Positions 1 to 64,000 of a stretch of 64,000 nt of DNA are shown piece by piece. Position 1 is the first letter of the stretch, and each line of letters opens with the position of its first letter. The DNA comes from Streptomyces sp. NBC_00457 (GTDB taxonomy: Bacteria; Actinomycetota; Actinomycetes; Streptomycetales; Streptomycetaceae), in the NCBI RefSeq assembly GCF_036014015.1, contig NZ_CP107905.1:4340001-4404000 (forward strand). Reading direction: 5' to 3'. The position numbers were made by a program, and so were the translations under genes. The notes beneath the pieces were generated by a model that saw only the letters and a list, made by a program, of their open reading frames with translations, ran no database searches and was not told the DNA's origin.

Positions 1-374
1 AAGTCATAGCGGCGCTCTGGGGACCAACGGCCGAGGTCAGCGGTGATGAGTTCGAGACCGTCGGGCAGCGCCGGCGGCAGCAGCGGGCCGACCAGGTCCA
101 CGCCGGTGATGGTGGCCTGCGGGAGCCGCCGCGCTGCCGCGTGGAGGGCTAGCCCTTCTCCGCTGCACATGTCCAGCCAGGCCGGGGCGGGGCCGTGGCT
201 GTACAGGAACTCGGCGGGGTCGAAGCCGAGTTCGCGACTGTAGCTGTTGACGCCCGTCAGGACCCGCTCGCGGTTCATGACGATGTTGGCCACTACGGAA
301 TGGCCGGTCAACTCGTCGTCCTGGACCAACTGGGGCGGCGGTTGGGCCGTTGTCGGCGAAGCATCGTCGATCAC
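1..374 (-). CDS. SAM-dependent class I methyltransferase, N-terminal part (cut by window edge)
   Basis: The reverse strand stays open from the window edge up to a TGA just above position 392 and reads as a class I SAM methyltransferase N-terminus. The glycine-rich SAM-binding motif I (WLDMCSGEGLAL) is followed after one helix by TGVDL, the acidic end of beta-2, and then by a LITADLGRW segment. A preceding VNSYSRELGFDPAEFL stretch is typical of Streptomyces stand-alone methyltransferases. GTG at 374 is the most likely start, though a GTG a few codons upstream is possible. The C-terminal half lies outside the window, so the substrate cannot be guessed. It borders transposon debris, so intactness is uncertain. 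Confidence 0.6.
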   Translation of the reverse strand, partial: MIDDASPTTAQPPPQLVQDDELTGHSVVANIVMNRERVLTGVNSYSRELGFDPAEFLYSHGPAPAWLDMCSGEGLALHAAARRLPQATITGVDLVGPLLPPALPDGLELITADLGRWSPERRYD

Positions 375-416
375 CGGACCATTGTGCGGCACGCCGACCG
401 AGCGGTGCCCCCGGAG

Positions 417-641
417 TCAGCGGCAAGGAATCACGGGGCGGAGGGCCGGGGCGGCGAGGTCCAGCAGCAAATTGCACCAGGTGGGACGGTTGGGCCCGTG
501 CACCGGCATGATCTTGTTGATGCCGCAGAACTCCACCGCCTCCCAAATGGATCTCGCTGCGCACTCGATGGACGAACGGATCCGGCTCATCGCGTTCCAT
601 CCCGCCCCTTTTTTTGCCGGTCCAAGCCATGAGGAAGGCAC
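417..641 (-). pseudogene. possible relic of an integrase-type transposase
   Basis: A 74-codon reverse-strand reading frame contains an ARSIWEAVEFCGINKIMP segment followed by RPTW and LLLDLA. This resembles the short region between the helix-turn-helix and the rve domain of IS3/IS481-type transposases, where a GI..P..R..TW..FL pattern is common. There is no catalytic domain, no ribosome-binding site and no element end. It sits between a methyltransferase fragment and an IS5 relic, so decayed transposon DNA is the simplest reading, but the assignment is weak. Confidence 0.25.
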
Positions 642-721
642 CCGACTTCATCACGCCAGCGACACGAGCCGACATGTCTACGGAGCCAAGCGCACAGCCC
701 CTGATCCCGGCGGGAGGCCGC

Positions 722-829
722 CAGGCGCCGCCAGCGGGTACCGATCTGGCGGCGCCGGTCGGCGAGCTGCCGGGTGAGCAAGCGCAGGTGAGAGCTGGAC
801 AGGTTGATCGCAGACGGTTGGACAAGCAC
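722..829 (-). pseudogene. IS5-family transposase N-terminal relic
   Basis: From a GTG at 829 the reverse strand encodes VLVQPSAINLSSSHLRLL and then TRQLADRRRQIGTRWRRL, which I recognise as the N-terminus of the IS5-family transposases (DDE endonuclease type with an N-terminal helix-turn-helix) that are common in Streptomyces. After RWRRL the similarity stops and the frame wanders into unrelated sequence, so the catalytic DDE domain is absent. This is a truncated, non-functional relic rather than a gene. Confidence 0.5.
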
Positions 830-831
830 GA

Positions 832-888
832 TGAAGCTCCTGGTCGAGCTATCGATCTTGGTCGTGAACTCGTCTACCAGGAGCTTCA
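832..888. repeat. 13-bp perfect inverted repeat beside the IS5 relic
   Basis: TGAAGCTCCTGGT at 832-844 is repeated in inverted orientation at 876-888 with a 31-nt spacer. It lies just upstream of the IS5 transposase relic. It could be a terminal inverted repeat pair left by a nested insertion or a hairpin-forming regulatory site; no gene start depends on it. Confidence 0.5.
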
Positions 889-904
889 CCGCGTCAGATG
901 GCCG

Positions 905-1222
905 GGGTGTAGCCCAACTCGCCTGCGCCGCAGCCACGTTGGAAAAGGCTCCCTACGTTGTTCTGCGGGAGGCGGTGAGCCCTTCGTATGGTTCACCCAC
1001 CCAGGGACGCGGGGTGTGGTTGAAAAGGCTCTGCCGCTTGTGGCTCTCAGTGATTGGCCGCTCGGCGTCCCACGACGACTCGGCTGCCAATTAGATCGTA
1101 TGAAGCGTCGGTGGGTTCGACCGCAGAGAAGACCAAGCCCGATGCCCCTCGCGCAAGTTGACGCGGGTTGCCTGCCGGTGGGCACGGTGGCGGGTAGTGC
1201 CGCAATTACCGGGAGGCACCGG
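905..1222 (+). ncRNA. candidate bridge-RNA region (5' non-coding arm of IS110 element)
   Basis: About 300 nt without a convincing gene precede the IS110-family recombinase. In the IS110 group this non-coding end encodes the bridge RNA, whose loops pair with the target and donor sequences. Visible structure includes an imperfect hairpin around 991-1024 (CACCCACCC facing GGGGTGTGG) and a repeated AAAAGGCTC at 943-951 and 1023-1031. The left end and the RNA boundaries are not determined. The assignment rests on position and family knowledge, not on a covariance match. Confidence 0.4.
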
Positions 1223-2308
1223 ATGTTTTCCGAACGTACTTCGGTCGGCCTGGATGTCCACGCCCGCTCCACCACGGCCTGGGCACTGGACGGTACGACC
1301 GGTGAAATCTTCACCGACCGGCTCGTCGTCAACACAGCGGACGTGGTTGCCTGGGTGCGCCGTCTGCCGCAGCCAGCCGCGGTTGCCTACGAGGCCGGAC
1401 CGACCGGCTTCGTCCTGGCACGCGCCATGCAGCAGGCTGGTATCCGCTGCGTGGTGGCGGCCCCGTCGAAAATGGAACGGCCGGCCGGAGACCGGGTCAA
1501 GACCGACAAGCGCGATGCCCAGCGGCTCGCGAAACTGATCCGACTGGACGAGCTGCCCGCGGTGCGGGTGCCTGATCTGGAACAGGAAGCTGCCCGGGAC
1601 CTCACCCGGGCCCGCGACGACGTCCGCGCCGACCTGATGCGCGCCCGCCACCGCGTGGCCAAACTGCTACTGCGCCGCGGCATCGTCTACACCGACGGCA
1701 GGGCCTGGACCGCTGCCCATCACCACTGGCTGACCGGACACCGCTTCGACGAGTTCGGTCTGCGGGTCGCCTACGACGAGGCCCTGGAGACGGTATGGGC
1801 CCTCGAAGCACGCCGGACCCGCCTGGATGCGGCCATCACCGAACTCGCCGCCCAACCTGCCTGGGCCCCGGCCGTCCGCCGACTGGCCTGCATGCGCGGG
1901 GTGAGCACCTTCACCGCGTTCGGCCTCGCCGTCGAGATCGGTGACTGGCACCGCTTCACCGGCTCGACCATCGGCTCCTACCTGGGGCTTGTCCCCAGCG
2001 AGGACTCTTCCGGCAGCCAGCGCCGCCAGGGAGGCATCACCAAGACGGGCAACACCCATGCCCGACGGCTCCTGGTGGAGGCCGCCTGGCACCACCGCCG
2101 TCCCTACCGACGCCCCGGCGCCGGTCTCCAGGCCCGCCTCGACCACGTCGCCGCCCCTGTCCGGCAACGCGCCGAACGGGGCAACCGACGCCTGCACCAG
2201 CGCTGGTTGAACCTGGACGCCCGTCACAAACGCTCCACCATCAGTGTCGTGGCCGTCGCCCGGGAACTGTCCGGCTGGTGCTGGAGCCTGGCAATCATGG
2301 AGGACTGA
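1223..2308 (+). CDS. IS110-family transposase (DEDD recombinase)
   Basis: This 361-residue protein has the two-domain layout of IS110 transposases. The N-terminal RuvC-like DEDD domain shows D11 (VGLDVH), E57 (YEAGPTGF) and the pair D95/D98 in KTDKRDAQ. The C-terminal Tnp_IS116/IS110/IS902 domain shows GVSTFTAFGLAVEIGDW, then LGLVPSEDSSG with candidate catalytic serines, then ITKTGN. ATG 1223 is preceded by GGGAGG at good spacing; the frame is open far upstream but that part has no family similarity. All acidic residues are present and the length is normal, so the enzyme looks intact. The long 5' rather than 3' non-coding arm fits the IS110 group rather than IS1111. Confidence 0.92.
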   Translation: MFSERTSVGLDVHARSTTAWALDGTTGEIFTDRLVVNTADVVAWVRRLPQPAAVAYEAGPTGFVLARAMQQAGIRCVVAAPSKMERPAGDRVKTDKRDAQRLAKLIRLDELPAVRVPDLEQEAARDLTRARDDVRADLMRARHRVAKLLLRRGIVYTDGRAWTAAHHHWLTGHRFDEFGLRVAYDEALETVWALEARRTRLDAAITELAAQPAWAPAVRRLACMRGVSTFTAFGLAVEIGDWHRFTGSTIGSYLGLVPSEDSSGSQRRQGGITKTGNTHARRLLVEAAWHHRRPYRRPGAGLQARLDHVAAPVRQRAERGNRRLHQRWLNLDARHKRSTISVVAVARELSGWCWSLAIMED

Positions 2309-2738
2309 CGCCCATCAACTCCTCCACAAGAACCGCTGGCGGGGCATCAGCCCGGGGACCGTGCAGCGCGAGGAACGATCCGCGGAATTCCTATGAGCAG
2401 CCCGCTCCTTGCGGGCCACGCCCGGCATTAGATGAGCGGTCCGTTCCCGACGCACAACCGGTCATGCGGTATCCAACCCGCGCATATCAGGCTGACCGCG
2501 CGTCGACGCCACGACACGCACACCCCGGTCCGCCCCCGCCAGCCCCACACCCCTCCCAACGGGGAGGGGCCGCACACCCCTGCCCCTTGACAAGAACCTG
2601 CTACATATCAGGAATCACTGCGTTCAAACTCCGTGGCTCGGCAGGTGAAGCCATCTTTGACGCATAGCGCCGCGCCCCCGCAGGCGTCTTCAGGGTCAGC
2701 ACCGGTGCCGCACATCATCGACGGAGGGGGGTGGGGCG
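2309..2738. other. IS110 right arm plus upstream region of the sigma gene
   Basis: No gene is convincing in these 430 nt. The first 300 nt belong to the 3' non-coding arm of the IS110 element, including TTGACA at 2587-2592. Beyond about 2612 the sequence should carry the promoter of the sigma-factor gene that starts at 2739. A short open frame ending near 2667 has no recognisable product. Confidence 0.5.
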
Positions 2739-3287
2739 ATGGACCAGGCGAATGAGGACAGCTTCCGCGAGTTCGTGGAAAGCAGATCCGCCGTGCTGCT
2801 CAGGCTCTCGCTGCTGCTCAGCGGCGGGGACCGCGGAGCGGCCGAGGACCTGCTGCAGAACGCCCTGATCAAGGCCGCCGGACACTGGCAGCGGATCGAG
2901 GAACCGGAGGTGTACGTCCGCCAGATCCTCTACCGCCAGCAGATCGGGCGGTGGCGGCTGAAGTGGCCGTCGCGGGAGCAGAGCGTGGCCGAGCTGCCCG
3001 AGACCCGCACCGGCCACGGCGGCGGCGACACCGCGGACGCGGTGGAGCTGCGCCTGATCGTCGGCCGGGCGATGCGGCGGCTGACCACGCGGCAGCGGAC
3101 CATGCTGGTGCTGCGCTATTACGAGGACCTGCCCGAAGGCGACGTGGCCGAGTTGCTCGGCTGCTCGGTGGGCACGGTCCGCAGCACCACGTACCGCGCG
3201 CTGGGCAAGCTGCGCTCCATGGCCCCCGAACTCTCCGCCTTCGCACCGGGCGAGAGCCCGCAGAACCTCTCGGAGGTCGGACCGTGA
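2739..3287 (+). CDS. SigE-family RNA polymerase sigma factor
   Basis: This 182-residue protein is a short group 4 sigma-70 factor of the Streptomyces SigE-like family. Region 2 (residues about 10-75) has DRGAAEDLLQNALIKAAGHW and ends in the YVRQILYRQQ block. Region 4 has LTTRQRTMLVLRYYEDL followed by the helix-turn-helix VAELLGCSVGTVRSTTYRAL. ATG 2739 follows a GGAGGGGGG ribosome-binding stretch. Its stop overlaps the GTG start of the next gene in a GTGA, so the two are translationally coupled. The downstream membrane protein is probably its regulatory partner. Confidence 0.92.
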   Translation: MDQANEDSFREFVESRSAVLLRLSLLLSGGDRGAAEDLLQNALIKAAGHWQRIEEPEVYVRQILYRQQIGRWRLKWPSREQSVAELPETRTGHGGGDTADAVELRLIVGRAMRRLTTRQRTMLVLRYYEDLPEGDVAELLGCSVGTVRSTTYRALGKLRSMAPELSAFAPGESPQNLSEVGP

Positions 3288-4507
3288 ACGTAGAAGAACT
3301 GCTGCGTGACTCGCTGCGCGGCATGGCCGAGGAAGCGGCCGCGCCGCGGCCCGGCCTCGCCGACCGGGTGCTGCGCACCCGCGCCCGCCGCCGCACCCGC
3401 CGCTACGCGGGGGTGATCACGGCCGTCGCGGCGATTTTGGCCATCGCCGTGGCCGTGCCCCTGATCGAGTCCGGGCCCGCGGATCCCCGGCCCGCCGTGG
3501 AGATCCCGCAGGACGACGTGGTCGCCCGGCCCGGACAGTCCCCGCCGCGGGAGCTGATCGCCGCCGGCGACGTGGCGGTGTCGGCGTACCGCGAGGAGCA
3601 CAGCGAGATGCTGCCGGGCAAGGAGCAGATCACCACCCCGGTCTGGCACCTGTACAACCCGAACACCGGGCGCTACGAGAAGACCGGCTGGGGCTGGATC
3701 GCCGTGGCCCCGGGGATGCAGACGGCGGCCGTGCTGGAGCGGGACTTCCCCGTCCGGCGAATCGGCATCCTCGATCTGGCCACGATGAAGGTCGCGCGCT
3801 GGATCCAGCTGGACAAGGGGGTGGCCGGAGTCTCGTATTCGGCTGACGGCAAGCGGCTGATCGCCACGGCGTACTCGGCGAACCCGGACCGCATGCCGCT
3901 GGCCGAGTCGGACGTGGGCCGAGCGGAGGAGGCGCTGGAGCCCGTGCCGGGCCAGGTGGGGGAGAACGAAGACCTGACGGTACGCACCGGCTTCTACGTC
4001 ATCGACGTGGAGTCCGGCACGGCCGAGTTCGCCGACCGCCCTTCGGACACCGAGGGCGAGATGCAGGGCTTCGGCGGGCGCGAGGACCTCAGCTTCAGCG
4101 CCGGTGACCCCGACCTCGTCTGGGAGCCGAGCGATCTGGGCCGGATGTACTACGACCTGCGGGGCGGGCATGCCCGGCAGCCGGTGGCCGACAGGTATGT
4201 GAGCTACTACGAGGCCGGGCTGTCCCCTGATGGAAAGCGGGTCGCGGTGAAGTCGAGGATCGTGGACGCGAAGACCGGCGAGCAGGTCGCGGTGATGCCC
4301 GCCGAGCGCCTGATCGCGTGGGTGGACGACAAGCGCCTGATCGCCTGGGGCTGCGATCCCGGGCAGTGCAACGGCAAGGACCCGAGCCACCACCGGCTAC
4401 TCCTCGTCACGGTCGGCAGTGAGCAGACGCAGCCGCTGTCCGGCGTCCGCGGCGACTCCAGCACGGCGTCCGGCAACTGGACACCGGTGTTCACCGCGCG
4501 GCGATAG
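3284..4507 (+). CDS. membrane-anchored beta-propeller-like partner of the SigE-family sigma factor
   Basis: The 407-residue product starts at a GTG overlapping the sigma stop codon. An N-terminal cytoplasmic stretch (MNVEELLRDSLRGMAEEA) is followed by an arginine-rich run and one membrane helix (residues about 44-62, VITAVAAILAIAVAVPLI). The rest is extracytoplasmic with WD40/TolB-like blade sequences such as GVAGVSYSADGKRLIATAY and YYEAGLSPDGKRVAVKS. Such proteins follow SigE-family sigma genes in many Streptomyces and are thought to act as anti-sigma or sensor partners. No zinc-binding anti-sigma motif is seen. The regulatory role is inferred from layout. Confidence 0.75.
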   Translation: MNVEELLRDSLRGMAEEAAAPRPGLADRVLRTRARRRTRRYAGVITAVAAILAIAVAVPLIESGPADPRPAVEIPQDDVVARPGQSPPRELIAAGDVAVSAYREEHSEMLPGKEQITTPVWHLYNPNTGRYEKTGWGWIAVAPGMQTAAVLERDFPVRRIGILDLATMKVARWIQLDKGVAGVSYSADGKRLIATAYSANPDRMPLAESDVGRAEEALEPVPGQVGENEDLTVRTGFYVIDVESGTAEFADRPSDTEGEMQGFGGREDLSFSAGDPDLVWEPSDLGRMYYDLRGGHARQPVADRYVSYYEAGLSPDGKRVAVKSRIVDAKTGEQVAVMPAERLIAWVDDKRLIAWGCDPGQCNGKDPSHHRLLLVTVGSEQTQPLSGVRGDSSTASGNWTPVFTARR

Positions 4508-4639
4508 CACCATCGCGGGCGTACGGGCCAGAGGCTGTCACAGGCCACGGGCCCGCACGCCTGCCTCATCCGCCGCCAGAAGCGGTCCGCGTTCCGGCCC
4601 GCCGGGAGGCCCAGGGCGGTCTGCAACGCCTTCACCGCC

Positions 4640-4880
4640 ACCATGGGTGGCTCTCGGCAGGCTCGTCGGTCGGCTACCTCAACAAGGGTCCGCACTTCGC
4701 GAAGCAGTAGCGAGTGCCGATCAAGTACAAGAAGATCAAGCGCTGCCCCACCTACAGCAAAACCCACTATGAGGTCCGCCCCGCCGGCTATCACGTTCCG
4801 GGCGGCTGGAATGCCGACGTGTACGGCAAGGACGTCAGATACAAGGACGGTTATGGAACGTTCTCCAAGCTTGTTCTTTA
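4640..4880 (+). pseudogene. small gene interrupted by a stop and cut by the IS701-like element
   Basis: One frame reads GWLSAGSSVGYLNKGPHFAKQ-stop (TAG 4708-4710) and, two codons later in the same frame, VPIKYKKIKRCPTYSKTHY and then GWNADVYGKDVRYKDGYGTF before running into the transposase region near 4865. The lysine/tyrosine-rich composition differs from the usual local arginine/alanine-rich coding style. It looks like a foreign or fast-evolving small protein gene, broken by a nonsense codon and by the IS insertion. I do not recognise the family. The 4508-4639 stretch before it holds nothing I can name. Confidence 0.4.
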
Positions 4881-4881
4881 T

Positions 4882-6357
4882 CTACCAGGACCTGCCAGGC
4901 TTGCCGATGGCCTTGAGGGTCTCGGGCCGTTTGACGGTCTTGCCGACGTCGTATCGGGGTGCCCGGTGTTTGTTCCTGGCGCCAGGTGGCCGTCCTGGGC
5001 CGGCGCCTCGAGGTTTGGGAACACGGGTCGGGCAGGCGAGGTGAGCGCGGATGTTCCTGAACCCCCGGCGGACCCGGGCAGGGGTGAGCCGGTCGGAAGG
5101 GGTGGGTTTCTCCCAGGGCCGGCGGAGGTCCTCGGCGAGGGGCCGGGCGAGCCGGAGCTGAGTGTGAGCGACGATCAGGATCCAGGTCCAGCGGTCCGCC
5201 GCCTCGGGAGTACGGAGCTTCGGAGTGGTCCAGCCGAGGGTCTGCTTCGCGAAGCGGAAGGTGTGCTCCAGGTCGAAGCGGCGGAGAAATGCCTGCCAGA
5301 AACGGTCCACGTCGTCCGGAGTGACGCCGGTCTTGGAGGACCATAACCACACCGGCGGGGCATCACGGTCCTTCGACAGATGCTCGACCTTCAACCGGAT
5401 CAACGTGCCCTCCACCAAGGGCAGTTCACCATCATGGTCGAGCCATGAGGAGCGGTGGGTGAGCCTTGGGTGGACCCGGTCCCATGCCTGCGTCTGGGCC
5501 TTGCCGTAGTTGGTCGTGGCGGTGACCGTGGTGATCGTGGGCTCGGGCCAGGTCTCCGGCTTGGCAAAGCGGAATTCCGGACCGTGCTTTGGCGGCCGGC
5601 CGCCCTTCGGGTCGTAGACACGAGGCGGCTTCGGCAGTCTCATGACGCGGTCGGAGCGGACCCGGCCGACCAGCTCGACCGGCAGATCGCGTAGGACCCA
5701 GGCCAGGCGGGTGACGTCGTAGCCGGCATCGCTGACGATCACGATGTCCGGGTCTCCGGCCCGCCACTGACCCGCGGCGATGAGCCGTTCAACGATTCCC
5801 CGCAGCTGGGCGGCGGTGACCGCGGTGGCGTCGTCCACCGGTCCGAGCCGGACCGCGTCCAGGATCGCTGTCCAAGAGGTGGCACCCGGCTCCAGGACGG
5901 CGACGAAGGAGTAGGGCCAGCCCGGGATGAACTGCGACGCCGTCTTCGCCCGGCCATAGACATGGCAGAACAGCCGCTCGGCCGAGCACGGCGCGTCCGA
6001 ACGAAGCCATGGCGACACATCGACGGCCAGGACCAGACGCCCGCCGTCGAACCGCGGCAGCGACAACCCGGCCAGCACCGTCCGCACCCGGCCGACATCG
6101 ATCCGGCCGTGGTTCAGGCCTCCGTACATCGCTCCGTGCCCACGCCGATGCTCGGGCAGCAGCGTCAGGTCCACCGGGGACTTCACTGCCCCGTCCGCAC
6201 ACAGCACCGCATCCGTCAGCTCGAACAACTCGTCGCGCCGAGCGGTCAGACACTCGTAGAACTCGCCCCGGAAGCGTGACGCTTCCGCGAACGCATCCCT
6301 CCGCACACCATCAGGCAGCAGACTCACCCTCACGGCCTTCGTCTTGGTCACGTGCAC
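4882..6357 (-). CDS. IS701-like transposase (NF041680-type)
   Basis: This 491-residue protein matches the large DDE transposase group of Streptomyces annotated as NF041680 / IS701-like. Landmarks are FRGEFYECLTARRDELFELTD near the N-terminus, LVLAVDVSPWLR (first catalytic Asp), IVIVSDAGYDVTRLA (second Asp), the GGRPPKHG loop, and the C-terminal FLRRFDLEHTFRFAKQTLGW with the catalytic Glu, then RWTWILIVAHTQLRLARPLA. Length is normal and no frameshift is visible, so it may be active. Its 3' end abuts the broken gene at 4640-4880. I could not define terminal inverted repeats by eye. Confidence 0.88.
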   Translation of the reverse strand: MHVTKTKAVRVSLLPDGVRRDAFAEASRFRGEFYECLTARRDELFELTDAVLCADGAVKSPVDLTLLPEHRRGHGAMYGGLNHGRIDVGRVRTVLAGLSLPRFDGGRLVLAVDVSPWLRSDAPCSAERLFCHVYGRAKTASQFIPGWPYSFVAVLEPGATSWTAILDAVRLGPVDDATAVTAAQLRGIVERLIAAGQWRAGDPDIVIVSDAGYDVTRLAWVLRDLPVELVGRVRSDRVMRLPKPPRVYDPKGGRPPKHGPEFRFAKPETWPEPTITTVTATTNYGKAQTQAWDRVHPRLTHRSSWLDHDGELPLVEGTLIRLKVEHLSKDRDAPPVWLWSSKTGVTPDDVDRFWQAFLRRFDLEHTFRFAKQTLGWTTPKLRTPEAADRWTWILIVAHTQLRLARPLAEDLRRPWEKPTPSDRLTPARVRRGFRNIRAHLACPTRVPKPRGAGPGRPPGARNKHRAPRYDVGKTVKRPETLKAIGKPGRSW

Positions 6358-6601
6358 CTTGGTCGGAGCACAGGATCAGACGAAGGCCGCCCCCACGTCC
6401 GGCAAACCCTCAGGTGAGCGACTCAGTACGAGACACCGTTCGAGGCCGGAAGAAAAAGAACAAGCCAAGTCCCCGACGAGCCGCCGAGCCAAGGTGGCAC
6501 GCGGCACCTCGGTCTGGGCACAGTGGGGACTCGCCGTCACCCTCTGCGGTGCCGATGCACTGGAGCGCACCAAGGCATGACCGAGGGGACGTGATGGGCT
6601 C

Positions 6602-6985
6602 ATGGACAGAGATGCAGAGCGGGACGCGATCGTAGCGGCGAGCTGGCAGAAAGTGCGGGACGACGGGCGCGTACGGGCCGAGTTGCTGGACCTGGCCTAC
6701 GCGGAACCGCGGCTTCGGCAGCTGTTCGTCTGGACCGGGATGGCGGAGCTGCACTTCAGCCGCTGCACCAGAGGGCGGTGGACCTGGGACATCCCCTTCA
6801 TCCTGTCCGAGTACGGAGGGACCTACTTCGTCTGGGGTCCCTCCCGGAACGAGTCGGTGGGCCGGGTGGCCACTGCCGAGGAAGCCGTCGCTCTGGTGGT
6901 CGAGCGCCTGCCGGAGGGCTGCGGGCCTGCCTTCCTGGGCACCCCCGAGGAACTCGCGGCCCACGAAGGCCGCCACGCGAGCTGA
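6602..6985 (+). CDS. DUF6193-like protein
   Basis: This 127-residue protein has PRLRQLFVWTGMAELHFSR in its middle, then DIPFILSEYGGTYFVWG, and a C-terminal VATAEEAVALVVERLPEGCG with PAFLGTPEEL. That pattern is the C-terminal domain of DUF6193 proteins, which turn up near natural-product genes and in accessory regions of Streptomyces; their biochemistry is unknown. ATG 6602 has only a weak purine-rich leader. The 244 nt before it, after the transposase, include a short open frame of charged composition ending near 6580 that I cannot assign. Confidence 0.7.
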   Translation: MDRDAERDAIVAASWQKVRDDGRVRAELLDLAYAEPRLRQLFVWTGMAELHFSRCTRGRWTWDIPFILSEYGGTYFVWGPSRNESVGRVATAEEAVALVVERLPEGCGPAFLGTPEELAAHEGRHAS

Positions 6986-7324
6986 GATGCGGGCCACCAG
7001 AGAAGAGTTCGGCTGGAAGATCGGCGCCACGGGGCCGCCACCCCGCCGCCAGCGGCATGGACAGGGACGGACGGCCATCTTGGAGTGCCGCCAGCGGCCG
7101 CGCGGGCCATACCCGGCGCGGGGACAGCGAGCGAGTCAGCGCCCCGCTCCGGGGCCGGGATCGCCGGACCGTAGGCCGCCGGGTCCAGCCGACTCGTTCC
7201 CCGCCGGGGCCCACTCCCCAGGTCTCGATGGTCAAGGTCTCGATGGTCATGCGGGACGTGCCCGGCTCGGGCGAGGTTCCGGCGTTCAGTGCTCCCCATA
7301 CCGCCATGTAGTAACATGTAATAC
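6986..7324. other. intergenic region with a 15-bp tandem repeat
   Basis: No gene is supported here. The notable structure is an exact tandem duplication of AGGTCTCGATGGTCA at 7220-7234 and 7235-7249, about 75 nt upstream of the antitoxin start. It could be a binding site for a regulator or a slippage product. Confidence 0.5.
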
Positions 7325-7326
7325 AT
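7306..7326 (+). promoter_or_regulatory. palindromic operator / -10 region over the antitoxin start
   Basis: The 21-nt stretch ATGTA...TACAT has 5-bp perfect outer arms and further internal symmetry around ACATGT, and it reaches the antitoxin ATG. TAACAT at 7312-7317 is a good -10 hexamer that would place transcription start at or next to the A of the ATG, so the message is probably leaderless. No Shine-Dalgarno sequence is present. Phd-type antitoxins normally autorepress by binding such palindromes. Confidence 0.6.
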
Positions 7327-7567
7327 GGAAGCTACCGCCCGTGACTTCAACCAGAAGTCCTCGCAGATCCTCGCCGCGGCGGCTCGCGGCGAGACGGTCA
7401 CCGTCACCAAGAATGGCGTGGCCGTCGCACGTGTCGTGCCGATCTCCGAGGACGACATCCCTCCGTACCCCACCGACCCGATGGGCGAGATCGAACTCCC
7501 CGACCTCGGGCTTCCCGACCTGACCGATGAGGAGATCGAGGACACGCTCAAGGGGATGGGGTCTTGA
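7325..7567 (+). CDS. type II antitoxin, Phd/YefM family
   Basis: This 80-residue protein begins with MEATARDFNQKSSQILAAA and then GETVTVTKNGVAVARVVPI, the standard Phd/YefM DNA-binding fold. The acidic tail (DLGLPDLTDEEIEDTLKGM) is the toxin-binding segment. ATG 7325 is forced by the N-terminal homology and has no ribosome-binding site, suggesting a leaderless transcript. Its stop codon overlaps the toxin start (TTGA), giving tight translational coupling. It should neutralise the PIN-domain toxin and repress the shared promoter. Confidence 0.92.
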   Translation: MEATARDFNQKSSQILAAAARGETVTVTKNGVAVARVVPISEDDIPPYPTDPMGEIELPDLGLPDLTDEEIEDTLKGMGS

Positions 7568-8010
7568 GTCTGGTCGCCGTCGCTGACACCAATGCTCTCT
7601 ACCGGCTCCTCGACCCGAAGCTCACCGGCCACGAGGCGCACAAGAAGGCCCTCGCCACCATCAGCCACCTCATCGTCTCCCCGCTGGTGCTGGCCGAGTT
7701 GGACTACTTGATCACGTCGAGAGCCGGAGCCCGCAAGGCTCTGGCGGCTGCGCGGTTCATCGAACGCAACGTCGCCACTCGCCGATTCGAAGTGCCGTCA
7801 GTCGGCCCCCACCTCAGCTCCGCCATCGCTGTCGCGGAAGGGTATGCGGACGCAGACGGCGGCACAGGCATCGGAATGGCTGACGCCATGAACGTCGCCC
7901 TGGCCGCGGCGTATCGAACTGACGTCGTGTTCACCTCGGACCAGCACTTCCGTATGGTCCGTCCACTGACCGGGCACGACGCGTTCCGGCTGCTCCCTGA
8001 CGACATGTAA
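7564..8010 (+). CDS. type II toxin, PIN-domain (VapC-like) ribonuclease
   Basis: This 148-residue PIN-domain protein carries the metal-binding acidic residues expected of a VapC-type RNase: D8 (VADTNALYRLLD), E45 (LAELDYL), D107 (GMADAMNVALA) and D126 (FTSDQHF). It starts at a TTG that overlaps the antitoxin stop, after an AAGGGG-type ribosome-binding stretch. VapC toxins cleave tRNA or rRNA; the target here is unknown. The Phd-plus-PIN pairing is a common mixed TA arrangement. All catalytic residues are present, so the toxin looks functional. Confidence 0.9.
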   Translation: MSLVAVADTNALYRLLDPKLTGHEAHKKALATISHLIVSPLVLAELDYLITSRAGARKALAAARFIERNVATRRFEVPSVGPHLSSAIAVAEGYADADGGTGIGMADAMNVALAAAYRTDVVFTSDQHFRMVRPLTGHDAFRLLPDDM

Positions 8011-8030
8011 AGCAAGGCCAGAGCGGACGC

Positions 8031-8058
8031 GCTCCCGCGGCCTGAAGGCCGCGGGAGC
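8031..8058. terminator. bidirectional hairpin terminator
   Basis: GCTCCCGCGGCC and GGCCGCGGGAGC form a perfect 12-bp stem with a TGAA loop. It lies between the toxin stop (8010) and the converging glycosyltransferase stop (8103), so it can serve both. Confidence 0.75.
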
Positions 8059-8102
8059 GTCGTCGACATCCTCTACGAGGACACGAGGGCGTCCGCCCTG
8101 GA

Positions 8103-10430
8103 TCAGCCGCCGAGAATCGCTCGCAGATCCGCCGCGTTCGCCTCCGTGACCTTCCACAGTTCCTGCTGCCGGCCGTGCACGTCGGCAACCGTCGCCGCGT
8201 GGTCCTTGAGCAGTTCCTTGGAGCGCTCGACCAGGACCGCGGCGAGGTTGCGGTCGTGGACGGAGACGCCCCACTCGGGCCGTTCGATGTCGCGCAGGAA
8301 GTACGCCATCTTCGGGTGCGAGATCAGGCTGATGATGGGCGTGCCGCAACCGAACGGGATCATTCCCGCGTGGCCGCGCATGCCGATCACGAGCTTGGTG
8401 CGGGCGTACAGGTCCCGGATGCCGTCGTTGTCGAAGTCGTACATCGGGATGACGGGCATCGAGATGCCGTGCTCGCGGCGCAGGTCGAAGACGATCTTCT
8501 CGTCGTCGAGCGAGTGGGCCACGCACTGGACCTCGGCCAGCTCGCCCAAGTCCCGTACCGCCTGGGCCATTTGGGCCAGGAAGTAGGCGTAGTCATGGCC
8601 GAAGCGCAGACCCGCGCGGTCGTAGGCGGCGTTGATCAGGATGGTGTCGTCGCGGGTCGCCGGGTCCTGCCAGCCGGGCACGAGCTGGCGCGTCACCGTG
8701 GTCGGGCACGGCTGGAAGCGCACCTTGTCGTGCAGGTGGGCCGGGAGCATGGACCGCACCTTCTCGATCGAGCCGTGGTTGCGCAGCCCGAAGAAGGAGG
8801 ACTTCTCGACCAGCAGGCGCAGCGAGTCGCGGAAGCGGTTGGCCCGGTAGGACTGTCCGTCGAAGGCGTTGAAGCCGACGGCGTACACCGCGATGGGGAC
8901 GTCGATGCGGCGCATCAGGTCGTCCGGGACGTTCCACTGCCAGGCGCTGTTGCCGTTCGGCATGGTGTCCGGGATGAACAGGCCGCCACCGCCGATGACC
9001 AGGCCGCGGCGGGCGTTGACGCGCTCCAGCGCGGCCTCGTCGAACAGCCGGTGGGCGTGCACGGAGTGCCAGCGGCGGGAGCCGGTGTCCGGCCCGAAGG
9101 CGCTGCGGACGCTCTCCGGGAGCAGCTTGTCGCCCGCGTTGCCCTGCCGGTCCATGTAGAAGGCGACGTGCGCGAGCTGGTCCTCGGCGGAGCCCTGCTC
9201 CTGCGAGGGGACGGCGGACGCGCGCTGCGCCCACAGGCGGCTGGAGCGGTGGGTGATGTCGACGGACATGCCGCTCGTCGCGTACTTCAGCGCCGAGGCG
9301 TTGTCGCCGTGCACCCAGGCCATCTGGGCGAGCCGGGCGTAGGCGGTGGCAGCCCGGTTGGGGGCGGCCGTCGCCAGCAGCAGCTGCGCCTTGGCCTCGT
9401 CGTAGCGGGAGACGCTCATCAGGGCGTGGCCGAGCACCTCGTGCGGCCAGGCCGCGTCGAGCGGGATGCGGACGCTTTCCAGGATGTCCACGGCGTCCTG
9501 GTAGTTGCCGGTCGCGATGTGCGCGGCGGCCACCTTGCGGGCGGTCTCGACGTCGCCGGTGCGGGCGACGTGCGGGGTGCCGTAGTGCACGACCAGGTCG
9601 TGGTGGAGGCCGCCGGAGGAGGAGAGGTAGGCCGCGTGGAAGTCGGCGTCGTCCAGCTCGTACTCGCGCCACTTCTCCTCGGCCAGGCTGTACCCCGACT
9701 CACCGCCCTGCCACGGCTTGTGACGGCCCGTGAAGTGCAGGATCGCGGTGTCCTCGGGGACGGGCTGGTCGCCGGAGAGCCGCCGCTTGACGAAGTTGTA
9801 GCGCGCGTCGAGGCGGATGAAGTCGCCGTCGAGGACGGCGTTCAGGATGCCCTGGTCGTGCTTGTCCAGCTCGTAGTCGCCGCTGCGTCCGGTCGCGTCG
9901 ATCTTGGCGCAGAACTCGTCGCTCAGGTACTCGCGCTGGATGACCAGCAGACCCGAGTTGAGCTTGTGCTGCCCGTAGAAGAACTGCGACACGGCCGCCA
10001 GGCCATGGCGGAGCTTGAGGAGTTCACCGAGGTCGCCGAGGACGACCATGTCGGTGTCGAGCGTGATCACGGTGTCGTACTCACGCATCCGGAACACGTC
10101 GAGGATGAAGTACGCCTTGCGGACCAGGTAGTTGTCCTGGTCGCCCTTCTTGTACGAGTCGTAGTGCGCGTCGTTGACGCGGCGCAGCACGATGCGCGGG
10201 TGCAGGGCGCGGATCTTGGCGATCGAGCCGGGGCGCAGATCGTCGTAGAGGACGACGAAGTCCTCGCACACGCTCGGGTTGGACAGCGCGAGGCTGCGCA
10301 GCAGGACGAGGAAGCCGGGCAGGTAGTTCTCGTCGACGTAGGACGCGAAGGCGATCCGCCGCTTGCCGGTGAGGTCGGCCGCGGAGTGCGTTGCCTCGGT
10401 GGGGGCCCCGGTCAGGGAAGTGGTCGTCAT
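8103..10430 (-). CDS. glycosyltransferase family 8 + repeat region + polysaccharide pyruvyltransferase fusion
   Basis: This 775-residue protein joins two enzymes. Residues about 20-280 are a GT8 glycosyltransferase: RIAFASYVDENYLPGFLVLL at the start, the DTVITLDTDMVVLGDL metal-binding DxD motif, and HKLNSGLLVI and LHFTGRHKPW near the end. Residues about 300-400 are TPR-like helices (ARKVAAAHIATGNYQDAVDI). From about 440 to the end is a polysaccharide pyruvyltransferase domain: NAGDKLLPESVRSAFG, GGGGLFIP and the GMRGHAGMIPFGCGTPII block. The two activities may add a sugar and then a ketal pyruvate to a cell-wall or surface polymer. ATG 10430 overlaps the upstream stop (ATGA) and is preceded by GAGGA. 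Confidence 0.85.
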   Translation of the reverse strand: MTTTSLTGAPTEATHSAADLTGKRRIAFASYVDENYLPGFLVLLRSLALSNPSVCEDFVVLYDDLRPGSIAKIRALHPRIVLRRVNDAHYDSYKKGDQDNYLVRKAYFILDVFRMREYDTVITLDTDMVVLGDLGELLKLRHGLAAVSQFFYGQHKLNSGLLVIQREYLSDEFCAKIDATGRSGDYELDKHDQGILNAVLDGDFIRLDARYNFVKRRLSGDQPVPEDTAILHFTGRHKPWQGGESGYSLAEEKWREYELDDADFHAAYLSSSGGLHHDLVVHYGTPHVARTGDVETARKVAAAHIATGNYQDAVDILESVRIPLDAAWPHEVLGHALMSVSRYDEAKAQLLLATAAPNRAATAYARLAQMAWVHGDNASALKYATSGMSVDITHRSSRLWAQRASAVPSQEQGSAEDQLAHVAFYMDRQGNAGDKLLPESVRSAFGPDTGSRRWHSVHAHRLFDEAALERVNARRGLVIGGGGLFIPDTMPNGNSAWQWNVPDDLMRRIDVPIAVYAVGFNAFDGQSYRANRFRDSLRLLVEKSSFFGLRNHGSIEKVRSMLPAHLHDKVRFQPCPTTVTRQLVPGWQDPATRDDTILINAAYDRAGLRFGHDYAYFLAQMAQAVRDLGELAEVQCVAHSLDDEKIVFDLRREHGISMPVIPMYDFDNDGIRDLYARTKLVIGMRGHAGMIPFGCGTPIISLISHPKMAYFLRDIERPEWGVSVHDRNLAAVLVERSKELLKDHAATVADVHGRQQELWKVTEANAADLRAILGG

Positions 10431-11890
10431 CGCAGGGATATCCTCATGTCGGTCATGCTCTGGGCCCGCTCCATGACCCATGCCTTCTCGCTGGTGTACT
10501 CGTGGACGGACGTGATGGCGAGCTTCATCGCTTCCTGAACGCGGTAGGCGCCGCTCTCGTAGAAGTCGAAGCCGATCAGGTCCAGGGTGGGGCTGACGTC
10601 CAGGAAGTCCAGCAGGAACAGCATGTTGAAGCCGGTGGTCGGGATGCCGGACCACTGGTCGCTGGACAGCCGGCCGATGTTGCGCACGGGCCAGCGCAGC
10701 GACTCGTCGCCGAGGTGGGTCTGCGCGCCGGGCACCAGCCGGTTGCGCAGCGACCACTTCCAGTCGCCGGAGATGCCGCCGAAGACGAGCCGGGTGTCGA
10801 CCTGCTTGTCCCAGTTGAAGCCGTGCTTGTGGATCGTGGCGTGGATGTCGGTACGGCTGCCGGTGTGCTTAGGGTCGATCTTGTACGAGTTGAAGCGCAC
10901 CACGATGTCGTACGCGTCGATCTCGGCGCCCATCGAGCTGGCGCCGACCCGGCCGGAGTTGGCGATCAGGCAGACGGACTTGCCGGCGATCCGGTTGCGG
11001 AACTCGCCGAGGCTGATCCACTTCACCCCGCCGATCGTGGGGTCGGCGACCGGGCCGCGCATCCGGCCGCGGCGCTGCTCGGCGTAGAGCTCGAGAACCT
11101 CGGTGAGCGCGGTGACATCGCTGTCGACGGTGATACGCAGGTCCAGGTACTGGCTGAACAGGTCCTGGCGGTCGGCGACGGGGGCGCCGTCGTCCGCCAG
11201 CGCGAGCAGCGCGCCGACCATGCGGGGCTCGGCCGCGGCCCAGTCGCCGAGGGCGTGGGCGGTGAGGCCCTCGGCCCAGATCTCGGTGGGGTTGCCGCGG
11301 GCGAACGCCTGGGCGTCCGGGACCTGACGCTTCAGCAGCTCCAGCAGTTGCCGCTCGCGGTCGGCGGCGACCTTCAGGCCGGCGATCTTCGCGGTGACGC
11401 CGAAGCCGTCCTCGTCGGTGAGGCCGAGGTAGCGCTCGTACGCCTCCCGCGCCTCGGTCTCCTCGCCGAGGGTCTCAAGGAGGCGGGCACGCAGCCGCCA
11501 GCCGGCGCGGGAGTTCTTGCGGTGGGCCAGCACGGTGTCGCTGATCACCAGGGCGAGGTTGAGCTCGTCGTCGTAGCCGCACTTGAGCGCCTGGTTGGCC
11601 ACGGCGAGCAGGGCGTCGAGCAGTTCAGGGGCGATGCCGCCGCTGGGCACCGCCGCCGAGCCCTTGACCGCGCGCTTGAGCAGCGCTGTGGCACCGGACG
11701 CCGGGGCGGGCGCCGCCGTGGCGGGTGTTGTTCCCCACACCACCAGAAGCTTCCGCAACTGCTCGGAGAGTTCGATGCGGCGGCGGTCGATGCTTCCGAC
11801 GAGTTTGCCGCTGTGTACAGCGCACGCGCGCAAGCAGTCGTCCAGCTCCCCCCCACGCGCACGTGCCCGTCTGTTCTGGACCCTCGTCAT
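10427..11890 (-). CDS. GT29 sialyltransferase-like glycosyltransferase with TPR-like N-terminus
   Basis: This 487-residue protein has a helical N-terminal half (about 1-270) with TPR-like repeats. The C-terminal half reads as glycosyltransferase family 29: KSVCLIANSGRVGASSMGAE leads into IDAYDIVVRFNSY, matching sialyl motif L; GIPTTGFNMLFLLDF then LDLIGFDFY matches motif S; HEYTSEKAW carries the conserved His/Glu of the VS motif. ATG 11890 has an ideal AGGAG at 4-nt spacing; a TTG upstream is less likely. It is the first gene of the minus-strand pair and is coupled to the GT8/pyruvyltransferase. The donor may be a nonulosonic acid or KDO-like sugar, but no synthesis gene for one is in the window. 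Confidence 0.8.
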   Translation of the reverse strand: MTRVQNRRARARGGELDDCLRACAVHSGKLVGSIDRRRIELSEQLRKLLVVWGTTPATAAPAPASGATALLKRAVKGSAAVPSGGIAPELLDALLAVANQALKCGYDDELNLALVISDTVLAHRKNSRAGWRLRARLLETLGEETEAREAYERYLGLTDEDGFGVTAKIAGLKVAADRERQLLELLKRQVPDAQAFARGNPTEIWAEGLTAHALGDWAAAEPRMVGALLALADDGAPVADRQDLFSQYLDLRITVDSDVTALTEVLELYAEQRRGRMRGPVADPTIGGVKWISLGEFRNRIAGKSVCLIANSGRVGASSMGAEIDAYDIVVRFNSYKIDPKHTGSRTDIHATIHKHGFNWDKQVDTRLVFGGISGDWKWSLRNRLVPGAQTHLGDESLRWPVRNIGRLSSDQWSGIPTTGFNMLFLLDFLDVSPTLDLIGFDFYESGAYRVQEAMKLAITSVHEYTSEKAWVMERAQSMTDMRISLR

Positions 11891-12134
11891 GGCGCTCCTG
11901 TTTTTTGCCAAGCCAATGCTTCATGTTTGCTGCCGTGTACAGGCAAGTGGGGGGATCTTGAAACCGTTTACGTATCCGTGGGGGGATGGAGGAAAAAATT
12001 AGGAAGTCAAAACGACCTGAAGGTGAACTCCCTGCAACCAGACGGATAATCGTAGCCGCGTCAACCAAGGCTAGTCTGTGATTCGGACTAATGTGCTGGG
12101 GCCACCCACAGGAGAGCCCGTCGAGGGGATTTTC
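11891..12134. promoter_or_regulatory. divergent promoter region of the glycan cluster with paired GTGGGGGGAT
   Basis: This 244-nt region is AT-richer than its surroundings and lies between the divergent GT29 and acyltransferase genes. GTGGGGGGAT occurs twice, at 11948-11957 and 11978-11987, exactly 30 bp apart, close to three helical turns. Paired sites on one face of the helix suggest a regulator that controls the cluster. A TAGTCT around 12072 could be a -10 for the acyltransferase. The site function is inferred. Confidence 0.4.
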
Positions 12135-13265
12135 GTGACCAGCATCACCGTCCGACCCGCGTCCGAGACGGCCCCGGTCCCGGACCGGAAGCCAGAACGG
12201 ACGAAACCCCGCGAAACCCGACTGCGCGCCCTCGACGGCCTGCGACTGCTCGCCGCCCTGATGGTAGCCGCCTACCACTACGGCGGCCGGGGCGGAGAGG
12301 TCACCACCGCCTGGGGCGGCTCGGCCAAGCACCAGTTCCCCACCCTCCACGAACTCTTCTCGTACGGCTGCCTGGGCGTCCAGATCTTCTTCGTCATCAG
12401 CGGCTTCGTGATCTGCATGAGCGGCTGGGGCCGGCCCCTGAAGTCGTTCTTCGCCTCCCGCGTCTCCCGGCTGATGCCCGCGTACTGGGCCGCGATCCTG
12501 ATCGTGACGGCCGTGTTCGCCCTGCCGATGGTCACCTACAAGGCGCTGTCGCCGAGCGAGACCCTGGTCAACATGACGATGCTTCAGTATCCGCTGGGTG
12601 TGGACCGGGTGCTCGGCGTCTGCTGGACCCTGTGGGCCGAGGTCCGCTTCTACGCGCTGTTCGCGCTGTGCGTCGTCCTGCCGGGGGCGACCCGGCAGCG
12701 GGTGATCATGTTCTGCGCGGGCTGGACGCTGCTGGCGGCGATCGCGAAGGGCGCGAAGGAACCATTCCTCGACATCGTGCTGATGCCCGAGTACGCGCCC
12801 TTCTTCATCGGCGGCGTCGGCCTCTACCTCATCCACCGCGACCGCAAGGACGTGTACGGCTGGGGCATCGTGGCGGTGAGCTGGCTGATCGGGCAGCACA
12901 CCGTGGTGGAGAGCCTGTGGCGCGCGCCCAGCCCGGACGCCTTCGCCAACCGCTCCCAGCTGGTGATCGTGGCCATCGTGACGTTCGGCTTCGTGGCCGT
13001 CGCCGCGATCGCGCTGGGCTGGCTGAACTGGGCGAACTGGCGCTGGCTGACCGTGGCCGGAGCCCTGACGTACCCCTTCTACCTGGTCCACGAGCACCTC
13101 GGCTGGGTGGTGATACACGCGCTCCACAGGGAGATGTACGTATCGTCGGGGCTGACGTTCATCCTGACGATCGCTTCGATGCTGCTGCTGGCCTGGCTAC
13201 TGCACCGCTTCGTCGAGAAGCCACTCACACCGCGGTTGCGAACCGCGCTCGCCAAGACGCGCTGA
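12135..13265 (+). CDS. acyltransferase family 3 (OafA/YrhL-like) membrane protein
   Basis: The 376-residue product has the acyltransferase-3 fold: RLRALDGLRLLAALMVAAYH at the start of helix 1 with the catalytic-type His, then GYLGVQIFFVISGFVI-like (here GCLGVQIFFVISGFVICMSG), and SFFASRVSRLMPAYW. About ten membrane segments follow, ending in FYLVHEHLGWVVI and LHRFVEKPL. Such enzymes O-acylate surface sugars from the cytoplasmic side. GTG 12135 has GAGGGGAT just upstream; an ATG at 12078 in the same frame lacks a ribosome-binding site. Its divergent position next to the GT29 gene suggests it decorates the same glycan. Confidence 0.88.
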   Translation: MTSITVRPASETAPVPDRKPERTKPRETRLRALDGLRLLAALMVAAYHYGGRGGEVTTAWGGSAKHQFPTLHELFSYGCLGVQIFFVISGFVICMSGWGRPLKSFFASRVSRLMPAYWAAILIVTAVFALPMVTYKALSPSETLVNMTMLQYPLGVDRVLGVCWTLWAEVRFYALFALCVVLPGATRQRVIMFCAGWTLLAAIAKGAKEPFLDIVLMPEYAPFFIGGVGLYLIHRDRKDVYGWGIVAVSWLIGQHTVVESLWRAPSPDAFANRSQLVIVAIVTFGFVAVAAIALGWLNWANWRWLTVAGALTYPFYLVHEHLGWVVIHALHREMYVSSGLTFILTIASMLLLAWLLHRFVEKPLTPRLRTALAKTR

Positions 13266-13321
13266 CGGGGTTCGTCCCCCCTACGCTGGGGGCCGCAAGG
13301 CTGTCCGTTTGGAGGACTTTG

Positions 13322-13351
13322 TTCACCTGACGTTCAGTCGGCGGATAGATT
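13322..13351 (+). promoter_or_regulatory. sigma-70-type promoter for the methyltransferase gene
   Basis: TTCACC at 13322-13327 and TAGATT at 13346-13351 are separated by 18 nt and resemble vegetative -35 and -10 boxes. Transcription would begin near 13358, which supports ATG 13381 rather than the upstream in-frame TTG as the start of the following gene. Confidence 0.5.
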
Positions 13352-13380
13352 GCCCGGCACTGATTGAGCAGGCTCGCTTC

Positions 13381-14268
13381 ATGGCAAACCCACAGCAGAT
13401 CTCCGCGGATCCCGGAGAACTCAAGGACGTCCCTGGCTGGTTCCCCCCACTGGACCAAGTGCTCTTCACCTGGTTCCTGGACCGGCAGGAAAGACTGGGG
13501 CAGCCCGGAGACCTGGTGGAACTCGGCGTCTTCATGGGCAAGAGCGCGATCCTGCTGGGTGAGCACCTGCGGGGCGGCGAGAAGTTCACGGTGTGCGACC
13601 TGTTCGAGAGCGACGCTCCCGACGGCGCGAACCGGGCCGAGCACAACAAGTCGTACGGTTCCCTCACCCGGCAGGCCTTCGAGCGGAACTACCTCGCCTT
13701 CCACGACGTCCTCCCGAAGGTGATCCAGGGCCCCAGCTCCCTGATCTCGAAAGAGGTCGACCCCGGCAGCTGCCGCTTCCTCCACATCGACGCCTCGCAC
13801 CTGTACGAGCACGTCCGCGACGACATCGGCGCCGCGCACGAGCTGCTGCTGCCGGACGGCATCGTCGTCCTCGACGACTTCCGCTCCGAGCACACCCCGG
13901 GCGTCTCGGTCGCCACGTGGGAGGCCGTCCTCAACCGCGGGCTGCGCCCGATCTGCCTCAGCACGCAGAAGCTGTACGGCACGTGGGGGGATCCCGGGCC
14001 CGTCCAGGAGGAGCTGCTGACCATGATCCGGGAGCGTACGGATGTCGGGCTGAGCATTCAGGAGGCCGCGGGGCACCGGCTGGTGCGGACTCGGGCGAAG
14101 AAGGGGATGGAGGCGCCGGACTTTCCGTACTCCCGCTACTACAAGGAGCCCGAGCCGGAACCGGTGGTTGCCCCCGCGCCGAAGCGCCGGCCCTCGCTTG
14201 CGCGGCGCATCGGGCGGGAGCTGTTGCCGCCGATCGTGACGCGGGCGGCGCGTAGGCTCCGCGGGTAG
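13381..14268 (+). CDS. class I SAM-dependent methyltransferase (Methyltransf_24 type)
   Basis: This 295-residue protein has PGDLVELGVFMGKSAILLGE as SAM motif I, EKFTVCDLFESD as the beta-2 acidic loop, RFLHIDASHLYEHVRDDI with the metal-ligand-like HIDASH motif, and LLLPDGIVVLDDF. This is the Methyltransf_24 group that often methylates sugars or macrolide deoxysugars. The C-terminal 40 residues are basic and proline-rich. ATG 13381 fits the promoter at 13322-13351; an upstream TTG at 13309 with a GGAGG nearby is the alternative. It follows the acyltransferase and probably belongs to the same glycan pathway. Confidence 0.82.
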   Translation: MANPQQISADPGELKDVPGWFPPLDQVLFTWFLDRQERLGQPGDLVELGVFMGKSAILLGEHLRGGEKFTVCDLFESDAPDGANRAEHNKSYGSLTRQAFERNYLAFHDVLPKVIQGPSSLISKEVDPGSCRFLHIDASHLYEHVRDDIGAAHELLLPDGIVVLDDFRSEHTPGVSVATWEAVLNRGLRPICLSTQKLYGTWGDPGPVQEELLTMIRERTDVGLSIQEAAGHRLVRTRAKKGMEAPDFPYSRYYKEPEPEPVVAPAPKRRPSLARRIGRELLPPIVTRAARRLRG

Positions 14269-14290
14269 TGCCGGGCTGGGTCGTTGTTCG

Positions 14291-14345
14291 GGTGCGGCGC
14301 CATCGTGGCTGGTCGCGCAGTTCCCCGCGCCCCTTTGGGGCGCGG
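14291..14345. repeat. dispersed Streptomyces repeat, copy 1 (also a terminator)
   Basis: The stretch contains GTGGCTGGTCGCGCAG followed by TTCCCCGCGCCCC and its inverse. CCGCGCCCC (14325-14333) and GGGGCGCGG (14337-14345) form a perfect 9-bp stem with a TTT loop between two converging genes. The same sequence family recurs at 15449-15598, 30901-30970 and 50062-50152. Confidence 0.75.
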
Positions 14346-14355
14346 CTGCTGACCG

Positions 14356-15006
14356 TCAGCCGATGCCGTAGCGTGCCTCGATTCCCTCAATGATCAAGGC
14401 CAGGCCCTCCTCGAAGTGCTGGTCGTAATCCTGGAAAAGCTCCGCGCCCGCCTTGGCCGACAGAGGGTAGTCGGCCATCAGGCGGGCGCGTTCTGCTACG
14501 TCGAAGCCCTCGCGGCGCTCGCCCGGCAGGGGCTCGACGCCCTGTTCCTCGGTGACGAAGCCGAGGGTGTAGAGGTACGTCGTCTGGGTCGCGCGGACCG
14601 CGTGGGCGAGGGTGAACCCGGTGGCCGTGAACAGGCGCAGGTTGTCCTCCATCTGCCCGGCGTGCTCCAACGCGGTGAAGCGTGAGCCGCTGAACACCTT
14701 GGCGCCGTCGCGGTAGCGGAGCAGTTCCGTGCGCAGCCCGCGGTTGGACTTCAGCAGCCGCTCCTGCCAGGTGTCCCCGGGATCGAGTGGCGTTCCGGCG
14801 GCCATCCGGCGGTACATCTCCGTCGCCATCTCGTCGAGCAGCGCCTGTTTGTCCTTGAAGTGCCAGTACAGGGCGGGCGCCTTGACGTCCAGCTCCCTGG
14901 CGATGGCGCGCAGGGTCAGGCCGTCCAGACCGACCTCGTTCAGGAGCTTGAGGGCGGTGTCCGCGACCCGCTTGCGGTCGAGGGGTGCTCGGCGTTCCGT
15001 GCTCAC
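14356..15006 (-). CDS. TetR-family repressor (TetR_C type)
   Basis: The 216-residue protein has an N-terminal helix-turn-helix (LTLRAIARELDVKAPALYWH, about residues 30-50) and a long C-terminal ligand-binding domain with the EHAGQMEDNLRL and ARATQTTYLYTLGFV-type helices of the TetR_C family, which includes tetracycline-responsive repressors. GTG 15006 is the start. It faces a flavin monooxygenase across 72 nt that hold two perfect copies of CTTAACAGCGTTAAG. It therefore almost certainly represses itself and the monooxygenase, released by a substrate-like ligand. Confidence 0.92.
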   Translation of the reverse strand: MSTERRAPLDRKRVADTALKLLNEVGLDGLTLRAIARELDVKAPALYWHFKDKQALLDEMATEMYRRMAAGTPLDPGDTWQERLLKSNRGLRTELLRYRDGAKVFSGSRFTALEHAGQMEDNLRLFTATGFTLAHAVRATQTTYLYTLGFVTEEQGVEPLPGERREGFDVAERARLMADYPLSAKAGAELFQDYDQHFEEGLALIIEGIEARYGIG

Positions 15007-15015
15007 ACTTGACAG

Positions 15016-15067
15016 CTTAACAGCGTTAAGGGCACTCTCGTCGGCGACGGCACTTAACAGCGTTAAG
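15016..15067. promoter_or_regulatory. twin perfect TetR operators CTTAACAGCGTTAAG
   Basis: CTTAACAGCGTTAAG occurs at 15016-15030 and again, identically, at 15053-15067; each is a palindrome of CTTAAC and GTTAAG around AGC. The centres are 37 bp apart. The second copy overlaps the AAGGAG ribosome-binding site of the monooxygenase, so a bound repressor would block both transcription and access to the start. Confidence 0.85.
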
Positions 15068-15078
15068 GAGAGTGGATC

Positions 15079-16656
15079 ATGACTGTTTCCACGGACGTAC
15101 TGATCGTCGGCGCCGGCCCCACCGGACTGGCCCTCGGCGTGGACCTGGCCCGGCGTGGCGTGGACGCCCTGGTGGTGGAGCGCGCGGACCGGCTGTTCCC
15201 GGGCTCACGCGGCAAGGGCATGCAGCCGCGCACGATGGAGGTCTTCGACGACCTGGGAGTGCTGGACGCAATCCGGGCGGCCGGCGGCGGCTATCCGGTC
15301 GGGATGATCTGGCAGGACGGCCGGCGGATGGGCGAGCACCACATGTTCGACGCGGCCGAGCCGACGGAGGACGCGCCGTACACCGCGCCGTGGATGGTGC
15401 CGCAGTGGCGCACCCAGCAGATCCTGTTCGCCCGGCTGGCGGAACTGAGCGCTCCGCTGGATGCGCCAAGATCGGCCGTCGATCATCTGCAGGCCGGTGG
15501 GGACTGGTCGCGCCCACGCGGCGGAGCCGCATATGTCACAGCCCCGCGCCCCTCCAGGGCGCGGTCGAAGCGCAGCCGACTCGGCCAAGGCCGCTCAGGC
15601 GGGCCGGTCGAGTTCGGCCGTGAGGTCGTGTCCGTTGAGCAGGATGCGGTGGGCGTGATCGCGCGCTTCGCCTCGGGGGAGCAGATCCGGGCCCGTTACC
15701 TCGTCGCCGCCGACGGGGGGCGCTCGGCCGTGCGGCGGGCGCTGGGCATCGGCATGACCGGGGAGACGGTGGATCCGAGTCCGATGCTCGTGGCGGACGT
15801 ACGGATCACGGGCCTCGACCGCGACAACTGGCACATCTTCCCGCCGCGCGAGGGCGAGGACTACCTCGCGATCTGCCCGCTCGCCGGCACCGAGGACTTC
15901 CAGCTGACCGCCCGCTTCCCCGAGGGCACCGATCCCGACCTGTCCCTCGACGGCATCCGCAAAGTTGTCGCCGCCCGCTCGCACCTAGCCCCCGACGACG
16001 TGACCGAAGTGCGCTGGGCCTCGGACTTCCGCCCGCGGGCGGCCCTCGCGGACCGCTTCCGCGACGGCCGGGTGTTCCTTGCGGGCGACGCGGCGCATGT
16101 GCACTCGCCGGCCGGCGGGCAGGGGCTCAACACCAGCGTGCAGGACGCGTACAACCTGGGGTGGAAGCTGGGGGCGGTGCTGCGGGACGGGGCGGCAGAG
16201 ACGTTGCTCGACACCTACGAGGAGGAGCGGCGGGCCGTCGCCGCGGACATGCTGGGGTTGTCGACGAGCGTGCACCGCGGTGAGGTACGGCGGGGCGCGG
16301 CAACCCAGCAACTGGGTCTTGGCTACCGGGACTCGACGCTGACGAGGGAGACCCGTGACACCCCGGGCCCGGTGCGGGCGGGCGACCGCGCACCCGACGG
16401 CACGCTGGACCGCGTACGGCTGTTTGACGCATTCCGAGGGCCGCACTGGACGCTTGTGGCCATCGGCGCCCCGACACCCCGGGTTCCGGAGTCGGTGCGG
16501 GTCGTCGGCGGGGCGCGGCTGGGGACGTACGGGACCGGGCTGTTTCTCGTACGGCCGGACGGTTACGTCGGCTGGGCCGGTGACCGGGCGGCCGGGCTCA
16601 CGGACTACCTGGCCCGCGTCGGCCAGGCCGCTCAGAACGCGTCGCTCGGCACATAA
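15079..16656 (+). CDS. FAD-dependent aromatic monooxygenase (PHBH-like) with an in-frame repeat insertion
   Basis: The protein (525 residues) is a class A flavin monooxygenase. It shows the FAD motif [19 protein letters not shown], the middle DG motif ([18 protein letters not shown]) and the GD motif ([20 protein letters not shown]) followed by YNLGWKLG. Relatives hydroxylate polyketides or inactivate tetracyclines and rifamycin. Residues about 124-174 break the expected [18 protein letters not shown] junction and are encoded by a dispersed genomic repeat. Without them the protein would be about 475 residues. ATG 15079 has AAGGAG upstream. The 3' end overlaps the converging mutase gene by 25 bp. 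Whether the enzyme still works is unknown. Confidence 0.88.
15449..15598 (+). repeat. dispersed repeat, copy 2, inside the monooxygenase gene
   Basis: GCTCCGCTGGATGCGCCA (15451-15468), ATCGGCCGTCGATCATCTGC (15471-15490) and GGACTGGTCGCGC match, with few changes, the reverse strand of 50062-50152. The following CCCACGCGGCGGAGCCGCA and GTCACAGCCCCGCGCCCCT match the reverse strand of 30901-30970. In this frame the repeat is free of stops and adds about 50 residues to the enzyme. Confidence 0.75.
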
Positions 16657-18212
16657 GCGCCCCAGACCTCCCGAAGCGCGTTGCACACCTCCCCCACCGT
16701 CGCCCGGGCCCGCAGCGCCTCCTTCATCGGGTACAGGACGTTGTCCTGGCCCTCAGCGGCCTTCTTCAGAGCCGCGAGGGCCGAGTCCACCGCCCGCTGG
16801 TCCCGCTCCGCCCGCAGCTTGGCGAGACGTTCCACCTGCTGGGCCTCGATGGCCGGGTCGACGCGGAGGGGCTCGTACGGCTCCTCCTCGTCGAGGCGGA
16901 AGCGGTTGACGCCTACGACGACCCGCTCACCGGAGTCGGTCTCCTGGGCGATCCGATACGCGTTGCGCTCGATCTCGCCCTTCTGGAAGCCTCGCTCGAT
17001 GGCGTTGACGGCGCCGCCCAACTCCTCGACCTTCGTCATCAGTTCGACGGCCGCAACCTCGACCTCGTCCGTCATCTTCTCGATCACGTAGGAGCCGGCG
17101 AAGGGGTCCACCGTCGCCGTCACATCCGTCTCGTAGGCCAGCACCTGCTGGGTCCGCAGGGCCAGGCGCGCGCTCTTGTCCGTCGGCAGCGCGATCGCCT
17201 CGTCGAAGGAGTTGGTGTGCAGGGACTGGGTGCCGCCGAGCACAGCGGACAGGGCCTGGACGGCGACGCGGACCAGGTTCACCTCGGGCTGCTGGGCGGT
17301 GAGTTGCACGCCCGCCGTCTGCGTGTGGAAGCGCAGCATCAGCGACTTGGGGTTCTTGGCACCGAACTCGTCCCGCATCACCCGCGCCCAGATCCTGCGT
17401 GCCGCGCGGAACTTGGCGACCTCCTCCAGGATCGTCGTACGCGCCACGAAGAAGAAGGACAGACGGGGCGCGAAGTCGTCGACGTCCATGCCGGCCGCTA
17501 CGGCCGTACGGACGTACTCGATACCGTCCGCCAGGGTGAAAGCGATCTCCTGCACGGGTGAGGCGCCCGCTTCGGCCATGTGGTAGCCGGAGATCGAGAT
17601 GGTGTTCCACTTGGGGATCTCGGCGCGGCAGTACTTGAAGATGTCCGCGGTCAGGCGCAGGGAGGGCTTCGGCGGGAAGATGTACGTCCCGCGCGCGATG
17701 TACTCCTTCAGTACGTCGTTCTGGATCGTGCCGGTGAGCCGGTCGGCGCTCACCCCCTGCTCCTCCGCCACCAGCTGGTAGAGGAGCAGCAGCAGTGCCG
17801 CGGGCGCGTTGATCGTCATGGAGGTGGAGACCTGGTCCAGCGGGATCCCGCCGAACAGCACCCGCATGTCGTCGACCGAGTCGATCGCCACGCCGACCTT
17901 GCCGACCTCGCCGTGCGCGATCGGAGCATCGGAGTCGTGGCCCATCTGGGTGGGCAGGTCGAAGGCGACCGAGAGGCCGGTCGTGCCGTGTGCGATCAGG
18001 TCCCGGTAGCGGGCGTTGGACTCGGCCGCCGTGCCGAAACCGGCGTACTGGCGCATGGTCCACGGGCGGCCCGTGTACATGGACGGGTACACGCCCCGGG
18101 TGAAGGGGTACGACCCCGGCTCGCCCAGCTGGCGCGCCGGGTCCCAGCCGTCGAGCGCCGACGGCCCGTACACCGGCTCGATGGGCAGTCCGGACTCCGA
18201 CTCGCGCGTCAT
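16632..18212 (-). CDS. acyl-CoA mutase large subunit (methylmalonyl-CoA mutase alpha-like, no B12 domain)
   Basis: This 526-residue protein is the TIM-barrel substrate-binding subunit of a coenzyme-B12 acyl-CoA mutase. Landmarks are [52 protein letters not shown] and [14 protein letters not shown]. The Tyr in RQYAGF is the residue found in methylmalonyl-CoA mutases, whereas isobutyryl-CoA mutases have Phe; SGYHMAEAG has Ala where many methylmalonyl enzymes have Gln, so the substrate is not certain. The C-terminal B12-binding domain is absent and must be supplied by a separate small subunit not in this window. ATG 18212 has GGGAGG upstream. Confidence 0.88.
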
Positions 18213-18331
18213 GCGTATGCCTCCCGCGTTGCTCGGCCCCGGTCACCACCATGCCGCCAAGTTCGCAACCCGTCACCCGCGGGGAACATCTCAGGTGACA
18301 TACAGCCGGCAGTGAGACCGACGGGGCCTGG

Positions 18332-19165
18332 ATGCGTAACAGGAGTATGGAGAGATCGTGGGCAGGCGCGCTCGCCGGAGTGTGCGTGCTGACCGGGTGC
18401 ACGGTGCAGGCCGCGGGCTCGGAGGGCGGACAGCCGCCGCCGGTGCGCATAGAGCTCTCCCGGACGCCGGCGGCCGACGACAAACCCGGCTCCACCCCGA
18501 GCGCCAAGCCGTCCACGCCGCCCGCCACGCCTCCCAAGGTCCTGTGGAAGCGCGGCGACACCGGGCGGGACGTGCGTGAGCTGCAGGCCCGGCTGCGGCA
18601 GGTCGCCTGGCTGTTCGACGGGCCGACGGGGACGTACGACGACCTGACCGAACAGGCCGTCAAGGGGTTCCAGGGCAAGCGCGGGCTGCCGAAGACCGGG
18701 AAGACCGACGCCGTCACCTGGCAGCGGCTGCTGGACATGACGCGGGAGCCGGGCCACTGGGACCTGTATCTGATGGGCGGCCAGCCGGCCGACGCGCCCG
18801 ACACGCGCTGCATGACCGGCCGGGTGCTGTGCATCAGCAAGACGAGCCGGACCCTGCGCTGGATGATCGACGGGCGGACCGTCCTGACGGTGCCGGTGCG
18901 GTTCGGCTCGCAGTACACACCCACCCGGGAAGGTGTGTTCAGCGTCTACTGGAAGTCGCGGCACCACGTGTCGACGCTCTATGACTCGCCGATGCCGTAC
19001 GCGATGTTCTTCAGCGGCGGCCAGGCGGTGCACTACTCGTCGGACTTCGCGGCCACCGGGTACGCCGGTGCCTCGCACGGCTGCGTCAACGTGCGGGACG
19101 AGGCGGCGATCGCGCGGCTGTTCGCGCAGGTGAGGAACGGCGACAAGGTCGTCGTCCACTGGTGA
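18332..19165 (+). CDS. L,D-transpeptidase lipoprotein with peptidoglycan-binding domain
   Basis: The 277-residue product has a lipoprotein signal (LTGC, lipidated Cys about residue 23), a proline/threonine-rich linker, a PG_binding_1 domain (VRELQARLRQVAWLF...TYDDLTEQAVKGFQGKRGL) and a C-terminal YkuD L,D-transpeptidase domain whose active site is SHGCVNVRD with Cys at about 251. It would sit on the outer face of the membrane and make 3-3 cross-links or attach proteins to peptidoglycan. ATG 18332 is the best start. A strong terminator follows. Confidence 0.92.
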   Translation: MRNRSMERSWAGALAGVCVLTGCTVQAAGSEGGQPPPVRIELSRTPAADDKPGSTPSAKPSTPPATPPKVLWKRGDTGRDVRELQARLRQVAWLFDGPTGTYDDLTEQAVKGFQGKRGLPKTGKTDAVTWQRLLDMTREPGHWDLYLMGGQPADAPDTRCMTGRVLCISKTSRTLRWMIDGRTVLTVPVRFGSQYTPTREGVFSVYWKSRHHVSTLYDSPMPYAMFFSGGQAVHYSSDFAATGYAGASHGCVNVRDEAAIARLFAQVRNGDKVVVHW

Positions 19166-19179
19166 GAAGCGGTGTGTGG

Positions 19180-19217
19180 GGCGCGGGCGGGACCGGGGGA
19201 ACGTGTCCCGCCCGCGC
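19180..19217 (+). terminator. strong hairpin terminator after the L,D-transpeptidase
   Basis: GGCGCGGGCGGGAC at 19180-19193 pairs perfectly with GTCCCGCCCGCGCC at 19204-19217 over 14 bp with a 10-nt loop, 14 nt after the stop codon. Confidence 0.8.
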
Positions 19218-19359
19218 CAGTGCACGAGCCGTAGGTACGGGGGGAACCCCGGCTCTGTGCGTCGGCCGATGACCAGTCGGCTCATTCATTACTGCGCCAG
19301 CGCGGCCGAAAATGTCACGCCCGCCGCGCGAGAAGCTGCAGCGCGGGCAAAATCGCAGG

Positions 19360-20430
19360 TCAGAGGCTTGAATCAGGCTCGGGGGAGCCGAGGGCGCTGT
19401 ACGAGGGGCTGGGCGTCGGCGCGGGAGAGGACGGCGTCGGTTCCGCCTTCGGGGAGGTCGTCGCCCGCTTCGGCTGCACTGACGTGAGGCCGGGCTGCAG
19501 GGGCTTGTCGTCCCCGGAGTCGCCGGGCGCTATGCCACCGGCGTCGTCGTCACCGCCTCGGTCCTGCTCGTCGTCCCTGGTGTCGCCCCTGTCCCTGCCG
19601 GAGCGGTCGTCAAAGTCGCCGGCCCCGTCGTCGCCGTCGGACGCGTTCAGGACGGCCTTGCAGTACTTCGTCACGCGTCCGGAGCCGCCCGCCATGCCCT
19701 CCAGCGCGCGTCGGCGGTCGGGAGGCAGTTCCTTGCCGGCGCGCACGTCGCGGCAGGCGTCGGTGACGGAGCCCCACCAGTTGCGGAAGCCGTCGCCCTT
19801 GCGCTCGGTGCCGGGGGTCTCCTCGGGAGCCTCGCCGCCGGGGTGGGTGTTCTGCGGGGGTGCGCCGACGGCCGGGCCACTCGGGGAGCCGCTCGGCTCG
19901 GGCGTTCCGTTTCCGCCGTCCGGGGTGTCCTTCGGCGGGGTCGACGCCAGGGGGCGGTCGGGGCTCACGGCGGCCGAGACCGAGGCGCCGGGCACCGGTT
20001 CGTCGGCGTCGAACGGGGTGGGCAGGAGCCCGGTTCCGGCCGCGGCGGCGACGCCACCGACCATGACGGCGGCCACCGAGGCGGCCAGGCCCAGGCGCAA
20101 CGGGCGGGTCCAGCGGGGGCGCCGGTCGGGGCGGGCGGGGGCGCCGATCCGGACCAGGCCGGCGTCGGCGGCCCCGTGCCGGGCACCGCCGAAGACGACC
20201 GCCGGCTCACCCTTCTCGGCGCGCACCTTGCGGAACGCGGCCAGCGCGGCGGCCTCACCGGGGAGTTCGGCGTCGTCGGTCTGCGGGGGTACGGCGGACA
20301 GCGCACCGAGGGTTTCGGCGAGCCGGGCGGCCTGATCGTGGTCGGCCAGGTCGACAGCTTCCAATGACTCACCGCGCAGGAGGAGTTCCGCCGTTTCGCG
20401 GTCCAGCCATCTGTACTGCTCGTCGGCCAT
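19360..20430 (-). CDS. membrane-anchored partner of ECF sigma factor (module 1)
   Basis: The 356-residue protein begins MADEQYRWLDRETAELLLRG and has a cytoplasmic N-terminal domain of about 120 residues, one membrane helix (RLGLAASVAAVMVGGVAAAA), then a long low-complexity Pro/Thr/Ser/Asp-rich extracytoplasmic region. Within that lies a short conserved-looking patch WGSVTDACRDVRAGK ... VTKYCKAVL with two cysteines. It starts at an ATG that overlaps the upstream sigma stop (TGATG). Layout and topology suggest an anti-sigma factor or sensor for that sigma. No zinc motif is seen. A related protein is encoded at 21806-22594. Confidence 0.75.
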   Translation of the reverse strand: MADEQYRWLDRETAELLLRGESLEAVDLADHDQAARLAETLGALSAVPPQTDDAELPGEAAALAAFRKVRAEKGEPAVVFGGARHGAADAGLVRIGAPARPDRRPRWTRPLRLGLAASVAAVMVGGVAAAAGTGLLPTPFDADEPVPGASVSAAVSPDRPLASTPPKDTPDGGNGTPEPSGSPSGPAVGAPPQNTHPGGEAPEETPGTERKGDGFRNWWGSVTDACRDVRAGKELPPDRRRALEGMAGGSGRVTKYCKAVLNASDGDDGAGDFDDRSGRDRGDTRDDEQDRGGDDDAGGIAPGDSGDDKPLQPGLTSVQPKRATTSPKAEPTPSSPAPTPSPSYSALGSPEPDSSL

Positions 20431-21110
20431 CACATGTCCTTCTGCGTCCGCGGACGCATATGCGTCACACTCGCGGACGTCACCGCATGGTCGTGCGGTT
20501 CTCTCTGCGGCGGCAGCGCGTCGAGCCCGCCGATCGATTCCGGATCCGCCTCCGGAGGGGCGCCGAGCAGTTCGGCGAGCCGCTTCAGACCCCGGTGCGC
20601 GGCCGTTCGCACCGCCCCCGGGCGCTTGCCGAGGGTCTCCGCGGCGGTCTTGGCGTCGAGGCCCACCACCACGCGCAGCACGACGGCCTCGGCCTGGTCC
20701 TGCGGCAGCCGGGCGATGAGCGAGAGCGTGCTGTCCGTGGCCAGCGCCTCGATCGCCTCGCCGGCCGTGTCGGACTCGGCGGCCTTCCCGGTCAGCTCGG
20801 TCTCGTCGCCGCCGATCGCGGGGCGCCGGCCGCGCATCCGTATGTGGTCCAGCGCGCGGTTGCGGGCGATCCGGGCGGCCCAGCCACGGAAGCGGTCCGC
20901 GTCCCCGCTGAACCGTTCCAGGTCGCGGGCTATCTGCAGCCAGGCCTCGGAGGCGACGTCCTCTGCGTCGTACTCGCCGACGAGTGTCCGGACGTACCCG
21001 AGGAGCCGCGGGTGCACCGTGCGGTACACAGTCCGGAACGCGGTCTCGTCCCCGTCCTGTGCCGCAAGCACCGCGGCAGTCAGCTCCGCGTCGTCCCCCA
21101 GCACCCGCAT
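20430..21110 (-). CDS. ECF RNA polymerase sigma factor (module 1)
   Basis: The 226-residue ECF sigma factor shows region 2 (AFRTVYRTVHPRLLGYVRTL, AEDVASEAWLQIARDLERF, FRGWAARIARNRALDHIR) and region 4 (LPQDQAEAVVLRVVVGL, ETLGKRPGAVRTAAHRGLKR). The C-terminal 40 residues after region 4 are an unusual extension. ATG 21110 has GAGGA directly abutting it; the GTG two codons later has better spacing to the same box and may be used. It is translationally coupled to the membrane protein downstream and resembles the sigma factor at 22598-23188. Confidence 0.9.
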   Translation of the reverse strand: MRVLGDDAELTAAVLAAQDGDETAFRTVYRTVHPRLLGYVRTLVGEYDAEDVASEAWLQIARDLERFSGDADRFRGWAARIARNRALDHIRMRGRRPAIGGDETELTGKAAESDTAGEAIEALATDSTLSLIARLPQDQAEAVVLRVVVGLDAKTAAETLGKRPGAVRTAAHRGLKRLAELLGAPPEADPESIGGLDALPPQREPHDHAVTSASVTHMRPRTQKDM

Positions 21111-21342
21111 TCCTCGGTCGATGGTCAGTAGCCGGCCGCGGCTTCTCGGCCGTCGCTCACGTGATCAGTCACCTTCCCCGTCCGGCGCGAAAGGCACGTT
21201 ACGACCTGAAACCGCTGCTCGTCCATGACCGTACAAGATGCAACCACCGCGGGACGGCGCGAGGTGTGCGCGAGGTGTGACAGAAAACGCACTCATGGCG
21301 CTGTAGGAGATACGGGCCGCCGCGCGGCCCGTGCCGCGCGAC

Positions 21343-21380
21343 GGCCGGGGCCTCTCCTGTGGGGGGTGGCGGCCCCGGCC
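21343..21380 (-). terminator. GC-rich hairpin after the PQQ-like gene fragment
   Basis: GGCCGGGGCC (21343-21352) and GGCCCCGGCC (21371-21380) form a 10-bp perfect stem directly beyond the stop of the minus-strand beta-propeller fragment at 21397. Confidence 0.6.
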
Positions 21381-21396
21381 GTCTCCGCGTCGGCCC

Positions 21397-21732
21397 TCAG
21401 TCTTGATCGGGGTGTACGGAGAAGGCCGTCTCCCCTGCCACGGCCACGACCGTGTCCTTCACCAGTAGCACGCTCGGGATCGTGTTCTCGGCCGACGTGC
21501 CCGGATCATCCAGCTTGGCCGTGGTCCAGCGGACGGCGCCGGTGTCCTGGTCCAGGGCGATGAGGCGGCCGTAGCGGTTGGCGAAGTAGACGGTGCCGTA
21601 CGCGGTCGAGTGCGCCGGGGCCGACAGGTTCTCGATCTGTGCGTCACGCTGCCAGAGCCGGGCGCCGTTGGACGCGTTGACCGCGGTGACCGTCCCGTCG
21701 GGGCGGACGAAGTACACGGTCCCGTCGATCAC
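21397..21732 (-). pseudogene. truncated PQQ-binding-like beta-propeller protein (C-terminal fragment)
   Basis: The frame encodes GTVYFVRPDGTVTAVNASNG, then YGTVYFANRYGRLIALDQDTG with AVRWTTAKLD, two clear PQQ/quinoprotein-type beta-propeller blades, and ends VAGETAFSVHPDQD. The frame remains open upstream and continues into the 3' end of the preceding gene without a plausible start. Full PQQ-like propellers have 7-8 blades and are often fused to kinases in Streptomyces, so this is a 3' remnant, probably left by a deletion that fused it to the second ECF module. Confidence 0.6.
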
Positions 21733-21805
21733 GGTGGGCGTGCCGCGCGGGGCGCCTTCCAGGAAGAGGTGGTCGGGGATCTGCCGGAAGGCCCGGCTGT
21801 CCCGG

Positions 21806-22594
21806 TCAGTCCTTCTTCCCCTTGGGGTTGCCGGCCCCGGCCTGACCGCCGCCCTTACCGTTCTCGTCCGCCTTACCCGCCTTATCCGCGTCGTCCGCGT
21901 TGCCCTTCTTGCTGTCGGTCAGCTGCCCGGCGCAGTAACCGGCGACGTTCCGCTCCCCGCCCGCGGCCGCGATCAGCCGCTGCCAGGCCGTCGACTCCAG
22001 GGCCTTGCCGTTGCCCTTGACGTGCTCGTAGGCGCGGCAGTGCGCCTCGGTGTCCTGGGCGGTGGCGGGACGGTCCGGACGTACGGACTCCGTCGCCGAA
22101 GGCGCCGAAGGATCGGCGGCCGGTGCGTCGGTCGGGCCGGACGAGGCGGGCGGGCGCTGGTGGCCGTCGTCGGTGCCATCGGAGGAGGACCCGGCCGTGC
22201 CGATCGCGGCGACCGCGACCCCGCCCAGGGTGAGGCTCGCGAGGAACAGGGAGAGCGTGGCCTTCAGAGAGCGCTTCACGCCGCGCTGCTCCCGGGGCCG
22301 CCAGTCGTCGCGGCGGCGGGTGCGGGCACGGTGCTCGCCGGCGTCCCGGGCGGCCCGGAACGCGGCCACGGCCCGCTGCTCGCCCGCCGCGTCGACATCG
22401 CCTTCGCGTATCGCGGCGGCCAGCAGCGCCTCCAGTTCGGCCCCGTCGCGTGCCCGCCCGGGTCCGGACACGGCGTCGCCCGGTCGCGCACCCCGGCGGC
22501 CGGATGCGGCCCGGTCTCCGCGCTGCCGTTCACCCATGTCCGATCCCGTTCCTCGTCCGGCCCTCCGGCCTGTCCGGCGGCCCACCGGCGTCAT
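21806..22594 (-). CDS. membrane-anchored partner of ECF sigma factor (module 2)
   Basis: This 262-residue protein has a disordered arginine/glycine-rich N-terminus, a stretch ELEALLAAAIREGDVDAAGE and AVAAFRAARDAGEHRARTRR, one membrane helix (LKATLSLFLASLTLGGVAVA) and an extracytoplasmic part with AHCRAYEHVKGNG and AAAGGERNVAGYCAGQL. The two cysteines and their spacing resemble the patch in the module 1 partner. It follows the sigma gene by 3 nt. It is likely an anti-sigma or sensor protein, inferred from topology and linkage. Confidence 0.72.
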   Translation of the reverse strand: MTPVGRRTGRRAGRGTGSDMGERQRGDRAASGRRGARPGDAVSGPGRARDGAELEALLAAAIREGDVDAAGEQRAVAAFRAARDAGEHRARTRRRDDWRPREQRGVKRSLKATLSLFLASLTLGGVAVAAIGTAGSSSDGTDDGHQRPPASSGPTDAPAADPSAPSATESVRPDRPATAQDTEAHCRAYEHVKGNGKALESTAWQRLIAAAGGERNVAGYCAGQLTDSKKGNADDADKAGKADENGKGGGQAGAGNPKGKKD

Positions 22595-22597
22595 CGC

Positions 22598-23188
22598 TCA
22601 TGTCGACTCCCCCAGCGTCCGGGAGCCGTCATCCGTCACACCCTCGACTCCCAGCTGCTGCGCCAGGCGCTTCAGCCCCCGGTACGCGGCGGTGCGCACC
22701 GCGCCGGGCCGCTTGCCCAGGACGCGGGCGGCGGCGGGGCCGTCGAGGCCGACGACCACCCGCAGCAGAACGGCCTCGGCCTGCTCGCGCGGCAGTCCGC
22801 GGACCAGCTCCAGGGCGTGCTCGGTGGAGATGGCCTCCAGCGCCTGGTCGTGCGTGCTGTGCGCGGAGGGCAGATCCAGTACGTCCTGCTCCGTCGCCGT
22901 CGACCGGGGCCGCACCTTCTGCCGGCGCAGATGGTCCAGCGCCCGGTGCCGGGCGATGGTCGCCGTCCAGCCCCGGAACCCGGCCCCGTCGCCCTTGAAC
23001 CGCCCGAGGTCCCGGGCGATCTCCAACCACGCGTCCGAGGCCACGTCCTCCGCGTCGTCGCCGACGATCCCGCGCAGATAGCCGAGCAGTCCCGACTGCA
23101 CGATCCGGTAAGCGACGGCGAAGGCGGCCTCGTCACCGTCCTGGGCCCGCGCGACGGCCACGCCCAGTTCCCCGTCGTACGCCTGCAC
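22598..23188 (-). CDS. ECF RNA polymerase sigma factor (module 2)
   Basis: The 196-residue ECF sigma factor has region 2 (AFAVAYRIVQSGLLGYLRGI, AEDVASDAWLEIARDLGRF, FRGWTATIARHRALDHLRR) and region 4 (LPREQAEAVLLRVVVGLDG, RVLGKRPGAVRTAAYRGLKR). GTG 23188 is chosen because sigma similarity starts there and an AAAGGAA lies upstream. An ATG at 23296 would add a basic, non-conserved N-terminus. Region 4 is nearly the same as in the sigma at 20430-21110, so the two modules look like paralogues. Confidence 0.88.
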   Translation of the reverse strand: MQAYDGELGVAVARAQDGDEAAFAVAYRIVQSGLLGYLRGIVGDDAEDVASDAWLEIARDLGRFKGDGAGFRGWTATIARHRALDHLRRQKVRPRSTATEQDVLDLPSAHSTHDQALEAISTEHALELVRGLPREQAEAVLLRVVVGLDGPAAARVLGKRPGAVRTAAYRGLKRLAQQLGVEGVTDDGSRTLGEST

Positions 23189-23464
23189 GCGGCGGGGTTC
23201 CTTTCCCTGGCCCAAGAACTGTCCTCGTTCGTACCGAGTCCGCGGCGGACCGCCCCGCGCGACGTCACCGCCCGCACGAACAGCCCCCACGGTCATCAGC
23301 GCCGGGCTTCACAGAAGTGTCACAGCACCCTCGGCGTCCCACCGGTGAAGGGAGTGACGCAGGGCACATCCCCAACCCGTGATGTTCACAGATCGCCAGG
23401 CGCTGTAAGGATCGCCGACCTGTGTGACGGGTGGGCTTTCTGTTGATTCCTAGGGGTGGGACAT

Positions 23465-26191
23465 TTGAGTCGCAAGACGACCCATGCGTACAAACCACTG
23501 AGCCTCAAGCGAAGAGCCTGGCTCACCATCGGGGCAGTGGTACTTGGGGGCGCCGGAGTCGTGACCTACGCGGTCGCCGAACCGAGTTCCGATCAGCCGG
23601 CCCAAATCGCCCGCGACAAACGGCCGGTGGAGGTCCACGACCTCACCATGAAGGCCGCCGGCACCGGCAAGCGGGCACTCGCCAGGACCGGCACCCAGCA
23701 GTTCTCGCTGCTCGGCGTCACCTGGGCCGAGGACGCCCAGGCGCTCGACGGCACCGCGCAGGTGCGGACCCGGAGCATTGAGACCGGCGAGTGGACCGGC
23801 TGGCGGAACCTGGACGTCGACGAGGCACACCCCGTCGACCGCGCCGAGCCCGGCGCCGAGGACGCCCGGGGCGGTTCCGAACCGCTCTGGGTCGGGCCGT
23901 CCGACGGGGTCGAGGCCCGTGTCGTCGCCGGGGACGGATCGGCGAGCGCCGGTCTGCCCAAGGGACTTGAGATCAACCTCGTCGACCCCGGCGTGACCGC
24001 CGCGGAGGCGAAGAACAAGGCGCTCGACGGCACAGGTTCCGACATGGAGGCTGCGGCCTTCGTCGTCGAGGACGTGAGCGCGTCGCCGTCCGACACGGGA
24101 TCGCCGTCCCCGTCGGCCTCGGCCTCCCCGAGCGAGAGCAACAGCCCGTCGCCGAGCCAGAGTTCAAGCCCTACCGCAAGCCAGAGCCCCAGCACGAGCG
24201 CCAGCCCGACCCCCACCGCGACCGTCCCCACCGCCCCGCCCTCCACCGTCCACCGGCCGCCGATCATCTCCCGCGCCCAGTGGGGCGCCGACGAGTCGAT
24301 GGTCGACGACCCGGCGGAGTACATCGAGAAGGTCAGCGCGGTCTTCGTGCACCACACGGTCGGCACGAACAACTACAGCTGCGCCGAGTCGGCTTCGCTG
24401 GTGCGCGGCATCATGGCGTACCACGTCGAGACCGAGCAGTGGAACGACATCGGCTACAACTTCCTGGTCGACAAGTGCGGCCGGATCTTCGAGGGCCGCG
24501 CGGGCGGCGTCGACCTGCCGGTGCGCGGCGCGCACACCTACGGCTTCAACGGTGACTCGACCGGCATCGCCGTCCTCGGCGACTTCGAGGGCGCCGCCGC
24601 CACGGCCACCACTCCCGCGAAGCCCGCGGGCCGGCCGACCCGGGCCACCCTGGAGTCCGTGGCCCGCGTCGCCGCCTGGAAGCTCGGCCAGTACGGCGGC
24701 AACCCGACCGGCAAGGTCACACTGACCGCGGGCGCCGACACCGGCGTCTGGGACCAGGGCCAGCAGGCCACGCTCAACACGATCTCCGGTCACCGCGACG
24801 GCTTCGCCACCGCCTGCCCGGGCAAGAACCTCTATTCCAAGCTGGCCGAGATCCGGCGCTTCGCGGCGAACGCGGGCAAGAACTCCGCGATCCCGACCGC
24901 CGACGTCAACCGCGACGGCATCGACGACCTGGTCGCCGGCACCCCGAAGGCGAACCGGGTGACCGTGGTCCCGGGCGGCATCGACGGCCCCGTCACCACG
25001 GCGAAGCTGGGCCTCACCCAGAACAGCGCCGGCGTCCCCGGTTCCTCCGAGACCGGCGACGCCTTCGGCACCGCGACCGCCTGGGGCGACGTCAACGGCG
25101 ACGGCTACGCCGACCTCGCGATCGGCTCCCCCGGCGAGGACGACACCAGCGGCAACGCCGACCGCGGCCAGGTCACGGTGATGTACGGCCCCGCCCTCAC
25201 GACCGGCTTCTCGTACACCACGACAGGGGTCACGGCGGCGGGCGCCAAGCTCGGCTCGACGGTGGCCGTGGGCGACTTCGACGCCGACGGCAGGGCGGAC
25301 GTCTTCTCGGCCGGCACGGGCAAGGGCGGCAACTTCAACGTCCGGCAGACCGGCGGCGCGTACAAGTACGGCACCCTCACCACCGCATCCGGCTCGCTCG
25401 CCTACCTGGACGCCGCGACGGGCGACTTCAACCGGGACGGTTACGCGGACGTCGCCCTCAACTACCGCGACACCGGCGGCATCGGCCGCGTCGTCCGCTT
25501 CGCGGGTTCGGCCACCGGGCTGGCCAAGGTGGGCGTGATCTCCGTCAAGGGCGGTCGCTCCCTCGCCGCGGGCGACGTCAACGGCAACGGCTACGACGAC
25601 ATCGTCATCGGCCAGCCCATCGCCGCCGAGTCCGGCGGCAGGACCGGCGGCCAGGTCACGATGGTCCCGGGCTCGTCCGCCGGCTTCACCACCACCGGGA
25701 TGACGACGATCCACCAGGACAGCACGGGAGTTCCCGGAGCCGACGAGACGAACGACGCGATGGGCGTCTCCGTCTCGGTCGGCGACTTCAACGCCGACGG
25801 CTACGCCGACGCCCTCGCGGGCGTACCGAACGAGGACATCACCCGCGGCGGCGTCAACCAGGTCAACGCGGGCCAGGCGCTCCTGATCAAGGGCAGCGCG
25901 TCCGGCCTCACCGGCTCCGGCTCGGTCGGGATCTCGCAGGACACCACCGGCGTGCCCGGCTCCACCGAGAGCGGCGACGCGTTCGGTACGTCGGTGTCGT
26001 TGACGGACCTGTCCGGGTTCGGGCGGGCCGACCTCACCATCGGCGCGCAGGGCGAGGACGCGGGCAACGGCGTCCTGACGTACCTCCCGAGCAACAGCAC
26101 GGGGCTCGGGTACTCGTACACCGTCATGTTCGGCAAGGGCACGCTGGGCACCCCGACGGGCGCCCGCCTCGGCCAGACGCTGGCGCCGTAA
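23465..26191 (+). CDS. secreted N-acetylmuramoyl-L-alanine amidase with FG-GAP repeats
   Basis: This protein of about 908 residues has an N-terminal membrane/signal segment (KRRAWLTIGAVVLGGAGVV), a beta-sandwich-like region, a Ser/Pro/Thr linker (about 205-260), a PGRP/amidase_2 domain and a C-terminal half made of FG-GAP/VCBS blades. Zinc ligands are visible in VFVHHTVG, ISGHRDG and ATACPGKN. The blades carry repeated calcium-binding DxNxDGxxD loops such as ADVNRDGIDDL, GDVNGDGYADL and GDFNADGYADAL. It should cleave the peptide from the glycan strand outside the cell. TTG 23465 has AGGGGTG six nt upstream; a GTG at 23456 lies inside that box and is less likely. Confidence 0.9.
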   Translation: MSRKTTHAYKPLSLKRRAWLTIGAVVLGGAGVVTYAVAEPSSDQPAQIARDKRPVEVHDLTMKAAGTGKRALARTGTQQFSLLGVTWAEDAQALDGTAQVRTRSIETGEWTGWRNLDVDEAHPVDRAEPGAEDARGGSEPLWVGPSDGVEARVVAGDGSASAGLPKGLEINLVDPGVTAAEAKNKALDGTGSDMEAAAFVVEDVSASPSDTGSPSPSASASPSESNSPSPSQSSSPTASQSPSTSASPTPTATVPTAPPSTVHRPPIISRAQWGADESMVDDPAEYIEKVSAVFVHHTVGTNNYSCAESASLVRGIMAYHVETEQWNDIGYNFLVDKCGRIFEGRAGGVDLPVRGAHTYGFNGDSTGIAVLGDFEGAAATATTPAKPAGRPTRATLESVARVAAWKLGQYGGNPTGKVTLTAGADTGVWDQGQQATLNTISGHRDGFATACPGKNLYSKLAEIRRFAANAGKNSAIPTADVNRDGIDDLVAGTPKANRVTVVPGGIDGPVTTAKLGLTQNSAGVPGSSETGDAFGTATAWGDVNGDGYADLAIGSPGEDDTSGNADRGQVTVMYGPALTTGFSYTTTGVTAAGAKLGSTVAVGDFDADGRADVFSAGTGKGGNFNVRQTGGAYKYGTLTTASGSLAYLDAATGDFNRDGYADVALNYRDTGGIGRVVRFAGSATGLAKVGVISVKGGRSLAAGDVNGNGYDDIVIGQPIAAESGGRTGGQVTMVPGSSAGFTTTGMTTIHQDSTGVPGADETNDAMGVSVSVGDFNADGYADALAGVPNEDITRGGVNQVNAGQALLIKGSASGLTGSGSVGISQDTTGVPGSTESGDAFGTSVSLTDLSGFGRADLTIGAQGEDAGNGVLTYLPSNSTGLGYSYTVMFGKGTLGTPTGARLGQTLAP

Positions 26192-26201
26192 GCAAGGCGG
26201 T

Positions 26202-26238
26202 CGGCCGGGGTCCTGTGCAGTGGGCAGGGCCCCGGCCG
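26202..26238. terminator. bidirectional hairpin between amidase and converging gene
   Basis: CGGCCGGGGTCCTG (26202-26215) pairs with CAGGGCCCCGGCCG (26225-26238) with one mismatch. It ends two nt before the stop codon of the minus-strand gene. Confidence 0.75.
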
Positions 26239-26239
26239 G

Positions 26240-26635
26240 TCAGTGGCGTGCCGTTGTGCGGGTCGCGTCCCGGCACAGCAGCCGCAGCGAGCCGTCCCCG
26301 GCGAAACAGCGCCGGGCCTCGTCGATCGGATCCCACAGCCGGCCGTCGGGGGTGCGGACCCAGTGGTCGCCGCCGCCCGCCCACCACTCGGCGCCGGTCT
26401 GCCGGACGACCACCTCACCGGCGTACGCGCCGAAGCCGCGCAGCACGGTCTCCACGGCGGTGTACGGCGTTCCCTCACGGCGCAGTTCCTCGATCATCCG
26501 GTCGACGCGCCACAGGCTCTGCGCCGAGTAGTCGAGCCGCAGCCGCGCGCCCTCGCGCATGGTCGCCACCGCGTCCGCCGCCCACCGCACCGGCTTCGCC
26601 GCGGCCTGAGGCCTGCTCCCCTGCTGTGTCGTCAC
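26240..26635 (-). CDS. conserved hypothetical protein
   Basis: The 131-residue product contains RWAADAVATMREGARLRLDY, SLWRVDRMIEELRREGTPYT and a C-terminal VVVRQTGAEWWAGGGDHWVR and PDGRLWDPIDEARRCFAGD. It looks like a small cytoplasmic globular protein of a family found in Streptomyces; I do not recognise a function. GTG 26635 is taken as start because upstream codons lack coding character and would eat into the divergent promoter. A GTG at 26731 is the longer alternative. Codon usage is typical. Confidence 0.6.
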   Translation of the reverse strand: MTTQQGSRPQAAAKPVRWAADAVATMREGARLRLDYSAQSLWRVDRMIEELRREGTPYTAVETVLRGFGAYAGEVVVRQTGAEWWAGGGDHWVRTPDGRLWDPIDEARRCFAGDGSLRLLCRDATRTTARH

Positions 26636-26800
26636 ATTCGGAAAAGCGAGGTCAGCGGGTATTTCGTCACGCGGATCGGGCCACTGCGCGAGACCGGCGC
26701 AGGACCGCCCCACCGCCTGCACGACCCGCACAGGATTCGCTCAGCACGACGGGTTGACGCCCCAGTGACGATTCGGGACGTCCGTGCGCTCTTGTCACCG

Positions 26801-27295
26801 ATGAGCACGTACTTCCACTTGCGCGCCGTACCACCCGCGGCCCTGCGCAACAGCGCCACCTGGCAGCAGAAGCTCTTCGAGGACGACTGGGACACCGTGC
26901 GCCGGCGCCTCGACCGGCACCGCGAGGAAATGCTCGACAAGCACTACCTCGACCACCAGCTCCTCTACGCCTGCACGCCCCCGCACCACTCCGAGGAGGG
27001 ACCCTGGGCCCATGTGGTCCTGGGCGGCCGGCCGGTGCTCCATCCCGAGCCGGACAGGCCGCCGTTCCTGGTGCTGACCGCGGCGCAGGTGGCCCGGGTC
27101 GCCGCGTTCCTCACGGGTGCCGACTTCGACGCCCTGTGGCGGCCGGTGCGCGACAAGCTGCTGCCGCGGTACGGCGGACCCGACACGGAGCCGGAGGTCC
27201 ACGGCGTCTTCGCGGCGTCCCACCGCGATCTGACCGCGTTCTACGCCCGCACGGCGGAGTACGGGGACGCGGTGGTGAAGTGGCTGGTCACCTGA
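26801..27295 (+). CDS. DUF1877 family protein (YfbM-like)
   Basis: The 164-residue product starts MSTYFHLRAVPPAALRNSA and contains LDKHYLDHQLLYACTPPHH, VLGGRPVLH, LTAAQVARVAAFLTGADFD and the C-terminal LTAFYARTAEYGDAVVKWL. This is the DUF1877/YfbM fold, of unknown function. ATG 26801 begins the conserved region. Its stop is part of a small palindrome shared with the converging gene nine nt away. Confidence 0.8.
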   Translation: MSTYFHLRAVPPAALRNSATWQQKLFEDDWDTVRRRLDRHREEMLDKHYLDHQLLYACTPPHHSEEGPWAHVVLGGRPVLHPEPDRPPFLVLTAAQVARVAAFLTGADFDALWRPVRDKLLPRYGGPDTEPEVHGVFAASHRDLTAFYARTAEYGDAVVKWLVT

Positions 27296-27308
27296 GCCGA
27301 ACGCTCAG
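27292..27308. terminator. compact palindrome spanning both convergent stop codons
   Basis: CTGAGC at 27292-27297 and GCTCAG at 27303-27308 form a 6-bp hairpin that contains the TGA of the plus-strand gene and the TGA of the minus-strand gene. Confidence 0.45.
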
Positions 27309-27874
27309 CGCCGCCCCCGCGCCCGCCGTGACACGACGGCGCGCAGCACGCGCCGCCCCTCCGTCGACACCTCCAGCGCATGGCGCAGGCCGCTCGCGCC
27401 ATGCCCGGCGAGCAGTTCCAGGACGGCGACCTGGCGGCGCAGTTCGGCGGCGACGAGCGGCGGCATGCCTTCCGTACGGCCCTCGCGGCGGGCGTCGAGC
27501 GAGGCGGCGTCGTCCGCGACGTCGAGGAGCCGGTGGATCTGCAGCGCGGCGACGGAGCAGGCGTCGGCCCACATCCGCGCCTCAGCGGCGGACCGGACGG
27601 CCGGGGCGGCGGCCAGCATGCGCCGGACGAGCAGCGCGGCCTCGTCCTCGACATCCGCGTCGTCCATGACGTCCGCGATGCCCAGCTTTCCGCGCGCCTG
27701 CTCCAGCAGTTCGCCCCACGCGGTGCTGTCCCCGCCGTCCGCGAGGTTCCCCCACAGCGGCCGCAGCACCTCGTCGTCACCGCCCAGCAGCGGTACGCAG
27801 CGATCCAAACAAGCCAACCCGCTGGCGGCCAGGCCGCGTTCGTCGGCCTGCGCGATCAGTTCCACCAGGCTCAT
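27305..27874 (-). CDS. conserved hypothetical helical protein
   Basis: This 189-residue protein is predicted to be mostly helical: MSLVELIAQADERGLAASGL at the start, LDRCVPLLGGDDEVLRPLW, a long ALLVRRMLAAAPAVRSAAEA helix and a basic tail GRRVLRAVVSRRARGRR. It has no signal peptide and no known catalytic motif that I can see. ATG 27874 has GGGAGG upstream. I do not recognise the family; its neighbours are also small hypotheticals. Confidence 0.65.
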   Translation of the reverse strand: MSLVELIAQADERGLAASGLACLDRCVPLLGGDDEVLRPLWGNLADGGDSTAWGELLEQARGKLGIADVMDDADVEDEAALLVRRMLAAAPAVRSAAEARMWADACSVAALQIHRLLDVADDAASLDARREGRTEGMPPLVAAELRRQVAVLELLAGHGASGLRHALEVSTEGRRVLRAVVSRRARGRR

Positions 27875-27960
27875 CCACGCCTCCCTCTGCGGGGCTTCGC
27901 GGGGCGCCCACCTTTACGGAGCCCGCACTTCCCCTTACTGCGTGCGACGGCCCGGGAGTG

Positions 27961-28464
27961 TCACAGGGGGACGACGCCGAGCCGGTCGAGCATACGGAAG
28001 AATAGATTTTCGGCCAACGGGTCGGCATCGGAGGTGAGAACGTCCAGCAACGGCCCGTCGGACACCTCGTGCCCGGCCTCCGCGGCCCAGGCGACGGCCC
28101 GCTCGGCGGCGTCACGCGGCTCGAGGAAGTAGTCCTCCAGCATGCGCCCCTCCTCGTCGGCGCCGAGGTACCCGGCCATCGCGCCCCGCGCGAGACAGGT
28201 CGACCACGCCCCGCTCTGTGGCCCCGCCGCCTCGATGACCACACAGTCGCTGTCCATGACGTATCCGAACAGCGCGGGCGCCCCGCTCTCCTGGGCCAGC
28301 GCGTTCATGCTCCCGACGTCGCCGTCCCCACTCGGGTACTCCCACACCTGCCAGCCCCCGGGCGCGGACGCCCGTAAGCTCATCCCCTTCGCGCTGGACA
28401 GCGCCGCCAACTCCTCGAGCGGCCGCTCGCTGCGACCCACGACGAAATACCCCCAGAAACCCAT
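27961..28464 (-). CDS. conserved hypothetical protein
   Basis: The 167-residue product starts MGFWGYFVVGRSERPLEELA and contains GGWQVWEYPSGDGDVGSMNA, GAPALFGYVMDSDCVVIEAA and YLGADEEGRMLEDYFLEPRD. It appears to be a soluble alpha/beta protein of a Streptomyces-type family without a known role. ATG 28464 has GGAGGGGG upstream; the frame extends to 28557 but without a ribosome-binding site. Two direct ACATCACAGTCG repeats lie just upstream. Confidence 0.65.
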   Translation of the reverse strand: MGFWGYFVVGRSERPLEELAALSSAKGMSLRASAPGGWQVWEYPSGDGDVGSMNALAQESGAPALFGYVMDSDCVVIEAAGPQSGAWSTCLARGAMAGYLGADEEGRMLEDYFLEPRDAAERAVAWAAEAGHEVSDGPLLDVLTSDADPLAENLFFRMLDRLGVVPL

Positions 28465-28481
28465 CCCGGCCCCCTCCTGGC

Positions 28482-28529
28482 TTCGGCTCACGCCGAAAAC
28501 ATCACAGTCGGCCGAATACATCACAGTCG
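28482..28529. promoter_or_regulatory. hairpin and paired ACATCACAGTCG repeats
   Basis: TTCGGC-TCAC-GCCGAA (28482-28497) forms a small hairpin, followed by ACATCACAGTCG at 28499-28510 and again at 28518-28529, a 19-bp period. The block precedes the hypothetical gene on the minus strand and could be its promoter/operator. Function is inferred. Confidence 0.35.
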
Positions 28530-28585
28530 TACGGGAGTTCGCAGCAGCACCGGACAATTCGCGCGTGTCCGCACAACTCCAGGCG

Positions 28586-30277
28586 TCAATCCAGCCGCTC
28601 GGCCAGCGCCTTGAACTCCGCCCAGGACAGCTGCGGCCGGCCCGGGTTCCACAGCTTCTGCACGGTCGCCGCCAGCGGCATCCGGATCCCGGCCGCGACC
28701 TGCTCCTGGGTCTGCGAGTCGGCGAGATCGCACCACACCGCGAAGGAGCCGCCGAGGATCTGGTCCTCGTACCGCACCGGAACCGCCTGCGTACCGCGCA
28801 CCACCCGCGGCGTCCACTGCTCGTAGATCCGCTGTCCCGTCGGATAGACGAAGGTCTGGGGCTGCCCGAGGACGTAGTACAGGAACTCGTCGTTGTAGTT
28901 GACGAGGTCGCGCCCGGCGCTCAGATACTCCACCGGCAGCCGCGCCCCGATCTCCTTGCCCGTCCAGTAGGCGACCTGGAGATCCTCGGCCGCCTCGACG
29001 GACGTACCGGCGTAGAAGCCGTCGTTCCACGCCCGCATCGTCCGGTCGTGCGTACGGATCGTGTCCGCGCGGTCGTTGAGCCAGCCGGTGGCGAGGTCGG
29101 CGACGGTGGCGCCGGAGCCGTACGCCTCGGTCGCGGCGGCGGCCAGCTGCGGATAGGCGGCCTCGGGGTTGTCCGACGTCAACGCCGCGTACTCGTCACC
29201 GCCGAGATGCCAGTAGCCGCCGGGGAACAGGTCGGCGTACTCGTTGAGCAGATCGTCGACGATGGCGCCGGACTCGTCCTTGGAGATGTCGATCGCACCC
29301 CGCGGCGCCGCTCCCTGCGCGCTGCGCAGCTGCAGTTCGGGATGGGCGGCGATCACGGCCCCGAGATGCCCCGGAGAGTCGATCTCGGGCACGACCGTCA
29401 CATGCAGCCGCTCCCCCAGCTCGACGATCTTCTTCACCTGCGCCTTGGTCAGATGCTCCTTGGACACGATCTCCGGATGCGTGTCGGACTCGATCCGGAA
29501 CCCCTGGTCGTCCGAGAAGTGCAGCCCCAGCTGGTTGAACTTCAGGTCCGCCAGCTCACGCACCCGGTCCTCGATCCACCCGGCCGTGAAGTGCTTGCGG
29601 GCGATGTCGAGCATCAGCCCCCGCTGCGGCTTCGCCGGCTCGTCGCGTACGACGCCCTCCGGTGCCGTACCACCACCGCGCACCGCCTGCTTGAGCGTCC
29701 GGGTGCCGTAGAACACGCCCGAGTCCGCGGGCCCGCTGATGTTCACCCGCCCGCCACGCACGGTCATGGCGTACGACTCCGGATCCGCGCCCTCGTCGTC
29801 GTTCAGCGCCAGCCGTACGTCCCCGGCGCGCACGTCGTCCTTCTCCCCCGCGTACGACAGCCCCAGCTCACCCGCGAGCAGCCGCCCCTCGTCGACGAGC
29901 TCCGCGTCGTTCACGACCACCCGCTGACCGCGCGCCGGCTTCCAGCCGGGCCCACGGGCAGGAGTGTGCGCGCGGACGGCGGGAATGGTGCGGGGCGTCT
30001 TCGACAGCGGGTAGGTGCGGCTCGGGCTGGGACGGGGACTCGGAGTCTCCGACAGAGCCGCCGCCGATGTCGTCGTCGTTCCGGCCGCGGGCAGCCGGGA
30101 CGCCGAATCCGCTCCCGGATCACCCTCGTCCCCCGCGGCCGCCCAGATCCCGAGGCCCAGCCCGACCGCCACCACGGTCGCCGCCGCGACCAGCATCCGC
30201 CGCCTGTCCGTCCATGCCGAGATCCTGCGCCTGTGCTGACTCACGGGCGCCAACCTAGGCCCTGAGCCGTGCGACAT
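28586..30277 (-). CDS. beta-N-acetylhexosaminidase, GH20
   Basis: This 563-residue protein has an N-terminal membrane/signal helix (RRRMLVAAATVVAVGLGLGI), a Pro/Ser/Thr linker, a GH20b domain (residues about 115-230, ending YAMTVRGGRVNISGPADSGV) and a GH20 TIM barrel. The barrel shows GLMLDIARKHF, QLGLHFSDDQGFR, VVPEIDSPGH and the catalytic Asp-Glu pair in HLGGDEY. It should release terminal GlcNAc from chitin or cell-wall sugars outside the cell. ATG 30277 with a GGTGG-type box is preferred; GTG 30244 and GTG 30343 are alternatives. It is divergent from the uraD-like gene. Confidence 0.9.
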   Translation of the reverse strand: MSHGSGPRLAPVSQHRRRISAWTDRRRMLVAAATVVAVGLGLGIWAAAGDEGDPGADSASRLPAAGTTTTSAAALSETPSPRPSPSRTYPLSKTPRTIPAVRAHTPARGPGWKPARGQRVVVNDAELVDEGRLLAGELGLSYAGEKDDVRAGDVRLALNDDEGADPESYAMTVRGGRVNISGPADSGVFYGTRTLKQAVRGGGTAPEGVVRDEPAKPQRGLMLDIARKHFTAGWIEDRVRELADLKFNQLGLHFSDDQGFRIESDTHPEIVSKEHLTKAQVKKIVELGERLHVTVVPEIDSPGHLGAVIAAHPELQLRSAQGAAPRGAIDISKDESGAIVDDLLNEYADLFPGGYWHLGGDEYAALTSDNPEAAYPQLAAAATEAYGSGATVADLATGWLNDRADTIRTHDRTMRAWNDGFYAGTSVEAAEDLQVAYWTGKEIGARLPVEYLSAGRDLVNYNDEFLYYVLGQPQTFVYPTGQRIYEQWTPRVVRGTQAVPVRYEDQILGGSFAVWCDLADSQTQEQVAAGIRMPLAATVQKLWNPGRPQLSWAEFKALAERLD

Positions 30278-30341
30278 CCGTCCACCACGCGTTCCGAAAC
30301 TCTCCCGTGCGGGTGAAATTCGGGCATCCGTCGGACACGTC

Positions 30342-30923
30342 ATGTCCGATCTCGATAACGTGGTGGCACATCTCTCACACCATCCCCTGCCGAATCACGT
30401 GACGCCCACACACCTCACTGGCCAAGTCGCCATACCCGAGCAGACCCGGGACACGTCTTCCCCGCTGGACCACTTCAACACGGCCCCCCTGGAAGACGTC
30501 CTCCACACCCTTCTCACCTGCCTCCACAGCCCCCGCTGGGCCCACCGGGTAGCCGACCACCGCCCCTACCCGGACCTCGAGTCCCTCCTGGCCGCCGCCG
30601 ACGAAGCGGCGTACGACCTGACAGCGGCAGACCTGGCAGCGGCCCTGTCAGCAGAAACGCTTCCTGAACTCCCCGACGGAACGTACTCGGCCGCCCATAC
30701 CGCACTGTGTGCCGCACATGCCGCATACGAGGCGCGATTCGGACACGCGTTCGTCATCTGTGTCGACCACCTGCCACCCAGCGAAGTCCTCGACCAGATC
30801 CTGGCGGGAATCCGGTCACGATTGACAAACGATCCGGAAGAGGAACGAGTGGTGGCAGCAGAGGAACTCCGGAGACTGGCCAGGGGACGTTTGAAAGACG
30901 CCCTCAGGGGCGCGGGGCTGTGA
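30342..30923 (+). CDS. OHCU decarboxylase-like protein (2-oxo-4-hydroxy-4-carboxy-5-ureidoimidazoline decarboxylase)
   Basis: The 193-residue product has the OHCU decarboxylase layout: LDHFNTAPLEDVLHTLLTCL, SPRWAHRVADHRPYPDLESL, AAHAAYEARFGHAFVICVD and LAGIRSRLTNDPEEERVVAA. It would act in the uric-acid to allantoin branch of purine breakdown. The short HPRIG-type active-site loop seen in UraD/PucL enzymes is not visible; the region is shortened, a feature I associate with a Streptomyces subgroup. The last codons and the stop lie inside dispersed repeat copy 3. The N-terminal 40 residues are poorly conserved in style, so the start may be downstream. Confidence 0.75.
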   Translation: MSDLDNVVAHLSHHPLPNHVTPTHLTGQVAIPEQTRDTSSPLDHFNTAPLEDVLHTLLTCLHSPRWAHRVADHRPYPDLESLLAAADEAAYDLTAADLAAALSAETLPELPDGTYSAAHTALCAAHAAYEARFGHAFVICVDHLPPSEVLDQILAGIRSRLTNDPEEERVVAAEELRRLARGRLKDALRGAGL

Positions 30924-30970
30924 CAATTTGCGGCTCCGCCGCGTGGGCGCGACAAGCCCCCACCCACCCG
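30901..30970 (-). repeat. dispersed repeat, copy 3, overlapping the uraD-like 3' end
   Basis: On the reverse strand this reads TGTCGCGCCCACGCGGCGGA, then GCCGCA and GTCACAGCCCCGCGCCCCT, matching the second half of the repeat in the monooxygenase gene. The repeat supplies the last six codons and the TGA of the preceding gene. Confidence 0.7.
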
Positions 30971-31163
30971 CACCCGGCACATAACCCCACACACCACCTC
31001 CAATAGCCCGTTCGCCTGCCACATTGATCACATCAACGGGCCCGGCGTAAGCACCACAGGCAACCGTCGCTACGATGCTGGGGGCCGGTGGACCGTACCC
31101 GGCCGGGCCCGACCGACCACACAAGCCGGCGCGGCCCCAATCCCCGCTCCCGGAGGAACTTCC

Positions 31164-31544
31164 GTGCCGGCTGGAACGCTGTACCGCGGCCGGGAAGGAA
31201 TGTGGTCCTGGGTGGCTCATCGAGTCACCGGCGTCCTCATTTTCTTCTTCCTGTTCGTTCACGTGCTGGACACCGCTCTCGTCCGTGTCTCTCCCGAGGC
31301 CTACGACGACGTCGTGGCCACGTACAAGACGCCGCTCGTCGCGCTGCTGGAGTACGGCCTCGTCGCCGCCATCCTCTTCCACGCGCTCAACGGCCTGCGT
31401 GTCATCGCCGTCGACTTCTGGTCCAAGGGCCCGCGCTACCAGAAGCAGATGCTCTGGTCCGTCGTCGGCCTGTGGCTCGTACTGATGCTCGGGGCGATCT
31501 ACCCCGTCCTCGGTCACGCCGCTCGTGAACTGTTCGGGAGCTGA
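31164..31544 (+). CDS. sdhC: succinate dehydrogenase cytochrome b556 subunit
   Basis: The 126-residue protein has three membrane helices. SWVAHRVTGVLIFFFLFVHV contains the His of the haem-ligand type, followed by YGLVAAILFHALNGLRVIAV and LVLMLGAIYPVLGHAA. It anchors the SdhAB catalytic dimer of complex II and carries the quinone/haem site. GTG 31164 follows GGAGG at 7 nt. It is first in sdhCDAB; the following gene starts six nt after its stop. A TACGAT at 31071-31076 may be the -10 box of the operon promoter. Confidence 0.95.
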   Translation: MPAGTLYRGREGMWSWVAHRVTGVLIFFFLFVHVLDTALVRVSPEAYDDVVATYKTPLVALLEYGLVAAILFHALNGLRVIAVDFWSKGPRYQKQMLWSVVGLWLVLMLGAIYPVLGHAARELFGS

Positions 31545-31549
31545 CGCGT

Positions 31550-32032
31550 ATGTCCACCACCGAAAAGACCGCCGCCGGTATCGGCCCCGTGGAGGGCGAG
31601 TCCCTCTACGGCGTCGACAACCCGGCGCCGCTGATCGAAGCCCCGCGCAAGCGGACCAAGAAGACCCCGAAGTCCACACGGGGCAACTTCGAGATGGCCG
31701 CCTGGCTGTTCATGCGCCTGTCCGGCGTGGTGCTGGTCGTCCTGGTCCTCGGCCACCTGCTGATCCAGCTCGTGCTGGACGGCGGCGTGTCGAAGATCGG
31801 CTTCGCCTTCGTGGCCGGCCGCTGGGCCAGTCCCTTCTGGCAGGTCTGGGACCTGCTGATGCTGTGGCTGGCGATGCTGCACGGCGCCAATGGCCTGCGC
31901 ACGGTCATCAACGACTACGCGGAGCGCGCGAACACCCGGCTGTGGCTGAAGGGCCTGCTCTACACCGCCACGGTGTTCACCATCCTGCTGGGCACGCTGG
32001 TGATCTTCACCTTCGACCCGAACATCCGCTAG
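31550..32032 (+). CDS. sdhD: succinate dehydrogenase hydrophobic membrane anchor subunit
   Basis: The 160-residue protein has a hydrophilic 45-residue N-terminus and three membrane helices: [39 protein letters not shown] and [19 protein letters not shown]. The His in GHLL and the [16 protein letters not shown] loop are typical of actinobacterial SdhD. It pairs with SdhC to hold complex II in the membrane. It starts at ATG 31550, close behind sdhC, and is followed after 19 nt by sdhA. Confidence 0.94.
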
Positions 32033-32051
32033 ATCCGGGGCTACGAGACCA

Positions 32052-33806
32052 ATGAAGATCCACAAGTACGACACAGTCATCGTCGGCGCGGGTGGCGCCG
32101 GCATGCGCGCCGCCATCGAGTCGACGAAGCGCAGCCGGACCGCGGTGCTGACCAAGCTCTACCCGACCCGCTCCCACACGGGCGCCGCGCAGGGCGGTAT
32201 GGCCGCCGCGCTCGCGAACGTGGAGGAGGACAACTGGGAGTGGCACACCTTCGACACGGTCAAGGGCGGTGACTACCTGGTCGACCAGGACGCCGCCGAG
32301 ATCCTGGCGAAGGAGGCCATCGACTCGGTCCTCGACCTGGAGAAGATGGGCCTGCCGTTCAACCGCACGCCGAACGGCACGATCGACCAGCGCCGCTTCG
32401 GCGGTCACAGCCGGAACCACGGCGAGGCCCCGGTCCGCCGCTCCTGCTACGCGGCCGACCGCACCGGCCACATGATCCTCCAGACGCTGTACCAGAACTG
32501 CGTGAAGGAGGGCGTGGAGTTCTACAACGAGTTCTACGTCCTCGACCAGCTGATCACCGAGGTCGACGGCGTGAAGCGGTCGGCCGGCGTGGTGGCGTAC
32601 GAGCTGGCCACCGGCGAGATCCACGTCTTCCAGGCGAAGGCCGTGATCTACGCGTCCGGCGGCTGCGGCAAGTTCTTCAAGGTGACGTCGAACGCGCACA
32701 CGCTGACGGGTGACGGCCAGGCGGCGGTCTACCGTCGCGGGCTGCCGCTGGAGGACATGGAGTTCTTCCAGTTCCACCCGACCGGCATCTGGCGCATGGG
32801 CATCCTGCTGACGGAGGGCGCCCGCGGTGAGGGCGGCATCCTCCGCAACAAGGACGGCGAGCGCTTCATGGAGAAGTACGCGCCGGTGATGAAGGACCTG
32901 GCGTCGCGTGACGTCGTGTCCCGGTCCATCTACACGGAGATCCGCGAGGGCCGCGGCTGCGGTCCCGAGGGCGACCACGTCTACCTGGACCTCACCCACC
33001 TCCCCCCGGAGCAGCTGGACGCCAAGCTGCCCGACATCACCGAGTTCGCCCGCACCTACCTGGGCATCGAGCCGTACACGGACCCGATCCCGATCCAGCC
33101 CACCGCGCACTACGCGATGGGCGGCATCCCGACGAACGTCGAGGGTGAGGTGCTGGCCGACAACACGACGGTCGTTCCCGGCCTGTACGCGGCGGGCGAG
33201 GTCGCCTGCGTCTCCGTCCACGGCGCGAACCGCCTCGGCACCAACTCGCTGCTGGACATCAACGTGTTCGGCAAACGGGCCGGCATCGCCGCCGCCGACT
33301 ACTCGCAGACGGTCCAGCACGTCGAGCTGCCCGAGGACCCGGCTTCGCTGGTCGTCGCGCAGGTCGAGCACCTGCGCTCCTCCACCGGCACGGAGCGGGT
33401 GTCGACCCTGCGGCGCGAGCTGCAGGAGACCATGGACGCGAACGTCATGGTGTTCCGCACCGAGCAGACGATCAAGACGGCGGTCGAGAAGATCGCGGAG
33501 CTGCGCGAGCGCTACAAGAACGTCTCGATCCAGGACAAGGGCAAGCGGTTCAACACGGACCTGCTGGAAGCCATCGAACTCGGCAACCTCCTGGACCTGG
33601 CCGAGGTCATGGCGGTCTCCGCCCTGGCCCGCAAGGAGTCCCGCGGCGGTCACTACCGCGAGGACTACCCGAACCGCGACGACGTCAACTTCATGCGCCA
33701 CACCATGGCGTACCGCGAGGTGGGCGACGACGGCACGGAGTCCATTCGTCTCGACTACAAGCCGGTCGTCCAGACCCGCTACCAGCCGATGGAGCGTAAG
33801 TACTGA
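32052..33806 (+). CDS. sdhA: succinate dehydrogenase flavoprotein subunit
   Basis: The 584-residue protein oxidises succinate to fumarate with covalently bound FAD. It shows the dinucleotide motif [14 protein letters not shown], the flavinylation His in [16 protein letters not shown], the substrate-binding HPTGI segment and [20 protein letters not shown], and the C-terminal [21 protein letters not shown]. Length and motifs are standard. Its stop overlaps the sdhB start (TGATG), so translation is coupled. Confidence 0.97.
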
Positions 33807-34585
33807 TGGCAACCCCGACCCTGGACAAGGCGGACGCGGCCGGCACGCCTGAGCCCGGCTTCGCCGACTCCCCGTACATCACGGCCACCTTCCGCATCCG
33901 CCGCTTCAACTCCGAGGTCTCGGCGGAAGCGGCCTGGGAAGACTTCCAGGTGGAGATCGACCCGAAGGAACGCGTCCTCGACGCCCTCCACAAGATCAAG
34001 TGGGAAGTGGACGGCACGCTCACCTTCCGCCGCTCCTGCGCCCACGGCATCTGCGGCTCCGACGCGATGCGGATCAACGGCAAGAACCGTCTGGCCTGCA
34101 AGACGCTGATCAAGGACCTCAGCCCCGAGAAGCCGATCACGGTCGAGCCCATCAAGGGCCTGACGGTCCTCAAGGACCTGGTCGTCGACATGGAGCCGTT
34201 CTTCCAGGCCTACCGCGACGTCATGCCCTTCCTCATCACGAAGGACACGAACGAGCCGACGCGCGAGCGCCTGCAGACCGCCGAGGACCGCGAACGCTTC
34301 GACGACACCACGAAGTGCATCCTCTGCGCCGCCTGCACGTCCTCCTGCCCGGTCTTCTGGAACGACGGCCAGTACTTCGGCCCGGCGGCGATCGTGAATG
34401 CCCACCGCTTCATCTTCGACAGCCGTGACGAAGCGGGCGAGCAACGCCTGGAGATCCTCAACGACAAGGACGGCGTCTGGCGCTGCCGCACGACCTTCAA
34501 CTGCACGGACGCCTGCCCACGCGGCATCGAGGTCACCAAGGCGATCGCGGAGGTCAAGAAGGCGCTGATCACGCGCCGCTTCTGA
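33806..34585 (+). CDS. sdhB: succinate dehydrogenase iron-sulfur subunit
   Basis: The 259-residue protein carries the three cluster motifs of complex II: 2Fe-2S in SCAHGICGSDAM with the later NRLACKT Cys, 4Fe-4S in CILCAACTSSCP, and 3Fe-4S in CRTTFNCTDACPRG. It passes electrons from the SdhA flavin to quinone at the SdhC/D interface. A decayed second copy of its last 45 codons plus terminator lies 4.4 kb downstream (38939-39147). Confidence 0.97.
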   Translation: MATPTLDKADAAGTPEPGFADSPYITATFRIRRFNSEVSAEAAWEDFQVEIDPKERVLDALHKIKWEVDGTLTFRRSCAHGICGSDAMRINGKNRLACKTLIKDLSPEKPITVEPIKGLTVLKDLVVDMEPFFQAYRDVMPFLITKDTNEPTRERLQTAEDRERFDDTTKCILCAACTSSCPVFWNDGQYFGPAAIVNAHRFIFDSRDEAGEQRLEILNDKDGVWRCRTTFNCTDACPRGIEVTKAIAEVKKALITRRF

Positions 34586-34602
34586 TCTTCTCCGCCTGAC
34601 TT

Positions 34603-34640
34603 GAGGGCCCTGTTTCCGTCACTTCGGGAACGGGGCCCTC
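34603..34640 (+). terminator. sdh operon terminator
   Basis: GAGGGCCC-T-GTTTCCG (34603-34618) faces CGGGAACGGGGCCCTC (34625-34640), a long imperfect hairpin 17 nt after the sdhB stop. A mutated form of the same hairpin follows the sdhB relic at 39106-39147. Confidence 0.8.
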
Positions 34641-34653
34641 TGGCGTTGGGCGG

Positions 34654-35340
34654 TCAGTAGTGGCCGCTTTCCGGATCCTCGCCGTCTTCGTAATCCTCGG
34701 CGAGCCGAAGCCCGAGATCGGATTCCCAGTCCAGCGCCCACTGGCGCAGCTGGGTGATCGCCTCGGGCCCGAGCCCGTATGCGGCGAATTCCTCGTCGCT
34801 CACCCAGACGACGCTCTCCAGCCGGTCCCGCAGCTCCCTGAGATCGAACTCGGCTTCATCGCGCAGCCCCAGCTGCTCGAGTTCGATCACGGAGTAGTAC
34901 CGGCAGGCCGCATGTACGTCGATCACGTCCCGCGGCAGGCCACGATCACCGAGCGCGCGCACCTTCATGACCACCAGATCCTCAAGACTGACCACCGGCC
35001 CGACGTCCATGGCAACGGGCCTACGGGACAGGGCCTCCTTGAGGAGGTCGACCTCGCAGGCTTCCCTGCTGTCCGGGTCCGTGACGAGCAGCCTCGCCTT
35101 CAGCGGCCTGACATCGACCACGGCAACCGCCCAGCCCCTGCTTCGCAGACCGTCCGCGAGACGCGGCACAATGTCCGTCATCGACGCGGGGTGCCGGGTC
35201 GCGAAGTCCAGGTCCTGGCTCAGGCGAGTGACCAGGCCGTGAGCCTGCACCGCGTACCCGCCGGCCAGGGCCAGCTCGTACGCTTCGCCCGCCTCCAGGG
35301 CATCCGCGAGCAGACGGCAATGCAGCGCGGGCAGCTTCAT
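34654..35340 (-). CDS. AbiEii/AbiGii-type nucleotidyltransferase (toxin-like)
   Basis: The 228-residue protein has the nucleotidyltransferase core LALAGGYAVQAHGLVTR followed by LSQDLDFATRHP, the G-G...D-x-D pattern of AbiEii toxins, then EVDLLKEA with the third acidic residue. SLEDLVVMKVRALGDRGLPRD with VIDVHA follows. Family members act as toxins that modify tRNA or block growth during phage infection. ATG 35340 overlaps the preceding stop (ATGA). It is the promoter-distal gene of a two-gene unit, as expected for antitoxin-then-toxin order, and lies inside the sdhB-bounded island. Confidence 0.82.
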   Translation of the reverse strand: MKLPALHCRLLADALEAGEAYELALAGGYAVQAHGLVTRLSQDLDFATRHPASMTDIVPRLADGLRSRGWAVAVVDVRPLKARLLVTDPDSREACEVDLLKEALSRRPVAMDVGPVVSLEDLVVMKVRALGDRGLPRDVIDVHAACRYYSVIELEQLGLRDEAEFDLRELRDRLESVVWVSDEEFAAYGLGPEAITQLRQWALDWESDLGLRLAEDYEDGEDPESGHY

Positions 35341-35687
35341 GCGGCACTGGAGCGGCGGAGTTCGGGGAAGGCTTGCTCCCACGTCTCGCGCACGCCACGC
35401 CCCAGCATCTTGCGCAGGATCGGCCAGTGACGGACGAGATGCTCGCGGCTGAGGTAACGCACGAAGTCATCCCGCGAGCCGTTGTTCAGGACGATCCGGT
35501 ACAAACCCAGCAGCAGCTTCACGTCGCCAAGGTCGAAGACACGCAGCCCGGACCACGCAAGCTCCAGCGGAAGCTCTACGTCCCCGCCCTCGGGACCGGC
35601 CAGCTCGTCGAGCGCGGTCGGCAGCCGCTCCGTCCCGTAACCCCAGCGGGAGGGCACTCTGCTGCTTCTGTCTGCGTACTCGGTCAC
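35337..35687 (-). CDS. probable partner (antitoxin candidate) of the AbiEii-like protein
   Basis: The 116-residue product starts at GTG 35687 (VTEYADRSSRVPSRWGYGTE) and contains LPTALDELAGPEGGDVELPL, VFDLGDVKLLLGLYRIVLN and LVRHWPILRKMLGRGVRETW. No winged-helix AbiEi domain is obvious, so it is not a standard AbiEi antitoxin. It is coupled by an ATGA overlap to the nucleotidyltransferase and invariably precedes it in this layout, which suggests a functional pair. CATACT nine nt before the GTG may be a -10 box, giving a leaderless message. Confidence 0.6.
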   Translation of the reverse strand: MTEYADRSSRVPSRWGYGTERLPTALDELAGPEGGDVELPLELAWSGLRVFDLGDVKLLLGLYRIVLNNGSRDDFVRYLSREHLVRHWPILRKMLGRGVRETWEQAFPELRRSSAA

Positions 35688-35767
35688 GACAGCAGTATGC
35701 CGGTACTGCTCCGCATGCGGCCCGCGCGAACGGCTCCGCCCGTACGAACCCGATACCGCTGCCCGAT

Positions 35768-36294
35768 TCAGCACCCGGCCCTCCTCCCACCGACCTCGAA
35801 CCAGAGCAGCTTCCCGGCGCCCCTGTCGAGCAGGCCGTCACCGATGGGCCAGCCTCCCCATGAGTCGGCGTACTCCTGGACGAGCAGCAGGCCATGCCCG
35901 CTTGTGACGTCCGCCGGCGGGGGCGGGACGCGGTCGCCGGGCGGCTTGTCGAAGGGGGCGGGGATGTGGGAGCTCGTGTCCCATACGCCGGTCCGCAGGC
36001 GTCCGTCGCCCAGGGCGGTCAGCCGGAGGGACGAGGGCCCCGTGTGTGGCGGTAGGCGTTCGTGACCAACTCGGACGTCAACAGCTCGACGACGTCGACG
36101 ACTTCGTGCATGCCGTGACCGTTCAGAGTGGCCCGTACGGTCATACGTGCGACACGTGCGGCTCGGGGGTCATGGGGGAGGCGGAGGGCGTACACCCAGG
36201 TGTCAGGCAGGGCTACGGTGCCCATGGAAACCTTCAGCAGTCTCACAGGGAAGGGGGCTCGGGTTCGCTCAACTGCCGTGCCCGGCGGTGGCAT
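35768..36294 (-). pseudogene. ATP-binding regulatory protein (SpoIIAB/RsbW-like), frameshifted
   Basis: The N-terminal half reads DTWVYALRLPHDPRAARVAR and VVELLTSELVTNAYRHTRGP, the HATPase_c N-box. At about position 36043 the frame runs into a stop. A one-base shift at the CCC run restores SSLRLTALGDGRLRTGVWDT, PPPADVTSGHGLLLVQEYAD with SWGGWPIGDG, and LLWFEVGGRR, the G-box half, ending at 35768. So a -1 (or +2) change in the GGGGCCC region has split one gene. It could be a real mutation or a sequencing error. It is divergent from the HTH/DUF397 pair with which such ATPases usually travel. Confidence 0.7.
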
Positions 36295-36372
36295 TGCCTG
36301 GGTTGGTGCGCTTCCGGCTTCTGGGTGGGGCGAGTTGGCGATGTGGGCGCTACGCTAACGCGGCATTGAGAT

Positions 36373-36396
36373 ACTTCTCAGTGAATCCAGAGAAGT
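36373..36396. promoter_or_regulatory. inverted repeat between the ATP-binding and HTH genes
   Basis: ACTTCTC (36373-36379) and GAGAAGT (36390-36396) form an inverted repeat with a 10-nt spacer, and TGAGATACTTCTCA overlaps its left arm. It lies about 60 nt before the HTH gene start and is a plausible operator for that regulator. Confidence 0.45.
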
Positions 36397-36458
36397 GCAT
36401 CGGCAATTACCCCGTGTGAGGTACCCGAGAGCCGCGCCGCGGCCGGAAAGGAGGCCCC

Positions 36459-37310
36459 TTGCCACCCGCCAGCACACCGACCCTGCGACAACGGCGTTTG
36501 GGGGCTGAACTGCGCAAGGCTCGCGAGCGAGCGGGGCTGACGGCCACTGGCGCAGCCGCAAGACTCGGCGTCAACCAAGGGCGGGTCAGCATGATCGAGA
36601 CAGGGCGCAGCCCCCTCAGCGCCGACCGTGTCCGCTCACTCGCACGCACCTATGACTGCGGAGACCCCCGCCTCGTGGATGCCCTCGCCACGATGGCGCA
36701 ACGCCAGACGCGCGGCTGGTGGGACAGCTACCGCGACTACCTGCCGGTCGGCCTCATCGACCTCGCCGAGTTGGAACACCACGCGGCAGCCCTGCGCGTC
36801 GCCCTGGTCATTCACATCCCCGCCCTGCTCCAGACGACCGACCACGCCCGCGCCCTCTTCAAGGAGGCGGTGCCTGAATTGCGGCAGTACGAGATCGAGC
36901 ACCGCGTCAGCCACCGGATCAAGCGACAGGGAATCCTCCACCGCGAGGACCCGCCCCCGTACACAGCCGTGCTCCACGAGTGCGCACTGCACATGGGGTA
37001 CGGCGGCCCTGCTACCGTGCGCGCCCAGCTCCAGCACCTTCTGGACATGAGCGAGCTGGACCACGTCTCCGTAAGAGTGATCCCGTTCGGCAAGGGCTCC
37101 TTTCCCGGCACCGGACAGTCCGTCGACTATCTGGCGGGGCCGGTTCCCCAGCTGGACACTGTTCAGCTGGACACCCATCACGGCTGCGAGTTCCTGGACG
37201 CCGAGGCCCAATTGGAGAAGTACCGACTCGTACTCGACCGCATGGAGGCGAACGCCCTCAAGCCCGCAGAGTCCCGTGACCTGATCCACCGCATCGCCCA
37301 GACCGTCTGA
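36459..37310 (+). CDS. helix-turn-helix regulator with DUF5753 domain
   Basis: The 283-residue protein has an XRE-type HTH (LGAELRKARERAGLTATGAA, ARLGVNQGRVSMIETGRSP) followed by a DUF5753 domain (IPALLQTTDHARALFKEAVP, DYLAGPVPQLDTVQLDTHHG, LDRMEANALKPAESRDLIHR). These regulators are expanded in Streptomyces and are linked with DUF397 proteins and RsbW-like ATPases, the bldB/whiJ-type systems. TTG 36459 is chosen because of the strong AAAGGAGG at 5 nt. It is followed after seven nt by the DUF397 gene. Confidence 0.92.
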   Translation: MPPASTPTLRQRRLGAELRKARERAGLTATGAAARLGVNQGRVSMIETGRSPLSADRVRSLARTYDCGDPRLVDALATMAQRQTRGWWDSYRDYLPVGLIDLAELEHHAAALRVALVIHIPALLQTTDHARALFKEAVPELRQYEIEHRVSHRIKRQGILHREDPPPYTAVLHECALHMGYGGPATVRAQLQHLLDMSELDHVSVRVIPFGKGSFPGTGQSVDYLAGPVPQLDTVQLDTHHGCEFLDAEAQLEKYRLVLDRMEANALKPAESRDLIHRIAQTV

Positions 37311-37317
37311 GGTAACC

Positions 37318-37500
37318 GTGCCCGAACTCCACTGGAAGAAGTCCACTTACAGCCCCGACGCCTCGAACTGCGTCGAGATAGCCACCACCCCGACCGTCAT
37401 CCACATACGCGACTCCAAAACCCTCACCGGACCTCACCTCACGTTCCCACCCACCACTTGGGCGGACTTCCTCTCGCACGCGGCGGACGCGAGGCGCTGA
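37318..37500 (+). CDS. DUF397 family protein
   Basis: The 60-residue protein is a canonical DUF397: LHWKKSTYSPDASNCVEIA, HIRDSKTLTGPHLTFPPTTW and a C-terminal ADFLSHAADARR. In whiJ-like loci this small protein is thought to antagonise or cooperate with the neighbouring HTH-DUF5753 regulator. GTG 37318 has GAGGTAACC upstream, in the short gap after the regulator stop. Confidence 0.92.
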   Translation: MPELHWKKSTYSPDASNCVEIATTPTVIHIRDSKTLTGPHLTFPPTTWADFLSHAADARR

Positions 37501-37875
37501 GCGCGAAGCACACTCGCTCGGGTGATCTGGGCGCCAAGTTCTTTCACGTTCCGGGCCAAGGGCACCTACCTGGTGCAGGGCGGGAAGGTGGTCGATGAGG
37601 TCCGGCGCTCGTAGCTGGGCGGTGGCGGCGTCGGCTCTTGAAGGCCGGCTGCGGCACTGCATCCGGCCCGCCGTCCATCGGCCCGGTGGGAGCGATGGGC
37701 GGACGCCTCAGCACGACGGTACTGCGTCAACAGGTGTGCATTGACAAGGAATTCGTGCTGATCACCATTTGTGGGGCGCAGGTCACCGGGACGGTCATTC
37801 AGGGGCTGTAGTCACTTCCGCCCAGCATTGGGCAGGGCGAAAGCGCAGCGGGCTGGACCGTGCGGCCGGGTGGGC
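37501..37875. other. non-coding region with a possible gene-end relic
   Basis: No intact gene is seen. One short frame near 37521-37613 reads SFTFRAKGTYLVQGGKVVDE and ends VRRS-stop, which looks like a protein C-terminus stripped of its body. GCCCA-GCAT-TGGGC near 37821-37834 is a small hairpin. The region is compatible with deletion scars in an accessory island. Confidence 0.35.
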
Positions 37876-38277
37876 TCACACGGTGGCGAACCACAGATCG
37901 TTTGCCGAGAAGGTTTCCATCTCCAGTTCTCGGAGCTTCTCCTCCTCGGCGAACGCCCGCCCGAGCACGGCGATATCGCAGCGTATGACTGGAGCGTCGA
38001 ACGACGGAACAAGAATCACCGTTCCGTCCTGGGCGAGGCCTTGCAAAACTCCTGAAATGCGTTCCTCGACGACGATCAGTCGCAGCGTTGTGGACACCAT
38101 CGCCACGCGAGCGTCCCGGACCAGGACGCTCAGCCATTCCTCGTCAGCTTCCTTGTCCCAGTCGATAACCCCTCCGACCGATCGGGCCAGATAGTCGGCG
38201 ACCTCGACTGCGACCTCTTCGCGCCAGGTGACCGGCGGATGACCCAACCGCGCCAGCGCATCCGAGACATCGATCAC
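37876..38277 (-). CDS. hypothetical protein, possible immunity-type
   Basis: The 133-residue protein starts VIDVSDALARLGHPPVTWRE and contains ADYLARSVGGVIDWDKEADE, LRLIVVEERISGVLQGLAQD, VILVPSFDAPVIRCDIAVLG and an acidic tail ELEMETFSANDLWFATV. It is acidic, cytoplasmic and without known motifs; acidic small proteins in such islands are often immunity proteins, but nothing proves it. GTG 38277 has an excellent GGGGAGG box, and that box overlaps the opposite-strand gene remnant. Confidence 0.6.
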   Translation of the reverse strand: MIDVSDALARLGHPPVTWREEVAVEVADYLARSVGGVIDWDKEADEEWLSVLVRDARVAMVSTTLRLIVVEERISGVLQGLAQDGTVILVPSFDAPVIRCDIAVLGRAFAEEEKLRELEMETFSANDLWFATV

Positions 38278-38278
38278 T

Positions 38279-38683
38279 GTGCACCTCCCCTCGTGGGCGG
38301 ACCGCGACATCGTCCTCGCCCAGGACGTCTCCGGCGACGGCGTCACCGACACCGTCTACCGCAGAGCCACCTCCGGCAGACTCATCCTCCGCAAGGGCAT
38401 CGCCGCCGACAGCGGTGGAGTCGACCTGAACTCCCTGTCCACCGCGGCCGACTCCTCCGGCGGCACCGACACGGAGTACAGCGCCTCCGGCTGGGCCGTC
38501 GCCAGCGTCCCCTTCCTGCTGGGCACACCCGACGCCAACAACGACAACATCCCCGACATCTGGGCCGTACGGTCCGACGGATCCGTCCGCTTCCACCCCG
38601 GCGGCAGAGCCACCACCTCGAGCACTGGGACCGCGGTCGTCGGCCCCACCACGTGGTGGCAGACGCGCATCGCGGTCGGCTGA
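38279..38683 (+). pseudogene. truncated FG-GAP/VCBS repeat protein (3' remnant)
   Basis: The frame reads ADRDIVLAQDVSGDGVTDTV, then TPDANNDNIPDIWAVRSDGS and GPTTWWQTRIAVG-stop, two or three FG-GAP blades with DxxGDGxxD and DxNNDNxPD calcium loops. There is no signal peptide or start: the first possible GTG lies inside the promoter of the opposite gene. This is the C-terminus of a secreted repeat protein whose 5' part has been lost. Confidence 0.65.
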
Positions 38684-38738
38684 GGAGGAGACCCGCCAAC
38701 GGCTGTCCCGCCGTTCATCTGCCAGTGCGGGTCCTCTC
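38682..38738 (+). terminator. hairpin after the FG-GAP remnant
   Basis: GAGGAGACCCGC (38682-38693) and GCGGGTCCTCTC (38727-38738) pair with a small bulge and enclose a second short palindrome. It directly follows the stop of the remnant. Confidence 0.55.
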
Positions 38739-38938
38739 CGTCAGATCGATCCCCGTACCGAAGGGGCCGGAGACGTTGAGCCCGCGTGATAGGTGCCGGT
38801 GACGCCGTATGAGTTCGTGCTTGGTCCAGCTCGTAAGGGTGCACAACGGAGATGCCCGGCCAGTGGCGGGTCTGCCGTGGTCCTGCGATGGCCTCAGCCG
38901 GAAACACCAGCACGTCCTCGAATCACGAGGAACGCCCA

Positions 38939-39147
38939 CCTGGAGACCCTCAACGACAAGAATGGCGTGTGACGTTGCCGTATGACGTTCAACTGCGCGG
39001 ATGCTTGCCCACGCGGGGCTGAGGTCACCAAGGCGATCGCGGAGGTGAGAAGGCGCCGATTACTCGGCGGTTCTGATCTCCCTTCCGAGCAAGTACGCGT
39101 AACAGCTGAGGGCTCCGTTTCCGGTGTTGCCGGAGGTGGGGCCCTTC
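38939..39147 (+). pseudogene. decayed duplicate of the sdhB 3' end and terminator
   Basis: In the sdhB frame this reads LETLNDKNGV-stop-RC, RMTFNCADACPRGAEVTKAI and AEVRRRR, against LEILNDKDGVWRCRTTFNCT, DACPRGIEVTKAIAEV in the intact gene. A TGG codon has become TGA and a one-base deletion follows AEV. Positions 39021-39046 are identical over 26 bases to 34529-34554. Similarity continues past the stop through the terminator hairpin (GAGGGCTCCGTTTCCG ... GGGGCCCTTC). It marks the far boundary of the 34.6-38.9 kb accessory segment. Confidence 0.85.
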
Positions 39148-39236
39148 ACTGTTTTGTCATGTTCGGGCACTACTGAGGGATGGATTCCGCCCGCACACTC
39201 CCCTCGGGAAGCGCTGGAGGCGCCGGGGGGATTGCC

Positions 39237-39755
39237 GTGGTGCGCAGGCACGCACAACGTCACGGCTTCGGCGCCGCGGCAAAGGAAGCTCATTTCGTCG
39301 CGGCGCCGCTGCTGGCGGCGGCGGCGCTCGGGCTGGCCGGTGTGGTCGCGGGTGCCGACGACGAGTTCAGATGGCCGGGCGTCATCCTGCTGCTGCTCGT
39401 GGCCACGTCGATGGCTCTCATCGCCAGTATTCAGATGTCGTACTACGCGCTGCAGTTCAAGTTCACCTGGGAAGAACGGGAAGCGCGGCGGAAGGCATAC
39501 GACTGGGTCGAGCCAACGGAGGAAGCGAAGACGGAGATCCTTAAGCAGTCTCAGATCGCGTACGAAGACAACCTCCGGTACGCCGGGATTGTTTTCAATG
39601 CCGGAACATTGATGCTCGGGCTCGGTATCGCTGCCGCACTCGTGCCGCCGGATTGTGGCGAGCAGTTCCGCTGGCGAATTGCCTCGGCGATCCTCGTTCT
39701 GCTGTGCACTGTCGCCGACGCTGTGTGGGTGTGGTTCCTGGTCAAGAAATGGTGA
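39237..39755 (+). CDS. hypothetical four-helix membrane protein
   Basis: The product (172 residues from GTG 39237) has four membrane segments: FVAAPLLAAAALGLAGVVAG, WPGVILLLLVATSMALIASI, YAGIVFNAGTLMLGLGIAAA and IASAILVLLCTVADAVWVWF. A conserved-looking cytoplasmic loop, FKFTWEEREARRKAYDWVEP then TEEAKTEILKQSQIAYEDNL, separates the pairs. The GTG has GGGGGG at good spacing; an in-frame ATG at 39180 has its purine box too close. I do not recognise the family. Codon use is slightly less GC-rich than in the core genes, suggesting accessory origin. Confidence 0.65.
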   Translation: MVRRHAQRHGFGAAAKEAHFVAAPLLAAAALGLAGVVAGADDEFRWPGVILLLLVATSMALIASIQMSYYALQFKFTWEEREARRKAYDWVEPTEEAKTEILKQSQIAYEDNLRYAGIVFNAGTLMLGLGIAAALVPPDCGEQFRWRIASAILVLLCTVADAVWVWFLVKKW

Positions 39756-39785
39756 TTCGCGCAACGGCTCACAAAGGGAGGGAAG

Positions 39786-40106
39786 ATGTACCAAGAAGTG
39801 GTACTACCCGGATTCGCGGTGCCACCACATCCCTGTCCAGGCTGCGGAGAAACCGTGCCGCGCGGGTACGGGAACCTGCTAGTACCGCGCTCAGTCAGGG
39901 AACGGCGGATACCCATTCAGATCGAAAAGAGAGAGATTGATCCGCTGGAGCCCGGCGACAGCGTGGACCACCTGGGGAATTGCCCATACCGGAGCGTCCA
40001 CCCGATTCTGTTACTCGCGTGCCGGAGCGGCGCGGAGATGAACGCATTGCTGGCGGACCTCAATATCACTCCGTCACAAGCAGCGGGCACCGACACCCCC
40101 GGCTAA
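39786..40106 (+). CDS. hypothetical small protein with a CPxCG zinc-like motif
   Basis: The 106-residue product begins MYQEVVLPGFAVPPHPCPGC and continues GETVPRGYGNLLVP. It later has DHLGNCPYRSVHPI and LLACRSGAEMNALLADLNIT. The first CPxC plus the later cysteines could form a zinc site. ATG 39786 follows GGGAGGG. No family is recognised. It sits in a run of lower-GC accessory-type genes after the sdhB relic. Confidence 0.55.
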   Translation: MYQEVVLPGFAVPPHPCPGCGETVPRGYGNLLVPRSVRERRIPIQIEKREIDPLEPGDSVDHLGNCPYRSVHPILLLACRSGAEMNALLADLNITPSQAAGTDTPG

Positions 40107-40159
40107 CATGACGCCGCGGTACCCCGAGGTTCCGCGGATTCGGGAGGCGGCGCGCGGCG

Positions 40160-40846
40160 ATGACATCTGCCAAGGGGGGTGGCCGTGCCTCGCGGGTTCG
40201 AATATGGGTGGGGATACTCGCAGTGGCGACCGGGGCACTGCTCGCCGGAGATCCCGCCACTCGTACACAAGCGACGCTGTCGTGGGCAGCCCGGTGGTGG
40301 CCATGGGCCTTGCTCGCTCTGGCGTCAGTGAACCTGTTGAGGTCGGCCGTCCCGGCCGGTTCGCTCATCGGTCCCGTGACGCTCGGCGCCGTTGCCGTGG
40401 TCGGCCTGGCTGTTACCCACGGACTGGACGGGCACATCGCACGGGACCTGCTGGCGCCTACCCTCCTGGTCGTGGCGGGGACAGCGCTCGTGCTGTCAGC
40501 CGTGGGCTCCGGCCATCGCTCCAACTGGACCCGCCTGCTGGCCACGGGTGCCGTCATCGTGCCCGCGGGCACGGGTCCGCTGCTGACCGCACGGGCCGTC
40601 CTCGGTGAGCTCCGGGCGGATCTGCGTCAGTTGGAGAACGACGTAGAAGTGAACGTCACGGCTGTCGCCGGGCACGTACATCTCATCGTCCCACCCACCA
40701 GCACAGTGCACGTTCATACGCTGGGCGCCCTCCTCACCCGGGTTACTCCGCCGGACTCCCGACCTGACGAATCCACGCCTCCAGAGGGGGCGTTCACAAT
40801 TCACGTCCTAGGCATCTGTGGAGCCGTGAGCATCGCCCGTGGATGA
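40160..40846 (+). CDS. membrane protein with LiaF-like C-terminal domain
   Basis: The 228-residue product has four or five membrane helices (VRIWVGILAVATGALLAGD, WWPWALLALASVNLL, LIGPVTLGAVAVVGLAV, APTLLVVAGTALVLSA) and a C-terminal beta-rich part with GHVHLIVPPTSTVHVHTLGA and FTIHVLGICGAVSIARG. That end resembles the beta-strand domain of LiaF-type stress sensors. ATG 40160 is used. The 3' end overlaps the converging gene by 39 bp. Confidence 0.6.
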   Translation: MTSAKGGGRASRVRIWVGILAVATGALLAGDPATRTQATLSWAARWWPWALLALASVNLLRSAVPAGSLIGPVTLGAVAVVGLAVTHGLDGHIARDLLAPTLLVVAGTALVLSAVGSGHRSNWTRLLATGAVIVPAGTGPLLTARAVLGELRADLRQLENDVEVNVTAVAGHVHLIVPPTSTVHVHTLGALLTRVTPPDSRPDESTPPEGAFTIHVLGICGAVSIARG

Positions 40847-41815
40847 GGAGTGCAATCCGGACGCGAGCGGTCCATCCCGATGGTCGTAGGGAAGACGGGA
40901 GCTGGGTCGGCCCGCGAAGAACGCCGAAACCCGCCAGAACGTCTCGGCTTCGTTCTCTTGATCCGGCAGGGGATGATGCAGCGCCTCCAGCAGATCGAAC
41001 CGGTGCAGGTCGTACACAATGTGCATCAGACCCGCGTACGCCTGTGCCGCCGTCACTGCTCCCTTGTACGCCACCGTGATCAGCACCAGCGCCATCAGTG
41101 GCAGCCAGCGGGCACCCGGCTCGTCATACAGCGCCACGGCCGCGACCGTTCCCGAACCGAGGAAGCTCCAACAGAGGTTGACTGCTGCGTCGAGGGCGGT
41201 CCGGGCGGACCGCAGCGCCGCGGCCAGGCGGTCGGAAATCTGCATGTGTATGCGCGGCCACGAGGTCAGAGTCGCCAGACCGTAGCGCTCGCCGGCGCTT
41301 AGCTCCCCTGCCCGCAAGGCGTTGCCGAGCGCAGTGGGAAGGAGGTCGTCCTCGAACGGTCTTGCGGCCAGCCGCCTCGCTGCGTCGGCCGCAACCCGGT
41401 GGGAGTTGGGATCCCGGGCGGACAGGGCCTCGGTCCGCCGACGGAGCGTCCGCCCACGGCGACGCTGCAACTCCGTCAGTACGCCTGCCAACCCGGCAGT
41501 GAACGGCCACCGGTCCCAATACCCCTCCCAAACCCGTACGGCCCGCACCTGGAAGGGATAAAGCAGCATCGCAAGTACGGCGGAGCACGCACCCATGACC
41601 AACAGGGCTCCGGCAGTCGCGGCGGGGTCCGACGGCAGTGCCACACTCCAGTGACTTCGGCCCACGAAGCTCCCGGCACGCACCAGCGCATAGACGCACG
41701 TGACGAAGAGCGCGCACGGCACGAAGTGCACAGCCAGCACCCGTCGCACGAGCTGCCTCCCCCTGAGCTCCCTCGCCCCCATACGCCTCTCAATGCACTT
41801 CAGTATGGCTGTCAC
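40808..41815 (-). CDS. hypothetical membrane protein
   Basis: The 335-residue product has two N-terminal helices (VRRVLAVHFVPCALFVTCVY, AGALLVMGACSAVLAMLLYP), a long basic cytoplasmic region (RRRGRTLRRRTEALSARDPN, ERYGLATLTSWPRIHMQISD) and two more helices (NLCWSFLGSGTVAAVALYDE, LPLMALVLITVAYKGAVTAA). No catalytic motif is evident and I do not know the family. GTG 41815 is the longest start; ATG 41782 with a GAGAGG box is a good alternative. Convergent overlap with the preceding gene is 39 bp. Confidence 0.6.
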   Translation of the reverse strand: MTAILKCIERRMGARELRGRQLVRRVLAVHFVPCALFVTCVYALVRAGSFVGRSHWSVALPSDPAATAGALLVMGACSAVLAMLLYPFQVRAVRVWEGYWDRWPFTAGLAGVLTELQRRRGRTLRRRTEALSARDPNSHRVAADAARRLAARPFEDDLLPTALGNALRAGELSAGERYGLATLTSWPRIHMQISDRLAAALRSARTALDAAVNLCWSFLGSGTVAAVALYDEPGARWLPLMALVLITVAYKGAVTAAQAYAGLMHIVYDLHRFDLLEALHHPLPDQENEAETFWRVSAFFAGRPSSRLPYDHRDGPLASGLHSSSTGDAHGSTDA

Positions 41816-41944
41816 GTCAATGCGACTCCACAGGGACGGTCCAGGCCGTCACGCCCCAGGGCCACTCACCTCAACGAGTGATCACATCGTCAGCCCGGGC
41901 TCTGCTGCCGCCTGGAGAGCCGTACCGCTCCTTACTCTGACGTC

Positions 41945-42355
41945 ATGTCAGATGACGAGTCGTACGAGCTGCTCGGTTTCGACAATGTGCTGCTGCCCGT
42001 CGGGGACCTCGGTGAGGCCGTCGACTTCTATGAGCGGGCCGGGTTCGCGGTGGCGTTCCGGTTCGACGAGGCCGGGATCGCGCTGCTGAAGGTCGGGGGC
42101 GAGACGCCGGGGATTCTGCTGCGGGCCGAGGAGGAGTTCGGGCACCGGCCGCCGACATGGCCCTCGCCCAAGGTGTGGCTGGAGGTGCCGAACGCCAAGA
42201 TGGCCGCCCAGGCGCTGCTCGGTGCCGGTATCGCCCTGCTCGACGAGCCGTTCTCCGTGGCCACCGGCTGGACCGTCGAGATCGCCGACCCGTGGGGGAA
42301 CGTCATCGGGCTCACCGACTACACGAAACGGCCCGAGCTCGCACGGAGGGCCTGA
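41945..42355 (+). CDS. VOC (glyoxalase/bleomycin-resistance-like) family protein
   Basis: The 136-residue protein has the paired beta-alpha-beta-beta-beta modules of the VOC superfamily: FDNVLLPVGDLGEAVDFYER with AGFAVAFRF, then KVWLEVPNAKMAAQALLGAG and TVEIADPWGNVIGLTDY. The Glu in the last strand and a residue in VWLEV are the usual metal-site positions. The substrate is unknown. It starts at ATG 41945 and precedes the twin operators at 42396-42454 without sharing an obvious operon. Confidence 0.85.
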   Translation: MSDDESYELLGFDNVLLPVGDLGEAVDFYERAGFAVAFRFDEAGIALLKVGGETPGILLRAEEEFGHRPPTWPSPKVWLEVPNAKMAAQALLGAGIALLDEPFSVATGWTVEIADPWGNVIGLTDYTKRPELARRA

Positions 42356-42395
42356 GGCGGCACGGAGGGTGTGACGCAGCTCCCCCGCAAGCGAG

Positions 42396-42454
42396 TTGAA
42401 CACGTTCAAAAGCAGGTCTACAGTCTCTCCTGTCAGCGTTTTGAACGCGTTCAA
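42396..42454 (+). promoter_or_regulatory. promoter with twin TTGAACRCGTTCAA operators
   Basis: TTGAACACGTTCAA (42396-42409) and TTGAACGCGTTCAA (42441-42454) are perfect 14-bp palindromes 45 bp apart centre to centre. TTGAAC in the first also works as a -35 box: 17 nt later TACAGT (42419-42424) is a good -10. The second palindrome lies just past the predicted transcription start. A repressor bound at both would shut the promoter. The TetR gene at 43394 is the obvious candidate. Confidence 0.8.
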
Positions 42455-42468
42455 GAAGGGGGAGGCGC

Positions 42469-42864
42469 ATGGACCGCACGGTCGTCGCCTACGTCATCTA
42501 CCTGCTCGTCAGCATCGCGCTCACCGTCTGGGTGGCCCGCACACTCAGCCGGAACGGGCGGATCTTCCTCGCCGATGTACTGAAGGGCAACGAGAAGCTC
42601 GCCGACGCCGTCAACCACCTCCTGGTGGTCGGCTTCTACCTCGTCAACCTCGGGTTCGTCGCGCTCTACCTCAGCGGCGACGGGACGATCGCGGACACCC
42701 GCGGGATCTTCGAGGCCCTGTCGACCAAGGTCGGCGTGGTACTGCTGGTGCTCGGGGTCATGCACCTGGGCAACGTGTACGTGCTCAACCGGATACGGCG
42801 GCGGGGCGTCATGGAGCGGGAGCAGGTGCCGCCGGTCGCGCCGCAGGACTGGGTCCAGGCATGA
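42469..42864 (+). CDS. small integral membrane protein (DCC oxidoreductase partner)
   Basis: The 131-residue protein has three membrane helices (VVAYVIYLLVSIALTVWVAR, HLLVVGFYLVNLGFVALYLS, VGVVLLVLGVMHLGNVYVLN) joined by an amphipathic loop, GRIFLADVLKGNEKLADAVN. It begins at ATG 42469 after GGGGGAGG and overlaps the next gene by ATGA. In Streptomyces it commonly sits beside a DCC-family thiol oxidoreductase, suggesting a membrane redox pair. Control by the twin operators upstream is likely. Confidence 0.75.
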   Translation: MDRTVVAYVIYLLVSIALTVWVARTLSRNGRIFLADVLKGNEKLADAVNHLLVVGFYLVNLGFVALYLSGDGTIADTRGIFEALSTKVGVVLLVLGVMHLGNVYVLNRIRRRGVMEREQVPPVAPQDWVQA

Positions 42865-43382
42865 CGGTGGATACGGCGGACCGGATCCCGGTCCGCCGGC
42901 TCACCGTCCTGTACGACACCGAGTGCTCCCTGTGCACCTTCCTGCGCGACTGGCTCATACGGCAGCCGCAGCTGGTGGCGCTGGACATGGTGCCGGCGGG
43001 ATCGCGGGAGGCCCGGGGGCGGTTTCCCGGGCTCGATCACCGCGCGACTCTCGAGGAGATCACCGTCGTCGGCGACTCCGGACAGGTCTACCGCGACACC
43101 GCCGCCTGGATCGTCGTCCTGTGGGCGCTGCGCGAGCACCGGCCGCTCGCTCATCGGCTGAGCACCCCGACCGGGTCGAGGCTGGCGAGGGGCGCGGTGC
43201 TCGCCGCCGCCAAATGGCGTGGAGGTCAGTGGGGCGGGGCCAAGCGGGGCGGGGGCCGGACGGGCGGGGGCCAGTGGGGCGGCAGCGTGTACCGCCGCGC
43301 GGACGGATGGACCTACGAGCCGAAGCTCGGGTGGTTCTACGATCCGCCGGGGTGCGACAGCGGTGCCTGCGCCGCTGATTAG
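42861..43382 (+). CDS. DCC family thiol-disulfide oxidoreductase (DUF393)
   Basis: The 173-residue protein has the DCC signature: LTVLYDTECSLCTFLRDWL with a CxxC redox pair, LVALDMVPAGSREARGRFPG, DSGQVYRDTAAWIVVLWAL. A glycine/tryptophan-rich stretch (residues about 115-140, GGQWGGAKRGGGRTGGGQWG) is an unusual insertion, followed by a conserved end YEPKLGWFYDPPGCDSGAC. It is a thioredoxin-fold protein coupled to the membrane protein upstream. ATG 42861 lies in the ATGA overlap. Confidence 0.82.
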   Translation: MTVDTADRIPVRRLTVLYDTECSLCTFLRDWLIRQPQLVALDMVPAGSREARGRFPGLDHRATLEEITVVGDSGQVYRDTAAWIVVLWALREHRPLAHRLSTPTGSRLARGAVLAAAKWRGGQWGGAKRGGGRTGGGQWGGSVYRRADGWTYEPKLGWFYDPPGCDSGACAAD

Positions 43383-43393
43383 GCTCTTGTTCC

Positions 43394-44143
43394 GTGCCTG
43401 CGAACAACGACGGCCCCGATGAGGGCAGTACCCCGAGCAAGTCCGAGCAGACCCGCGCGGTGATCCTGGAGACGGCGATGCGGCTCTTCCAGGAGCGGGG
43501 GTACGACAAGACCACCATGCGGGCCATCGCCCAGGAGGCCGGAGTCTCCGTCGGCAACGCGTACTACTACTTCGCCGGCAAGGAACACCTGATCCAGGGC
43601 TTCTACGACCGGATCGCCGCCGAGCACCAGGCGGCGGTCCGGGAGGTCCTGGACCGGGAGACGGGTCTGGAGGCGCGGCTCGCGGGCGTCCTGAAGGCGT
43701 GGCTCGACGTCGCACAGCCGTACCACGAGTTCGCTGTGCAGTTCTTCAAGAACGCCGCCGATCCCGACAGCCCGCTCAGCCCCTTCTCCCCGGAGTCGGA
43801 GCACGCGCGCGTGGAGGCCATCTCCGTCCACCGCGAGGTGCTCTCCGGCGCTACGAAGACCAAGGTCCCGGAGGAACTGCGGGACATCCTCCCCGAGTTG
43901 ATGTGGCTCTCCCAGATGGGGCTCGTCCTGTACTGGATCTTCGACCGGACCGAAGGACGCGAGCGGAGCTATCGCCTGGCCGAGCGAGGGGCACGGCTCA
44001 CCGCGCTCGGCGTGTCGCTGGCCCGCTTCCGGGTGCTGCGGCCGCTGGTGCGGGAGGTGCATGAGCTGTTCACGGACTTCCTTCCCGGGATGACGAAGGT
44101 GCTGACGGAGCCGGGGGACAGCAAGGGGCGCCGGGGCGAGTGA
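43394..44143 (+). CDS. TetR-family regulator, likely repressor of the DCC operon
   Basis: The 249-residue protein has a TetR N-terminal domain (RAVILETAMRLFQERGYDKT, TMRAIAQEAGVSVGNAYYYF) and a C-terminal helical domain (VLKAWLDVAQPYHEFAVQFF, DILPELMWLSQMGLVLYWIF). It follows the DCC gene by 11 nt at GTG 43394 and so is probably in the same operon, giving feedback through the twin TTGAACRCGTTCAA sites. The ligand is unknown. Confidence 0.9.
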   Translation: MPANNDGPDEGSTPSKSEQTRAVILETAMRLFQERGYDKTTMRAIAQEAGVSVGNAYYYFAGKEHLIQGFYDRIAAEHQAAVREVLDRETGLEARLAGVLKAWLDVAQPYHEFAVQFFKNAADPDSPLSPFSPESEHARVEAISVHREVLSGATKTKVPEELRDILPELMWLSQMGLVLYWIFDRTEGRERSYRLAERGARLTALGVSLARFRVLRPLVREVHELFTDFLPGMTKVLTEPGDSKGRRGE

Positions 44144-44233
44144 TCACTTTCGGGTGAACGGGTTCGAAGGGGACATCGGGCGACCGGGCTGCCTACGATG
44201 ATGCTCTCGACACCAGCCCACGGGAGGCACGTG

Positions 44234-44842
44234 ATGTCCGCAGCATCCGTCGAGCAGCCACAGGACGATAGGCCGCTGATCGCGGAGGCGAATCGCGTCA
44301 TGGAACGCCTCCGGGGCCAACGCGTCGAGATCATCGAAGGGCTGATCGTCGTGACCCCACTCCCGGACCTCGGTCATGCCAGAGCGCTCAAGAAGCTGGC
44401 CCGCCCGTTCGAGGTCGCCGGGCTCGACGAAGACGAGACCGAAGTACACCAGGGCATCGGCGTCTGGCTGCCTGACGGCCCCGAGGACTATGCGATCCCG
44501 GATCTCTGTGTGGTGGACGCCGACATCGACGACCAGCTCATCGAGAACAACTGCTACGACCCGGCTGCCTTCCGCCTCGTACTAGAGGTCACCTCCAGCA
44601 ACTGGCAAGCCGACCTGCGCGCCAAGGTCAAGGCCTACGCCCAGGCAAAGATTCCGGTCTACGTCATCGTCAACCGCAAGCACCAGCGCCTGCACGTCCT
44701 CACCGACCCCGCCGGGGACACGTACGAGAACCATCGCCCGTACGTCCCCGGCGAAATCGCCACCCTCCCCGACACTCTCGGCGCCAAGGTCACCCTCGAT
44801 GTCGACGAGATCCTCAAAGCCGGTCAGCCGAGGGCTAATTGA
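44234..44842 (+). CDS. Uma2 family restriction-endonuclease-like protein
   Basis: The 202-residue protein belongs to the Uma2/DUF820 PD-(D/E)XK superfamily: RVEIIEGLIVVTPLPDLGHA, then D90 in IPDLCVVD, E118 in LVLEVTSS, K131/K133 in RAKVKAYAQAKIPVYVIVN. All catalytic positions are filled. Streptomyces genomes carry dozens of these genes and their role is not established. ATG 44234 has GGGAGG at 6 nt. Its stop overlaps the converging MMPL gene by 8 bp. Confidence 0.88.
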   Translation: MSAASVEQPQDDRPLIAEANRVMERLRGQRVEIIEGLIVVTPLPDLGHARALKKLARPFEVAGLDEDETEVHQGIGVWLPDGPEDYAIPDLCVVDADIDDQLIENNCYDPAAFRLVLEVTSSNWQADLRAKVKAYAQAKIPVYVIVNRKHQRLHVLTDPAGDTYENHRPYVPGEIATLPDTLGAKVTLDVDEILKAGQPRAN

Positions 44843-47246
44843 CCGCGTCCACCTCCCCCTCCGCCAACTCCACGTCGAACACCAACGGCCCGTCCTCCAC
44901 CACCACATGCCGTGCCCGCGACCCGTACGAAGCCGCAGTCGTCGCCAGGAGATACGACCCCGGTGCCGGGACGGACAGGATGTATGAGCCGTCGGCCAGG
45001 GATGTGACCCGGTCCAGTTGACGGCCGCCCTTCGAGAGCAGCGTCACCGCTGCGCCCCCGACCGGCTCGCCGTCGGCCGTGCGGATGTAGCCGTGGACGA
45101 CTGAGGCAGCACCCTCCATGGCAGGCTCCGTTTCTTCCTCACGCGGTTCCACCGCCAGATGCGGCAGCCGCTTCTCCAGGCCGGCCGGCAACCACCAGTT
45201 GGTGTTGCCGAGCAGATGCATCGCGGCCGGTACCAGGGCCGTGCGGAGGATGAAGGCGTCGAGGGCGACCGCCCCGGCGAGGCCGATGCCCGCCATCGCG
45301 GCCTCCAGCTCACCGCTGAGGATGAAGGCGCTGAAGACGCACATCATGATCAGGGCCGCGCAGTTGATGACGCGGCTCGTCTCCGCCAGGCCCACGCGGA
45401 CCGCACGCGCGTTGTCCTTGGTGTGCACCCACTCCTCGTGCATGCGGCTCACCAGGAACACCTGGTAGTCCATCGAGAGGCCGAAGAGCAGGGACAGCAT
45501 GATCACCGGCAGGAAGGCGGCGATCGGGCCCTCCTTGCCGAGGCCGAGGATCTCGGTGCCCCAGCCCCATTGGAAGATCGCCACGAGTACGCCGAAGGAC
45601 GCGGCCGCCGCGACGAGGTTCATCACCGCGGCCGTCAGGGGCACCACCAGGGAGCGGAAGGCCACCATCAGCAGCAGGAAACCGAGGGTGATGATCGCCG
45701 CGATGAAGTACGGGAGGCGGTCGGCGGTCACCGACGCGAAGTCCTTGGACACCGCCGTCACCCCGCCCACGTGCGCCTCGACGTCGGCCGCTGGGATGAC
45801 GTCGTCGCGCAGGCGGTCGATCAGCCGGTCGGTCTCCACATCCTGCGGTGACGTGGTCGGAACCACCTGGATCACCGAGACGCCGTTCGCGGGCGGCAGT
45901 GCGGCGACCGCCGCCACACCCTCCGTCGACTCGATGCTCGAGACGAGCCCCGTCGTGGCTTCGCCGTCCACCACCACCTGCAGCGGCCCGTTGAAACCGG
46001 GCCCGAAACCCTCGGCGAGCAGGTCGTACGCCTGCCGGGTCGTCGTCGACTCCTTGTGGTTGCCCTGGTCCGAGGTGCCGAGCCGGATCGACAGGACGGG
46101 GATCGAGAGGCCGACCATGACGAGGAGGGCCACGACGGCGGTGGAGCGGGGGCGGCGTTCGACGTACGCCGACCAGCGCGCCGCCGGCCCGCTCGCGTGC
46201 TCCGGCTCCGGTCCCGCCGCGGCGAGCCGACGCCGCTGCCGGCGGCTGAGGACCCGCATGCCGAGCAGTCCGAGGAGCGCCGGCAGCAGGGTGACCGCGG
46301 CCAGCACGCCCAGCACGACGGTCAGGGACGTCGCGATGACCACGCCGTCGAGGAAGCGCAGATTCATCACCAGCATGCCGGCGAGGGCGATGACCACGGT
46401 GCCGCCCGCGAACAGCACGGCACGTCCCGAGGTGTTGAGGGCCTTCACTGCCGCCTCCTCCGGCTTCATCCCGCGCAGGATGCCGCGCCGGTGCCGGGTG
46501 ACGATGAACAACGCGTAGTCGATGCCCACGCCCAGGCCGATCAACGAGCCGAGCAGCGGGGCGACATCGGGGACGTTCGTGACATGGCTGATCAGTCCCG
46601 TCCCCATCAGGCCGATGCCCAGCGCGACGACCGCCACGACGATCGGCAGCAGCATCGCGAAGAACGCGCCGAAGGCGAGGAAGAGGACGATCGCCGCCGC
46701 CAGGACGCCGACCAGCTCGGACGTACCCTGGGCCGCCTCCTGGACCCGGGTGATCGCCTGACCGCCCAACTCCACCTGCAGGCCGTCGCGTTCGGCGTCC
46801 TGCGCCGTGTCGACGACGTCCTCCACCAGCTCCTTGGGCACGGCGTTCGCCTGCTCGGTGAAGGTGACCTGGGCGTAGGCGATCCGCCCGTTCTCACTGA
46901 TCTGCGCCGCTCCGCCCTCAGCCGCGTACGGGCTGGTGACCTCGCCGACCCCCTCCATGCCCGCGATCTCGTTCAGCGCGGGCTCGATCCGGGACTGCAC
47001 GGACCCGTCCCGAACCGATCCCTCGTCGACCTTCCACACGATCGTGTCGGTGTCGCCGGAACTCTCCGGGAACGCCTTCTCCATCAGGTCGTACGCCTTT
47101 TTGGAGTCCGTGTTGGGCAGGGAGAAGACGTTCGCGTAGTCCGTGCCCGCGGCCGATCCCGCGAAGCTCACGCCGAACAGTGCCCCCACCCACAGCAACA
47201 GGACCACCAGCCGGTGCCGATAGCACCAGCGTGCCAATGCCGCCAC
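44835..47246 (-). CDS. MMPL family transporter with C-terminal carboxypeptidase-regulatory-like domain
   Basis: The 803-residue protein has two RND-type halves: helix 1 in RLVVLLLWVGALFGVSFAG, a periplasmic loop, then five helices with GLGVGIDYALFIVTRHRRG; the second half repeats this with LSMDYQVFLVSRMHEEWVHT. After the last helices, residues about 720-803 form a transthyretin-like beta-sandwich (VHGYIRTADGEPVGGAAVTL, LADGSYILSVPAPGSYLLAT). That extra domain is not part of standard MMPL proteins. GTG 47246 has AAGGAG. It may export lipids or a surface-acting compound and is divergent from a two-component system that may control it. Confidence 0.9.
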   Translation of the reverse strand: MAALARWCYRHRLVVLLLWVGALFGVSFAGSAAGTDYANVFSLPNTDSKKAYDLMEKAFPESSGDTDTIVWKVDEGSVRDGSVQSRIEPALNEIAGMEGVGEVTSPYAAEGGAAQISENGRIAYAQVTFTEQANAVPKELVEDVVDTAQDAERDGLQVELGGQAITRVQEAAQGTSELVGVLAAAIVLFLAFGAFFAMLLPIVVAVVALGIGLMGTGLISHVTNVPDVAPLLGSLIGLGVGIDYALFIVTRHRRGILRGMKPEEAAVKALNTSGRAVLFAGGTVVIALAGMLVMNLRFLDGVVIATSLTVVLGVLAAVTLLPALLGLLGMRVLSRRQRRRLAAAGPEPEHASGPAARWSAYVERRPRSTAVVALLVMVGLSIPVLSIRLGTSDQGNHKESTTTRQAYDLLAEGFGPGFNGPLQVVVDGEATTGLVSSIESTEGVAAVAALPPANGVSVIQVVPTTSPQDVETDRLIDRLRDDVIPAADVEAHVGGVTAVSKDFASVTADRLPYFIAAIITLGFLLLMVAFRSLVVPLTAAVMNLVAAAASFGVLVAIFQWGWGTEILGLGKEGPIAAFLPVIMLSLLFGLSMDYQVFLVSRMHEEWVHTKDNARAVRVGLAETSRVINCAALIMMCVFSAFILSGELEAAMAGIGLAGAVALDAFILRTALVPAAMHLLGNTNWWLPAGLEKRLPHLAVEPREEETEPAMEGAASVVHGYIRTADGEPVGGAAVTLLSKGGRQLDRVTSLADGSYILSVPAPGSYLLATTAASYGSRARHVVVEDGPLVFDVELAEGEVDAVN

Positions 47247-47406
47247 GCTCAAGCTCCTTCGTCGCTCGGTTCGGTTGGTCCCCCAGGTCCTGGGCAACAG
47301 GATTGGCGGCGGCACGCGTGCGTGGACATGACCCGCCCATGACTCTCAAGGAACTCCAAAGACCGGAACGGGCCCCGTTGTCAGTGCCCGCGCCGATACT
47401 GGGGGC

Positions 47407-48096
47407 ATGTCGAAGGCTCCAGGCACTGTGCTGGTCGTCGAGGACGAGGAGAGCATCGCGGACGTCCTCGCCATAGCGCTGCGCTACCACCGGTTCGAGG
47501 TGATGATCGCGGGCACCGTCCGTGAGGCACTCACGCTCGCCGAGCGGACGCGGCCGGACGCCGCTCTGCTCGACGTCATGCTGCCGGACGGCGACGGCCG
47601 CGCCCTGGGCCACCAACTGCGGGCCGCGCGGCCCGATCTGGCGCTGGTCTTCCTCACTGCGCGCGACTCGCCCGCCGAGATAGTCGGCGCCCTCGGCTTC
47701 GGCGACGACTACATCACCAAGCCGTTCAACATCGACGAGGTCGTCGCGCGCATCACGGCGGTCCTGCGGCGCACCCGGTCGTCGGACGTCCTCCCGCAGC
47801 GCCCACCACTGCGGTACGGCGATCTGGAGCTGGACGAGACGACGTACTGCGTGCACCGCGCGGGCCGGACGGTCGAGCTCACCCCCACCGAGTACGCCCT
47901 GCTGCGCTTCCTGGTGCGCAACGGCGGCCGGATCGTCCCCAAGGAGCAACTCCTGCGCCACGTCTGGCAGTACGAGCACACCCCGCCCGAGTCGACCGTC
48001 GTGGAGACCTACATCAGCTATCTGCGGCGCAAGCTGGACGCCCTGGGCGCGCCGGTGATCACCACCCGGCGTGGCGTCGGATACGGACTGGCATGA
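47407..48096 (+). CDS. OmpR-family response regulator
   Basis: The 229-residue protein has a receiver domain (TVLVVEDEESIADVLAIALR, phospho-acceptor Asp in AALLDVMLPDGDG, Thr in FLTARD, Lys in YITKPFN) and a winged-helix DNA-binding domain (LTPTEYALLRFLVRNGGRIV, ESTVVETYISYLRRKLD). ATG 47407 is close to a GATACT box (47395-47400), so the message may be leaderless. It is coupled to the kinase by an ATGA overlap and faces the MMPL transporter gene, a likely target. Confidence 0.94.
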   Translation: MSKAPGTVLVVEDEESIADVLAIALRYHRFEVMIAGTVREALTLAERTRPDAALLDVMLPDGDGRALGHQLRAARPDLALVFLTARDSPAEIVGALGFGDDYITKPFNIDEVVARITAVLRRTRSSDVLPQRPPLRYGDLELDETTYCVHRAGRTVELTPTEYALLRFLVRNGGRIVPKEQLLRHVWQYEHTPPESTVVETYISYLRRKLDALGAPVITTRRGVGYGLA

Positions 48097-49553
48097 CGCT
48101 CGGGCGGTTTCGGTGCAAGCGCGGCGGGATCCACTCGCTGCGCGCCAAGCTGACGCTGGCGAACGTGGCGCTGCTGGCGCTCGGCATCGTCATGGCGACC
48201 GCGGTGAGCCTGATGACCGCGCGGCACTATCTGCTCGACAAGGTGGACTCGGAGCTGGTCAGCGAGCGTATCTCGCTGCAGAACGCCGGGTTCACCATGG
48301 AGCAGATCGAGTCGCTGGGCGAAGTGGCCGTCGCCCTCGACAACTTCACCGCCGACGACACCGACGCGCTGCCCAACACGGCGGCCTCCGTGTTCGTCGC
48401 CGTCGACGGCAAGGGCAGCCCCGTGGCGCTCGGGCCGCTCGCGCCCACGGAGCGGCAGCGGGCGCTCGCCGAGGCCACGGACGACCCGGCCGCGCTCGCC
48501 GCCGAGACGGGGCCGCGGGACGTGCGGGTCGGGGACGAGTCGTACCGGATGGTCGGGGCGAAGCTGTCCGACGGCACGATCGTGCTGATCGCCACCTCCA
48601 CCGAGGCCCTGCACGAAGGCATGGCCAAGGCGCTCAAGCTCGACTTCGCCTTCGGCACGATGCTGCTGGCGCTGCTCGCCTGTCTGACCATGCTCAGTGT
48701 GAGCCGCCGGATGCGGCCGCTGGAGGACATGGTGGAGACGTCGTCGGCGATCGCCGAGGGGGACCTGACCCGGCGCGTGCCGTCCAGCCGGGAAGCCACG
48801 CTGGAGGTGGAACAGCTGCGGCTCGCCCTCAACTCCATGCTCCACCAGGTCGAGTCGGCGTATCTCACCCGTGAACGCAGCGCGGCCCAGCTGCGCCGCT
48901 TCGTCGCCGACGCCTCGCACGAGCTGCGCACCCCGCTGTCCGCGATACGCGGCTATCTCCAGCTGTTCGACAGGGGGATGCTGACCGATCCTGCCGAGCG
49001 GAAGCGTGCCGGGGAGCGGGTGATGACGGAGTCCGACCGGATGGGGCGGCTCGTCGACGAAATGCTCACCCTCGCCCGTCTCGACCAGCAGCCCGAACTG
49101 CGGTTCCGGAACGTCGACCTGAGCCGCCTGGTGCGCGACGCGGCCGAGGATCTACGGGTGCAGCAGCCGGACCGGCCGATCGGCGTCGACGCCGACGGCT
49201 CCCTGCTGGTGCGCGCCGACGAGTCGGGGCTGCGGCAGGTGCTGGGCAACCTGGTGGGCAACGTACGCACGCACACGGCGGCCGATGTGCCGGTCCGGCT
49301 GGGCGTGGAGCGGAGCGACGGCGTCGTACGGCTGCGCGTCGAGGACAAGGGACCGGGGCTCGCCGAGGAGGACGCGGCCCGGATCTTCGACCGGTTCTTC
49401 CGGGCCGGGGGCGGCGCGGGCAGCGGACTGGGGATGGCGATCGTGCAGGGTGTCGTACGGGCGCACGGGGGCGATGTGGCGGTGCGGACGGCGCCGGGTG
49501 AGGGGCTGGCGGTGACGGTCACCCTGCCGGTGCGGGCGCCCATACCGTCGTAG
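48093..49553 (+). CDS. sensor histidine kinase
   Basis: The 486-residue protein has one N-terminal membrane helix (LTLANVALLALGIVMATAVS), an extracytoplasmic sensor of about 140 residues, a second helix (FGTMLLALLACLTMLSVSRR), a HAMP domain (MRPLEDMVETSSAIAEGDLT), the phospho-acceptor His in FVADASHELRTPLSAIRGY and an HATPase domain (QVLGNLVGNVRTHTAA, VEDKGPGLAEEDAARIFDRF, GSGLGMAIVQGVVRAHGG). The N-box has GNVRTHT. It phosphorylates the adjacent regulator. The signal sensed is not known. Confidence 0.94.
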   Translation: MTLGRFRCKRGGIHSLRAKLTLANVALLALGIVMATAVSLMTARHYLLDKVDSELVSERISLQNAGFTMEQIESLGEVAVALDNFTADDTDALPNTAASVFVAVDGKGSPVALGPLAPTERQRALAEATDDPAALAAETGPRDVRVGDESYRMVGAKLSDGTIVLIATSTEALHEGMAKALKLDFAFGTMLLALLACLTMLSVSRRMRPLEDMVETSSAIAEGDLTRRVPSSREATLEVEQLRLALNSMLHQVESAYLTRERSAAQLRRFVADASHELRTPLSAIRGYLQLFDRGMLTDPAERKRAGERVMTESDRMGRLVDEMLTLARLDQQPELRFRNVDLSRLVRDAAEDLRVQQPDRPIGVDADGSLLVRADESGLRQVLGNLVGNVRTHTAADVPVRLGVERSDGVVRLRVEDKGPGLAEEDAARIFDRFFRAGGGAGSGLGMAIVQGVVRAHGGDVAVRTAPGEGLAVTVTLPVRAPIPS

Positions 49554-49556
49554 CGC

Positions 49557-49958
49557 CTAGGAGGCGGCCGTCACCAGCGCCCAGACGGTCTTGCCGTGTC
49601 TGCCGCGGCTCCACACCCCCCATGCCGCCGCGACGCTCTCCACGAGATGGAGTCCGCGGCCGGTCTCCTCCCACTCGCCCACCACCCGCGGCCGGAGCTC
49701 CGCCTGGTCCTCGTCCGACACCTCGATCAGACAGGAACCGTCCGCGAGAGCGGTCACCGCCACCTCGAACTCTCGCTCCAGCAAAGGACCATGGCGTACG
49801 ACGTTGGTGGCCAGCTCGGACACCAGCAGGACCGCGTCGGCCAGCGCCGGGTCCTGCGGGCCGTGTCCCCAGTCGGTCAGATGATCCCGCACCCTCCGCC
49901 GGGCGAGACCGACGGAAGCCGGATGCCGGGGCAGCCGGAAGGAGTTGCGTCTCACCAC
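49557..49958 (-). CDS. ATP-binding anti-sigma-like regulator (RsbW/SpoIIAB type)
   Basis: The 133-residue protein is a single HATPase_c domain: SFRLPRHPASVGLARRRVRD, LLVSELATNVVRHGP as N-box, LIEVSDEDQAELRPR and TGRGLHLVESVAAAWGVW as G-boxes. Such small ATPases inhibit sigma factors or antagonise anti-anti-sigma factors in Streptomyces. GTG 49958 has GAGGAG upstream. It converges on the kinase gene with three nt between stops. No sigma factor is adjacent. Confidence 0.85.
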   Translation of the reverse strand: MVRRNSFRLPRHPASVGLARRRVRDHLTDWGHGPQDPALADAVLLVSELATNVVRHGPLLEREFEVAVTALADGSCLIEVSDEDQAELRPRVVGEWEETGRGLHLVESVAAAWGVWSRGRHGKTVWALVTAAS

Positions 49959-50061
49959 GTCTGCTCCTCATCCCACACACCTCCGTCACATGGTGCTGTG
50001 TAGAGAAGCTGCCCGGCGCCGCTGGTGCACAACACAGGGCAACGAGATCACGTCAGATCCA

Positions 50062-50152
50062 GCGCCCCGAAGGGGCGCGGGGAACTGCGCGACCAGCCAC
50101 AACGGACCCGCAGACGACCGACGGCCAATCGCGGCACATCCCGCGGAGCGTC
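50062..50152 (-). repeat. dispersed repeat, copy 4, at the end of the metallophosphoesterase gene
   Basis: Reading the reverse strand: GACGCTCCGCGGGATGTGCC, ATTGGCCGTCGGTCGTCTGC and TGGCTGGTCGCGCAG, ending in TTCCCCGCGCCCC and GGGGCGC. The first two blocks match the left half of the copy in the monooxygenase gene; the last blocks match copy 1. The hairpin GCGCCCC-GAA-GGGGCGC (50062-50078) is a likely terminator. It begins at the stop codon of the gene on the same strand. Confidence 0.75.
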
Positions 50153-51410
50153 ACGCTTGGCGTGACGCCAGTTCCACCACCGTGATGTCCGACGGCGCCC
50201 CCACCCGCGTCGGCGGCCCCCACGCGCCCGCGCCGCGGGTGACGTAGAGCTGGGTGTCGCCGTAGCGCTCCAGGCCCGCGAGGGTCGGGTTGGCGGCCGC
50301 GGCGATGAGGTTGCCGGGCCAGAGCTGGCCGCCGTGGGTGTGGCCGGAGAGCTGGAGGTCTACGCCGTGGTCGACGGCGTCGTGGATCTGGACGGGCTGG
50401 TGGGCGAGGAGCACGCACGCGCGTGCCGTGTCCCGGTCGCCGAGGGCCTTCGCGAAGTCGGGGCCTTGGCCCTCGTCCTCGCCCGAGACGTCGTTGACGC
50501 CCGCGAGGTCGAAGTGGGTCAGTTCCGTACGGGCGTTCTCCAGTGGGCGCAGGCCGAGCCGGCGCACCTCCTCGACCCACTGCTCGGCGCCGGAGAAGTA
50601 CTCGTGGTTGCCGGTGACGAAGTACGCGCCGTGCCGTGCCCTCAGCTGCGCCAGAGGTGCCGCCGCCGGGCCCAGGTCCTTGACGCTGCCGTCCACCAGG
50701 TCGCCGACCACCGCGATCAGATCGGGCTGGGTCGCGTTGATCGTGTCGACGACCTTCTGCGCGAAGCCCCGGCCGAGGACCGGGCTCAGGTGGATGTCAC
50801 TGACGACGGCGATCCGGAAACCGTGCGCCGCGCGCGGGAGTTTCGCCAGCGGGACGGTGACCCGCTTCACACTCGGACCGTTCAGGACGCCGTACGTACC
50901 GACCCCGACCGTGCCGACGGCGGCCGCGGCCGCGGCACCGCCGATGACTCGGGAGACGAAGAGGCGGCGGGAGGGGGCGGGCGGGGCCGCGGGGGATGCG
51001 GGCTCCGGTGCGGGCGGGTCGGCCGGGGCACCCACAGGTATGGGTTCCTCCTGCGGTACGGCCTGCGGTACGGCGACTTCCGCGGACGCCCGCCGCTCCA
51101 GCCACCGCCGCAGCAGTGGCCGTACGACCTCACCCGCCAGCACGGCCAGAAGGAGATATATCGACAGGGCCAGCCACAGGAAGCCAGGCCAGGCCAGAAC
51201 CTGCTGGAGCCAGAAGGGGGCGCCGGAGCGTTCGGCCACGAAGGCCGTGATCGTCAGGGTCCAGCCGCCCGCGATCAGCACCGCGCCGGTGCGCCGCACC
51301 GGGCCCGGACCGCGCGTCGTGTCGCGGAACAGGCGGCGCCAGACGAACCAGTTGCCCGCCACCAACGCGCCCAGCACGAGCAGCGCCACGAGCGCGAAGA
51401 CGATGACCAC
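50151..51410 (-). CDS. membrane metallophosphoesterase
   Basis: The 419-residue protein has several N-terminal membrane helices (VIVFALVALLVLGALVAG, FLWLALSIYLLLAVLAGEV), a Pro/Ala linker, a further hydrophobic segment (VIGGAAAAAAVGTVGVG) and a calcineurin-like phosphoesterase domain. The metal ligands are clear: SDIHLSP, VVGDLVDGS, VTGNHEYFSG, LLAHQP and LSGHTHGGQLWPG. Related YkuE-type enzymes dephosphorylate lipid or envelope substrates. GTG 51410 is the likely start. Its 3' end runs into repeat copy 4. Confidence 0.9.
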   Translation of the reverse strand: MVIVFALVALLVLGALVAGNWFVWRRLFRDTTRGPGPVRRTGAVLIAGGWTLTITAFVAERSGAPFWLQQVLAWPGFLWLALSIYLLLAVLAGEVVRPLLRRWLERRASAEVAVPQAVPQEEPIPVGAPADPPAPEPASPAAPPAPSRRLFVSRVIGGAAAAAAVGTVGVGTYGVLNGPSVKRVTVPLAKLPRAAHGFRIAVVSDIHLSPVLGRGFAQKVVDTINATQPDLIAVVGDLVDGSVKDLGPAAAPLAQLRARHGAYFVTGNHEYFSGAEQWVEEVRRLGLRPLENARTELTHFDLAGVNDVSGEDEGQGPDFAKALGDRDTARACVLLAHQPVQIHDAVDHGVDLQLSGHTHGGQLWPGNLIAAAANPTLAGLERYGDTQLYVTRGAGAWGPPTRVGAPSDITVVELASRQA

Positions 51411-51455
51411 GGTGTCGTATCCCTCAGTTGTCGACGGTCCAGTACGGCTTGTCAG

Positions 51456-51698
51456 TTATGACGTTCGGCGCAGTGCGCGAATTCCGCGCAACCCGATGCC
51501 GCCGACGACCGTCCCCAATACGAAGGAAACGACGGCGAGCAGCAGGTGCACCCAGAAGTACGCGGTCGGGTCGCCCGCGTCGTCGAACGCGAGCCCGCTG
51601 CCGTCCTTGACGAGGTTCTTGACGAAAGTGATCCAGATGATCCAGCTCCACACCCCGAAGGCGAGCAGGAACCAGGAGACGGGGCGGCTGAGCTTCAT
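51456..51698 (-). CDS. SCO4848 family membrane protein
   Basis: The 80-residue protein starts MKLSRPVSWFLLAFGVWSWI and has two membrane helices, the second in WVHLLLAVVSFVLGTVVGGI, ending GLRGIRALRRTS. This matches the actinobacterial SCO4848 family of unknown function, which sits divergent from the D,D-carboxypeptidase gene as here. ATG 51698 is preceded by GATACTGAAGG, which could be a -10 box plus weak ribosome-binding site. Confidence 0.8.
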   Translation of the reverse strand: MKLSRPVSWFLLAFGVWSWIIWITFVKNLVKDGSGLAFDDAGDPTAYFWVHLLLAVVSFVLGTVVGGIGLRGIRALRRTS

Positions 51699-51789
51699 GC
51701 CTTCAGTATCGCCGCCGCCTGTCCGGATCCGCCGCCGGGGTGGGGCGGGCGGTGGGACTTCCCGGCCCGCGACAGGTACGTTCTCGACC

Positions 51790-53076
51790 GTGTCCGCACC
51801 CATGAAGACCGCCAGGCGATCCCTGCTGGTCACTTCCGCCACGTTGTTGTCCCTTTCGCTGACCGCCGCGCCGGTTCTCGCGGCGCCCAAGCCGACGCCG
51901 AAGCCGACGCCCTCGGCCACTCCCCCGGCGAACATGTCGGCCGTGGGCGGCACCCGGCTCGGGAAGGCGGGGGCACAGGTCAATCTCGCGAGCGGGGTGC
52001 CGGTGCTTCCCAAGGATCTGTCCGCGCGGTCGTGGATCGTCTCCGACGCCGAGTCGGGCGATGTGCTGGCCGCGAACAACGCGCATTGGCGGCTGCCCCC
52101 GGCGAGCACCCTGAAGATGCTGTTCGCGGACACCGTGCTGCCGAAGTTCCCGAAGACCATGAAGCACACCGTGGTGCCCGGCGACCTGGCCGACATCGGC
52201 ACCGGATCCAGCATGGTCGGGATCAAGGAGGGCGAGACGTACACGGTCCACGACCTGTGGCTCGGCGTCTTCCTGCGCTCCGGCAACGACGCGGTGCATG
52301 TGCTGTCCGCGATGAACGACGGCGTCGCGGACACCGTCAAGGAGATGAACGAGCACGCCGAGGAGCTCCAAGCCCTCGACACGAACGTGGTCAGCCCCGA
52401 CGGCTACGACGCCCCCGGGCAGGTCTCCTCCGCGTACGACCTGACGCTGATCGCCCGCTCCGGGCTGCAGAAGAAGGACTTCCGCGAGTACTGCTCCACG
52501 GTGTCCGCGAAGTTCCCGGGCAAGACGACGAAGAACAAGAAGGGCAAGACGGTCCGCGAGACCTTCGAGATCCAGAACACCAACCGGCTGCTGACCGGCG
52601 ACAGCGGCCTCGCCCAGTACCAGGGCATCGCGGGCGTCAAGAACGGCAACACCACCAACGCCGGCTCCACCTTCACCGGCGTCGCCGAGCGCAACGGCAA
52701 GGTGCTGCTGGTCACCGTCATGAACCCGGAGAAGGACGCGGCCAACGAGGTCTACAAGGAGACCGCCACGCTCTTCGACTGGGGGTTCAAGGCGGCCGGG
52801 AAGGTGCAGCCGGTGGGCGAGTTGGTGCCCCCGAAGAGCGCGGCGCAGGCCGGCGCCCAGCCGGGGGCGAACGACGGCGGTGAGGCCGGTGGCGCCGGGG
52901 ACAGCGAGGCGTCCGCGAAGCCCGTGACGGGCGCGGCGGCCGAGAGCGGTTCCGGCGGGGTCGGGGTCGCGTTCGCGATCACCGGCGGGGTGCTGGTGCT
53001 GCTCGCGGCGGGCGCGTTCCTGGTCAACCGCCGGTGGCCGCTGCCTGACCTGGTACGTCGCCGGACGCGTCCGTGA
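51790..53076 (+). CDS. D-alanyl-D-alanine carboxypeptidase (S11, PBP5-like)
   Basis: The 428-residue protein has a signal peptide (ARRSLLVTSATLLSLSLTAA), a penicillin-binding S11 domain with SxxK in PASTLKMLF and SxN in LRSGNDAVH, and GVKNGNTTNAG in place of the usual KTG box. A Gly/Ala-rich linker leads to a C-terminal membrane helix (VGVAFAITGGVLVLLAAGAF) and a basic tail, so it is anchored in the membrane facing out. It trims the terminal D-Ala of peptidoglycan stems. GTG 51790 lies 7 nt after a TACGTT box and may be leaderless; ATG 51802 is the alternative. Confidence 0.92.
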   Translation: MSAPMKTARRSLLVTSATLLSLSLTAAPVLAAPKPTPKPTPSATPPANMSAVGGTRLGKAGAQVNLASGVPVLPKDLSARSWIVSDAESGDVLAANNAHWRLPPASTLKMLFADTVLPKFPKTMKHTVVPGDLADIGTGSSMVGIKEGETYTVHDLWLGVFLRSGNDAVHVLSAMNDGVADTVKEMNEHAEELQALDTNVVSPDGYDAPGQVSSAYDLTLIARSGLQKKDFREYCSTVSAKFPGKTTKNKKGKTVRETFEIQNTNRLLTGDSGLAQYQGIAGVKNGNTTNAGSTFTGVAERNGKVLLVTVMNPEKDAANEVYKETATLFDWGFKAAGKVQPVGELVPPKSAAQAGAQPGANDGGEAGGAGDSEASAKPVTGAAAESGSGGVGVAFAITGGVLVLLAAGAFLVNRRWPLPDLVRRRTRP

Positions 53077-53941
53077 CCTCGGCGATCTCTTCCTCCTTGC
53101 TCCCCGTCGCCGTCCACGCGGCACAGAACAGGACCAGCTTCGAGGTGAAGTTGATCCACAGCAGCAGGGCGACGGGGACGCCGAACGCGCCGTACATGCT
53201 CTTCGCGGCCACGCCCTGCATATAGCCGCTGAGCAGCAGCTTGAGCAGCTCGAACCCGATCGCGCCGATCAACGCGGCCACCATCAGCCGGCGGCGCGAC
53301 GGTTCGACGCCGGGCAGCAGAGTGAGGACGTACAGGAGCACGAGGAAGTTCGCGAGGACGGCGACGGCGAACGCGGCGACGTACAGCAGGACCCCGCCCC
53401 AGCCGCCCTCCTTGATGCCGATCCGCTCGGTGATCCAGCCGACCATCGCGGAGGCGACGGTGGAGGCGGCCAGCGTCACGAGGAGCGCGCCGCCGAGGCC
53501 TACGAGGATGCCCGCGTCCTTGGCCTTGCTCAGGACCGGGTTCTCCTCGCTGTCGGGCAGCTCCCACACCGCGCGCAGACAGTCGCGCATCGAGCCGACC
53601 CAGCCGATGCCGGTGAACAGCAGCACGGCGCCGGCGATGAGGCCGACGGTGCCGGCGTTGGCGACCAGGCCGTCGATGTTGAGCTGCTCGGAGATGCCGG
53701 GCACCTGCTCGGCGATCTTGTCCTCCAGCTCGTTCTGCCGGGATTCGCTGAGGGTCGCCGCCGCGACGGCGGCGGCCACTGTCAGCAGCGGGAAGAGCGC
53801 CACGAAGCTGATGAACGTCATCGCGGCGGCCAGCCGCGTCCACTTCACCCGGTCCAGACGCTCGTACGACCGCCACGCGTGCGTGACCATCAATCGGGCC
53901 GTCAGCGGCCCGACGACAGGGAGCTTTTTCAGCCAGTCCAT
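53024..53941 (-). CDS. YihY/BrkB family membrane protein
   Basis: The 305-residue protein has six membrane helices and the YihY pattern: RLAAAMTFISFVALFPLLTV with the family SFVALFP turn, GLIAGAVLLFTGIGWVGSMR, VWELPDSEENPVLSKAKDAG, and GAFGVPVALLLWINFTSKLV. The molecular role is not settled despite older RNase BN labels. ATG 53941 begins inside the last codons of the GtrA gene (12-nt overlap), and its 3' end overlaps the converging carboxypeptidase gene by 53 bp. Confidence 0.9.
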   Translation of the reverse strand: MDWLKKLPVVGPLTARLMVTHAWRSYERLDRVKWTRLAAAMTFISFVALFPLLTVAAAVAAATLSESRQNELEDKIAEQVPGISEQLNIDGLVANAGTVGLIAGAVLLFTGIGWVGSMRDCLRAVWELPDSEENPVLSKAKDAGILVGLGGALLVTLAASTVASAMVGWITERIGIKEGGWGGVLLYVAAFAVAVLANFLVLLYVLTLLPGVEPSRRRLMVAALIGAIGFELLKLLLSGYMQGVAAKSMYGAFGVPVALLLWINFTSKLVLFCAAWTATGSKEEEIAEVTDASGDVPGQAAATGG

Positions 53942-54357
53942 GATCCGACTCTGCCCTCGTTGCGGAAGACCAATGTCCGAGTGCCCCAAAACCGCAGGAC
54001 AGTGGCGATCGCCATGCCGATTCCCGCGCCGGACACGGTGTCCGCGCGCTGCGAGGTGAAGCCGAGGCCATAGTGGCTGACGGCGAGGCACAGGAGCTGG
54101 ACGAGCGCCCCTGCGGCGTTCACCGCGAAGAACACGGCGTACGGGCGCAGTCCGCGCGGTCTGGTGGCCCGGTAGGTGCCGAACGCGTTGCCCACGTACG
54201 CCACGGAGCAGCCGGCCCCGAAGGAGATCACCTTGGCGGTGAGCGGTTCGATGCCGGCGGGTCCGCGCAGCCAGGTGAAGAGGGCGAGGTCGACGGCGTA
54301 GGCGAGGAGGCCCACTGAGCCGAATCCGAGCAGTTCACGGCCGCGCGGGAGATTCAC
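53929..54357 (-). CDS. GtrA family membrane protein
   Basis: The 142-residue protein has four helices: LLGFGSVGLLAYAVDLALFT, TAKVISFGAGCSVAYVGNAF with GTYR, YAVFFAVNAAGALVQLLCLA and GIGMAIATVLRFWGTRTLVF. This is the GtrA/DPMS_TM fold found in flippases or accessory subunits for polyprenyl-phosphate sugars. Its GTG overlaps the stop of the phosphoribosyltransferase gene (GTGA). By position it may move decaprenyl-phospho-arabinose across the membrane, as proposed for Rv3789 in mycobacteria. Confidence 0.85.
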   Translation of the reverse strand: MNLPRGRELLGFGSVGLLAYAVDLALFTWLRGPAGIEPLTAKVISFGAGCSVAYVGNAFGTYRATRPRGLRPYAVFFAVNAAGALVQLLCLAVSHYGLGFTSQRADTVSGAGIGMAIATVLRFWGTRTLVFRNEGRVGSWTG

Positions 54358-55340
54358 CAGTTGGCCACCGCCAAGCCGTACATCGCCAGCCAGGCCAGCG
54401 CGATGAGTGCGAGGGCGCGGTCGTGGAGGACGACGTCCTCGGGTTCGCCCGCGGTGCCGCGGTCGGCGAAGACGGCGTAGCGGAGGATCGCCACGATGAA
54501 GGCGACCATGGACAGCTGCCGCCACGGCAGGACGCTGGTGTCGGGGACGCCGCCCTCCTCGAGGGCCCACAGGCAGTAGCCGAGGACGGCGACGCCGGCC
54601 GCCAGCTGCCATACGAAACGCAGGTAGCCGGTGGTGTATTCGGTGAGCAACGCGCGCGTGGCGCCCGCTGTGCCGGCCAGCTGGACGGCTTCGGAGTAGC
54701 GCTTGGCGGACACCATGAACAGCGCGCCGAAGCCGGTGGTGATCAGGAACCAGCGCGACAGGGGGATGTCGAGCGCGAGCCCGCCGACCATCGCGCGCAT
54801 CAGGAACCCGGTGGTGACGACGACGAGGTCGACGACCAGGACGTGCTTGAGGCTGACGCAGTAGGCCAGTTGCATGCCGATGTACGCGGTCAGCAGCGCC
54901 GCGACGGCGGGCGTGGTGAGCCGGGCCGCCGCGAGGGGCGCGAGGACGGCGAGGGCGCCGCCGACGGCGTACGCGACCGGTACGGGGACCTGGCCGGCGG
55001 CGACGGGGCGGTGGCACTTGGTGGGGTGGGCGCGGTCGGCGTCGGCGTCGCGGGCGTCGTTGATCAGGTAGACGGCGGCGGCGCAGGCCGTGAACAGCGC
55101 GAAGACCAGGGCGATGCGGGTGAGTGCGCCGGGCACGAGCAACTGCCCGGCGGCGGCGGGGGCGGCGACGACCAGGACGTTCTTGACCCACTGCTTGGGG
55201 CGTGCGGTCGTGAGGAGGCCGCGGAGGAGGGTGCGTCTGGGGGGCGCGTTGGGGGTGGGGCGCGCGCCGTCCGGGTAGTGCGCGGCCTTGGTGGGGCGTG
55301 TGCCGTCGGCGGAGGTCCTGAGAGGTGCCGTCTCAGTCAT
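54354..55340 (-). CDS. decaprenyl-phosphate phosphoribosyltransferase (UbiA family)
   Basis: The 328-residue protein has a disordered N-terminus, then TARPKQWVKNVLVVAAPAAA and the first UbiA Asp motif in AAVYLINDARDADADRAHP with KCHRP. About nine membrane helices follow, with VVDLVVVTTGFLMRAMVGGL and SAKRYSEA. This matches the Rv3806c type that joins PRPP to decaprenyl phosphate, the first step of decaprenyl-phospho-arabinose synthesis. It is followed by GtrA and preceded by PAP2, and faces dprE1/dprE2 across the divergent region, completing the pathway. Confidence 0.9.
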   Translation of the reverse strand: MTETAPLRTSADGTRPTKAAHYPDGARPTPNAPPRRTLLRGLLTTARPKQWVKNVLVVAAPAAAGQLLVPGALTRIALVFALFTACAAAVYLINDARDADADRAHPTKCHRPVAAGQVPVPVAYAVGGALAVLAPLAAARLTTPAVAALLTAYIGMQLAYCVSLKHVLVVDLVVVTTGFLMRAMVGGLALDIPLSRWFLITTGFGALFMVSAKRYSEAVQLAGTAGATRALLTEYTTGYLRFVWQLAAGVAVLGYCLWALEEGGVPDTSVLPWRQLSMVAFIVAILRYAVFADRGTAGEPEDVVLHDRALALIALAWLAMYGLAVANW

Positions 55341-55851
55341 GTCTGCTCCCTCGCATCCAGCGCGCCCCGAGCCGCGCCGTCAGCGCCCCGAGGGCGGCCC
55401 CCGCCGCGACGTCGGACGGGTAGTGCACGCCGGCCACCAGGCGGGAGAGGCACATGGCGACGGCGAGCGGGGGGACGAGGGGGGCGCCGAGTGCGCCGTA
55501 GGCGACGGCGGCCGCGGCTGCGGAGGTGGCGTGCGAGCTCGGGAAGGAGTGGCGGCCGGCGGTGCGCACGCGGGGCGCGAGACGCGTGGGACGCGCACGG
55601 CGTACGACGCGCTTCACGCCCATGCTGGCGACGTGCGCGCCCGCGGTGAGCGCTGTGCCTCGCAACCAGGCGCCGCGCCGCGCTCCGTCCACGGCCGCAC
55701 CGGCGAGACCCGCCGCGATCCACAGCGCACCGTGCTCACCCGCCCACGACAGGGCGCGCGCGGCGCCCGCGACGCGCGGGTCCGCACCGCAGGCATGGAA
55801 GGCGGAAAGGATTCGGTCGTCCATGGTGTCGAAGTCGTCCACTGGACTCAC
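55333..55851 (-). CDS. PAP2-family phosphatase (Rv3807c-like)
   Basis: The 172-residue protein shows the PAP2 triad: VKRVVRRARP, HSFPSSHATSAAAAAV and SRLVAGVHYPSDVAAGAALG. It has several short membrane segments. Next to the phosphoribosyltransferase it probably removes the 5'-phosphate of decaprenyl-phosphoryl-5-phosphoribose, the second step of the route. It overlaps the next gene by eight nt. GTG 55851 is used, with GGGGTGG upstream. Confidence 0.88.
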   Translation of the reverse strand: MSPVDDFDTMDDRILSAFHACGADPRVAGAARALSWAGEHGALWIAAGLAGAAVDGARRGAWLRGTALTAGAHVASMGVKRVVRRARPTRLAPRVRTAGRHSFPSSHATSAAAAAVAYGALGAPLVPPLAVAMCLSRLVAGVHYPSDVAAGAALGALTARLGARWMRGSRHD

Positions 55852-55972
55852 TGTTCACGCCACCCCTGCCGGAATTACGGCAATATTGAGCGACATCCCA
55901 TTAATCACCCATTTCGGCGAGTGACGGAATGTTACGAAACAGGGCGATAAGCCGCGGCTATACGGTCACCGC

Positions 55973-57322
55973 ATGTCTGCCGACACCGTTTCCGTCACGG
56001 GATGGGGCCGCACCGCTCCCACCGCCGCCCGGCTGATCCGTCCTCGGACGTACGAGGAGGCCGCGGCGGCCGTCCGGGACTGCGGGGCCCGCGGTGGCAT
56101 CCCCAGGGGGCTGGGACGGGCGTACGGGGACGCGGCGCAGAACGCCGGCGGGATCGTGTTCGACATGACGGGCCTGGACCGCGTCCACGCCATCGACGCC
56201 GACGGCGGCACCGTCCTGTGCGACGCCGGTGTCTCGCTGCACCGCCTGATGGAAGTCCTGCTGCCGCTCGGCTGGTTCGTCCCCGTCACCCCCGGCACCC
56301 GCCAGGTGACCGTCGGCGGCGCGATCGGCGCCGACATCCACGGCAAGAACCACCATGTGTCCGGCTCCTTCACCCGGCACGTCCTGTCGCTGGAACTCCT
56401 CACCGCCGACGGCGAGATCCGCGCCGTCGGCCGCGACACCCCCCTCTTCGACGCGACGGCCGGCGGCATGGGCCTGACCGGCGTCATCCTGACCGCGACG
56501 GTCCAGCTCCAGCCGGTACAGACCTCCCTCATGTCCGTCGACACCGAACGCGCCACGGACCTCAACGACCTGATGGCCCGTCTGACCGCGACCGACCACC
56601 TCTACCGCTACTCGGTCGCCTGGATCGACCTCCTGGCACGCGGCGCCGCGACGGGCCGCGCGGTGCTGACCCGCGGCGACCACGCACCACTCGACACCCT
56701 GCCCGCACGCGCGCGTAGAGCCCCGCTTTCCTTCCGCCCCGCCCAGTTGCCGCCCGCCCCCGCCTTCCTCCCGGAGGGGCTGCTCAACCGCACCACCGTG
56801 GGCCTGTTCAACGACCTCTGGTACCGGAAGGCGCCACGCGCGCGTACCGGCCGGCTGCAGAAGCTCTCCACCTTCTTCCACCCCCTCGACGGCGTCCCCC
56901 ACTGGAACCGCGTCTACGGCCGCGGCGGCTTCGTGCAGTACCAGTTCGTCGTCGGATACGGCCAGGAGGACGCCCTGCGCCGGATCGTGCGGCGTATCCG
57001 CGAGCACCGCTGCCCGTCGTTCCTCGCCGTCCTCAAGCGCTTCGGGGACGCCGACCCGGGCTGGCTCTCCTTCCCCGTGCCCGGCTGGACGCTGGCCCTG
57101 GACATCCCGGCCGGGCTGCCCGGCCTCGGCGCCTTCCTCGACGAACTGGACGAGGAGGTCGCCGCGGCGGGCGGGCGCGTCTACCTGGCCAAGGACTCCC
57201 GGCTGCGTCCGGAACTGCTCACCTCGATGTACCCCAGGCTCGACGAGTTCCGCGCCCTGCGTGCGCAGTTGGACCCCCGCGGGGTGTTCGTGTCGGACCT
57301 GTCGCGCCGCCTCACCCTCTAG
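55973..57322 (+). CDS. dprE1: decaprenylphosphoryl-beta-D-ribose 2'-oxidase
   Basis: The 449-residue protein is a VAO-type FAD oxidase: GLGRAYGDAAQNAGGIVFDM, VTPGTRQVTVGGAIGADIHG and KNHH, FDATAGGMGLTGVI, GFVQYQFVVGYGQEDALRRI and the end LRAQLDPRGVFVSDLSRRL. It oxidises decaprenyl-phospho-ribose to the 2-keto form for DprE2. In the inhibitor-contact segment PGWTLALDIP, Ala takes the place of the Cys (C387 in M. tuberculosis, GWNICVDFP) that benzothiazinones attack. ATG 55973 lies in the divergent promoter region, and dprE2 follows after 19 nt. Confidence 0.93.
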   Translation: MSADTVSVTGWGRTAPTAARLIRPRTYEEAAAAVRDCGARGGIPRGLGRAYGDAAQNAGGIVFDMTGLDRVHAIDADGGTVLCDAGVSLHRLMEVLLPLGWFVPVTPGTRQVTVGGAIGADIHGKNHHVSGSFTRHVLSLELLTADGEIRAVGRDTPLFDATAGGMGLTGVILTATVQLQPVQTSLMSVDTERATDLNDLMARLTATDHLYRYSVAWIDLLARGAATGRAVLTRGDHAPLDTLPARARRAPLSFRPAQLPPAPAFLPEGLLNRTTVGLFNDLWYRKAPRARTGRLQKLSTFFHPLDGVPHWNRVYGRGGFVQYQFVVGYGQEDALRRIVRRIREHRCPSFLAVLKRFGDADPGWLSFPVPGWTLALDIPAGLPGLGAFLDELDEEVAAAGGRVYLAKDSRLRPELLTSMYPRLDEFRALRAQLDPRGVFVSDLSRRLTL

Positions 57323-57341
57323 GCAACCTCTAGGAGCTGTC

Positions 57342-58097
57342 GTGAAGGACGCCTTCGGCCTCCCTCAGTCCCTGCTCGTCCTCGGCGGTACGTCGGAGAT
57401 CGCGCTGGCCACCGCGCGCCGTCTGATCGCCCGCCGCACCCGCACGGTGTGGCTGGCGGGCCGCCCGACGCCCGCACTCGACGGGGCCGCCGCCGAACTG
57501 CGCGCCCTGGGGGCAGAGGTGCACACCGTCCCCTTCGACGCGCTCGACCCCGGCTCCCACGAGACGGTGCTCGACAAGGTCTTCGCCGAGGGCGACATCG
57601 ACATGGTGCTGCTCGCCTTCGGCATCCTCGGCGACCAGGCACACGACGAACGCGACCCGGCCGCCGCGGTACGGGTCGCGCAGACCAACTACACGGGCGC
57701 GGTGTCCTCGGCACTCGTCGCCGCGCGCGCGTTGCAGACCCAGGGCCACGGCTCCCTGGTGGTGCTCTCCTCCGTCGCCGGCGAACGCGCCCGCCGCGCC
57801 AACTTCATCTACGGCTCCAGCAAGGCCGGCCTCGACACCTTCACCCAGGGCCTGGGCGACGCGCTCCACGGCACCGGCGTGCACGTCATGGTCGTACGCC
57901 CAGGGTTCGTACGGTCGAAGATGACCGCCGGCCGGGAAGAGGCACCGCTCGCCACGACTCCGGAGGCGGTCGCGACGGCCATCGAGCTGGGCCTGAGGCG
58001 GCGCTCGGAGACCGTGTGGGTGCCGGGCGCACTGCGGCTGGTGATGTCGGCGCTGCGGCATGTGCCGCGGGCGGTGTTCCGGCGGCTGCCGGTCTAG
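57342..58097 (+). CDS. dprE2: decaprenylphospho-beta-D-erythro-pentofuranosid-2-ulose 2-reductase
   Basis: The 251-residue short-chain dehydrogenase has SLLVLGGTSEIALATARRL as nucleotide-binding motif, NYTGAVSSALVAARAL, LSSVAGERARRANFIYGSSK with the Ser-Tyr-Lys triad, and VRPGFVRSKMTAG. It reduces the DprE1 product to decaprenyl-phospho-arabinose, the arabinose donor. GTG 57342 has AGGAG six nt upstream. The stop codon is part of a CTAGGGC palindrome that also holds the stop of the converging gene. Confidence 0.93.
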   Translation: MKDAFGLPQSLLVLGGTSEIALATARRLIARRTRTVWLAGRPTPALDGAAAELRALGAEVHTVPFDALDPGSHETVLDKVFAEGDIDMVLLAFGILGDQAHDERDPAAAVRVAQTNYTGAVSSALVAARALQTQGHGSLVVLSSVAGERARRANFIYGSSKAGLDTFTQGLGDALHGTGVHVMVVRPGFVRSKMTAGREEAPLATTPEAVATAIELGLRRRSETVWVPGALRLVMSALRHVPRAVFRRLPV

Positions 58098-58110
58098 GGC
58101 CGAGCCCTAG
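58094..58110. terminator. compact palindrome spanning both convergent stop codons
   Basis: CTAGGGC (58094-58100) and GCCCTAG (58104-58110) form a perfect 7-bp stem with a CGA loop; the TAG of dprE2 and the TAG of the 2'-5' RNA ligase-like gene both lie within it. Confidence 0.6.
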
Positions 58111-58685
58111 CGAGTCGGCAGGGAGCCCCGCTCCGCGCGGCCCGGCTGCGGCGGTACGACCGCGCTGCCGAAGGAGTACTCGCGCAGCTTGCGCCATACG
58201 CCGTCGGCGCCCTGTTCGTAGAGCGCGAAGCCGGTGCAGGGCCAGGCGGCGGTGTAGTCGGCGAGTGCCTCGAAGGCGCGGTCCATCGCCTCGTCGTCGA
58301 TGCCGTGCGCCACGGTGACATGCGGGTGGTACGGGAACTGCAGTTCGCGCGCCACCGGGCCGGACGCGTCGCGGATCTGCTTCTGCAGCCAGGTGCAGGC
58401 CGCGGCGCCCTCGACGACCTGGACGAACACGACCGGGGACAGGGGGCGGAAGGTGCCCGTGCCGGACAGCCGCATCGGGAAGGGGCGCGCGGCTGCCGCG
58501 ACCTCGACGAGGTGGGTCTCGATCGCGGGCAGCTCGCTGTCGTCGACTTCTGTCGGCGGCAGCAGCGTGACGTGCGTGGGGATGCCGTGCGCCGCGGCGT
58601 CGCCGAAGCCCGCGCGCCGCTCCTGGAGCAGGCTGCCGTGAGGCTCCGGGACCGCGATCGACACACCGATCGTTACGGTCCCCAC
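58107..58685 (-). CDS. 2'-5' RNA ligase / 2H phosphoesterase superfamily protein
   Basis: The 192-residue protein has two HxT motifs, HVTLLPPTEV and HVTVAHGIDD, about 90 residues apart, which is the hallmark of the 2H phosphoesterase fold. TIGVSIAVPEPHGSLLQERR begins the domain. Members cut or join 2'-5' or cyclic phosphodiester bonds; the substrate here is unknown. GTG 58685 has AGGAG at 5 nt, so the in-frame ATG at 58703 and the longer frame are less likely. Confidence 0.85.
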   Translation of the reverse strand: MGTVTIGVSIAVPEPHGSLLQERRAGFGDAAAHGIPTHVTLLPPTEVDDSELPAIETHLVEVAAAARPFPMRLSGTGTFRPLSPVVFVQVVEGAAACTWLQKQIRDASGPVARELQFPYHPHVTVAHGIDDEAMDRAFEALADYTAAWPCTGFALYEQGADGVWRKLREYSFGSAVVPPQPGRAERGSLPTR

Positions 58686-58834
58686 GTCGTCTCCTGTCGT
58701 CATTTTCGGGTGCGTGCCCAGCCGTCCGGCTATCGACTGTACGGCCACGGGTGTGTTGTGGGCAGGCGCAACCATAGTGATGTGCAGCGCTCTGCTCTGT
58801 GGTACGTCTGTGCGGTGGTACGCCTGAGCGCCTG

Positions 58835-59848
58835 TCAGTGCTTCGCGGGCAGGAAGCCCACTCTGTCGTACGCCTGGGACAGGGTCTCCGCGGCGACGGC
58901 ACGCGCCTTCTCCGCGCCCTTGGCGAGGATCGAGTCCAGCGTCTCCGGGTCGTCCAGGTACTGCTGGGTGCGCTCGCGGAACGGCGTCACGAACCCGACC
59001 ATGATCTCGGCGAGGTCGGTCTTGAGTGCGCCGTAGCCCTTGCCGTCGTACTTCTGCTCCAGGTCCGCGATCCCCTCGCCCGTGAGGGTCGAGTAGATGG
59101 TGAGCAGGTTGCTGACGCCCGGCTTGTTCTCCGCGTCGAAGCGGATCACGGTGTCCGTGTCGGTGACCGCGCTCTTGACCTTCTTGGCGGTGGCCTTGGG
59201 ATCGTCGAGCAGATTGATCAACCCCTTCGGGGTCGATGCCGACTTGCTCATCTTGATCGACGGTTCCTGGAGGTCGTAGATCTTCGCCGTCTCCCTGAGG
59301 ATGTACGGCTTCGGGATCGTGAAGGTCTCGCCGAAGCGGCCGTTGAAGCGCTCGGCGAGGTCACGGGTGAGCTCGATGTGCTGGCGCTGGTCCTCGCCGA
59401 CCGGGACCTCGTTCGCCTGGTAGAGCAGGATGTCCGCGACCTGGAGGATCGGGTACGTGAAGAGGCCGACGCTGGCACGGTCGGCGCCCTGCTTGGCGGA
59501 CTTGTCCTTGAACTGGGTCATGCGGGACGCCTCGCCGAAGCCGGTGAGGCAGTTCATGATCCAGGCGAGCTGGGCGTGCTCGGGGACATGGCTCTGGACG
59601 AAGAGCGTGCAGCGCTCCGCGTCGAGTCCCGCGGCCAGCAGCTGCGCCGCGGCGAGGCGGGTGTTGGCCCGCAGCTCCTTCGGGTCCTGCGGAACCGTGA
59701 GCGCGTGCAGGTCGACGACCATGTAGAACGCGTCGTGGGTCTCCTGCAGGGCCACCCACTGACGGACAGCGCCGAGGTAGTTGCCGAGGTGGAACGAGCC
59801 CGCGGTGGGCTGGATTCCGGAGAGCACGCGAGGACGATCAAGGGCCAT
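58835..59848 (-). CDS. trpS: tryptophanyl-tRNA synthetase
   Basis: The 337-residue class I synthetase shows [20 protein letters not shown] (HIGH-type FHLGN), [33 protein letters not shown] and the KMSKS loop in [15 protein letters not shown]. It charges tRNA-Trp. ATG 59848 is chosen from the conserved N-terminus; an ATG three codons upstream is possible. It is divergent from the ECF sigma gene with its promoter in the shared 100-nt gap. Confidence 0.96.
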
Positions 59849-59913
59849 GTCCACCATTCTCTCAGGTCTCGGGGGGCGATCCGGAACGGGCTGAGAACTG
59901 GCCGGGAACAGGT

Positions 59914-59940
59914 GGGAACCGATCTGGCCCCGGCGGTGTA
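59914..59940 (+). promoter_or_regulatory. ECF-type promoter of the sigma gene (autoregulatory)
   Basis: GGGAACC (59914-59920) and GGTGTA (59935-59940) are separated by 14 nt, within a longer match AGGTGGGAACC-N14-GGTGTA. The same boxes at the same spacing occur before the gene at 61543 (61462-61488). Shared promoter architecture of a sigma gene and a nearby secreted-protein gene strongly suggests that both are read by this sigma factor. Confidence 0.7.
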
Positions 59941-59948
59941 ACAAGACT

Positions 59949-60551
59949 GTGAGGACGCGGGAGGGGGGCCGCATCGTCGATGAGGCCGCGGTGATCGCAC
60001 GCGTACGCGCCGGAGAGCCGGAGGCGTATGCGGAGCTGGTGCGGGCCCATACGGGCATCGCGCTGCGTGCGGCCGCGGCGCTCGGGGCGGGTGCGGACGC
60101 GGAAGACGTGGTGCAGCAGGCGTTCGTGAAGGCGTACTGCGCGCTGGGCCGGTTCAAGGACGGCGCGGCGTTCAAGCCCTGGCTGCTGTCGATCGTCGCC
60201 AATGAGACGAGGAACACAGTGCGCACGGCGGCCCGCCAGCGCACGCTCGCCGGCCGTGAGGCGGCGTTCGTGGAGGCGGAGCCGCGGATACCGGACGCGG
60301 CGGACCCGGCGGTCGCGGCCCTGGAGATAGAGCGCCGGATCGCGCTGCAGGCCGCCCTGGAGAAGCTGAGCGAGGAGCACCGTCTGGTCGTCACCTACCG
60401 CTATCTGCTGGAGATGGACGAGTCCGAGACGGCCCAGGCCCTGGGCTGGCCCCGGGGCACGGTGAAGTCCCGGCTCAACCGCGCCCTGCGGAAGCTGGGC
60501 AGGCTGCTGCCGGATTTCCAGCCTCGGGAAGGGGGTGATGAGCATGAGTGA
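59949..60551 (+). CDS. ECF RNA polymerase sigma factor with own-promoter motif
   Basis: The 200-residue sigma factor has region 2 ([60 protein letters not shown]) and region 4 ([40 protein letters not shown]). GTG 59949 lies nine nt after the -10 box, so it may be translated from a leaderless message; no ribosome-binding site is visible. The stop overlaps the start of the partner gene. The motif GGGAACC-N14-GGTGTA lies directly upstream. Confidence 0.9.
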
Positions 60552-61449
60552 CGGCCAGGAGTCGTACGACGATCAGCACGGCGGCCGGCGTCGCGGCGAG
60601 GCCTCGCGGCTGCCGGAGGAGCTGAGGGCGCTGGGCCGGTCGCTGGACCGGCCCGGGGACGACGGTTCCGGGGCCGCCGGTTCCGAGACGATGGTCGAGC
60701 GGGTGCTGCAGCAGATACTCGCCGAGCAGGTGCCGGTGCCGGTGGCCGAGCCACCGGGCACCGGTGAGCGGCTGCGGGCGGTCCGGCGGTGGACGCGGCT
60801 GCGATGGCGTTCCCTGACCGCGGCACTGTGCGGTCTGCTGACGGTGCTGGTGCTCACGCCTCCGGTGCGGGCCACGGTCTTCGACTGGTTCGGCTTCGGC
60901 GGGGTCGAGGTGCGGTACGACCCGTCGGCGGAGCCTTCTCCGGGCGCCGAGGTGCCCGGCTGCGGGAGGCCGGTGTCGCCGGCGCAGGCGGAGCGGCGGG
61001 CCGGGTTCGCGCCGCTGGTGCCGGAGGCGTTCGGCACGCCGGACGCGGTGTCGGTGACGGCCGAGCCGCAGGGGCGGTTCCTGGTGACGTTGTGCCGTCA
61101 GGAGGACGGGCGCACGATCCGGCTGGACGAGTACCCGGCCCGCCTGGACGTCTCCTTCGCCAAGACCGTGCGCGCACAGCCGGAGTGGCTGCAGCTGGGC
61201 GGGGGCGGCACGTCGGGCTCGGACATGGCCCTGTGGTTCCCCCGGCCACACCTGCTCAGCTTCTGGCTGGTCGACGAGAACGGGGACCGCTACACCCGCA
61301 AGGAACGGACAGCGGGTCCGACGCTGCTGTGGATGCACCGGACGGACGGCGAGGACGTGACGCTGCGGCTGGAGGGGGTGGCGTCGAGGGAGCGGGCGGT
61401 GGAGATCGCTAAGTCGCTCGAGAAATCCTCGGAATCCGGATCCGAATAG
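60544..61449 (+). CDS. membrane-anchored anti-sigma-like partner of the ECF factor
   Basis: The 301-residue protein starts at ATG 60544, eight nt after GAAGGGGG. A cytoplasmic part (LPEELRALGRSLDRPGDDGS, MVERVLQQILAEQVPVPVAE) precedes one membrane helix (LTAALCGLLTVLVLTPPV) and an extracytoplasmic DUF4367-like domain (GFAPLVPEAFGTPDAVSVTA, LLSFWLVDENGDRYTRKER, RLEGVASRERAVEIAKSL). Overlap with the sigma gene and topology point to an anti-sigma factor. The cytoplasmic part has no zinc-type HxxxCxxC motif. Confidence 0.75.
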   Translation: MSDGQESYDDQHGGRRRGEASRLPEELRALGRSLDRPGDDGSGAAGSETMVERVLQQILAEQVPVPVAEPPGTGERLRAVRRWTRLRWRSLTAALCGLLTVLVLTPPVRATVFDWFGFGGVEVRYDPSAEPSPGAEVPGCGRPVSPAQAERRAGFAPLVPEAFGTPDAVSVTAEPQGRFLVTLCRQEDGRTIRLDEYPARLDVSFAKTVRAQPEWLQLGGGGTSGSDMALWFPRPHLLSFWLVDENGDRYTRKERTAGPTLLWMHRTDGEDVTLRLEGVASRERAVEIAKSLEKSSESGSE

Positions 61450-61461
61450 TGCGGGAAAGGT

Positions 61462-61488
61462 GGGAACCCCGGCGGGTCGGGCGGTGTA
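61462..61488 (+). promoter_or_regulatory. ECF-type promoter of the secreted-protein gene
   Basis: GGGAACC (61462-61468) and GGTGTA (61483-61488), 14 nt apart, reproduce the boxes in front of the sigma gene at 59949, including flanking AGGT and GGGCGG sequence. It would start transcription near 61495. Confidence 0.7.
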
Positions 61489-61542
61489 CCAGAAGTGACA
61501 CGCGGCCCACGGACGGGCCGCACCGGACCGGTGGGGGACCTC

Positions 61543-62232
61543 ATGGTGAGAATGCGTCAACTGATCGCTAGCGCAGGGACATTGGCCGCGATGCTGACCC
61601 TGGCCGTCCTGGGCGCGCCTCCCGCGTCCGCCGGCGGGCCGACGAGCGTGCTGCTGGCCTCGCCGACTACCCAGGAGGCCACAGGACTCTACTCCTCGGC
61701 CTCGGAGTACGCCCAGTTGCAGACATTGCTCGATCAGACGGACCGGGCTCCCGACACGGACAAGCGGGCCCGCGAGCGTGCCGCCGCCTCGGGCGAGTAC
61801 GTCAACATCACGTGGATGATCCACGATGCGACGCCCTGGCGGCAGGACTCCGTGATCGTGAGCTACGCCGAGGACATATGGATCAACACGGCCATGGGCA
61901 CACCGCCCAAGGGAAACGACCAGTGGAAGAAGGCTCAGCAGCCGGCTCAACTGCACACCCTGCTCGCAAAGCTCGGCGTGATCGACAAGGTCTCGAACCC
62001 GGGAGCCGCCGGTGCTGCGGACGAAGGCGGTACGGCGGACAACGCTGCCACCACGACTCGGGCAGCCGCCACGGCCGCCTCCAGTGACACCGACTGGTGG
62101 TGGGCGCTGCCGGGGCTGGCCGTCGGGTTCGGTGCCGGTGTCGGCGGCACGCTGCTGATACGCCGCGCGGCGGCCGGGCACGAGGCCGGGCCGCCGCGGG
62201 AGGAGCCACGACATGAGCTGATCGATCTTTGA
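61543..62232 (+). CDS. secreted/anchored protein of unknown function, probable ECF target
   Basis: The 229-residue protein has a signal peptide (LIASAGTLAAMLTLAVLGA, cleavage near PASAGG), an extracytoplasmic domain (TGLYSSASEYAQLQTLLDQT, YVNITWMIHDATPWRQDSVI, VSYAEDIWINTAMG), an Ala/Thr linker and a C-terminal membrane helix (WWWALPGLAVGFGAGVGGTL) with a short basic tail. ATG 61543 has GGGGGA upstream; GTG 61495 would be leaderless. No family is recognised. Its promoter copies that of the ECF sigma gene, so it is likely part of the same envelope-stress regulon. Confidence 0.7.
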   Translation: MVRMRQLIASAGTLAAMLTLAVLGAPPASAGGPTSVLLASPTTQEATGLYSSASEYAQLQTLLDQTDRAPDTDKRARERAAASGEYVNITWMIHDATPWRQDSVIVSYAEDIWINTAMGTPPKGNDQWKKAQQPAQLHTLLAKLGVIDKVSNPGAAGAADEGGTADNAATTTRAAATAASSDTDWWWALPGLAVGFGAGVGGTLLIRRAAAGHEAGPPREEPRHELIDL

Positions 62233-62249
62233 GCATCGATCCTTGAGCT

Positions 62250-63701
62250 TCAGCCCAGGTCGATCTCCGGGTACAGCGGGAAGCCGGCGACCAGGTCGGT
62301 CGCGCGGTGGGAGATCTCGTCGGCGACCTTGGGGTCGAGGATGTGGGCGGCCTTGGAGGGCGCCCCCGACTTGGTGGTGCCGGGTTCCGTGGTGGTGAGG
62401 ACGCGGTCGATGAGGGCGGCGACCTCGTCCATCTCGGCGGTGCCCAGGCCGCGGGTGGTCAGGGCGGGGGTGCCGATGCGGATACCGGAGGTGTACCAGG
62501 CGCCGTTGGGGTCGGCCGGGATGGAGTTGCGGTTGGTGACGATGCCGGATTCGAGCAGGGCGGCCTCGGCCTGGCGGCCGGTGAGGCCGTAGGAGGAGGC
62601 GACGTCGATCAGGTTGAGGTGGTTGTCGGTGCCGCCGGTCACCAGGGTCGCGCCCCGGCGCATCAGGCCGTCGGCGAGGGCGCGGGAGTTGTCGACGATG
62701 CGCTGGGCGTAGTCCTGGAAGGAGGGCTGACGGGCCTCGGCGAGGGCGACGGCCTTGGCGGCCATGACATGCGGGAGCGGGCCGCCGAGGACCATCGGGC
62801 AGCCGCGGTCGACCTGGTCCTTGAGGGAGTCGTCGCACAGGACCATGCCGCCGCGGGGGCCGCGGAGGGACTTATGGGTCGTGGTGGTGACGATCTGGGC
62901 GTGCGGGACGGGGTCGAAGTCGCCGGTGAGGACCTTGCCGGCCACGAGGCCCGCGAAGTGCGCCATGTCCACCATCAGGGTCGCCCCGACCTCGTCGGCG
63001 ATCTCCCGCATGATCCGGAAGTTCACGAGACGGGGGTAGGCGGAGTAGCCGGCGACGATGATCAGCGGCTTGAAATCGCGGGCGGAGGCGCGCAGGGCCT
63101 CGTAGTCCACCAGTCCGGTCTGCGGGTCGGTGCCGTAGGAGCGCTGGTCGAACATCTTGCCGGAGATGTTCGGGCGGAAGCCGTGGGTGAGGTGGCCGCC
63201 GGCGTCCAGGGACATGCCGAGCATGCGCTGGTTGCCGAAGGCCTGGCGGAGCTCGGCCCAGTCGGCCTCGGAGAGGTCGTTGACCTGGCGGACGCCGGCC
63301 TTCTCCAGGGCGGGGGCCTCGACGCGGGCGGCGAGGACGGACCAGAAGGCGACGAGGTTGGCGTCGATGCCGGAGTGCGGCTGGACGTAGGCGTGGCGGG
63401 CGCCGAAGAGTTCGCGGGCGTGCTCGGCGGCGAGGGACTCGACGGTGTCGACGTTGCGGCAGCCGGCGTAGAAGCGGCGGCCGATGGTGCCCTCGGCGTA
63501 CTTGTCGCTGAACCAGTTGCCCATGGCGAGCAGGGTGGCCGGGGAGGCGTAGTTCTCGGAGGCGATCAGCTTGAGCATCTCGCGCTGATCGTGGACCTCC
63601 TGTCCGATGGCGTCGGCGACGCGCGGCTCGACGGCGCGGATCACGTCGAGGGCGGCGCGGAAGGCGGTGGACTCGGTGGAGAGGGGCTGCTGGTCTGACA
63701 T
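62250..63701 (-). CDS. glyA: serine hydroxymethyltransferase
   Basis: The 483-residue protein interconverts serine and glycine with tetrahydrofolate. It has [55 protein letters not shown] and the PLP lysine in [15 protein letters not shown]. Compared with the shorter E. coli enzyme (417 residues) it has inserts around [20 protein letters not shown], common in a Streptomyces group. ATG 63701 has GGAGG at 8 nt. The 5' leader carries a ZTP riboswitch, which links expression to folate shortage. Confidence 0.95.
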
Positions 63702-63749
63702 GTGGTCGGCCTCCGGGCGGCGTGGCTTGAAGCGGTCACGGTTCACGGT

Positions 63750-63860
63750 TCGGCCCAGGCGCACGGCACTCGCTCGCCAGGCCCGAGGTGCAGCCCGTCG
63801 AGGGCCGCTCCCCGATGGTCGGTCCCATCCCAGCGCGCCAGTCACGGCCCGCGATCAGCC
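63750..63860 (-). ncRNA. ZTP (pfl) riboswitch in the glyA leader
   Basis: Reading the reverse strand from about 63860: GGGCCGTGACTGGCGCG, then GGGATGGGACCGACCATC, GGGGAGCG and, after a variable stem, GCGCCTGGGCC at 63752-63761. These are the conserved core elements of the pfl/ZTP riboswitch (GGGYCGUGACUGGCG and CGCCUGGGC) in the right order, about 50 nt before glyA, one of its commonest targets. It senses ZTP/ZMP, which rises when 10-formyl-tetrahydrofolate runs low. Exact stem ends are estimates. Confidence 0.85.
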
Positions 63861-63946
63861 TACCGGGCGCATGAGTCGGCTTGGCTCCCGCGTCCGGCAT
63901 CCGAGCGACGATAGGAAGGGGATCCGCCTCATGTTCGGGAGTTGCC

Positions 63947-64000
63947 GTGACTGCTACGGAAAGCCTCATCGAAGCCGCCGGCGCCCACAGCGCGCACAAC
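63947..64000 (+). CDS. probable ornithine aminotransferase, first codons only
   Basis: From GTG 63947, with GGGAG six nt upstream, the strand reads VTATESLIEAAGAHSAHN before the window ends. The AHSAHN motif near the N-terminus is typical of ornithine--oxo-acid transaminase (RocD) proteins. The identification rests on 18 residues and is tentative. The gene is divergent from glyA. Confidence 0.5.
   Translation, partial: MTATESLIEAAGAHSAHN

Follow-up and report, generated by a model that had tools for sequence, protein, structure and literature searches.

In Escherichia coli, e14 and phage 21 integrate into the 3′ end of icd with replacement of that end. Hotspots of gene transfer that lack mobile elements, with recombination in the flanking core genes, are described by Oliveira et al. 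2017 (PMC5635113). End joining during the repair of double-strand breaks in Streptomyces captures DNA, with inserts measuring between 30 bp and 18.8 kb (PMC5869714).

The window, a stretch of 64,000 nucleotides from Streptomyces sp. NBC_00457, contains an intact sdhB gene and, beyond a block of accessory genes, a damaged second copy of its 3′ end, here sdhB′ (Table 1). This duplicated tail is probably a recombination scar joining two alternative contents of one hotspot, and not a dedicated attachment site in sdhB.

Table 1. Features between sdhB and the glyoxalase/VOC gene, with positions in the window.
Feature	Position	Strand	Remarks
sdhB, intact, 259 aa	33806..34585	+	apparent mosaic: S. lincolnensis/canus-like alleles to 34435, other type from 34466
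Duplicated sdhB 3′ end (source of relic match)	34447..34588	+	alignment
sdhB 3′ region, terminator-like hairpin	34590..34647	+	the same type follows sdhB in many other Streptomyces
AbiEii-like nucleotidyltransferase	34654..35382	-	PF08843, E 4e-12
AbiEii partner ORF, 145 aa	35337..35774	-	without family match; 146 aa in G122
HATPase_c_2-like gene, two frames here	35771..36294	-	one 175-aa ORF in G122; outer limits approximate
HTH_31 + DUF5753 regulator	36459..37310	+	Pfam
DUF397 protein	37318..37500	+	Pfam
Stretch without nucleotide match (E 0.01)	37687..38284	.	among the fetched loci
FG-GAP/DNRLRE protein, last ~134 codons	38285..38684	+	full protein 1186 aa in G122
Uma2 gene, C-terminal remnant	38718..38857	-	similarity to four Uma2 genes
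Joint, truncated Uma2/truncated sdhB′	38858..38938	.	weak sdhB similarity possible from 38926
Relic sdhB′ 3′ end, broken by in-frame TGA and loss of one base	38939..39079	+	alignment
Relic 3′ flank	39080..39166	+	RP5T/S. pseudovenezuelae type
M2 module, M2a-M2d	39180..41815	.	members without Pfam match
M2a	39180-39755	+	M2 module
M2b	39786-40106	+	M2 module
M2c	40160-40846	+	M2 module
M2d	40808-41815	-	M2 module
Glyoxalase/VOC gene, PF00903	41945..42355	+	conserved right border; homology to other genomes from ~41930

The two sdhB ends and their flanks

The sdhB end and the relic form a direct repeat of about 141 nt on the same strand, with 84-85% identity (84% between the intervals in Table 1) and a longest identical run of 26 bases. 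A search of the 10.8 Mb genome with the sdhB end returned these two copies at 381 and 150 bits and no third copy, the next match reaching only 37 bits. Differences between the two fall at third codon positions in 15 of 22 cases (p 0.0009), and 34519A is common to sdhB and the relic only, being absent from all 60 other sequences, a pattern suggestive of shared ancestry or gene conversion. The second, damaged sdhB tail is a genuine feature.

The original prediction was that both the coding end and the terminator of sdhB are repeated, in damaged form. The coding end and its damage were confirmed; the terminator was not. A hairpin-like stretch closes both 3′ regions, and these align with a score of 16.5, which is not above shuffles, those against the 3′ regions of other genomes reaching 21 and 17.5, suggesting that the two terminators are not detectably copies of one another. 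The relic flank scores 53 against Streptomyces sp. RP5T and 46 against S. pseudovenezuelae, with 28.5 for the next best of 76 and at most 17.5 for shuffles. These scores place it in a different sequence lineage from the sdhB 3′ region, specifically the RP5T/S. pseudovenezuelae type.

Allele patterns indicate that sdhB is itself a mosaic, consistent with recombination in the flanking core gene. The allele type switches between 34435 and 34466, adjoining the relic start at 34447, and as the two positions nearly coincide, strand exchange at one point would also fit. The marker set was picked mainly by similarity to the sdhB body of the window, so agreement over the body is circular, and a single block (33831-33885) accounts for 22 of the 31 body markers. 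On a quick sdhA tree with 24 of 57 branches open, the marker-set genomes do not group together as a clade (5 changes). Within its 138 nt only, the relic has the type of its flank at 34573/34576 and beyond, and at none of 6 markers at 34466-34552. The left part of the relic therefore lacks the marker type of the flank, and the relic would be either mosaic itself or derived from an unsampled type.

Over the last 142 nt of sdhB, G140 and G242, the closest genomes in the sdhA/sdhB body, tie last with 87.3% identity (rank 34 of 37), again in keeping with recombination in this core gene. G022 and G122 are the closest of the fetched genomes over most of 16-34 kb, and the sdhB end of G022 is 97% identical; the direction of transfer can therefore not be read from sdhB-end ranks. 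A reading in which the sdhB end of the window is foreign and element-borne was dropped after this wider 16-34 kb profile.

Second sdhB matches were also seen elsewhere. Those in G099 (contig 54) and G340 (146 kb) span 715-758 nt and represent further sdhB-like genes, not relics, and those in G147, G150, G153 and G242 are 27-38 nt long and look like chance. Fifteen plasmid records from Rhodococcus, Arthrobacter, Tsukamurella and Sinorhizobium carry an sdhB end that is 60-90% identical. One degenerate sdhB-end pattern had no exact match in the viral collection. The unverified ‘phage’ record MT836661 has an sdhB end (84.6%); sdhA also aligned, and the record, the long-branch row L121 in the sdhA tree, is probably a bacterial fragment.

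Contents of the sdhB-VOC interval

The interval from sdhB to the VOC gene is a variable accessory spot: its content differs among related genomes (40 compared), and where both borders were found in the stretch (29 of 37 genomes) they lie 176 to 12497 nt apart. Among 23 M2d loci, 22, all Streptomyces, have a single complete sdhB ahead of M2a and lack a second sdhB end; in one of them, another query gene separates sdhB from M2a. The remaining locus is from Spirillospora, with sdhB absent from the stretch. Three of the 22 are the records of G242, G049 and G063, in which the sdhB-M2 junction is uninterrupted; with G242, the M2 content of the window shares only ~72% identity. Uninterrupted sdhB junctions in relatives, proposed earlier as a check, thus do exist, and compared with these genomes the block at 34.6-38.9 kb is inserted sequence, preceded by an intact sdhB and followed by a truncated end. 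Other contents at the same spot are ATPase, HTH, DUF397, RHS, FG-GAP and VOC genes in G108, RHS, FG-GAP and VOC in G296, and RHS, FG-GAP, Uma2 and VOC in G350. S. lincolnensis L4 holds M2, Uma2 and AbiEii-HTH in one spot, in an order different from that of the window, and G314 holds M2 and AbiEii.

The genes of the block were largely as originally predicted: the ATPase is frameshifted, the HTH/DUF397 pair was confirmed, and one member of the supposed AbiEii-like pair belongs to that family, the partner having no Pfam or NCBIfam family match. The cargo recurs in the close relative G122 with 92% identity over 34684-37686 and 88% over 38285-38684. In that genome the two segments lie 11.4 kb apart, and the place of the unmatched stretch between them is taken by an 83-aa ORF, an RHS/PT-HINT gene (2428 aa) with a pretoxin HINT domain, and most of the FG-GAP gene. 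The block from AbiEii through HTH/DUF397 to FG-GAP and Uma2 is what deletion has left of an RHS/FG-GAP locus. The G122 copy is located elsewhere, adjoining MFS-transporter and HEM4 genes (Pfam assigns the transporter to MFS_1; for another gene, a Laminin_G_3 match fell below the cut-off), and has no sdhB end; the corresponding MFS/HEM4 locus of the window genome has different content.

The right end of the cargo is a truncated Uma2 gene. The remnant scores 51-56 against the four Uma2 genes, with shuffle maxima of 32 and 25, and the Uma2 gene of G350 is found in the corresponding position, between FG-GAP and VOC. At the joint both genes are truncated, Uma2 extending to 38857 and sdhB′ beginning at 38939 or 38926, with no mutual homology. 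The exact position of the joint may have been obscured by subsequent decay.

Origin of the joint

The window can be derived from two variants of the hotspot. Variant H1 would have the order sdhB, AbiEii/ATPase/HTH/DUF397, RHS gene, FG-GAP, Uma2 and VOC. It is reconstructed from several genomes, a composite of G122 (cargo elsewhere), G108 and G350, and its complete order at sdhB was seen in no single genome examined. Variant H2 would be sdhB, M2a-d and VOC. The window would then represent H1, minus the RHS gene and most of FG-GAP, joined head to tail to H2, the fusion falling within Uma2 (the end of H1) and within a second sdhB (the start of H2); with such a joint, the H2 DNA would begin, on its left, with the relic. 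The order of events, the direction of transfer, the enzymes and the likely route are what we infer from this structure. DNA of one variant may have entered a cell carrying the other and been exchanged by homologous recombination, either within sdhB or towards VOC, its non-homologous end then being sealed by end joining. Alternatively, a fragment may have been circularised at Uma2/sdhB′ and a single crossover in sdhB would have inserted the circle. Afterwards sdhB would have been kept intact while the truncated copy decayed, and a site-specific integrase would not be needed. Counting against this derivation are the composite character of H1, the near coincidence of the allele switch with the relic start, the limits of the marker set, the missing flank type in the left part of the relic, the shared 34519A and the distance of the M2 content from that of G242.

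The original prediction saw in the block what integration at the sdhB 3′ end would leave. In such an event, an element bringing an sdhB end of its own within attP would have inserted near 34447, so that sdhB was regenerated and the native end pushed aside, and the integrase would have gone with the deleted part. That reading is unlikely. The topology of an intact gene and a displaced end, the empty sdhB-M2 sites in relatives, the allele switch next to the repeat start and the continuation of the relic into a flank of M2-carrier type would all be expected from it, and a phage-type integrase does occur within the hotspot of G296 (110 of 175 predicted hotspot ORFs plus AbiEii scanned, mobility genes being judged from the best 25 of 46 Pfam and 25 of 35 PHROGs families). 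However, no recombinase or integrase was found among the 10 window ORFs scanned (Pfam, four of them also NCBIfam) and no recombinase among five ORFs of the G122 counterpart (four in NCBIfam, the RHS gene in Pfam), although one was possibly lost with the deleted part of the island. Against integration also stand the occurrence of the same cargo in G122 with no sdhB end, the truncated Uma2 at the right end of the cargo and perhaps the allele type of the left part of the relic. What were taken for two sides of an integration site are two contents that alternate with each other at a single variable spot.

Nor was the site seen to be used repeatedly. In 37 other genomes, the sequence following sdhB (same strand, as far as the VOC gene or 14 kb) gave no clear case of a second sdhB end, one score lying just above the highest control, one equal to it and 35 below, and none exceeded the controls in G296 and three further genomes over 33-54 kb. 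The same crossover point was reused at 0 of 22 sdhB-M2 loci and in 0 of these 4 extended genomes, with no clear case in the 37. tRNA genes were absent from the window and from nine other loci scanned; a tRNA-Gln call in the G108 spot (L099:5473-5563) lies inside a predicted ORF. The broader idea that sdhB 3′ ends are a rare Streptomyces attachment site for replacement-end elements, the window being a decayed example whose integrase went with the RHS part, is likewise unlikely. In the genus-wide sdhB-end searches only two candidates were scored per genome, and a word search of open-licence papers found no account of sdhB as an integration site, which leaves such absence unproven.

Tandem duplication within one lineage, in which a unit from about codon 214 of sdhB to Uma2 was doubled head to tail and followed by differential loss, is as improbable as integration. 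A Uma2-sdhB′ joint is of the head-to-tail type, 34519A is confined to sdhB and the relic, and both blocks share one spot in L4, as do M2 and AbiEii in G314; the gene order of L4 counts against stacking, as duplication with loss fits it too. Duplication would, however, require further clean deletions in each copy, the third-position enrichment excludes a recent event, though not an old one, and the relic flank is of the RP5T/S. pseudovenezuelae type where the sdhB 3′ region is not. Misassembly of mixed strains can create duplicated ends, but chance similarity or an assembly artefact can be set aside almost entirely, given a relic score of 169 against 31 (+) and 32 (-) for the best other matches of the sdhB end in the window, a single-contig genome (completeness 100, contamination 1.83) and a relic with decay and a flank of its own, which is not a copied read.

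If two hotspot variants were stacked here, accessory spots free of mobile elements can grow by stacking alternative contents instead of replacing them, and the truncated piece of a flanking core gene records the event. Partial core-gene ends beside hotspots could then give a date and a direction to exchanges with few other traces. An intact gene with a displaced end is, alone, no proof of site-specific integration.

Comparison with known systems

As with e14 and phage 21 in icd, the block lies between an intact gene and a truncated copy of its end. Unlike those cases, the window has no integrase found and no recurrent site use seen, its cargo occurs elsewhere without the gene end, and a truncated Uma2 adjoins the joint. 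The G122 counterpart resembles RHS/polymorphic-toxin loci in having an RHS gene beside the shared genes, with related genes in G108, G296 and G350, whereas in the window copy the RHS gene is gone, along with most of the adjacent FG-GAP gene. The joint brings together unrelated sequences, as does the end joining in PMC5869714; there the events were induced and involved endogenous DNA, whereas the joint in the window would be old and natural, as judged from sequence. The mobile-element-free hotspots of PMC5635113 are alike in carrying varied accessory genes between the same two core genes, often with no integrase, and in recombination in a flanking core gene. Unlike the hotspots described there, the window holds two contents in tandem, and the joint between them retains a piece of the flanking core gene.

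A damaged second end of sdhB

The two copies of the sdhB end lie 4.49 kb apart and align with one identical run of 26 bases, and the second copy (the relic, sdhB') has one base missing and an in-frame TGA. The damaged repeat of the original prediction is borne out, the relic scoring 169 against 31-32 for the best other sdhB-end match in the window, and the third-best match genome-wide is at noise level (37 bits versus 381 and 150). The prediction also included a repeated terminator, which does not hold up; the alignment score of 16.5 between the 3′ regions of sdhB and the relic does not exceed that of shuffled sequence, and their terminators are not demonstrably copies of each other.

Features of the sdhB region and of the compared loci (window coordinates unless a locus is named)
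Feature	Position	Strand	Remarks
Window	G000:C1:4340001-4404000		Single-contig genome, 10.8 Mb
sdhB	33806-34585		Domains confirmed by family search
Uma2 C-terminal remnant	38718-38857	minus	Similarity to four Uma2 genes
Relic sdhB'	38939-39079	same as sdhB	~141 nt, 84-85% identity to sdhB end
M2 (M2a-d)	39180-41815		
VOC gene			Right border of the hotspot; PF00903
G122 counterpart	contig 49, 41.9-56.7 kb (L172, L173)		Fuller than the block in the window, with AbiEii pair, ATPase, HTH, DUF397, short ORF, 2428-aa RHS/PT-HINT, 1186-aa FG-GAP/DNRLRE
pSAM2-type RepSA gene	L112 (G350) 14095-15840		Inside sdhB-VOC spot
Tyrosine integrase gene	L120 (G296) 10505-12262		Inside sdhB-VOC spot

An sdhB end was present in all 295 genomes of the genus searched, and with two candidates scored per genome a second match at E 1e-8 was found only in the window genome and G099. 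With the relic as query, again with two candidates per genome, two matches were obtained in 7 of 392 genomes, the window genome included. The second matches of G099 and G340 were rejected as relics, being longer second sdhB-like genes, as were those of the four remaining genomes, which span 27-38 nt only. In 37 other genomes, the stretch after sdhB was also tested against controls for a same-strand second end, and no clear one was found; 35 scored below the highest control, G212 equalled it (34) and G097 was just above it (34 versus 32), compared with 169 for the window under the same scoring. Four of these genomes, extended to 33-54 kb, gave no sdhB end above controls. Rather than being common to all relatives, the arrangement was seen in no other genome examined.

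Contents of the sdhB-VOC hotspot

The interval between sdhB and a glyoxalase-type VOC gene differs in gene content among the 40 genomes compared, two of which (G231 and G340) showed no query gene after sdhB. Where both borders fall in the fetched stretch (29 of 37 genomes), the interval is between 176 and 12497 nt long. M2 directly follows sdhB in G242, G049 and G063. A scan of GTDB genomes with the M2d alignment gave 23 loci, three of them the same records as these. All but one are from Streptomyces and carry one complete sdhB and then M2a (with another query gene between in L210), and a second sdhB end is absent from all 22 at E 1e-3; the other, L209 from Spirillospora, has M2 and no sdhB in the stretch. 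These junctions supply the empty alternative site, and a real insertion relative to relatives with this configuration (H2: sdhB, M2a-d, VOC) stands. The segment 42340-44125 is whole or partial in most Streptomyces compared and unmatched in the closest relatives, G022 and G122, which run directly from 42339 to ~44126-44132.

The second content of interest is the AbiEii, HTH/DUF397 and FG-GAP block. Part of 34650-38938 was matched in 114 of 392 genomes at E 1e-60, the ATPase-HTH part accounting for most block matches among the matches listed. In the close relative G122, 34684-37686 (92%) and 38285-38684 (88%) are matched 11.4 kb apart, separated by the short ORF, the RHS/pretoxin HINT gene and most of the FG-GAP gene. 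This locus adjoins MFS-transporter and HEM4 genes, and no second sdhB end was detected in G122 at E 1e-3; in the window genome the MFS/HEM4 flanks, at 6.630-6.634 Mb, enclose a different 3.4 kb. Where G122 has the RHS locus, the window has a 158-aa ORF (37876-38352, minus strand) with no family match, which may be the remnant of an immunity-type gene or may not be a gene at all.

At the sdhB-VOC spot, G108 carries ATPase, HTH, DUF397, RHS and FG-GAP genes before VOC, G296 carries RHS and FG-GAP, and G350 carries RHS, FG-GAP and Uma2. Because its parts occupy this spot in these genomes, the block in the window resembles a deletion derivative of a locus that ends with FG-GAP (in G350, also Uma2) before VOC. 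The complete order (H1: sdhB, AbiEii/ATPase/HTH/DUF397, RHS, FG-GAP, Uma2, VOC) is a composite and was found at sdhB in no single genome. In S. lincolnensis L4 (L201), both window blocks occupy one spot in another order (sdhB, M2a, M2d, Uma2, AbiEii, AbiE2, ATPase, HTH, DUF397) without a second sdhB end, on a contig that stops short of the right border.

At the joint, the last 134 codons of FG-GAP are followed by the Uma2 remnant and then by sdhB', which starts at 38939 or possibly 38926, and both Uma2 and sdhB' are truncated within the gene. Against the Uma2 genes of G350, G244, S. lincolnensis and G242 the remnant scores 51-56, compared with shuffle maxima of 32 and 25. The 3′ flank of the relic scores 53 against RP5T and 46 against S. 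pseudovenezuelae, the next best of 76 being 28.5 and shuffles reaching at most 17.5. Since both of these carry M2, the flank and M2 look like a single piece of DNA, a second hotspot version that would have entered via its own copy of sdhB.

Lineage of the two sdhB ends

Third codon positions hold 15 of the 22 differences between sdhB and the relic (p 0.0009), which indicates that the relic is no recent copy of the window sdhB and that the two diverged under selection on at least one of them. Alleles were compared with 11 sequences serving as a marker set, among them G140, S. lincolnensis, S. pseudovenezuelae and S. canus; they do not form one clade in an sdhA tree (5 changes). The window sdhB has marker-set alleles at 30 of 31 body markers, of which one block holds 22, and at none of the 8 markers from 34466 on. 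Only this switch is informative, not the body agreement, because the set was chosen mainly by sdhB body similarity. The relic has them at 2 of the 8, both at its 3′ end. The switch at 34435-34466, near the relic start, shows a recombination within sdhB, and the allele 34519A, common to sdhB and the relic and found in 0 of 60 other sequences, may reflect gene conversion between the two.

Among the genomes fetched, G022 (92%) and G122 (90%) are closest over most of 16-34 kb, and sdhA/B are 93.5% identical to S. lincolnensis L4 over 32001-34647; such high identities, with the 22 Streptomyces among the 23 M2d loci, place the window genome in this genus. G022 also has an sdhB end 97% identical to that of the window, so that either H1 or H2 may have been the resident variant. 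The sdhB 5′ end (33831-33885) varies among Streptomyces in block-like types, and that of the window is of the lincolnensis/canus-set type, though the wider neighbourhood is closest to G022.

Origin of the arrangement

The simplest origin would be a single join of H1 (sdhB to Uma2) to H2 (sdhB' to VOC), accompanied by homologous recombination in their shared flanks. Alternatively, a circularised H1 fragment inserted via a single crossover in sdhB would give an identical map, and could also account for the sdhB switch and the mixed relic, given partial conversion of the repeat. The sequences themselves show the structure, the two contents in relatives, the truncated state of Uma2 and sdhB' and the type of the relic flank; the order and direction of events, and the enzymes, are inferred, and an origin without an integrase appears reasonably likely.

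Of the predicted integration into the sdhB end, the insertion relative to H2 relatives was upheld and the mechanism was not: the island ORFs scanned yielded no recombinase, and the cargo also occurs elsewhere in G122 without sdhB sequence. A look for integrase-bearing elements at sdhB in other Streptomyces had been suggested as a check. One integrase (G296) and one RepSA (G350) were among the matches listed for 111 hotspot ORFs of other genomes; over 53-54 kb, no sdhB end exceeding controls was seen in either genome, and no attachment sites were found for either element. Site-specific integration, since lost, is unlikely, and duplication with loss equally so. An unverified 'Bacteriophage sp.' scaffold with sdhA- and sdhB-like sequence (MT836661.1, L121) is probably a bacterial fragment.

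The arrangement is real and probably a tidy recombination scar, and a new integration system is unlikely; the scar is informative on how hotspots grow. Both routes rely on processes reported in the literature: PMC5635113 describes half of hotspots as without evidence of mobile elements and core genes at hotspot flanks as having 50% more recombination events, and PMC5869714 reports end joining with DNA capture in Streptomyces.
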